Virus record (IMG/VR): IMGVR_UViG_3300032334_001919
Coordinates: 1-26,553 of that record
Strand: one strand, 5' to 3'
DNA from: a virus
DNA length: 26,553 nucleotides
Part shown: positions 1 to 26,553 of the stretch, piece by piece
Layout of the letters: every line of letters begins with the position of its first letter
Position numbering within the stretch: the stretch's first letter is position 1
Translations under genes and position numbers: made by a program
Notes under the pieces: generated by a model
The model's database searches: none
Told to the model about the DNA's origin: nothing
Seen by the model: the letters and a program-made list of their open reading frames with translations, nothing else

Positions 1-629
1 ATACATACCTAGAATATGCTGCTCGAATTATTCGACATGACATGCATTCAGGTATTAACACTTATATACCTCGAGGTTTATCATCTTTACAAAAACGTAT
101 TAATACAGAAAAGATTGATGAATTAAAAATTGGTCCTTCTTTAAAAATGATTAGTGAAGGTTTAGCTCACACTCAAAAAGTATATAAAGGTGTATACGAA
201 TTTACAAACCTAGTAAAAGTTAAAGTAGACTTTAAAAAAGAAAAAATAGACGTTAAATCTGCTTTAGAAGAATATTTCGCTAATACGTCGTACTCATCCC
301 AAGTAACAGTTGAAGATATTGGGGAAATGAAAGTAAATAAACAACTTTTCTGCACCGCAATAGATAACTTAGTACGTAACGGAATTAAATACAACACCAA
401 CAAAAATAAAATGGTTCATGTATTTAAAGAAAACGATAATATAGTTATTAAAGACAATGGAACAGGTCTTTCCAAAAAACAATTTAATGAAATTATTAAA
501 AAAGGAGTTGATATAGAATCCGAAACTGGCTTAGGGTTGAGCATAACTAAAGCTATTGTTGAAGAACATGGATTCAGTATTGACTGTGATTTAATAGATG
601 AAGGAACACAAATAACAATAACAATATAA
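1..629 (+). CDS. Histidine kinase, C-terminal half (5' end outside window)
   Basis: The reading frame is open from base 3, so the gene begins upstream and its sensor part is not visible. The visible protein carries the core of a two-component sensor kinase. An H-box-like segment (RHDM) places the candidate phospho-accepting histidine at bases 36-38. An N box follows (AIDNLVRNGIKYN, key Asn at 366-368), then a G1 box DNGTG from base 453 and a G2 box GLGLS from base 528. Together these form the dimerisation and HATPase_c ATP-binding domains. Such kinases autophosphorylate on His and pass the phosphate to a receiver Asp; a receiver gene begins 12 bases downstream. No membrane segment is visible in this part. 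A first ATG inside the window (42) would cut off the H box, so it is not the true start. Kinases are uncommon in phages; the input signal is unknown. Confidence 0.88.
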   Translation, partial: TYLEYAARIIRHDMHSGINTYIPRGLSSLQKRINTEKIDELKIGPSLKMISEGLAHTQKVYKGVYEFTNLVKVKVDFKKEKIDVKSALEEYFANTSYSSQVTVEDIGEMKVNKQLFCTAIDNLVRNGIKYNTNKNKMVHVFKENDNIVIKDNGTGLSKKQFNEIIKKGVDIESETGLGLSITKAIVEEHGFSIDCDLIDEGTQITITI

Positions 630-640
630 AAAACACAAAA

Positions 641-1072
641 ATGATTGATTCAATATTACTTGTAGATGATGAGAGTTTATTTCACCTGGTATTTGAGGAC
701 GCGTGCAGTCTACTTGATATTTCCTTAACCCTAGAAGCCATTGACAGCTCAGACCATGCTGTTAAACTTTTTGAAGGATGGCAAAAAGATTCGGAGGGAA
801 GACCTGAATGCGTTTTTGTAGATTTAAACATTATAGGATCCTCTTATGATGGGATTGAACTTATTCGAAAAATTACTTTTGAATATGGAAATAATGTAGT
901 AATTGGAATCATATCATCATCTAACGAACCTGAAGAACAAGCAAAAGCACAAAAAGCAGGAGCTCAATTCTGGATTATTAAAAGCGATGACATTGAACCT
1001 CGACTTGAAGACTTTAAAAAAGATTTTGACGGGTACAAATCTAAAAGTTTGCCTTTTAAAATATACAAATAG
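641..1072 (+). CDS. Stand-alone response-regulator receiver protein
   Basis: The 143-residue protein is a single CheY-like receiver domain with no output domain. The acidic pair is D9-D10, the phospho-accepting aspartate is D61 (in VFVDLN), the switch Ser/Thr position falls in S92-S94 (GIISSS), and the conserved lysine is K114 (IIKS). All catalytic positions are kept, so it should accept phosphate, presumably from the kinase ending 11 bases upstream. Without a DNA-binding domain it would act by protein contact, like CheY or Spo0F, or as a phosphate sink. Its stop codon overlaps the GTG start of the next gene (TAGTG), suggesting translational coupling to that membrane protein, which is a plausible partner. 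The family call is firm; the partner is inferred. Confidence 0.9.
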   Translation: MIDSILLVDDESLFHLVFEDACSLLDISLTLEAIDSSDHAVKLFEGWQKDSEGRPECVFVDLNIIGSSYDGIELIRKITFEYGNNVVIGIISSSNEPEEQAKAQKAGAQFWIIKSDDIEPRLEDFKKDFDGYKSKSLPFKIYK

Positions 1073-1665
1073 TGAAGGTTGATAAGAGCATAAGGGACTG
1101 GTTACTAGATGTTCAAAAAGCTAAAAGAATAACTTTAGAAGGCAATATCCTAAAAGTTCTTGAAGCTGATGAAAATGATGAAGCGTTTTTAAAATATATT
1201 AAAGATGCTCTTGAAAAAGATAAAGAATCCCGTAGGCGAAGGTTAGACATAACTAAACAAGTTCAAGAACAAAATAAAAATTTGCTTATTTCTCAAGAAG
1301 AAAATGAGCAAATGAACGAAGAACTTAAAGTAGCTTTAAATTTAGCAGAAGAAGAAAAAATAAAAGCTGAAGCTGCTAAAGCTGAAGCCGTTATAGCTAA
1401 AGATGCAGCTCTAAACGATTTAGATATCGCCCAGAAACGTTCACAATTTGAACTTATTGGAACCATTGTTCGAGTTGCTTTATATGTGATTATCGGAGTA
1501 GGTTTTACTACAACAGCTATGTATGTTGTTGCTCTTTTAACAAAAGCAGATACTCAAATTATAGGAAGCACTTGGAGTAACATGTTTGGTATACTTCTTA
1601 CAAACGCATTTTCAATTGTAGGAACTATCATGGGTGTTAAATATGCAAGTGAAAAAAAAGAGTAA
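1072..1665 (+). CDS. Coiled-coil protein with two C-terminal membrane segments
   Basis: The 197-residue protein starts with GTG overlapping the stop of the receiver gene. Residues about 1-50 are charged and helical. Residues about 55-125 form a long Lys/Glu/Ala-rich coiled coil. Two hydrophobic segments follow, roughly 130-155 and 168-190, joined by a short loop, and the end is basic (KYASEKKE). The layout is a cytoplasmic coiled coil on a membrane hairpin. The Ala/Glu/Lys-rich helix ahead of the membrane part resembles signalling helices in sensor kinases, but there is no kinase domain. I do not recognise a family. Position between the kinase/receiver pair and the lysis genes suggests either a membrane partner of the signalling pair or a holin/antiholin-type lysis protein; the sequence does not decide. 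Confidence 0.75.
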   Translation: MKVDKSIRDWLLDVQKAKRITLEGNILKVLEADENDEAFLKYIKDALEKDKESRRRRLDITKQVQEQNKNLLISQEENEQMNEELKVALNLAEEEKIKAEAAKAEAVIAKDAALNDLDIAQKRSQFELIGTIVRVALYVIIGVGFTTTAMYVVALLTKADTQIIGSTWSNMFGILLTNAFSIVGTIMGVKYASEKKE

Positions 1666-1674
1666 TATTTATAA
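1663..1674. promoter_or_regulatory. TAATATTTATAA motif, copy 1
   Basis: This 12-base AT-only motif starts at the stop codon of the coiled-coil gene and lies 22 bases before the holin-like start. Identical copies lie at 4053 and 5548, each just before a gene. Its complement contains TATAAATA, the T4 late-promoter box, but on the - strand, opposite to the genes. Possible late promoter or processing site; function not shown. Confidence 0.3.
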
Positions 1675-1696
1675 CAAACTAAAAAAAAGAAAACTT

Positions 1697-1948
1697 ATGA
1701 GAAAATTTTTTAATCATCTATTCGATGACAACAACACAATCAACGAAAAGTCAGTAGTTGGTTTTATAGCATTTGTTATGCTAGTAATTGCTTTAGCAGT
1801 AGATTTAATCACTGGAGCATACGGTAAACCGTTAGTAATTAACAAGTTTATATTTGATGGATTTTTAGTAATGGTTTTAGGGTCATTTGGAATCGCATCA
1901 GTAGACAAATGGATTAACAAAAAAAACGATGACAATGAAAATAACTAA
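1697..1948 (+). CDS. Small two-span membrane protein, putative holin
   Basis: I choose the ATG at 1697 (83 residues). An in-frame earlier start at 1634 would overlap the previous gene and add only a Lys-rich tail. The protein has a short charged N-terminus, a hydrophobic segment at about 22-40 (FIAFVMLVIALAVDLI), a short loop with Gly and Lys, a second hydrophobic segment at about 52-68 (FDGFLVMVLGSFGIAS), and a strongly charged C-terminus. Size, two spans, polar ends and position immediately before an endolysin fit a class II holin, which would open the inner membrane at lysis. The endolysin start lies inside its 3' end. No family signature is diagnostic, so holin is an inference from topology and context; other small phage membrane proteins look alike. 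Confidence 0.6.
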   Translation: MRKFFNHLFDDNNTINEKSVVGFIAFVMLVIALAVDLITGAYGKPLVINKFIFDGFLVMVLGSFGIASVDKWINKKNDDNENN

Positions 1949-2393
1949 AACAGGTACAAAAGGAATCGAATTAATTAAAGCATTCGAAGGTTTTAGAAGT
2001 AAACCGTACAAATGCCCTGCAGGTATCCCTACAATTGGATACGGAGCAACATTTTACCCAGGTGGGAAAAAAGTAACCATGGCAGATGAGCCTATTACAG
2101 AAGAACAAGGAACTGAGTTGCTACAAAGCATGTTAGTTAACTTTGAAAAATATGTAGATAGCTATTGCCGTGACGATATTAATCAAAATCAATTTGATGC
2201 GTTAGTATCATTTGCTTACAATTTAGGCCCTGCTAACTTAAAATCATCTACTTTACTTAAAAAAGTAAATGCTAACCCAGAAGATGAAACTATTAGAGCT
2301 GAGTTTATGAAATGGGTAAAAGCAGGAGGAAAAACATTACAAGGTTTAGTTAAAAGAAGAACAGCTGAAGCTGATTTATATTTCACAAAATAA
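1929..2393 (+). CDS. Endolysin, GH24 (T4-type) lysozyme
   Basis: The 154-residue protein is a muramidase cleaving the MurNAc-GlcNAc bond of peptidoglycan during host lysis. The catalytic motif is visible as E20-x8-C29-x5-T35, in FEGF, CPAG and PTIGYG. This is the usual E-x8-D/C-x5-T pattern with Cys at the middle position, as in many P22/P21-like endolysins. Downstream, NQNQFDALVSFAYNLG and the C-terminal RRTAEADLY are typical of the family, and the length is normal. No signal peptide is seen, so it would need a holin for release; the holin-like gene overlaps its start by 20 bases. Starts at 1929 and 1935 are both possible and differ by two residues. Confidence 0.95.
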   Translation: MTMKITKTGTKGIELIKAFEGFRSKPYKCPAGIPTIGYGATFYPGGKKVTMADEPITEEQGTELLQSMLVNFEKYVDSYCRDDINQNQFDALVSFAYNLGPANLKSSTLLKKVNANPEDETIRAEFMKWVKAGGKTLQGLVKRRTAEADLYFTK

Positions 2394-2400
2394 TAAAAAA

Positions 2401-2991
2401 ATGTCATACACAAGAGAACAAATTGAAGCCGCCGTTAAAGCTAAAAACTATGCTTGGTTTGAAGGCGCAAAAGATTTCGATGTTAATATCGTAGGAGTTA
2501 GAAACTCCGCTACTGGAGATAAAGTTACAAACTTATTTGATGACCATTTAACCATATCTTATAAAGTAGGTGGTGAATGGAAATTCCATTGTTGGCCAGC
2601 TACAACTGATCCTGGTACTAAAGGTGTTATGCAATATGGGAATAAAGCAGGAGTTGCTCGTTTAGTTGAAGGACAATATAGAGGTTCACACACTATAAGA
2701 TTACATGGTGGAAAATATGAAGCTCTTGGTCAAAACAAACCAGTAAAAGTTTATAGAGATCCTAACAAAGATATGAAATATGATGAAACCAAAATTGCCG
2801 AAGGTGTATTTGGAATCAACATTCATAAAGCAGGTGCTGACTCTACTTACGTAGAAAATTGGTCTGAAGGATGTCAAGTATTCAAACGCGCTAAAGATTT
2901 TGAAGAATTCATGGCAATTTGTCGTAAAGCAAGAGACATTCATGGAAATTCTTTTACATATACTTTGCTAGAATCAGCAGATATTAAGTAA
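2401..2991 (+). CDS. L,D-transpeptidase-like (YkuD-type motif) protein, possible second lysis enzyme
   Basis: The 196-residue protein has an alternating polar/hydrophobic pattern suggesting beta structure. It contains H142 in FGINIHKAG followed by S155-E-G-C158 (NWSEGCQVF). This resembles the His...[S/T]-H-G-C motif of L,D-transpeptidases, in which Cys is the nucleophile, with the motif His replaced by Glu. Another conserved-looking motif is H97-T-I-R-L-H102. The gene lies 7 bases after the endolysin and is followed by a terminator, so it is the last gene of the lysis operon. It may act on peptidoglycan cross-links or side chains. No signal peptide is visible. The fold assignment rests on short motifs only; phage proteins of this kind are often left as hypothetical. 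Confidence 0.6.
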   Translation: MSYTREQIEAAVKAKNYAWFEGAKDFDVNIVGVRNSATGDKVTNLFDDHLTISYKVGGEWKFHCWPATTDPGTKGVMQYGNKAGVARLVEGQYRGSHTIRLHGGKYEALGQNKPVKVYRDPNKDMKYDETKIAEGVFGINIHKAGADSTYVENWSEGCQVFKRAKDFEEFMAICRKARDIHGNSFTYTLLESADIK

Positions 2992-3006
2992 TTTTTTAAA
3001 AAATAC

Positions 3007-3037
3007 TTGGAGCCCCAATAGGGGCTCCCTATTTTTT
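3007..3037 (+). promoter_or_regulatory. TTGG-N19-TATTTTTT promoter-like motif overlapping the terminator
   Basis: TTGG at 3007-3010 is followed after exactly 19 bases by TATTTTTT at 3030. This matches the spacing seen before several other genes in this window. The terminator stem fills the spacer. The distance to the ATG at 3042 is so short that a transcript would be nearly leaderless. The -7 half may simply be the terminator T-tract, so this is the weakest of the series. Confidence 0.25.
3009..3037 (+). terminator. Strong rho-independent terminator after lysis genes
   Basis: A perfect 8-base GC-rich stem (GGAGCCCC / GGGGCTCC) closes the loop AATA, followed by CTATTTTTT. It lies 18 bases after the stop of the 2401 gene and ends just before the next start at 3042. 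The same bases also fit the spacer of a promoter-like motif. Confidence 0.85.
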
Positions 3038-3041
3038 CTAC

Positions 3042-4055
3042 ATGCAACAAAAATTTTTACCTTGGTTCTTGCTGTTTTGTGCGATTGGACTTTCAACTAC
3101 AGCAGCTTATTATAGTGTAATCGGTTTATCCGTAGTATTTGCAGGTGTAGCTATACCTGTAATTGTGATGGGTTCATTTTTAGAAATATCTAAAATAGCC
3201 ATTGCAACTTACCTTCATAATGCTTGGAAAAAAACATATGCACTTTTAAAAATATATTTAACCTTAGCACTTGTAGTTTTATCTGTAATTACCTCTATTG
3301 GAATTTATGGTCTATTAAGTACAGGATTTCAAGAAAATATTGCAAAACTTGAAATTGGGGGAAAACAAATCCAAAACATAGAAGTTAAAAAACAGAGATT
3401 TGAAGAAATTAAATCTGAACTAGAAAAAGAAAAAACAACCCTAGACAAAGACATATCTCAGTTACGAAACGCTTTATCTACAAATACAACAACTCAAACA
3501 GTTGATGCTAAAACAGGTCAAGTAGTTACACGAGCAAATAATGCTAACCGTAAATCATTTGAAACACAACTTACTACAGCACAGGCTAGTAAAGATAAAA
3601 TATCTAACAAAATAGACGCGCTAAATGATTCAATTACAAATTTAGATATTCAAATTCTAGACATGGAATCTAAAGCAAGTGAAGGTAATGAATTGGGTGC
3701 TATACAATACGTGAGTGAAATTACTGGGTATGATGTAAAAACAGTGGCAAATTGGTTCATATTCATGTTGATCTTTGTGTTTGATCCATTAGCCATAACC
3801 CTTGTTATAGCTACAAACCAAGCGTTTGATCGCATTAAACCTAAAATGAACATTTATGGTGAACCTAAACCAATTGAACCTGTAATTGAACCTGAACATA
3901 TTGTTGACCCTAACATTGAAATAGAAAGACAAAATATTTTAAGAGAAATACAAAAAATTCAAAATTCTGGAGTTTCATCTAGAAAATTAGGCAATGCTGT
4001 TGTAGAATTACAAAATAAATTAAGAGGTTTAGACGATAACACCAAGACATATTAA
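3042..4055 (+). CDS. Membrane protein with large coiled coil, unknown function
   Basis: The 337-residue protein has three hydrophobic segments near the N-terminus (about 5-25, 28-48 and 70-95). A long charged region at about 105-215 follows with heptad-like Leu/Ile spacing, interrupted by a Thr/Asn-rich patch near 145-165. A fourth hydrophobic segment lies at about 236-260 (NWFIFMLIFVFDPLAITLVI), followed by a Pro/Glu-rich stretch and a final helix. I recall similar four-span proteins as conserved hypotheticals in marine T4-like phages, without a known role. It sits alone between the lysis-operon terminator and the structural genes. An envelope role or a remodelling role during infection is possible but not shown. 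Confidence 0.75.
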   Translation: MQQKFLPWFLLFCAIGLSTTAAYYSVIGLSVVFAGVAIPVIVMGSFLEISKIAIATYLHNAWKKTYALLKIYLTLALVVLSVITSIGIYGLLSTGFQENIAKLEIGGKQIQNIEVKKQRFEEIKSELEKEKTTLDKDISQLRNALSTNTTTQTVDAKTGQVVTRANNANRKSFETQLTTAQASKDKISNKIDALNDSITNLDIQILDMESKASEGNELGAIQYVSEITGYDVKTVANWFIFMLIFVFDPLAITLVIATNQAFDRIKPKMNIYGEPKPIEPVIEPEHIVDPNIEIERQNILREIQKIQNSGVSSRKLGNAVVELQNKLRGLDDNTKTY

Positions 4056-4064
4056 TATTTATAA
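4053..4064. promoter_or_regulatory. TAATATTTATAA motif, copy 2
   Basis: This is an exact copy of the motif at 1663 and 5548. It starts at the stop codon of the preceding gene and ends 6 bases before the ATG at 4071, the first gene of the structural block. Candidate late-transcription or mRNA-processing signal. Confidence 0.35.
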
Positions 4065-4070
4065 TATGAA

Positions 4071-4382
4071 ATGGAACAACTTTTAAATAATACCCCTATA
4101 CAATGGGTTCAGGTTACTGATCCTTCTACTGGAAGAGTATATTATGCCCCTTCTCCATATGTTTATCCATTTAATGATAGTGAAAGATTTACAAATATAG
4201 AAGGAATACTTGTAGCAGGTGCTTCATCAGCTGATACTGGTTCTTTATTAACAACTGCTTCATTTTCAGATCCTAATTTAGAATTTACAAAAGGAGATAG
4301 GAGTGAGTTTTCAATAAACTTGTCATCTTTAACAGTTACTAGCTCATTTACCGCTTCTTATATTGATGGAGGAACATTTTAA
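4071..4382 (+). CDS. Small fibre-associated structural protein
   Basis: The 103-residue protein has an N-terminal Trp/Tyr/Pro-rich part (PIQWVQVTDP, YYAPSPYVYPF). It then changes to the Ser/Thr/Gly-rich style of the fibre proteins downstream (TGSLLTTASF, SFTASY) and ends in IDGGTF. The same C-terminal hexapeptide closes the 87-residue protein at 5286. It is therefore probably a virion protein of the fibre or baseplate-to-fibre region, perhaps a connector module. There is no catalytic motif. The TAA overlaps the next ATG by one base. The structural call rests on composition and neighbours. Confidence 0.55.
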   Translation: MEQLLNNTPIQWVQVTDPSTGRVYYAPSPYVYPFNDSERFTNIEGILVAGASSADTGSLLTTASFSDPNLEFTKGDRSEFSINLSSLTVTSSFTASYIDGGTF

Positions 4383-4732
4383 TGTCAACAAGAATACCTT
4401 TTCAATGGAACACAGCAAACTTTAATTGGAATGCGATAAATCCAACTGATGGAAAAACATACCCACCAAACGAAATAGTAACAGGAACAAATTTATGGAA
4501 TGATTGCGCTTTAATTATAGAAATAATTGAAGCAATGCAGGAAGGTAAATCTCCTGACGACTACTTAAACCAAAGACCTGAAAAGAAAAAACAATTTATT
4601 AAATTGCTTTGCAAAGTTCAGGGAAAAGAATACAAAGAAACTAAAGAGGTACATAAAACCAAAATATTTATACGAGATGTAAAACTAGTTGCTAAAGAAG
4701 TACTAGGAGTAGACGTAAAAATTAACAAATAA
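4382..4732 (+). CDS. Hypothetical protein in structural block
   Basis: The 116-residue protein begins with an aromatic, Asn-rich stretch (FQWNTANFNWNAINP). It continues with a helical, Lys/Glu-rich part (RPEKKKQFIKLLCKV) and ends with a Val/Lys-rich segment. I do not recognise a family. It is coupled on both sides by one-base TAATG overlaps (4382 and 4732), so it is probably made with its neighbours. The opening motif (QW near the N-terminus, then a Pro/Asp turn) resembles that of the 4071 protein, which might mark a common attachment element. A virion role is possible, inferred only from position. Confidence 0.6.
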   Translation: MSTRIPFQWNTANFNWNAINPTDGKTYPPNEIVTGTNLWNDCALIIEIIEAMQEGKSPDDYLNQRPEKKKQFIKLLCKVQGKEYKETKEVHKTKIFIRDVKLVAKEVLGVDVKINK

Positions 4733-5277
4733 TGTATACACTATACACAGACAAACAAGAACTTTTTGAATGTTCTATATCGCTAGAAGGAGCTTCTGTT
4801 AAAAACAGTAAAGTTCGTTTAGTGGTAGAAGCAGATAATTTAAACCTTTTATTTAAAGGAACCATTGACTCTAGTGGAAAATGTACTGTTCCTATTCGCA
4901 AATTAAAAAATCTTTTAGAAGAATCAACAAAAGGTAAAATAAAGCTTGAGGTTATAGCAGACGATACGTATTTTACACCATGGGAATCTGATTTTGAAGT
5001 AGAAACTGCTAGAAAAGTAACCGTGGAAGTAAAATCACAAACAAACAAGAATACACTTACTGAAAATAAAACGGGAGTTACCGTTAAAAATATTAAAGTA
5101 GGTGATCATGTTCAAAATTTGTCTAAAATGCTTGTAAAAGAGAACATTAATGTAAGTAATATGTCAAAAAATAAAGACAAATTAAATAACATTATAGCTT
5201 CTTATTTGAAAACAAACAAAATCAGTGATGGTGAAAAAGGCAGAATAATAGAGGGTATTATTCAAACGTTAATTTAA
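4732..5277 (+). CDS. Hypothetical protein, beta-rich N-terminus and helical C-terminus
   Basis: The 181-residue protein has residues about 1-100 with a regular beta-strand pattern and an Ig-like or jelly-roll look (SKVRLVVEADNLNLLFKG, GKIKLEVIADDTYFTPWES). A Thr/Asn/Lys-rich linker follows at about 100-125, and then a helical tail ending KGRIIEGIIQTLI. The start overlaps the previous stop by one base. It is probably a structural or assembly protein given its position between fibre-like genes. I remember similar proteins only as unnamed T4-like phage products and assign no function. Confidence 0.6.
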   Translation: MYTLYTDKQELFECSISLEGASVKNSKVRLVVEADNLNLLFKGTIDSSGKCTVPIRKLKNLLEESTKGKIKLEVIADDTYFTPWESDFEVETARKVTVEVKSQTNKNTLTENKTGVTVKNIKVGDHVQNLSKMLVKENINVSNMSKNKDKLNNIIASYLKTNKISDGEKGRIIEGIIQTLI

Positions 5278-5285
5278 AATAAGTT

Positions 5286-5549
5286 ATGGCTGGACCTTTT
5301 GATTTAACCGGTCAAGATATAGAAACCACGTATCAGAGGATCCTCCAAACTGATGGTGTTAACATATATGATGGAACTGGATCTTTATTTAATATTTCAG
5401 GTTCAAGTCCTTCTATAGACACTGGTTCTTTTGCAATTACAGGATCAAACATTTTTATAGGAGATCAAACAGTAACAGGAAGCATTTCAGTTACAAACTC
5501 CGTGACTGCCTCTTATTTTGTTGGTATTATAGACGGAGGCACTTTTTAA
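5286..5549 (+). CDS. Short fibre-module protein (related to N-terminus of the large fibre)
   Basis: The 87-residue protein contains the stretch DTGSFAITGSNIFIGDQTV, which nearly repeats residues about 56-75 of the large fibre encoded next (DTGSFATTGSNIFIGNQTI). It ends with IDGGTF like the 4071 protein. It therefore looks like a free-standing version of a fibre module, either a small virion subunit that joins fibres or a product of duplication and splitting of a fibre gene. The start is preceded by AAGTT, a sequence shared with other starts in this window. No enzymatic motif. Confidence 0.6.
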   Translation: MAGPFDLTGQDIETTYQRILQTDGVNIYDGTGSLFNISGSSPSIDTGSFAITGSNIFIGDQTVTGSISVTNSVTASYFVGIIDGGTF

Positions 5550-5559
5550 TATTTATAAA
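5548..5559. promoter_or_regulatory. TAATATTTATAA motif, copy 3
   Basis: The third exact copy starts at the stop codon of the 5286 gene and ends 2 bases before the ATG of the large fibre gene. At this distance it would also occupy the ribosome-binding region, so a translational or processing role is as possible as a promoter. Confidence 0.35.
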
Positions 5560-5561
5560 CA

Positions 5562-8500
5562 ATGAGTACAATTATAACCAGAAATAGCGCAAATTCAGGA
5601 AGTATACCTGCTTCACTTGTTCAAGGTGAATTAGCAATTAACGTAACTGATGGACGCTTATTTTATGGTTCAGGTTCTGGAAATGATGTAAAAGAATTTA
5701 CTGTGAGTGGAAGTGGGGGAACTATTGATACAGGTTCATTTGCAACCACAGGTTCAAATATATTTATTGGAAATCAAACAATAACAGGTTCAATACACCA
5801 ATCAGGAACATTTTACCCTGATCAAATTGATTGGTTTAGTAGTAGCATAGGATATAATACTGGTTCTTATATATTAACAACTACTGCTAACGGTTTAACT
5901 ACATACGCTAATTACCAAGATGTAGCAAATACGTTAGCTCCATATATCCCTACAGTAAGCTCCTCAATAAGTGCTTCATATGCTGAAACAGCTTCATATG
6001 CCGCAACAGCATCAAATATTTTAGGAGGTAAAGCAACTCATGTTCCTTACTTTATAACAGATACATCCTTAGCTACTAGCTCAATCTACCAATCAGGTTC
6101 ATCAACTATAATCATAAACCAAGATAATGCTACAACAGCAAATCCTGAAGCATTGTACGTTTGGCAACCAAGTACTTTATCATTTAATGTAATAAGTGGT
6201 AAAGGTAACTTAAATAACTATTTACAGTTAAACATTCAAAACACAAATCAAGGTACTCAAGCATCATCAGATGTAGTTGCAACAGCTAATAATGGAAGTG
6301 AGACAGTTAACTACATTGATATGGGTATCAATAGTGAAAACTATTCACAAAACTTTATTGGTGCTGCAAATGATGCTTATTTATATTCTACTGGTAATGA
6401 TTTGCATATTGGTAACGCTACCCCAAATAGACCATTACAATTCTTTGCAGGAGGAACAGATGTTGACATATATAATAAACTCCAACTTAACCCTAATAAC
6501 CAACATTTAATGTCAGGTTCATTAGATGTAAGTGGAAGTATTAAAGCATTTTCATTTACAGGATCCTTGCAAGGTAATGCAACAACAGCTACAACATCTC
6601 AAACATCATCGTATTCAACAACATTGGGTGCTAGTTTATCTCAATTAGTAAATAATCAAGTTAGATTGTTAAACAGTGATGGAACTACTTTAAGTTTAGT
6701 TATAGTTAATAACGTAGCATCAGCTTCATATGCTGATAATGCATCAACCGCTGATTATGCAACAACAGCAGGAAATGGGGGTGTTACACAAATTATAGCA
6801 GGATCCGGTATCTCATTAATTCCTTCAAGTGGTCAAGGAGCAGTAACAGTAATTTCAACTGGTGGAGGAGGAGTAACCATTATTTCAGGATCTCTTGTAA
6901 CAGGATCATTTACTAATGCAACTTCTTTTACTTTTAACCACAACTTAAGCACTAGAACACCTATTATAACAGTATTTGATTCAAATTACAATCAAATAAT
7001 CCCTGAAAATATAGAACTAGTAAATACAGCTAGTGCTATAATAACTTTCCCAACACCAGAAAGTGGATTTGCTATTGGTTCAACAGGTGGAACAACAGGA
7101 ACAGCCTTATCTTCTTCATATGCTTTATTTGCAGAATATGCGAATACGGCATCATTTTATGCTGAAACTGATCCCATATTTGTAGCTAAAAGTGCTTCAC
7201 TTGCAACTACGGGTTCAAATGTATTTAGAGGTAATCAAATAATAACGGGTAGTTTAAATATATCGGGATCTACAACGATAATAGGTGTTACTAACTTTAG
7301 TGATTCATCAACCACTATAACAGGTTCTCTTAATATAACAGGATCTACAACTCAAACCGGAAATAATACCTTAATTGGTACAACTACCCTTACAGGTAGT
7401 ATTTTTATAAATGGAAATATAATTCCACAACTTTCTAGTTCATTTGATTTGGGATCTATAACAAATCCATGGAGGGCATTATATGTCCAATCAGGATCAA
7501 TTAGTATACAATCAGATATCCCAGGTGGTATTCCAGCAGTAATATCAAATGCAAACGGTAATGTTACATTTGCAGGAGCTGGTTTTCAATTAAAAAGTGG
7601 ATCATTTGTTCCATTTGAGATATCATCATCTGCAAGAACAATAATAAGAGTACCTGACATACCTGCTAATGATGTTGGAGGATTAAGTATCATAGGTAGC
7701 TCAACTGGAGTATACCAGGGTGTTACAAATGCCGGTGGTTTATTACACCTTACTAGTAACGACGGGCAAAGCTCTAGAATTACAAGTGATGCTTATGGGA
7801 TCAACTCGGTTGTAGCATATGTAGGAAGAAAAGCAAGAGGAACAGCGGCAAGTCCTCTACCAGTACAATCCGGTGATACTTTAACAAGAATAAGTACAAT
7901 AGGATGGACTGGACCTGAGTATGGATTTTTAATGTCTGCTAGTTCAACAATAGCATCAACAGCTATAGAAACAGTAGCACTTGAAAATTTTACAACATCT
8001 AGCTTTGGTACTAGACATACTTTTTACAATGCTCCTTTAGGTGGTACTATAAGAACATTATCAACAACTATAGATACAACCGGCATAACAATACCATCAA
8101 GTAGTAGATTTTTTGGTACTGCAAGTTGGGCTGAAAATGCATTAACAGCATCTTACGTTAGACCACTTAACCAAAACGTAATAATAACTGGTTCATTAAA
8201 AATATCAGGTTCATTAACTGAGATAGGTGATACGGTACTAACTGGTTCATTAACACTAAGCTCTGGATCAGCATTAAACATAAATGACGGCTTCTATGTA
8301 AACGGTAATAAACAATTTAATTACGGACAATTTAGCAGCACAACAACCCAATCAGGATCAGCAGACACGGCATACTCAATGACGTTTGATACAACTGATT
8401 TCTCACAAGGGATAAGCTTAGTAAGTGGTAGTAGATTAACTGTAGCTAACACTGGGTTGTATAATGTTCAATTTTCCTCTCAGCTGCACACAACAGCCAA

Positions 8501-8768
8501 TCAAGCAGTTGATTTTTCAATTTGGTTTGCTATGACAGGTTCTAATATTGCTAACTCAAATACAGATTTTACTATTGAAAAAATAGCTGGTGGTGGATAT
8601 ATGGTAGCAGCTTTAAACTTTTTAACTCAAATACAAAGTGGTAGTTATGTAGAGCTAAAATATTCAAAAACCACTGCCCAAGGACAGCTCCTAGCCCAAG
8701 GAATCCGATCAACACCAACCAGGCCCGCAACACCATCAGTTATAGTAACAGTAACACAAATAGCATAA
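5562..8768 (+). CDS. Large tail-fibre protein
   Basis: The 1068-residue fibre protein probably mediates host recognition. Its N-terminus carries GELAINVTDGRLFYG, a typical start of fibres in marine T4-like and Bacteroidota phages. It continues with many TGS/SGS repeats, ASYA-type repeats (SISASYAETASYAATAS at about 136-152), and an SSSFDLGSITNPWRALYV segment near residue 625 that recurs in phage fibre proteins. The last 130 or so residues (from FNYGQFSSTTTQ) form a beta-rich globular domain like C1q/TNF-type jelly rolls, the likely receptor-binding tip. The Ser/Thr/Gly-rich composition fits a long trimeric shaft. It shares the module PLNQ..IITGSL with the fibre at 9461. The receptor is unknown. 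Confidence 0.85.
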   Translation: MSTIITRNSANSGSIPASLVQGELAINVTDGRLFYGSGSGNDVKEFTVSGSGGTIDTGSFATTGSNIFIGNQTITGSIHQSGTFYPDQIDWFSSSIGYNTGSYILTTTANGLTTYANYQDVANTLAPYIPTVSSSISASYAETASYAATASNILGGKATHVPYFITDTSLATSSIYQSGSSTIIINQDNATTANPEALYVWQPSTLSFNVISGKGNLNNYLQLNIQNTNQGTQASSDVVATANNGSETVNYIDMGINSENYSQNFIGAANDAYLYSTGNDLHIGNATPNRPLQFFAGGTDVDIYNKLQLNPNNQHLMSGSLDVSGSIKAFSFTGSLQGNATTATTSQTSSYSTTLGASLSQLVNNQVRLLNSDGTTLSLVIVNNVASASYADNASTADYATTAGNGGVTQIIAGSGISLIPSSGQGAVTVISTGGGGVTIISGSLVTGSFTNATSFTFNHNLSTRTPIITVFDSNYNQIIPENIELVNTASAIITFPTPESGFAIGSTGGTTGTALSSSYALFAEYANTASFYAETDPIFVAKSASLATTGSNVFRGNQIITGSLNISGSTTIIGVTNFSDSSTTITGSLNITGSTTQTGNNTLIGTTTLTGSIFINGNIIPQLSSSFDLGSITNPWRALYVQSGSISIQSDIPGGIPAVISNANGNVTFAGAGFQLKSGSFVPFEISSSARTIIRVPDIPANDVGGLSIIGSSTGVYQGVTNAGGLLHLTSNDGQSSRITSDAYGINSVVAYVGRKARGTAASPLPVQSGDTLTRISTIGWTGPEYGFLMSASSTIASTAIETVALENFTTSSFGTRHTFYNAPLGGTIRTLSTTIDTTGITIPSSSRFFGTASWAENALTASYVRPLNQNVIITGSLKISGSLTEIGDTVLTGSLTLSSGSALNINDGFYVNGNKQFNYGQFSSTTTQSGSADTAYSMTFDTTDFSQGISLVSGSRLTVANTGLYNVQFSSQLHTTANQAVDFSIWFAMTGSNIANSNTDFTIEKIAGGGYMVAALNFLTQIQSGSYVELKYSKTTAQGQLLAQGIRSTPTRPATPSVIVTVTQIA

Positions 8769-8769
8769 G

Positions 8770-9426
8770 ATGAAAATATTTCAACCCATAATAACAGGAT
8801 CATTTAGTGTATCGGGATCAGTATTTTTCCCAACCCTAGTAACATCATCCACTGTTGTTTCTAATGTTGTTATGTTTGGAGCAAATGGAGAACTATTTAC
8901 AACAGCATCTTCAGCAATTGGAGGAGGTGGTGGAGTAAGTGGTGACTATGTGACTACAGCATCTTTTAACGCTTATACAGGATCCAATACATCTCAATTT
9001 GCAGGTACATCATCTTTTGCCTTAACAGCATCATACGTAGCAGGCACTGTTCAAAATGCAATAAATGCACAAAGTGGATCTAATTTTGTTATAACAAACA
9101 CACTTTCACTAAACGGAACCCTAACAGATACAGCTACAATAAATTCAACGATTGTAGGATCAAATAATTTATTCCAACAAGCAACCGGATCACGTACTTC
9201 TGCTCATGGAAAATATACTTTATATAACGGAACAAATGCAAGAGCAGGTGAATTTGTAACAGTGTGGAACGGAACATCAACAGAATATTACGATAATTCA
9301 ACTAAAGATATAGGTGATACAACAGATATAACTTTCCAATCTCTAATAGTAACAGGACAGATCCAAATAAATGCTGTAGCAGCTTCATCAGGTTGGACAG
9401 TAAAAATGATAACAACATATTTATAA
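8770..9426 (+). CDS. Short tail-fibre protein
   Basis: The 218-residue protein starts one base after the large fibre. The N-terminal half has the TGSFSVSGS and ASFAL/ASYV repeat style of the other fibres. A Gly-rich hinge (AIGGGGGVSG) lies near 52-61. The C-terminal domain from about 120 contains ARAGEFVTVWNGTSTEYYDN, KDIGDTTDITF and a final WTVKMI. I recognise this as a recurrent C-terminal domain of phage tail fibres; it is presumably a beta-structured tip. Likely a second, shorter fibre or a tip subunit of the fibre upstream. Confidence 0.75.
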   Translation: MKIFQPIITGSFSVSGSVFFPTLVTSSTVVSNVVMFGANGELFTTASSAIGGGGGVSGDYVTTASFNAYTGSNTSQFAGTSSFALTASYVAGTVQNAINAQSGSNFVITNTLSLNGTLTDTATINSTIVGSNNLFQQATGSRTSAHGKYTLYNGTNARAGEFVTVWNGTSTEYYDNSTKDIGDTTDITFQSLIVTGQIQINAVAASSGWTVKMITTYL

Positions 9427-9460
9427 CCATACTTAGTTGGATAGGGAAAACTAAATAAAC

Positions 9461-10327
9461 ATGGCAAACGAATTCATAGCTCGCAATGGCATCATTGCTA
9501 AAAATAACTCAACAGTAACAGGTTCATTAGATGTTACAGGCTCATTAAATCTTACAGGTTCATTTGGTATACAAACATATGATGGAATTTTAGCAAATGC
9601 ATTTGTTGATGCAATTCGAATATCTAATACGAGTAGAAACATATACGATATATTTGGAAATACTAGTATAGATGCTGGAGGTAGAATTTTAACAGATATG
9701 AATGCTCTTCCATCTGCTAACTGGATGGCTCGCACATTATTTGATTCTAGTCCTTCACCGAGTATAAATTGGGGTTTTAGATATTTGTATAATAGCAGCG
9801 GTAGCATTTCATTGAATTGGGAAACAGGCATATTAACTGGCAGTTTGTTTGGTACTGCTTCATATGCAACTCAAGCCCTAAGTGCTTCATATGCAACAAC
9901 AGCATTAAGTTCTTCATATGCAACAACAGCATTAAGTTCTTCATTTGCTGCAACTGCCTCATTTGTAAACCCATTGAATCAACAACTTATTATTACCGGT
10001 TCATTGCGAGGACAAGTTTCAGCATTATCCATTTCTGGAAACACTGCATCTGTTAATTTATCAACAAATAATTTTTTTACATTGACATTGGCAAATGGTA
10101 CGGGAACCAACATCAACCCAACCAACATCAATCCAGGTCAAACCGTTAACATATTGGTAACGCAAGGATCAGCAGGTACTGGTACAGTTACATTTCCTTC
10201 TTTAGTAAAACAATCATCGGGTTCTTTATATACTGGTTCGGCTGCAGCAAATGCTATTGACATAGTAACAATGATTGCATTTGATTCGACCAATGTTTAT
10301 GTAAGTTCTGTAAGAAATATGATATAA
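9461..10327 (+). CDS. Tail-fibre protein with 9-residue tandem repeats
   Basis: The 288-residue protein opens with ANEFIARNGIIAKNNSTVTG and TGSL repeats, a common fibre N-terminus in Bacteroidota phages. A central part (DIFGNTSIDAGGRIL, SPSINWGFRYL) has beta-solenoid-like periodicity. At about residues 132-167 lie four units of a 9-residue repeat, ASYATTALS and variants, encoded by 27-base tandem DNA repeats. The end from FFTLTLANGTGTNINPTN to the C-terminus is a beta-rich domain found at the end of many phage tail proteins. It follows the 8770 fibre after a 34-base gap. Likely a distal or side fibre. Confidence 0.75.
   Translation: MANEFIARNGIIAKNNSTVTGSLDVTGSLNLTGSFGIQTYDGILANAFVDAIRISNTSRNIYDIFGNTSIDAGGRILTDMNALPSANWMARTLFDSSPSPSINWGFRYLYNSSGSISLNWETGILTGSLFGTASYATQALSASYATTALSSSYATTALSSSFAATASFVNPLNQQLIITGSLRGQVSALSISGNTASVNLSTNNFFTLTLANGTGTNINPTNINPGQTVNILVTQGSAGTGTVTFPSLVKQSSGSLYTGSAAANAIDIVTMIAFDSTNVYVSSVRNMI
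9854..9961 (+). repeat. Four tandem 27-base units inside a fibre gene
   Basis: Units begin at 9854, 9881, 9908 and 9935. Units 2 and 3 differ at one base; units 1 and 4 are more diverged. Each encodes nine residues of the S-S-Y-A-T-T-A-L-S type. The in-frame unit length allows the fibre shaft to lengthen or shorten by recombination without a frameshift. Confidence 0.85.
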
Positions 10328-10330
10328 GTT

Positions 10331-12601
10331 ATGTTTACACCTTTTGCGTTTATACAACCTATTGTAATGGGGCCAATTGTCCCTGCAGTTCCTATTTATT
10401 ATTATGTAGCAGGAAACTTTGGTAATTTTAAAGAACCATCATTTTCTAGAATTGTTGCTACCGACTTATCTGGATCAATTGACACTACATTTAACCCAGG
10501 CCAAACTGGTTTTAACGGTACCGTACGATGTATGGTTACTCAATCAGATGGAAAATTAATAGTTGGAGGAGACTTTACAACATATAGTGGATCAGCAAGT
10601 AATTTCCTAGTTCGTATTAACCCAAATGGTACTAGAGATACTACATTTACATCAGCATTAAACAGTTCAGTATATACTGCTGCTGTTCAATCAGATGGAA
10701 AAATAGTAATAGGTGGAGCCTTTGGAACAGTAAGTGCAGTTTCTGTACCTAGATTAGCCCGTTTAAATTCAGATGGTACCCGAGATACTACATGGAATCC
10801 TGGTTCCACAGGTGCTTCTAATATTGTTAGAGATTTAAAAATACAATCTGATGGAAAAGTTTTAGCAGTAGGAGATTTTACTATATATAGTGGATCAGCA
10901 AGAAACTACATAGTTCGAACAGAAACAAGTGGTACTATTGATAATACATTTAATGTTGGAACAGGATTAGGAAATCAAGCATTTAACGTTCATATACAAT
11001 CCGATGGAAAAATTATAACTGCAGGTGGGTTTATAACATATAGTGGATCATCAAATAACTATATAGTTAGAATAAATTCTAATGGTACTAAAGATAATAC
11101 ATTTACTATAGGTACTGGATTTAATCAAACTGTTTATATATCAAGTTTACAACCAGATGGAAAAATAATTGCAGCTGGTGTATTTACTACTTACAGTGGA
11201 TCATCAAATAATTATATAGCAAGAGTAAATTCTGATGGTACAAAAGATAATACATTTAATGTTGGAACTGGTTTAGATACCAGTTGGGCAGGAGGTATAA
11301 CTAATACAATTTCTTATGACACCCAAAATAATGTTTATTTAGCTTCAGACAATGTTACATATAGTGGATCAGCTATACCTCGTATTTTTAAACTCAAATC
11401 AAATGGAACTTTAGATACAACATATGATGCGGGTGCGGGACTTAATAGATTTGGACTTGCAAATATTGTATCTGGAAACCGATTGTATACTGCAGGAACA
11501 TTTACAAACTATAAAGCTGCTGGAGCTACTGGTATTGCAATGATATCTGATTCTGCTACATTATCTGCATCATTTAATCCAGGCATAGGTTTTAATAATG
11601 ATGTTTGGGCTATGACAAAACAATCTACTGGTAGAATAATTGTAGGAGGAGCATTTACTAATTACAGTGGATCAGTTAGAAATAGAATAATTGGGTTAAA
11701 CTCAAATGGAACTATAGATTCAGGATTTAATGTTGGAACTGCAGGAGCAGGTAATATTGTATATGCTTTAGCTACACAAACTGACGATAAAATTATTGTT
11801 GGTGGAACATTTACAATATATAGTGGTTCAAGTACGTCTACTACAAGGTTAATGCGACTTAATTCAAATGGAACCCAAGATTTAACATATAATACGGGTC
11901 TTGGATTGAATTCATACCCATTGTGTGTTTTAGCTCGTGCAAATGGAAAAATATTTGTAACAGGACTATTTACAACATACAGTGGCTCAGCAATAAATTA
12001 TATCATGCAAACTAATTCAAACGGTACACGTGATACAACATTTAATGTAGGAACAGGATTTGATGCTGGGTTATTTGGATATACAGCTGTTACACAATCA
12101 GACGATAAATTAATTGTTGGAGGTAATTTTACAACATATAGTGGATCTACAGTTAATAGAGTAGTTAGAATTAATACTGATGGAACCCGAGATCTTACAT
12201 TTAGTGTAGGCAATGGTGCAAATACAGTTGTATCAGCAGTAGCATTACAGTCAGATGGAAAAGCAATTGTAGGAGGACAATTTACATCATTTAGTGGCTC
12301 AGCCGTTAATAGACTTGTACGAGTAAATACAAATGGTACTAGAGATACTTCATTTAATGTTGGAACTGGACTTGATGGGTCCGTATCTGCAAATGGAATA
12401 ACTATAGGATCTAATGGTATAATTTATTGTTTAGGTAGTTTTACAACATATAGTGGATCTAATTCTCGAGGTATAGTAGCTATTAATTCTAATGGCACTA
12501 TCAATCAAACATTTACTTCCGGATTAGGAACAGCCTCATTTAACAATACAGCTCAAGGATTTACCTATCTCCAACCACCAAACCAAATGATACCAGTATA
12601 A
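10331..12601 (+). CDS. Delta-60 repeat (beta-propeller-like) virion protein
   Basis: The 756-residue protein consists almost entirely of about 14 copies of a repeat of roughly 54 residues. The repeat pattern is QSDGKIIVGG-FTTYSGS-NxIVRINSNGT-DTTFNVGTG, the delta-60 repeat of bacterial surface proteins. One copy near residue 390-415 is degenerate (FTNYKAAGATGIAMISD). The repeats are predicted to build beta-propeller blades; 14 copies would fit two seven-bladed propellers, which is my inference. No signal peptide or catalytic motif is present. Being last in the fibre block, it is probably a receptor-binding or polysaccharide-binding tail protein. It may have been acquired from a host-type adhesin. 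Confidence 0.8.
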   Translation: MFTPFAFIQPIVMGPIVPAVPIYYYVAGNFGNFKEPSFSRIVATDLSGSIDTTFNPGQTGFNGTVRCMVTQSDGKLIVGGDFTTYSGSASNFLVRINPNGTRDTTFTSALNSSVYTAAVQSDGKIVIGGAFGTVSAVSVPRLARLNSDGTRDTTWNPGSTGASNIVRDLKIQSDGKVLAVGDFTIYSGSARNYIVRTETSGTIDNTFNVGTGLGNQAFNVHIQSDGKIITAGGFITYSGSSNNYIVRINSNGTKDNTFTIGTGFNQTVYISSLQPDGKIIAAGVFTTYSGSSNNYIARVNSDGTKDNTFNVGTGLDTSWAGGITNTISYDTQNNVYLASDNVTYSGSAIPRIFKLKSNGTLDTTYDAGAGLNRFGLANIVSGNRLYTAGTFTNYKAAGATGIAMISDSATLSASFNPGIGFNNDVWAMTKQSTGRIIVGGAFTNYSGSVRNRIIGLNSNGTIDSGFNVGTAGAGNIVYALATQTDDKIIVGGTFTIYSGSSTSTTRLMRLNSNGTQDLTYNTGLGLNSYPLCVLARANGKIFVTGLFTTYSGSAINYIMQTNSNGTRDTTFNVGTGFDAGLFGYTAVTQSDDKLIVGGNFTTYSGSTVNRVVRINTDGTRDLTFSVGNGANTVVSAVALQSDGKAIVGGQFTSFSGSAVNRLVRVNTNGTRDTSFNVGTGLDGSVSANGITIGSNGIIYCLGSFTTYSGSNSRGIVAINSNGTINQTFTSGLGTASFNNTAQGFTYLQPPNQMIPV

Positions 12602-12613
12602 AAAATAAAAACT

Positions 12614-12847
12614 ATGACACTTAAAGAATTTTTAGAAACAAACACACTTTCTGCCGTTGATACAGTTGACGGATTTAATTTAATTATCAACGTTTATGTT
12701 GGAGAAGCTATCTATGGTTTAAAAGTAGATACTTCAAATATACCAGCAGGTACTCCTTTAACTAAACATGAAGATTTTACTATAGAAGGAGATATACTTT
12801 CAATAGACAATATTTCAATTGATATATCTAAAACTGAAATGCTTTAA
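12614..12847 (+). CDS. Small hypothetical protein ending the structural block
   Basis: The 77-residue protein is acidic with alternating hydrophobic residues (GFNLIINVYVGEAIYGLKV; GDILSIDNISIDISK), suggesting a small beta-domain. It follows the delta-60 gene after 12 bases and precedes a terminator 9 bases downstream, so it is the last gene of the fibre operon. No family recognised. By position it could be a fibre-tip accessory or chaperone, but nothing in the sequence shows this. Confidence 0.6.
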   Translation: MTLKEFLETNTLSAVDTVDGFNLIINVYVGEAIYGLKVDTSNIPAGTPLTKHEDFTIEGDILSIDNISIDISKTEML

Positions 12848-12854
12848 AAAAAAC

Positions 12855-12885
12855 TTGGCTCCTTAAAGGAGCCTTTTTATATTTA
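12855..12885 (+). promoter_or_regulatory. TTGG-N19-TATATTTA promoter-like motif enclosing the terminator stem
   Basis: TTGG at 12855-12858 and TATATTTA at 12878-12885 are separated by 19 bases, the Bacteroidota-type promoter spacing. The terminator stem occupies the spacer. The ATG at 12900 follows 14 bases after the box. Probable promoter for the 12900-14750 gene run. Confidence 0.5.
12857..12885 (+). terminator. Rho-independent terminator after structural block
   Basis: The stem GGCTCC / GGAGCC (12857-12862 with 12868-12873) closes the loop TTAAA, followed by TTTTTATATTTA. It lies directly after the stop at 12847 and before the next gene at 12900, and it overlaps a promoter-like motif. Confidence 0.8.
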
Positions 12886-12899
12886 GAGAAAAATAGGTT

Positions 12900-13403
12900 A
12901 TGTTATATAAAACGTCTGATAAAGATACTGTTTACAAAGAAATCAAAAAACTACAACCACTAAACTATAATCAATTTAGGTGGTGGAGACGTTTTGACAC
13001 TAAAACAAAACCACTTCCTAAAGGTGCTACGTTTCTACAACGTATCCAAAATGGTGAATATGAATTTTCACACTATTTTTGGCAATGGAAACTTACTGAA
13101 ATTGAATTGAACGATTTACATACACTATACAATGGTGATGTTCAAAAAATGCTTGAAAAGCATGGTGTTGATTTTGCTCGTAGAAAACGTTTGATGGAAG
13201 ATTTCAACAAAGACGAAGCCGACCGACTAGAGGCACTTAAAAATGGTTTTTTACGTGAATTTGATATGACTCCTGATGACTATGAAAATAGCCTTTTAAA
13301 ATTTGATGGGACTACTGAAGAATTTTATGTATATTGTTTGAAAAATTTTGAACGTTCTGGCAGACCAATTGAAAGACGTGGTCGCCCTAAAAAAATTGTA
13401 TGA
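12900..13403 (+). CDS. Hypothetical protein with C-terminal GRP motif
   Basis: The 167-residue protein is helical, charged and rich in aromatic residues (FRWWRRFDTK, FSHYFWQWKL). It ends in a basic tail RRGRPKKIV, which matches the core of an AT-hook (Arg-Gly-Arg-Pro flanked by basic residues) that binds the minor groove of AT-rich DNA. It contains no other domain I recognise. The first gene after a terminator/promoter element, its 3' end overlaps the cytidylyltransferase-like gene by 4 bases (ATGA). The tail suggests DNA association; a phage regulatory role is possible but unsupported otherwise. Confidence 0.65.
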   Translation: MLYKTSDKDTVYKEIKKLQPLNYNQFRWWRRFDTKTKPLPKGATFLQRIQNGEYEFSHYFWQWKLTEIELNDLHTLYNGDVQKMLEKHGVDFARRKRLMEDFNKDEADRLEALKNGFLREFDMTPDDYENSLLKFDGTTEEFYVYCLKNFERSGRPIERRGRPKKIV

Positions 13404-13801
13404 GAATAGGAGTTATAGCAGGAAATTTTGATGTGACCCACCCAGGATACATCCATATGTTTAATGAATGTAAAAAATACTGTAATTATCTTATAGTACT
13501 ATTACACGAAGATCCAACAAATGAAAGACCAGAAAAATTAAAACCAATTTTATCTGTTGAAGAAAGACTATTAATTTTATATTCGCTTAAACAGGTAAAC
13601 CTGGTTATGACCTATAAAACAGAAGCAGAACTTTATGACATTTTAGATGAAATGAATCCTGATGTTCGCTTTTTAGGAGATGATTATATAGGAAAGCCAT
13701 TTACAGGAAATGATTTAGACATCCCAATTCATTACCTAAACAGAGACCATGGTTGGTCAACAACAAAATATAAACAATTAATAGCAAATAGTTTAAAATG
13801 A
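13400..13801 (+). CDS. Cytidylyltransferase-like nucleotidyltransferase
   Basis: The 133-residue protein has the signatures of the glycerol-3-phosphate cytidylyltransferase (TagD)-like family. GNFDVTHPGYIH (residues 8-19) is the nucleotide-binding HxGH region, here H14-P-G16-Y-I-H19. The C-terminal S120-T-T-K123 corresponds to the family's STT motif. Length matches the single-domain enzymes (about 130). Such enzymes join CTP (or ATP) to a phosphorylated alcohol and release pyrophosphate. In a phage it could serve capsular or lipid precursor metabolism, or cofactor synthesis. The substrate cannot be read from the sequence. It overlaps both neighbours by 4 bases, so it is co-translated with ThyX. 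Confidence 0.8.
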   Translation: MRIGVIAGNFDVTHPGYIHMFNECKKYCNYLIVLLHEDPTNERPEKLKPILSVEERLLILYSLKQVNLVMTYKTEAELYDILDEMNPDVRFLGDDYIGKPFTGNDLDIPIHYLNRDHGWSTTKYKQLIANSLK

Positions 13802-14418
13802 ATAATAAAGTTGAATTACTAGGGTATTACGGAGATGATTTAATCCATGCCTGCTCAGCTTGGACTAGTACATCTCGAGAACTTACACCTGAAAAAATAG
13901 AACGTGTACCTAAACTGTTAACAATGTTAGCAAGTGAAGGACATCACACCCCATTTGAAAAATCTAGTTTACACTTTTTAGTAACAGTAGATCAAGCAAC
14001 TCACATCCATTTACTCAAACATAGAATTGGAGTTTCAATTAATGGTGAAAGTGCTAGATATAAAGAATTAAAAGAAGATAAAACATATTTACCTTCAGAT
14101 TGGCCTGAAAGATGGGATACTGCATTACGTAATTTTACACATGAAGCAAATTCTCTTTACCATATGTGTTTAGAGGAATTAACTCCAATATTGGGTCGTA
14201 AACGTGCTAAAGAATCTGCTCGTTTCTTTAAAACATTCAACTCCCAAATTACTATGGATCTTATGTTCAATTGGAGAAGCTTTGTTCATTTTCAACAACT
14301 TAGAAACAGTGAACATGCTCAAGTTGAAGTAAGAGAATTGGCACAACAAATGCTAGAACTAGTTAAAAATATTGAAAACAACCCTTTTAAACACACAATA
14401 GAAGCATTTAAATTATGA
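13798..14418 (+). CDS. thyX: Flavin-dependent thymidylate synthase ThyX
   Basis: The 206-residue enzyme methylates dUMP to dTMP using methylenetetrahydrofolate, NADPH and FAD, supplying thymidine for phage replication. The ThyX motif is at residues 75-88 (HRIGVSINGESARY), matching RHRxxSxNxxSxRY except that the third Arg is replaced. Supporting segments are EGHHTPFEKSSLHF (47-60) near the flavin site and SARFFKTFNSQITMDLMFNWRSFVHFQQLR toward the C-terminus, the latter containing the family's Trp/Arg helix. Length is typical. Its ATGA overlaps couple it to the genes on both sides. ThyX is frequent in phages lacking ThyA. Confidence 0.93.
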   Translation: MNNKVELLGYYGDDLIHACSAWTSTSRELTPEKIERVPKLLTMLASEGHHTPFEKSSLHFLVTVDQATHIHLLKHRIGVSINGESARYKELKEDKTYLPSDWPERWDTALRNFTHEANSLYHMCLEELTPILGRKRAKESARFFKTFNSQITMDLMFNWRSFVHFQQLRNSEHAQVEVRELAQQMLELVKNIENNPFKHTIEAFKL

Positions 14419-14750
14419 GTAGAGACACTTCATGGGACGACCCAATTCTTTCAGATGGTGATTTTCCACAACCACAACCACCAACCCCAGTTAAACAAGG
14501 CCCTAACAAATATTTTATTATAGGACTTGCTGCATTCGTTTTAGAAACAGCATCTACTATGTACATCGCAACAGTAGCAGATCGTAGTATTGCAATGATA
14601 TTTTGGGCATTTATTGGGCCGTTTTTAGGATTGCCATTTGTAGGATACATGGTTGAATCAAAAACATGGCCTGATCGATTCAAAATGGCTTTAGCATCTT
14701 CTGTTGGTTATGTGATTGGAGCAACTATTATTTATATTTTAAATATTTAA
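14415..14750 (+). CDS. Small membrane protein, three spans
   Basis: The 111-residue protein has a Pro/Gln-rich, acidic N-terminal tail (residues 1-30, FPQPQPPTPV) presumably in the cytoplasm. Three hydrophobic segments follow at about 34-52, 60-78 and 92-109 (SSVGYVIGATIIYIL). Glycines and prolines in the second segment (FIGPFLGLPFVGY) suggest tight helix packing. It overlaps thyX by 4 bases. A second small membrane protein follows at 14807, and the pair may act together. No transport motif is recognised. It could be an accessory holin or a superinfection-exclusion protein; neither is demonstrated. Confidence 0.65.
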   Translation: MSRDTSWDDPILSDGDFPQPQPPTPVKQGPNKYFIIGLAAFVLETASTMYIATVADRSIAMIFWAFIGPFLGLPFVGYMVESKTWPDRFKMALASSVGYVIGATIIYILNI

Positions 14751-14806
14751 AATGATATACAAATTAAGATACAAACTATTAAAATATATACTTCAAAAAT
14801 TACGTT

Positions 14807-15118
14807 ATGGCAAAAATAGCACGTTATAAACGAATATACCTTGAATACAAAAACGCTACCAAACAAGAAATTTGGGAAGGAGTTAGAGACAATTTTATTT
14901 GGGGGTTTTTAGGTTCTACACTTGTAGTATTTGTTACTACAGAAATGGATACAGCAGTTTTACTAGCTTATCTAGCATACTATTTTTATGTAGGTAGAAT
15001 AGTTAATAGACCAAAATATGTAACTGAATTAGGTAAATTAATTGTTTTCCCACTTCCAACAGCTTTAGGAGCATTTGTAGGTTATAAAGTAAGTTATCTT
15101 TTAACTCAACTTTTTTAA
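14807..15118 (+). CDS. Small membrane protein, about three spans
   Basis: The 103-residue protein has a basic N-terminus (ARYKRIYLEYKNATK) followed by hydrophobic stretches at about 29-45, 47-63 and 78-100. The ATG is preceded by ACGTT, a variant of the shared start-site sequence. The 56-base gap before it holds no other convincing element. No known family. Similar size and topology to the 14415 protein suggest they form a pair in the host membrane. Confidence 0.6.
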   Translation: MAKIARYKRIYLEYKNATKQEIWEGVRDNFIWGFLGSTLVVFVTTEMDTAVLLAYLAYYFYVGRIVNRPKYVTELGKLIVFPLPTALGAFVGYKVSYLLTQLF

Positions 15119-15123
15119 AAATA

Positions 15124-15155
15124 TTTGGCTTTTAGAAAATATTTTTGTATATTGA
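15124..15155 (+). promoter_or_regulatory. TTTGG-N19-TATATTGA promoter-like motif
   Basis: TTTGG at 15124-15128 is followed after 19 bases by TATATTGA at 15148-15155, close to the Bacteroidota consensus. A 10-base AT-rich inverted repeat (15117-15126 with 15137-15146) overlaps the upstream box and spacer. The start at 15174 lies 26 bases after the beginning of the -7 box. Likely drives the 15174-16586 genes and perhaps beyond. Confidence 0.5.
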
Positions 15156-15173
15156 ACGTATAAAATAAGAGTT

Positions 15174-15494
15174 ATGACGTTTAAGACAAAAGCAAAAAGC
15201 CAATTCAAGTTATTTTTAAGGCGTTTAGGTTTCCTTTGTAGAAAACCAACTAAAACAACTCGACGTCTTCGAGTAGCTAAAACCCTTAACCCTGATGGTA
15301 CTATAACAGAATATGATTCACCTATTTTTAAAATGCCTAAAAACACTTATGGTATTGAATCTGAAGTGCATGTATTTTTAGAAGAAAAAAAATTATCAAA
15401 TCCAAATTGTAAATTTGATACAAATGCAAAAACCTGTATTTGTGGAAAAACAATGGAAGAATTTTTAATAGGCCAATGCCGCAATAAAAAGTAA
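15174..15494 (+). CDS. Hypothetical basic protein with C-terminal cysteine cluster
   Basis: The 106-residue protein has a strongly basic N-terminal half (FLRRLGFLCRKPTKTTRRLR), suggesting nucleic-acid contact. At the C-terminus it has four cysteines spaced C-x8-C-x-C-x11-C (NPNCKF...TCICGK...GQCRNK), consistent with a small zinc-binding knuckle. No named family fits. It is the first gene after a good promoter-like motif and so may be an early product. Possible roles include a small DNA-binding or host take-over protein; this is inference from charge and cysteines only. Confidence 0.6.
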   Translation: MTFKTKAKSQFKLFLRRLGFLCRKPTKTTRRLRVAKTLNPDGTITEYDSPIFKMPKNTYGIESEVHVFLEEKKLSNPNCKFDTNAKTCICGKTMEEFLIGQCRNKK

Positions 15495-15512
15495 TCCCTT
15501 AAAATAAGTTAT

Positions 15513-15830
15513 ATGAAAACAGTTTTGACAAAAGAACAAGTAATGGTAGCCCTTAAAAAAGTATTTAGCTATTTAGTTATAGCAGGAGCCCTAGTAGCAG
15601 GATTTGGAATTGGAAGATTTACCCAATCATACCCACCAGCAAAAGAAGCAAACCCATATCAAGCAATTCATTCGATTAAAAATGTTTCAATTGCAGTAAA
15701 CGAAAGCAATGAATTAATGCTTATAGACCGAAGTACAGGAAAATATCAAATGTATTCAGATTCTATTGGTGTAGCTATTTTCAAAATGTATTCAAACCGA
15801 ATTTACCAAAACGCTAGCTCGAATGAGTAA
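15513..15830 (+). CDS. Single-span membrane-anchored protein
   Basis: The 105-residue protein has a short positive N-terminus, one hydrophobic segment at about 20-38 (YLVIAGALVAGFGIG) and a mainly polar C-terminal domain of about 65 residues. That domain includes IDRSTGKYQMYSDS, a short beta-like repeat. The predicted orientation is N-in with the domain in the periplasm. It overlaps the lytic transglycosylase gene by 8 bases, so the two are probably made together, and it could be a partner or spanin-like protein. It has no lipobox. The function is not recognisable from sequence. Confidence 0.6.
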   Translation: MKTVLTKEQVMVALKKVFSYLVIAGALVAGFGIGRFTQSYPPAKEANPYQAIHSIKNVSIAVNESNELMLIDRSTGKYQMYSDSIGVAIFKMYSNRIYQNASSNE

Positions 15831-16341
15831 ATTGAAATTTTTAGGTATGGCCGCTATTATTTTAGCGGTCGTATCTTCCCTTAGGTTTGATCCACCTAAG
15901 GAAGTAGAACAATCACTGCGAGACATGTCTCCAGTTAAATCAACGGATCCACCATGTTTACAAATGTATTTCTATATTGAAAAGTATGCAGACAGTTTTA
16001 ACATACCAAAACGATATGCTTATGGAATTGCATTTGCAGAAACAAGATACAAAGGACCATTCCATTGGAGATATAACCACGCACAAACGTCTTGTGTAGG
16101 CGCAGAAGGACCGATGCAAATTATGTTGTCCACAGCTCATGGAAACAATAAAGATAATGTTTCTCGCGAACGTTTACGAACAGATATAGAATACAACGTA
16201 AGAACATCTATGAAATTGCTCCGTAAACTACACAACATTTATGGAAACTGGAAACTTGTATTTGGGTGCTACAACACAGGAAGACCTTGTGTAAACGGAT
16301 ACGCAGAAAATGTATATAATCACAAAATAAATTGGAGATGA
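15823..16341 (+). CDS. Exported lytic transglycosylase (SLT-type)
   Basis: The 172-residue protein has a basic start and a hydrophobic segment at about 6-20 serving as signal peptide or anchor, then a Pro/Glu linker to about 44. The catalytic domain has E73 in GIAFAETRY, the family's catalytic Glu. It also has G93-A-E-G-P-M-Q99-I-M, corresponding to the GxxGxMQxM motif, and late FGCYNTGR matching the AYNxG motif. It would cut glycan strands in the periplasm to give anhydro-muropeptides. It stands about 13 kb from the endolysin, so it may help DNA entry, virion exit or local wall remodelling. It carries a Cys pair (C91 and one near 147) that could form a disulphide. Confidence 0.88.
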   Translation: MSKLKFLGMAAIILAVVSSLRFDPPKEVEQSLRDMSPVKSTDPPCLQMYFYIEKYADSFNIPKRYAYGIAFAETRYKGPFHWRYNHAQTSCVGAEGPMQIMLSTAHGNNKDNVSRERLRTDIEYNVRTSMKLLRKLHNIYGNWKLVFGCYNTGRPCVNGYAENVYNHKINWR

Positions 16342-16586
16342 GAAAAGTAGTTTGTATAAACAATAGAAAACAACCTGAAGGAGGAGAACTTGTTGAAGGA
16401 AAAGAATATGAAATTGAAGAAGAGTTCATCAACAACTATGAACAAAAAACATTTGTCATAGCAGGTATTAACAATTACGGAATGACCAAAATGGGAATGC
16501 GTTGGTATGGCTATGATGCAAAACGATTTGCAGATTTAGATGCTTTAGTAACAGAATCATATGAACACGTTTATGCCTATAATTAA
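16338..16586 (+). CDS. Small hypothetical protein, possible SH3-like domain
   Basis: The preferred start is the ATG at 16338 in an ATGA overlap with the previous stop, giving 82 residues; a TTG two codons earlier is less likely. The pattern VVCINNRK..GGELVEGKEYEIEEEF..KTFVIAG resembles small beta-barrel proteins of phages in which a Gly-Lys-Tyr turn follows two strands. No catalytic motif. It ends one base before the TGT-like gene, so it belongs to the run leading into the deazaguanine block. Function unknown. Confidence 0.6.
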   Translation: MRKVVCINNRKQPEGGELVEGKEYEIEEEFINNYEQKTFVIAGINNYGMTKMGMRWYGYDAKRFADLDALVTESYEHVYAYN

Positions 16587-16587
16587 T

Positions 16588-17382
16588 ATGAAAAAAATAA
16601 CAATATCACATGAGGTACCATTTTGCCTCTTAGAAAAAAGTAGAGAATTTAACGACTACGACTATTGTTTACCCCACTTAATGGATGAAAACGAAGAGTA
16701 CCGTGATTTCTTCTACAAATCAAAAGAAATGGGTCGCTATATTGTAATGGATAATTCACTCCATGAGCTAGGTGAAGCATATGATTCAGACCGTTTAATA
16801 TATTGGATAAATGAAATTAAACCAGATGAATTTATTGTACCTGACGTTTGGGAAGATGCAAAATTATCAATAGGTAACGCAAAACAATGGGCTCAAGTTA
16901 AACTTCCTGAAGGAGTATTAAAAGTTGCTGTAGTACAAGCAAAAAATACATGGGAAGCTGAAGACTGTGTACAAGCTTATAAAAATTTAGGATACCAGAA
17001 AATAGCATTTTCATATGGTGCAGAATATTATCATACAATGTGCCCACATCCAAATAAAGATTTAGGTAAAGCAATTGGACGATACATGGTTGTTCATAAG
17101 TTATACAACAATAAAACATTAACTATGTTTGATCGTGTACATTTGCTTGGAACTGCTTCACCTATTGAATTTGGAATGTATAAAGATATTGAATGTATTG
17201 AATCTATAGATACTTCAAATCCAATCATGGCTGCAATTGGAGAAATGCCATATACAAAAATGGGGTTACATCAAAAACCACTTGCCAACATGAACAAATA
17301 CCAAGATATGAGTATTGACTTCTTAAACGAAGATTTAGTAGAATACAATGTTGAAATGTTTAGAAAAATAAATGAATTATAA
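16588..17382 (+). CDS. TGT-superfamily protein, DpdA-like candidate DNA deazaguanine transglycosylase
   Basis: I choose the ATG at 16588 (264 residues), one base after the previous stop; a start at 16561 would overlap it. The sequence follows tRNA-guanine transglycosylase landmarks. These are MDNSLHEL (D55), VPDVWED (D86), a VAVVQAKN strand like the TGT VQGG loop, and IAFSYGAE like the GGLAVGE loop. RVHLLGTASPIEF (183-195) corresponds to RYLMGVGTP, and D208 in SIDTSNP is a candidate nucleophile. The CxCxxC zinc cluster of tRNA enzymes is absent and the protein is short for a TGT. With queC, queD, queE and folE next door, the best reading is a phage DpdA-type enzyme exchanging guanine in DNA for a 7-deazaguanine. 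The alternative is a tRNA-modifying relative. Confidence 0.72.
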   Translation: MKKITISHEVPFCLLEKSREFNDYDYCLPHLMDENEEYRDFFYKSKEMGRYIVMDNSLHELGEAYDSDRLIYWINEIKPDEFIVPDVWEDAKLSIGNAKQWAQVKLPEGVLKVAVVQAKNTWEAEDCVQAYKNLGYQKIAFSYGAEYYHTMCPHPNKDLGKAIGRYMVVHKLYNNKTLTMFDRVHLLGTASPIEFGMYKDIECIESIDTSNPIMAAIGEMPYTKMGLHQKPLANMNKYQDMSIDFLNEDLVEYNVEMFRKINEL

Positions 17383-17383
17383 A

Positions 17384-17641
17384 ATGGAATATTTAAGTTT
17401 ATACGATTATCTAGGACATGCCGCCGGTAATGAATTAGGTAAAGAAGTAGCAATAGCTGCTAGTAAAGCAGGAATTAAATTAGAAACTCGAGAAGTTTCA
17501 AACCCAAAATATACAGGAATAGTATATTTGTACCCCAAAGACTTTCTTGAAGCATATTTTAGAGAACCAGATTCTATCCATATGGAAGACCTTCCAGGAT
17601 CTATTAACTATAACATTGATGACGACGACTTACCTTTTTAA
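17384..17641 (+). CDS. Hypothetical protein between dpdA-like and queC genes
   Basis: The start at 17384, one base after the preceding stop, gives 85 residues; 17372 is an in-frame alternative. The N-terminal part is amphipathic and helical (GHAAGNELGKEVAIAASKAG). Then a short strand region (TGIVYLYPKDFLEAYF) leads into a strongly acidic C-terminus (IDDDDLPF), a tail seen in DNA-mimic or polymerase-interaction peptides. No family recognised. Its placement suggests a helper of the DNA-modification genes, but the sequence gives no direct evidence. Confidence 0.6.
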   Translation: MEYLSLYDYLGHAAGNELGKEVAIAASKAGIKLETREVSNPKYTGIVYLYPKDFLEAYFREPDSIHMEDLPGSINYNIDDDDLPF

Positions 17642-17643
17642 CT

Positions 17644-17817
17644 ATGGATAAATTAACAAAAGAAGAATTTGAAAAATTTCGTGAAGTTTGGAAATCTGAA
17701 TGGTACGACCATTGGAGACTCTTGGATATTGACTTTAAAGTTTATATGTTGATGAGAGGACTAACCGAAGAACAATTTAAAAAATTAAATAACGACGAAT
17801 TATGGAAAAACATGTAG
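17644..17817 (+). CDS. Very short hypothetical protein upstream of queC
   Basis: The 57-residue frame runs from ATG 17644 to TAG 17817 and fills the gap between the 17384 gene and queC. It starts 2 bases after the preceding stop and overlaps queC by 16 bases. The sequence is charged and helical (LTKEEFEKFREVWKSEWYD, GLTEEQFKKLNNDEL) and Trp-rich, with a helix-turn-helix-like distribution of charges. Tight packing and amino-acid composition favour a real gene. It has no recognisable domain. Confidence 0.6.
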   Translation: MDKLTKEEFEKFREVWKSEWYDHWRLLDIDFKVYMLMRGLTEEQFKKLNNDELWKNM

Positions 17818-18638
17818 TGATTTCCCTGTCTGGAGGAATGGATTCCAGCACACTTTTGTTACGTTGTCTAAGAGAATATGACACTGTAACAGCAATTTCA
17901 TTTGATTATGGTCAAAAACATCGAGTTGAGCTTGAACGTGCTCAATCGTTAGTAGATTATTTATGCTACAAATATGATATTAAATACCGCGTCATTAAAT
18001 TAGACGGATTAACAGATTTACTTAACTCAGCACTTGTAACAGGTGGAGCTGATGTACCTGAAGGACACTATGCTGAAGAAAATATGAAAGCAACAGTTGT
18101 TCCAAATCGTAACAAAATCTTTGCTTCAATTACTCAAGCAGTTGCACTTTCAGTAGCAAATAGAACAGGCGAGCAATGTGATATTGCAATGGGGATACAC
18201 AGCGGAGACCACGCGATCTATTTGGATTGTAGACAAGAATTTAGAGATGCAGACGACCATGCATTTAGAGTAGGTAACTGGGGTTCTGAAAAAGTAGGTT
18301 ACTTTACACCATATCTTGAAGGTGATAAATTTACTATTTTACAAGATGGAGAAACATTATGTAATGAGTTAGGTTTAGACTTTAACGAAGTATACTCACG
18401 TACAAACACTTCATACAAACCAATTTACCATGAATTTGCTTACGAAGAGGGAGATGATATTGTTGAAGTAAAAGAATGGTTTTCCGATTACAAATCAGCA
18501 AGTTCTGTGGAGCGTGTAGAAGCTTTCATTAAATTGGGAAGAAAAGATCCTGTAATGTATGCTGATGAAGAAGGACCAGTAACATGGGATCATGTAGTAA
18601 CAGAAGTAAGTAAAATACTTGAAACACATGCAGGATAA
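17802..18638 (+). CDS. queC: QueC-like 7-cyano-7-deazaguanine synthase lacking the zinc cysteines
   Basis: QueC converts 7-carboxy-7-deazaguanine to preQ0 with ATP and ammonia in two steps through an amide. The 278-residue protein has the PP-loop S10-GGMDSS-16, FDYGQKHRVELE (34-45) and VVPNRN (99-104), and then GIHSGDHAIYLDCRQEF (131-147), all QueC hallmarks. It departs from the family at the C-terminus. The expected SCY...CGxCxxC zinc site reads TNTSYKP (201-207) and SDYKSASSVERVEAF (228-242), with all four cysteines gone. It is about 50 residues longer than typical QueC. It may therefore be a metal-free variant, or stop at the amide product. Start at 17802 overlaps the previous small gene. 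Confidence 0.88.
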   Translation: MEKHVVISLSGGMDSSTLLLRCLREYDTVTAISFDYGQKHRVELERAQSLVDYLCYKYDIKYRVIKLDGLTDLLNSALVTGGADVPEGHYAEENMKATVVPNRNKIFASITQAVALSVANRTGEQCDIAMGIHSGDHAIYLDCRQEFRDADDHAFRVGNWGSEKVGYFTPYLEGDKFTILQDGETLCNELGLDFNEVYSRTNTSYKPIYHEFAYEEGDDIVEVKEWFSDYKSASSVERVEAFIKLGRKDPVMYADEEGPVTWDHVVTEVSKILETHAG

Positions 18639-18672
18639 AAGTATTATAAATTGGGATTTACATCAAAAAATA

Positions 18673-18813
18673 ATGGCAAAGAAAAAAACAATTAAAGTTT
18701 GTACTGGAGTAGGATTAGATCAAATCACCCCTGAGTACATTACAATCGAGCTCTTTGATATCGATACAGAAATTAAAAAACCTAAAACAACAAAGAAAAA
18801 TGGCAAAATATAA
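18673..18813 (+). CDS. Very small basic hypothetical protein between queC and queD
   Basis: The ATG at 18673 gives 46 residues (MAKKKTIKVCTGVGLDQITP to KKPKTTKKNGKI). An in-frame ATG at 18628, inside the end of queC, would add 15 residues. The core is a short beta-like stretch with Lys-rich ends. It overlaps the queD start by 14 bases. The packing argues for a real gene, but the composition is simple and no homologous domain is recognised. Confidence 0.45.
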   Translation: MAKKKTIKVCTGVGLDQITPEYITIELFDIDTEIKKPKTTKKNGKI

Positions 18814-19264
18814 TTCAACTAAATTATTTGACGGGTATTCAACATGTTTCCGTCAATGGAAAGCAGAAGATACGCATTGCAAATTCTTACACGGATATGC
18901 TGTATCGTTTAGAGTATGGTTTGAAGGCGAATTAGATCATCGTAATTGGGTATGGGACTTTGGTGGAATGAAACGATCTAAAACTAAAATACTTGGAATG
19001 TCTCCAAAAGACTATTTTGCTTGGTTGTTAGATCATACAACTATTATTGCTAGCGATGATCCATATTTAGATACATTCCACAAAATGTATTCCGATGGGA
19101 TCATTCAATTAAGGATACTGCCGGCATCTGGTTGTGAAAAATTTGCAGAGCATTTATATAAAATAATAAACAAATTCTTACACGAAGAAACCGAAGGACG
19201 AGTAAAAGCAATTAAAGTAGAAGTTTATGAACATGAAAGAAACTCAGCTAGCTATGGAGAATAG
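18800..19264 (+). CDS. queD: QueD-like 6-carboxytetrahydropterin synthase, divergent
   Basis: QueD turns dihydroneopterin triphosphate into 6-carboxytetrahydropterin, the second step toward preQ0. The start at 18800 gives 154 residues; the 15 residues before it lie in the preceding gene and are not family-like. C27 in THCKFLHGY corresponds to the catalytic Cys of CxxxHGH. NWVWDFGGMK (49-58) matches the WxxDF motif, L77-D-H79 the catalytic Asp-His, and EHERNSASYGE the C-terminal Glu. The zinc histidines differ: HGH is HGY (H31-G-Y33) and the upstream FxAAH reads FRQWK. This T-fold variant resembles QueD proteins I recall from other marine phages. Activity is likely but the metal site is uncertain. 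Confidence 0.82.
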   Translation: MAKYNSTKLFDGYSTCFRQWKAEDTHCKFLHGYAVSFRVWFEGELDHRNWVWDFGGMKRSKTKILGMSPKDYFAWLLDHTTIIASDDPYLDTFHKMYSDGIIQLRILPASGCEKFAEHLYKIINKFLHEETEGRVKAIKVEVYEHERNSASYGE

Positions 19265-19325
19265 TTATTACACGACAACCACCACTTTTGGTGATATTAA
19301 ATTTAAATATATTTTAGTAAAATGA
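19233..19325 (+). CDS. Possible 30-residue ORF between queD and thioredoxin
   Basis: A frame from ATG 19233 overlaps the end of queD and reaches TGA at 19323-19325, which overlaps the thioredoxin ATG in the ATGA manner common here. An ATG at 19254 would leave 23 residues. The peptide is Thr/Tyr/Lys-rich and matches nothing I know. It also runs across a promoter-like motif, which argues against a conserved gene. Confidence 0.25.
   Translation: MKETQLAMENSYYTTTTTFGDIKFKYILVK
19288..19317 (+). promoter_or_regulatory. TTGG-N18-TATTTTAG promoter-like motif before thioredoxin
   Basis: TTGG at 19288-19291 is followed by TATATTTTAG beginning at 19308 (16 bases) or, shifted, TATTTTAG at 19310 (18 bases). 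The TTGG lies in the right arm of a CACCA/TGGTG hairpin (19280-19293). Spacing deviates from the 19 bases of the other copies, and the ATG at 19322 would leave almost no leader. Confidence 0.3.
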
Positions 19326-19570
19326 AAGAAATACTTTATTTTTCAAGCACATGGTGTGGACCATGTAAAAATTTTAAACCAATCATGGAACAAGTTAGCC
19401 GTGAACTACCTGTAAAATTCATTGATGTAGATGCAAATCCTGATATGACAGCAGCTTATGGCGTACGAAGTGTTCCTACTTTAATTGTAGTAAAAGATGG
19501 GCAAGTAGCCGTTAAACAAGCAGGAGTTTTATCTGAATCACAAGTAAAAGGTTTATGGAATCAAAACTAG
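19322..19570 (+). CDS. Thioredoxin
   Basis: The 82-residue thioredoxin-fold protein has the active site W11-C-G-P-C15 and the cis-proline P52 in VRSVPTLIV. The order beta-alpha-beta is that of a minimal thioredoxin, about 25 residues shorter than bacterial TrxA, as in other phage versions. It would transfer electrons to ribonucleotide reductase or other enzymes, or serve a replication complex as in T7, though T7 uses the host protein. It sits among the deazaguanine genes but has its own terminator. Radical-SAM and T-fold enzymes do not need it, so the location may be incidental. Confidence 0.93.
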   Translation: MKEILYFSSTWCGPCKNFKPIMEQVSRELPVKFIDVDANPDMTAAYGVRSVPTLIVVKDGQVAVKQAGVLSESQVKGLWNQN

Positions 19571-19577
19571 GGTAAAA

Positions 19578-19612
19578 GGAGACCATAGTTTTGTATGGTC
19601 TCCCTCCTCTTT
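19578..19612 (+). terminator. Terminator hairpin after thioredoxin
   Basis: A perfect 10-base stem (GGAGACCATA, 19578-19587, with TATGGTCTCC, 19594-19603) closes a GTTTTG loop. It is followed by the pyrimidine-rich CTCCTCTTTC rather than a clean T run. It lies 8 bases after the thioredoxin stop and before the HNH gene. Confidence 0.7.
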
Positions 19613-19637
19613 CAATATGTATAATAAACAATATATT

Positions 19638-20018
19638 ATGGAAGAGCAAAAACCAAAAGGTAATACCCCTGAATATCGTGCATGGTATTATAAAAACAAA
19701 TACCAAAAAACAGGTAAAACAAAAAAGAAAGAATTTGAACAACGTAACAAAGAATTTATAATTCGATTTAAAAAACGTTGTAAATGTGTTAAATGTAATT
19801 TAAACAAATGGTATCTAATAGAGTTTCACCACCTAGACCCATCTTTAAAATACAAATCTGTAACTGATTTACAGTTTAATGCATATAGTATTAAAACAAT
19901 AAAAGAAGAAGTACGAAAGTGTGTTCCTATTTGCAGAAACTGCCATATGGAATATCATTATTTGGAGAGACAAAATATAATTCGTACATTTGAAGAGTAT
20001 TTAAAATTAGATATATGA
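19638..20018 (+). CDS. HNH endonuclease (possible free-standing homing nuclease)
   Basis: The 126-residue protein from ATG 19638 (19617 is an earlier in-frame ATG) has a basic, Tyr/Lys-rich N-terminal half. This is followed by an HNH core: C50-x2-C53, then H64-H65-L-D67 and a C99-x2-C102-H103 zinc pair. This is the treble-clef HNH arrangement seen in phage homing and nicking nucleases. It lies alone between the terminator after thioredoxin and queE, overlapping queE by 4 bases, so it looks like a mobile endonuclease inserted in the deazaguanine block. It could instead be a packaging-associated HNH, but no terminase is near. Confidence 0.8.
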   Translation: MEEQKPKGNTPEYRAWYYKNKYQKTGKTKKKEFEQRNKEFIIRFKKRCKCVKCNLNKWYLIEFHHLDPSLKYKSVTDLQFNAYSIKTIKEEVRKCVPICRNCHMEYHYLERQNIIRTFEEYLKLDI

Positions 20019-20800
20019 ACAAAATCTTAAGAATGACAGAAGCCGAAAAGGCAAAGACACAAGCAATTATAGAACTTTATAGATGTGTGCAATCCGAAGG
20101 TAGCAGATTTGGAAGACCTACAATTGCAGTTCGTACAACTGGTTGTACCCATAGATGTTACTTTGGAGAAGGTGGTTGGTGCGATTCTTTTTACACCTCC
20201 ATTCACCCTGAAAAGGCCCAATTCAGTTTTAACGATGTCGTTAAAATATACGATGAAAATCCCCATATTAAGGAGATGATGCTTACCGGCGGAAGTCCTA
20301 CAATGTGGCCTAAATTAGTTAATGAATTAACACATTTTGCACATGAAAGAGACATTCTTATTACTATTGAAACTGAAGGCTCGCATTATATTGAGACCGA
20401 TTATCCTATTGGTCTTTTATCTATTAGCCCTAAGTTTACAAATTCTATTCCCGTTGTGGGAGTGGCCACACCGCAAGGTGATATTGTCGACGATAAAATG
20501 GTTCGACAACATAACAAGTTTAGAATGAACTTAATCGCAATAAGTGCAATGATTAATTTTCATACAGACTATCATTTTAAACCAGTTTGGGATGGTACAG
20601 AGGAAAATTTAAATGAAATTGAAGAGTTTAGAACATCGCTTAAAATCCCTAAAGATAAAACATACATCATGCCAGCAGGTGATACTCGTGAGGAACTTAT
20701 TAAAATGTATCCACTAGTATTTGATATGTGTGCTGAAAAAGGTTACAATATGACAGGAAGAGATCACATAATTGCTTTTGATACAAAGAGAGGTGTTTAA
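20015..20800 (+). CDS. queE: QueE 7-carboxy-7-deazaguanine synthase (radical SAM)
   Basis: QueE rearranges 6-carboxytetrahydropterin to 7-carboxy-7-deazaguanine using SAM and a 4Fe-4S cluster. The 261-residue protein has SEGSRFGRPTIAVRTTGC ahead of cluster cysteines C44-x3-C48-x7-C56 (GCTHRCYFGEGGWCD). The last gap is seven residues instead of two, one of several QueE-type departures from CX3CX2C. The SAM-binding region reads MLTGGSPTMWP, with GGSP in place of GGEP, and TIETEGSHYI follows like the family ETNG segment. The start at 20015 overlaps the HNH stop (ATGA); an ATG six codons later is possible. It is the third pathway step, between queD and queC. Confidence 0.88.
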   Translation: MNKILRMTEAEKAKTQAIIELYRCVQSEGSRFGRPTIAVRTTGCTHRCYFGEGGWCDSFYTSIHPEKAQFSFNDVVKIYDENPHIKEMMLTGGSPTMWPKLVNELTHFAHERDILITIETEGSHYIETDYPIGLLSISPKFTNSIPVVGVATPQGDIVDDKMVRQHNKFRMNLIAISAMINFHTDYHFKPVWDGTEENLNEIEEFRTSLKIPKDKTYIMPAGDTREELIKMYPLVFDMCAEKGYNMTGRDHIIAFDTKRGV

Positions 20801-20807
20801 AAAATAC

Positions 20808-20838
20808 TTGGATACTCCAAAAACCTTATTTATATTTA
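20808..20838 (+). promoter_or_regulatory. TTGG-N19-TATATTTA promoter-like motif before folE
   Basis: TTGG at 20808-20811 and TATATTTA at 20831-20838 are separated by 19 bases. A short inverted repeat TTGGA-TAC-TCCAA (20808-20820) covers the upstream box. The folE start at 20856 follows 25 bases after the -7 box begins, and is preceded by AAGTTAT. Good candidate for the folE-MazG run. Confidence 0.5.
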
Positions 20839-20855
20839 CAACAAATTAAAGTTAT

Positions 20856-21554
20856 ATGTCAGAAAACACACGTAGAAAAACACACACAGAATTAGAATGT
20901 GTACAAGTAGGTTATGCAAACGGAGTTGCACCCGGTTTTCCACTTACTGAAAATGAAAAATGGAAAATGGTAGATGAAGCAGAAGAAGCTTATGGTAAAT
21001 TTTTAGATGCTTTAGGATGTGATTGGCGAAACGATCCAAATTCATCAGAAACACCTCGTCGAGTAGCTAAAGCTTATGTATTTGATTTATGGGCAGGTAG
21101 ATATACTGCAATGTCAGATATAACTTCATTCCCATCAGACGGATACGATGGTATTGTAATTGAAAGAAACATCCCAGTTACTTCAATGTGTTCACACCAC
21201 CACCAAACAATTGGAGGAGTAGTTCATATTGGTTATGTAGTTGGAGAAGGTGGACGAGTAATTGGTTTATCTAAATTGAACCGTATTGTAGAATTATTCG
21301 GCCGTAGAGGAGCTATTCAAGAGCAATTAACTTCAGCTATCCACAATGCAGTAAACAAAGTATGTGAAGGAAACAGAGGTATTATCGTTACAGTAGTAGC
21401 AACTCACAATTGCGTATCTTGTAGAGGAGTAAAACACCAAGGTGCTTCAATGGTTACAACAAAAGCATCAGGTGTGTTTATGGAAAACGATAACCAAGCA
21501 CGTAAGGAATTTTTCGATAGTATTAAAATCAATAATGGCGGACACCAAATTTAA
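20856..21554 (+). CDS. folE: GTP cyclohydrolase I
   Basis: The 232-residue zinc enzyme opens the GTP ring to make dihydroneopterin triphosphate, the first step toward preQ0 and also folate. Zinc ligands are C112 and H115 (MCSHHHQTIGG) and C186 (HNCVSCRGVKH), and the signature GLSKLNRIVELFGRR...QEQLT (137-159) is intact. SSETPRRVAKAY (63-74) is the usual N-terminal motif. The start has a long non-conserved tail of about 35 residues ahead of the core. Host cells normally have FolE, so a phage copy suggests a need for extra pterin flux into deazaguanine. It is separated from queE by a promoter-like motif. Confidence 0.95.
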   Translation: MSENTRRKTHTELECVQVGYANGVAPGFPLTENEKWKMVDEAEEAYGKFLDALGCDWRNDPNSSETPRRVAKAYVFDLWAGRYTAMSDITSFPSDGYDGIVIERNIPVTSMCSHHHQTIGGVVHIGYVVGEGGRVIGLSKLNRIVELFGRRGAIQEQLTSAIHNAVNKVCEGNRGIIVTVVATHNCVSCRGVKHQGASMVTTKASGVFMENDNQARKEFFDSIKINNGGHQI

Positions 21555-21559
21555 AAATT

Positions 21560-21787
21560 ATGGACAGAACACAATTACTCTATGAGGCTTTAGAGTCAAA
21601 ATATCTAGCCCAAATTGCAGGAGCAAAAGCAACACTAGCAATTTATTTTACAAACCCAGTTGGTATTGGAGAACATCCACAACATCTTGAGGAAATGGAC
21701 AATTTTATAGCTCAATTAGCTGAAGCTGAAGATAAACTTGATTGTTTAAGACATTTAAAATTAATTGACCCTACAACTCCATTTTAA
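21560..21787 (+). CDS. Small helical hypothetical protein
   Basis: The 75-residue protein is almost all helix. One part is Ala-rich (YLAQIAGAKATLAIYF) and another acidic (HLEEMDNFIAQLAEAEDKLDCL), as in two-helix hairpin proteins. It lies 5 bases after folE and one base before the MazG-like gene. No domain recognised. Its partner may be the neighbouring pyrophosphohydrolase, but that is only a position-based guess. Confidence 0.6.
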   Translation: MDRTQLLYEALESKYLAQIAGAKATLAIYFTNPVGIGEHPQHLEEMDNFIAQLAEAEDKLDCLRHLKLIDPTTPF

Positions 21788-21788
21788 T

Positions 21789-22406
21789 ATGAGCCCACTA
21801 GAACAAAAACAAGACGAGTTAATTGAATTGCTTTATGGACAAGTTATGGACCTTACAATAATGTCTAAAATTGAACTTGGAGATGATGTAATAGAAAAAT
21901 TTCGTACATTAAGAAGTGAAATTACTCAAATGAAAGAAAGTTATGTACCTTTTGTGTCAGAAGTTGAAGAGTTTAATGCAGTAATGGGAAAACCCAATAA
22001 TTATACCCCGGTCATTCCCGATGAGAAGGAATGGATGTTTGTCTACAATTTCGTTTTGGAAGAACTCGAGGAATATAAACATGCGTGCGAAACCGGAAAT
22101 ATTGTTGAAGTTCTTGATGCTCTATGTGACATCACCTACGTTTCCCTTGGTAACGGAGCTATGTTACATGGTCTTAAGGATAAAATATGGCCCGCGTATC
22201 AAGAAGTACAAGCATCGAATCTTAGTAAAGCTTGCATTAGTGAAGAAGAGGCACAAGAAACCATTAGAGTACGTACCCAAGAGCAAAAGACAGCATGTCA
22301 CTATGAAAAGGTTGGAAAATATTATATCGTCTATAGAAGCTCAGACCGTAAAGTGATGAAAAATGTAAATTACTTTAGACCTGATTTAACACAGTTCTTT
22401 AAGTAA
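21789..22406 (+). CDS. MazG-like nucleotide pyrophosphohydrolase
   Basis: The start at 21789, one base after the previous stop, gives 205 residues; an upstream TTG is unlikely. The central motif is E91-E92-x2-E95 (LEELEEYKHA) followed by D110-x3-D114 (DALCDIT). This is the metal-binding ExxE...ExxD-type pattern of all-alpha NTP pyrophosphohydrolases, continuing with LGNGAMLHG. The C-terminus extends with a Lys/Tyr-rich domain (EKVGKYYIVYRS). It would hydrolyse a nucleoside triphosphate, such as dUTP or a modified dNTP, to monophosphate and pyrophosphate. Cyanophage MazG proteins have been proposed to act on (p)ppGpp. Substrate not readable. Confidence 0.8.
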   Translation: MSPLEQKQDELIELLYGQVMDLTIMSKIELGDDVIEKFRTLRSEITQMKESYVPFVSEVEEFNAVMGKPNNYTPVIPDEKEWMFVYNFVLEELEEYKHACETGNIVEVLDALCDITYVSLGNGAMLHGLKDKIWPAYQEVQASNLSKACISEEEAQETIRVRTQEQKTACHYEKVGKYYIVYRSSDRKVMKNVNYFRPDLTQFFK

Positions 22407-22422
22407 TATTTAAATAAAAGTT

Positions 22423-25152
22423 ATGTATCAAGCGGTTTTCTATAACAGATTGCCCGGAGACGACCAATGGTCATATTATCTTCGGGATGATAAAAAAGGT
22501 ATACACAAATTCCAGTACTGGCCTACAGTCTATAAACTTGATGAAGAGGGAGAATTCGAAACACTATTTGGTGAAAGGTGTTCTCCCCTTCAAGGCAAGT
22601 ATGATAGAAAGGATCCTACTATTCTAGAAAAAGATATTGACCGTGAACTTGTATTGTTGCGAGATCTGTACTTTGAAACAGATGAAATGCCAGAATATCA
22701 CAATACAGTTTATTTAGATATTGAGATTGAAATTCTAGGTGCACTTACCCCACAAACCATTAAAGAAGCAAATGCTGAAGTTACAGCAATTGCCTTAATT
22801 GATACTTCAACTAAAGAAAAAATATGCTTTATCTTAGATAAAGAAAGTAAAATTGATGAAGTAGATTTAGATGGTAAGAAAGTTATTCCTTGTATTGACG
22901 AAAACACTTTACTACGTAATTTTTTAAACAAATGGGAACAGATGGATCCTACAATTGTAGTAGGTTACAACAGTGATTTCTTTGATATTCCATATTTGTA
23001 CTATAGAATTAAAAAACGTTTAGGAGATGATGTATATCGTTTATCCCCTATAGGTAAAATTGAAGAGGTATTATCTCAACCAAATTCTCCAATTCGTATT
23101 GGTTTAGTTAACAGTTTAGACTATATGCATTTGCTTCGCAAGTATATGATGAAAGAAGAACCATCATACAAGTTAGGTGACATAGGTTTGAAATATGCTA
23201 AACTAGGAAAAATAGAATACAACGGTAATCTAGATACTTTATTCAGAGAAGACCCAAACAAATTTATAGACTATAACATTCGAGACGTTGAAATTATAGA
23301 AGCGTTAGAGGAAAAACAGAAATTTATTGAATTGACTGTTTTGATTTCTCACCTATGTCATACACCATACGAATCGATCTACTATAACACTATATTGAAT
23401 GAAGGTGCTATTTTAACGTATTTAAAACGTAAAAACATAATTGCGCCAAACAAGCCAACAACTACAAACCCCACGATTAGAGATTTAGAGTTAGGTGATC
23501 ACGTAGTACATCAAAGAGGTACTCCAACCGTTGAAGGCACGGTGTATAGCTTTGAAGACAAACAAATTATAGTTAAAACACTATCTGGAAAATATATTGC
23601 TCGTAACCCTAAAACAGTTAAGAAAAAAGACAGCTACGCAGGTGGATATTTACTTGACCCTAACCCAGGTTTGTATTCAGATGTGAGTGACCTTGACTTT
23701 ACCTCACTATATCCTTCAATTATCAAATCACTTAATTTAGGTATTGAAACGTTGATAGGTAGAATTGTTACAAAAAACAATTACGAACAGTACAATTCAC
23801 TTGAACAGCTAAAACAACGTGACCCTGAAGAAAAAGTACACATTCAAAAGTTAAGCAGAAAATCATATCAACTAAAAGATGCTACTATAGCAGTAGGTGC
23901 TTTAATTAGATTGATTGAAGACAATAACTGGACAATTTCAGCTAGTGGAGCGTTTTTTACAACTGATAAGAAAAGTATTGCTTGTGAAGTACTAGAAGAT
24001 TGGTTTAATCAGAGGGAACATTATCGAGCACTTAAGAAAAAAGCAGGTAAAGCAGAAGATTGGGCCAATTACAAACTATATGACTTGTATCAAATGGCCT
24101 TTAAAATCTTACAAAACGCTTTATACGGTACATATGCAATTAATTCATGGCGTTTTACAGATGGATTTAAAATATGCTCTGCTGCTATTACAAACAGTGG
24201 TCAACGCTTAACAAAGGAATCGATTATATTTGTGAACAAGTATATTTCCGATCAACTTGAAATTGACCCTAGAGAATTTGTTATCGCCTCAGATACCGAT
24301 TCACTTTATATGGAGTTAACAGATTTGCTTAAACATAGAAACTCTGATTTAAACTACAATGATCGTGAAGAAAAAATCAAACGATTGTTGGTTTTGACAG
24401 AGGAACTCCAAGATGTAGCAAACAATAATCTGAATAATATCACGCAGGATCTGTTCAATATGCATGGCAAACACCACTTTGTATTAAAGCAAGAGGTAAT
24501 CGCTGAAAAAGCGTATTGGGCTGGTAAACGTAGATACGCTATTTACATTGTAAATAAAGAAGGTGTACCTATTGAGGAACTAGAGATGAAAGGACTAGAC
24601 ATTATGAAATCTAATTTCCCCCCTTACTTTAGAAACTTTGGAGAAGACCTAATCAAAAACATCCTATTCAGTAAACCAAAAGAAGACATAGACAAAGATG
24701 TAATGGATTTTAAAAATTCAATGCAAACGGTAGAGTGGATTAAGTTGCTTAAACCAACAGGACTGAAAAAAATGGGTGAATATATTGAACGTAAACCTAT
24801 GGCTGGTGAATTGTTCTCTAAATTGAAACTAAAATGCCCTATCAACACTAAAGCAGCTATAATTTACAATGACTTTTTACGTTACAAAAAGCTTAATGTA
24901 AAGTACCCTGAATTTACAATTGGGGATAAAATGTATATAGCTTATTTAAAACCAAACCCATACCAGATTGAGGTAATAGGTTACAATGGCTATAATGATC
25001 CTCAAGAAATTACAGATTTGATCAACAAATATATAGACCGTGATGGTTTATTTGATAGTGTAATCAGAAACAAGCTTGAATCGCTTTATTCTGATATCGG
25101 TTGGCCATTAAATTTGAACCCATACCGTGCAAAATTTTTCAATTTTAGCTAG
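22423..25152 (+). CDS. DNA polymerase, family B (T4 gp43-like)
   Basis: The 909-residue replicative polymerase has 3'-5' exonuclease and polymerase domains. Exo I is D99-I-E101 (YLDIEIE), Exo II is VVGYNSDFFDIPYL, and Exo III is YNIRDVEI. Polymerase motif A is D425-F-T-S-L-Y-P-S, motif B is K561-x3-N565-A-L-Y-G569, and motif C is D624-T-D626-S. All catalytic residues are present. An extra segment at about 350-402 (GDHVVHQRGTPTVEGTVY...) sits between the exonuclease part and the palm and looks like a small beta-barrel insertion; no intein motifs are seen there. The protein should work with the sliding clamp encoded next. T4 gp43 is 898 residues, so length is normal. Confidence 0.96.
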   Translation: MYQAVFYNRLPGDDQWSYYLRDDKKGIHKFQYWPTVYKLDEEGEFETLFGERCSPLQGKYDRKDPTILEKDIDRELVLLRDLYFETDEMPEYHNTVYLDIEIEILGALTPQTIKEANAEVTAIALIDTSTKEKICFILDKESKIDEVDLDGKKVIPCIDENTLLRNFLNKWEQMDPTIVVGYNSDFFDIPYLYYRIKKRLGDDVYRLSPIGKIEEVLSQPNSPIRIGLVNSLDYMHLLRKYMMKEEPSYKLGDIGLKYAKLGKIEYNGNLDTLFREDPNKFIDYNIRDVEIIEALEEKQKFIELTVLISHLCHTPYESIYYNTILNEGAILTYLKRKNIIAPNKPTTTNPTIRDLELGDHVVHQRGTPTVEGTVYSFEDKQIIVKTLSGKYIARNPKTVKKKDSYAGGYLLDPNPGLYSDVSDLDFTSLYPSIIKSLNLGIETLIGRIVTKNNYEQYNSLEQLKQRDPEEKVHIQKLSRKSYQLKDATIAVGALIRLIEDNNWTISASGAFFTTDKKSIACEVLEDWFNQREHYRALKKKAGKAEDWANYKLYDLYQMAFKILQNALYGTYAINSWRFTDGFKICSAAITNSGQRLTKESIIFVNKYISDQLEIDPREFVIASDTDSLYMELTDLLKHRNSDLNYNDREEKIKRLLVLTEELQDVANNNLNNITQDLFNMHGKHHFVLKQEVIAEKAYWAGKRRYAIYIVNKEGVPIEELEMKGLDIMKSNFPPYFRNFGEDLIKNILFSKPKEDIDKDVMDFKNSMQTVEWIKLLKPTGLKKMGEYIERKPMAGELFSKLKLKCPINTKAAIIYNDFLRYKKLNVKYPEFTIGDKMYIAYLKPNPYQIEVIGYNGYNDPQEITDLINKYIDRDGLFDSVIRNKLESLYSDIGWPLNLNPYRAKFFNFS

Positions 25153-25180
25153 GATATTTAAAATATTTTTCTTATCTTTA
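25150..25180 (+). promoter_or_regulatory. TAGG-N19-TATCTTTA promoter-like motif before the clamp gene
   Basis: TAGG at 25150-25153 and TATCTTTA at 25173-25180 are separated by 19 bases; the latter is a good TAnnTTT match. The upstream box is off consensus and overlaps the polymerase stop. A short AT palindrome (ATATTTAAAATAT, 25154-25166) lies in the spacer. The clamp ATG at 25185 would be nearly leaderless. Confidence 0.35.
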
Positions 25181-25184
25181 ACAC

Positions 25185-25919
25185 ATGGTTAATAAAATAG
25201 TTCTACAATCGGTTATAAACAAATACTACTTAGGCGAAAACGAATCCGTCAAGTGGAGTATCAAAGACAAAACCCTTACTATAGACTTTATGTCTGTAAA
25301 TAAAGAGGTAATAGGTAAAATTGTTCACAACAATATTGATATTGAGGATAGTGAATTAGCTATATTTGATACTAAAAAACTACTCAACTTATTAGGTATC
25401 ACTCAAGGAGATTTAATGTTTTCCTTAGAAAAAGGTAAAAGCGTTTACACTAAAATGCACTTTGCAGATGCTTCCTTTAACTTAACTTATGCACTTGCCG
25501 ATCCTTTATTGATTGGAAAAGTAGGTTCTGTAAGTGAACCTGAATGGGATGCATGTTTGCCTTTAGAAAAAGAATATGTCGACAATTTAGTTAAAGCTAA
25601 AAATGCTTTAACGGGTATTGGCTCAATGACTATCTCTATTGAAGTTGATTTAAACGGAGACAATATGTGTTTGTTTACATTTGGAGACGAGCAAGGCCAT
25701 AACAACAAAATTACCTACCAGATGTATGGTACTATCAAACAGGAAAAAGTTGAAATCCCATTCAATTCAGACATGTTTAGAAATATTTTAAAGGAAAACA
25801 AGGATCTAGAAAGTGGAAATATCTATTTGAGCTACCAGGGCTTGATGAAAATAGAATTCAAATCCGAAGACACAATAAGCACATATTATATGGTTCGTAA
25901 AGAAGAAAGTGCTTTTTAG
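25185..25919 (+). CDS. Sliding clamp, T4 gp45-like
   Basis: The 244-residue protein resembles the T4 DNA polymerase clamp, which forms a trimeric ring and tethers polymerase to DNA. T4 gp45 is 228 residues. Its N-terminal region has an alternating strand pattern (WSIKDKTLTIDFMSVNKEVIGKI) and the acidic/hydrophobic AIFDTKKLLNLLGI. A second copy of the fold runs from about 125 on, ending IYLSYQGLMKIEFKSEDTISTYYMV. No catalytic residues are expected. Position after the polymerase is consistent with T4-like replication modules. In T4 the clamp also activates late transcription. A clamp loader is not in this window. Confidence 0.88.
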   Translation: MVNKIVLQSVINKYYLGENESVKWSIKDKTLTIDFMSVNKEVIGKIVHNNIDIEDSELAIFDTKKLLNLLGITQGDLMFSLEKGKSVYTKMHFADASFNLTYALADPLLIGKVGSVSEPEWDACLPLEKEYVDNLVKAKNALTGIGSMTISIEVDLNGDNMCLFTFGDEQGHNNKITYQMYGTIKQEKVEIPFNSDMFRNILKENKDLESGNIYLSYQGLMKIEFKSEDTISTYYMVRKEESAF

Positions 25920-25934
25920 TATGTATAATAGAAC

Positions 25935-25965
25935 TTGGAAGTTCAAATAAGTTTTAGTATATTAC
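25935..25965 (+). promoter_or_regulatory. TTGG-N19-TATATTAC promoter-like motif
   Basis: TTGG at 25935-25938 and TATATTAC at 25958-25965 are separated by 19 bases. TTGG lies inside a GAACTTGGAAGTTC inverted repeat (25931-25944). The start at 25988 follows 30 bases after the -7 box begins and is preceded by TAGTT. Likely promoter for the GRP-motif protein and the co-chaperonin. Confidence 0.5.
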
Positions 25966-25987
25966 AGTTATAAATTTAAATTTAGTT

Positions 25988-26344
25988 ATGGAAGAAACCA
26001 AACGACGCGGTCGTCCGGCTCGGGACGAAAATGACACACAATCAAACTTATGTACTATTAAAGATCCTTCAATGGAACCTTTTTATGTTGTAAAGGATGC
26101 TACAAACTTTACAGTTATGGAACGGTCTATTGCTACAAGAGGATTTGGAGGCGGTAAAGCATCCGGTAAAGAAACTGAAAAAGTAGTAGGCTACTACAGT
26201 AACTTTGCAAATGCCCTAAACCGCATCTCAAAAGAAAAGTTTTATCAAAATCAAGGTGAGTACGAAACCATTCAAGAGTACCTCAACACTTGGAATACAG
26301 TCAAAGAAGGAATGGAATCAATGTTAAACAAGTTAGAAATATGA
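25988..26344 (+). CDS. Hypothetical protein with N-terminal GRP (AT-hook-like) motif
   Basis: The 118-residue protein begins with KRRGRPARDEN, an AT-hook-like Gly-Arg-Pro motif. A central domain (PFYVVKDATNFTVMERS...GYYSNFANALNRISKE) resembles small phage proteins with a strand-turn-helix pattern, which I know only as unnamed. The C-terminal third is helical. It may bind AT-rich phage DNA or act as a host-transcription factor modulator. A similar basic GRP tail is found in the 12900 protein. It overlaps the GroES-like start by 4 bases (ATGA). Confidence 0.65.
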   Translation: MEETKRRGRPARDENDTQSNLCTIKDPSMEPFYVVKDATNFTVMERSIATRGFGGGKASGKETEKVVGYYSNFANALNRISKEKFYQNQGEYETIQEYLNTWNTVKEGMESMLNKLEI

Positions 26345-26553
26345 AAAAATTAGAAGCGTTATTTGATGCGGTGATTGTAAAACCGCTTGAATTAGAAGAA
26401 ACCCAATTCGGCTCTATCTTCATCCCAGATGCAGGTAAAGACAGAAACGAACAGGGAACAGTAGTTGCAGTTGGACCTGGGCGTCAGGTAGCAGGGGTTG
26501 GTTTTGTGCCAACAGAAATCCAAGTAGGAGATGTAGTTATTTTGCCTACAATG
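26341..26553 (+). CDS. GroES-like co-chaperonin, 3' end outside window
   Basis: The visible 71 residues match the GroES/Cpn10 fold. They start MKKLEALFDAVIVKPLE, have a mobile-loop segment EETQFGSIFIPDAG (about 19-32), and continue QGTVVAVGPGR (38-48) like the EGKVVAVGPGR of bacterial GroES, then VGDVVILPTM. It would cap the host chaperonin GroEL. In T4, gp31 replaces GroES for folding of the major capsid protein, and this may play the same role. The sequence is closer to GroES than to gp31. The gene is cut by the window end, so length is unknown. Confidence 0.9.
   Translation, partial: MKKLEALFDAVIVKPLELEETQFGSIFIPDAGKDRNEQGTVVAVGPGRQVAGVGFVPTEIQVGDVVILPTM

Follow-up and report, generated by a model that had tools for sequence, protein, structure and literature searches.

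In the Campylobacter phages CP220 and CPt10 (Firehammervirus), dADG replaces 100% of dG (PMC8306585). A polymerase-incorporation route was once proposed for Campylobacter phages, and Hutinet 2019 repeated this proposal of incorporation at the nucleotide level and placed the dADG Campylobacter phages among the phages without DpdA (PMC6884629). In the systems with DpdA1 (Escherichia phage CAjan, dPreQ0) or DpdA2 (Vibrio phage nt-1), FolE, QueD, QueE and QueC are combined with an enzyme of the TGT fold, and the QueC is of the canonical zinc type. A solved structure of a DNA-guanine transglycosylase is available (7ui4). Canonical QueC proteins (cluster 1 of PF06508) carry the motifs SGGxDS, YxQxHxxE, VPxRN and YPDC together with the zinc motif C(x)8CxxCxxC (Libby et al. 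2026, PMC13329287). The reaction of QueC passes through ADG (PMC13329287). Descriptions of QueC treat the zinc site as a hallmark and zinc as required.

We analysed the entire 26,553-base IMG/VR record IMGVR_UViG_3300032334_001919, itself a fragment, which we refer to as the window. The plus strand between positions 16588 and 21554 encodes, in this order, a protein with the TGT fold, two small ORFs, queC, a small ORF, queD, a thioredoxin, an HNH endonuclease, queE and folE. The original prediction that FolE, QueD, QueE and QueC cover the route from GTP to preQ0 was borne out: all four genes are intact, lie on the plus strand and showed strong family matches. FolE (GTP cyclohydrolase I, 20856-21554) matched Pfam GTP_cyclohydroI with 8.5e-43 and has its zinc ligands. 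QueE (7-carboxy-7-deazaguanine synthase of the radical SAM type, 20015-20800) matched phrog_2076 with 1.4e-45 and has the cluster motif CX3CX7C. QueC (17802-18638) matched Pfam QueC with 3e-35. For QueD (6-carboxytetrahydropterin synthase) the start was taken as 18800, moved in from the mechanical 18755; the resulting protein (18800-19264) matched phrog_2389 with 8e-35 and Pfam PTPS with 5.4e-14. Downstream of folE follow a small ORF, a MazG-like nucleotide pyrophosphohydrolase (21789-22406) and a family B DNA polymerase (22423-25152), both on the plus strand, assigned by family search and conserved as neighbours in relatives.

This block is very probably a phage DNA-hypermodification system that swaps guanine for a deazaguanine and resists host restriction. 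From GTP, FolE, QueD, QueE and QueC would produce a 7-deazaguanine as the free base; preQ0 is the most likely product, and the amide ADG a possible one. After replication of the phage DNA, the protein starting at 16588, a compact DpdA, would put this base in the place of guanine, and the modified DNA would withstand restriction by the host. Systems of this kind are known; the present one adds a widespread group of uncultured phages to their range.

The central protein of this reading is the predicted transglycosylase of 264 aa (16588-17382, plus strand). Its ATG directly abuts the stop codon of the ORF before it. When the window protein was aligned with 50 relatives from viruses, 36 of the 51 rows had no residues upstream of this start. 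A search of Pfam and NCBIfam gave no TGT match above cut-off, so that routine annotation could not have led to a TGT call, and the PHROGs match, phrog_19058, is labelled 'unknown function'. The original prediction had called the protein TGT/DpdA-like and had named structure prediction as a check. The AlphaFold2 model (pLDDT 93.9, pTM 0.90) showed a TIM barrel of the TGT type, and the best 50 PDB matches listed by Foldseek were all TGTs, with E values from 3.8e-9 to 1.5e-7. The modelled structure thus supports the fold of a tRNA/DNA-guanine transglycosylase, and a protein without assigned function in the family databases gains a structure-based assignment. Among viral predicted structures, fold matches were found to proteins of Cellulophaga phage phiST and Vibrio phage nt-1.

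Conserved positions of the family are D55 (DNSLHELG), D86 (PD), Q117, HLLG at 185-188 and D208 (SIDTSNP), and residues resembling a TGT active site were kept in 50-51 of the 51 rows. D55 was present in 51/51 rows and D86 was invariant; D208 was kept in 50/51, the remaining row having a gap. A weak profile alignment (E 0.58) paired HLLG...SIDTSNP with HLLG...SIDSTTP of 7ui4. D208 is the probable nucleophile of the proposed exchange step, and D55, judged from motif order alone, its probable acid/base. A census of cysteines in the alignment revealed nothing similar to the zinc-site cysteine cluster of TGTs.

Profile comparison assigned the protein to the CP220 group. CP220 gp056 was homologous over the full length (hhalign probability 100%, E 3.3e-47, 35% identity), and identity to the CP220 and immuto counterparts ranged from 34 to 37%; the protein of Flavobacterium phage vB_FspM_immuto_2-6A, annotated as DpdA / DNA guanine transglycosylase, showed 34% identity by tblastn. 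Homology to the phiST protein was weaker (E 6.5e-12). Comparison of sequence profiles with the proteins of CAjan and Dp-1 and with VH7D gp012, a candidate DpdA2, gave hhalign probabilities below 1%, and no profile link to the phiSM protein was found. We therefore rejected sequence-profile links to all of these; the phiSM and Dp-1 proteins compared are annotated as queuosine tRNA-ribosyltransferases, and nt-1 DpdA2 was linked to the window protein by fold only. Cui et al. 2023 reportedly gave the CP220 group the name 'DpdA3' and associated it with complete replacement. We take the group of the 16588 protein to be this 'DpdA3', based on full-length homology to the CP220 protein. Fold, homology to CP220 gp056 and immuto, and conserved gene order all support the predicted role in deazaguanine DNA modification, and base exchange in DNA is the best reading of the function of this protein.

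Like the window, CP220 and CPt10 encode a homologous compact TGT-fold protein (about 36% identity) as well as QueD and QueC. Unlike in the window, their queD and queC genes are distant from dpdA and from each other, and the QueC of CP220 keeps the zinc cysteines and has FPDC. The base of CP220 was measured, whereas that of the window phage is deduced from genes, and since the zinc site of CP220 QueC is intact, the CP220 base is not simply transferable to the window phage. The immuto phage is similar to the window in having a DpdA with 34%, a QueC with 74% and a QueD with 60% identity, and shares the cysteine-less QueC, the HGY-type QueD and the CX3CX7C motif of QueE. It differs in that QueF and formyltransferase genes adjoin dpdA and queC lies about 15 kb away. 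The DpdA1 and DpdA2 systems have the same four pathway enzymes and a TGT-fold enzyme, but the sequences of CAjan DpdA and VH7D gp012 had no detectable similarity to the 16588 protein.

A scan of viral contigs for relatives of the transglycosylase gave 116 matches, of which 80 were kept. Together with immuto, CP220, the window and the window's own sub-locus these made up 84 records, many of them loci that end early at contig ends. The records contained queC (74), queD (63), the thioredoxin gene (58), queE (58), folE (42), mazG (41) and polB (35). The order dpdA-queC-queD-trx-queE-folE-mazG-polB recurred in dozens of contigs from uncultured phages, which argues against clustering by chance. In many relatives, folE and mazG are separated by a gene resembling those for phosphoribosyltransferases, whose product could salvage the guanine freed by base exchange.

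The QueC protein of the window was an unexpected variant. It has SGGMDS, YGQKHRVE, VPNRN, YLDC and the K, and thus the catalytic motifs other than the zinc site, but the segment corresponding to the zinc site reads TSY...SDYKSASSVER. Read position by position, the four cysteines of C(x)8CxxCxxC are replaced by S, D, S and S, while the tyrosine of the segment is shared with canonical QueC. In a first set of 57 distinct viral sequences, SGGxDS, YxQxHxxE and VPxRN were each present in 57/57 and YxDC in 56/57; the zinc motif was present in none of these and in none of the 80 sequences of a second viral scan. The segment TSY...SDYKSASSVER was near-invariant in the viral set. The window protein scored below the cut-off of NCBIfam TIGR00364 (124.7 vs 150.3). 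Its AlphaFold2 model (pLDDT 93.5) was closest to the solved folds of QueC, 2pg3 and 3bl5. A quick tree calculated without the zinc segment required one or two changes of the cysteine-less trait. The statement on the zinc site is based on zinc-bearing homologues found here and on PMC13329287. The clade of cysteine-less QueC is undescribed in the literature searched, and our searches for a zinc-independent QueC yielded no description of one.

The variant was also present in cellular genomes. Of 80 matches in a genome collection, 71 lacked the TCY signature and 9 had it. Several of the 71 were phage contigs that carry dpdA and had been binned into genomes; among those that are truly cellular are sequences from marine Poseidoniales archaea, Pirellulaceae and Fastidiosibacteraceae. 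The QueC of Poseidoniales and Pirellulaceae has a different set of substitutions, e.g. TSYSPDADGRSSGRTGSDVER. In 15/15 cellular genomes tested, the cysteine-less type was the only strong QueC (119-147 bits, with the next match reaching about 27 bits at most), and 14 of these 15 also had a canonical TGT. QueF, which acts on preQ0, was found in 6/6 Thiotrichales/Fastidiosibacteraceae genomes, which carry canonical TGT as well. The five Thiotrichales/Fastidiosibacteraceae loci that we examined have queE and queD genes of the matching type next to queC, and dpdA was absent from the stretch; in four of these loci that were aligned, QueE was 52-58% and QueD 40-42% identical to the window proteins. 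Since these genomes combine QueF and canonical TGT with a cysteine-less protein as their sole strong QueC, this type of QueC, as judged from gene content, probably makes preQ0. The cysteine-less QueC or the HGY-type QueD could, on the other hand, be impaired.

With preQ0 as the product, the base in the DNA would most likely be dPreQ0 unless a further step exists; dADG is possible. A variant of the preferred reading, in which the cysteine-less QueC halts at the amide without proceeding to the nitrile, so that dADG is the final base, appears rather unlikely. It is consistent with the passage of the QueC reaction through ADG (PMC13329287), with the dADG of CP220, whose DpdA is related, and with the fact that no dedicated amide-forming enzyme was found. 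Against it, CP220, which has dADG, keeps a zinc-type QueC, so that loss of zinc does not track with dADG; the genomes with the cysteine-less type as only strong QueC also have TGT, and the six of them tested for QueF have this preQ0-requiring enzyme too; and immuto pairs a cysteine-less QueC with a QueF that has recognisable motifs. We therefore set aside the equation of a zinc-less QueC with dADG as the main reading.

The original prediction had suggested that small genes within the block define the final base. This was not supported: the genes in question encode a thioredoxin and an HNH endonuclease or are short ORFs without assignment. None of them resembles a known final-step enzyme, and we rejected them as makers of the final base. 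The thioredoxin (19322-19570, plus strand) has the motif WCGPC and a family match, and its gene is part of the gene cluster in about 58 relatives. The gene for 89 aa (17372-17641, plus strand) has no family match and is present in 49 relatives; it lies upstream of queC even in some viral loci without dpdA nearby. The gene for 57 aa (17644-17817, plus strand) recurs in about 23-29 relatives, and the ORF for 64 aa (18619-18813, plus strand) is unassigned and overlaps the ends of queC and queD. Phages with dPreQ1 or dG+ are marked by QueF/QueF-L or a glutamine amidotransferase. The nearest relative, of 166 kb, has no QueF, formyltransferase or GATase_6, and in the first two it differs from immuto. 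Among the large relatives searched, QueF and formyltransferase occurred only in immuto and GATase_6 in none; a weak QueF match in relative G005 turned out to be the FolE of G005. A gene for a final step may lie outside the window fragment.

Incorporation of a deazaguanine deoxynucleoside triphosphate by the phage polymerase, with an auxiliary role of the TGT-like protein, is an improbable explanation. The MazG-like pyrophosphohydrolase and the family B polymerase are fixed neighbours of the block, and phosphoribosyltransferase genes lie within it in many relatives, which speaks for this route. The proposal, however, predates any DpdA known in Campylobacter phages. CP220 is now seen to encode a relative with the TGT fold, which argues for base exchange, and neither a deazaguanine kinase nor a deoxyribosyltransferase was seen in the window. 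A role as auxiliary metabolic genes, by which the phage would raise preQ0 and hence queuosine in host tRNA with the TGT-like protein acting on tRNA, is very improbable: the same type of QueE-QueD-QueC trio in bacteria with canonical TGT and QueF, with no DpdA nearby, can feed tRNA modification, but the TGT-like protein of the window has no counterpart to the cysteine cluster that tRNA TGTs carry, and it has a homologue in CP220, a phage for which fully modified DNA was reported. Across dozens of contigs its gene also remains linked to the pathway genes and the DNA polymerase gene, and no tRNA genes were found within the window.

Base exchange in DNA by a compact DpdA thus remains the preferred reading. 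More tentatively, and with considerable doubt, a large group of uncultured phages may replace all guanine with a deazaguanine by means of a zinc-free QueC, the same type of QueC serving tRNA modification in marine archaea, Planctomycetes and Fastidiosibacteraceae. A clade that spans phages, archaea and bacteria and lacks the four zinc cysteines, yet has the other catalytic motifs, is of wider importance than the DNA system. If the cysteine-less QueC is active, the metal would be dispensable for preQ0 synthesis, and the clade would be a natural test of the role of zinc. Zinc-poor marine water is a possible driver of the cysteine loss; queC is listed under the control of the zinc uptake regulator in Neisseria meningitidis (PMC6103462).

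The QueD of the window has CxxxHGY in place of the canonical CxxxHGH and keeps DHT and the C-terminal E. We considered this variant as a novelty and rejected it, as close relatives occur in many annotated phages; HGY was also found in the QueD of Cellulophaga phage phiSM and of Fastidiosibacteraceae. The HNH endonuclease (19617-20018, plus strand; phrog_2255, 7.4e-22) is probably a homing insertion, since similar sequences were found in only 2 records. A family of genes for about 170 aa with AT-hook-like tails was located near dpdA in 57 loci. A gene of the window for 167 aa (12900-13403, plus strand), which has no family match, resembles this family and ends in an RGRPKK tail; homologues of the window copy were not found in immuto or CP220 and were present in four relatives of 150-166 kb.

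The QueC protein encoded at 17802-18638 belongs to a type without zinc cysteines, and this type was the sole strong QueC in the tested genomes of Poseidoniales, Pirellulaceae and Fastidiosibacteraceae (cellular loci L107-L163). Two distinct substitution sets, S/D/S/S and S/S/T/D, were found at the zinc-cysteine positions of the variant in the window and these loci. A phage-type queE-queD-queC cluster lacking dpdA was present in Fastidiosibacteraceae and in one Thiotrichales genome (L107, L108, L109, L111, L113). The QueC sequences of these loci were nested among those of phages in a quick tree built without the zinc segment, which suggests a transfer from phages to cells or the reverse.

The radical-SAM motif of QueE (window 20015-20800) was CX3CX7C and not CX3CX2C in 51 of 54 relatives. 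Thioredoxin (window 19322-19570) was a near-constant member of the block among relatives. The blocks of many relatives, and also of Flavobacterium phage immuto, include phosphoribosyltransferase genes (e.g., L064:6602-7015 and L039:12837-13343 in two relatives), which could salvage the guanine freed by base exchange. Unlike these blocks, the window has no phosphoribosyltransferase gene.

Upstream of the block, a 167-aa protein with an AT-hook-like RGRPKK tail (12900-13403) is a possible DNA-binding partner of the transglycosylase. A similar-looking family with such tails was encoded close to dpdA in 57 relatives. The upstream region also encodes the flavin-dependent thymidylate synthase ThyX (13798-14418; Pfam Thy1, 1.2e-29). 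At 5562-12601, the products of long ORFs, two of them of 1068 aa and 756 aa, resemble tail fibres and contain many TGS/GSS repeats.
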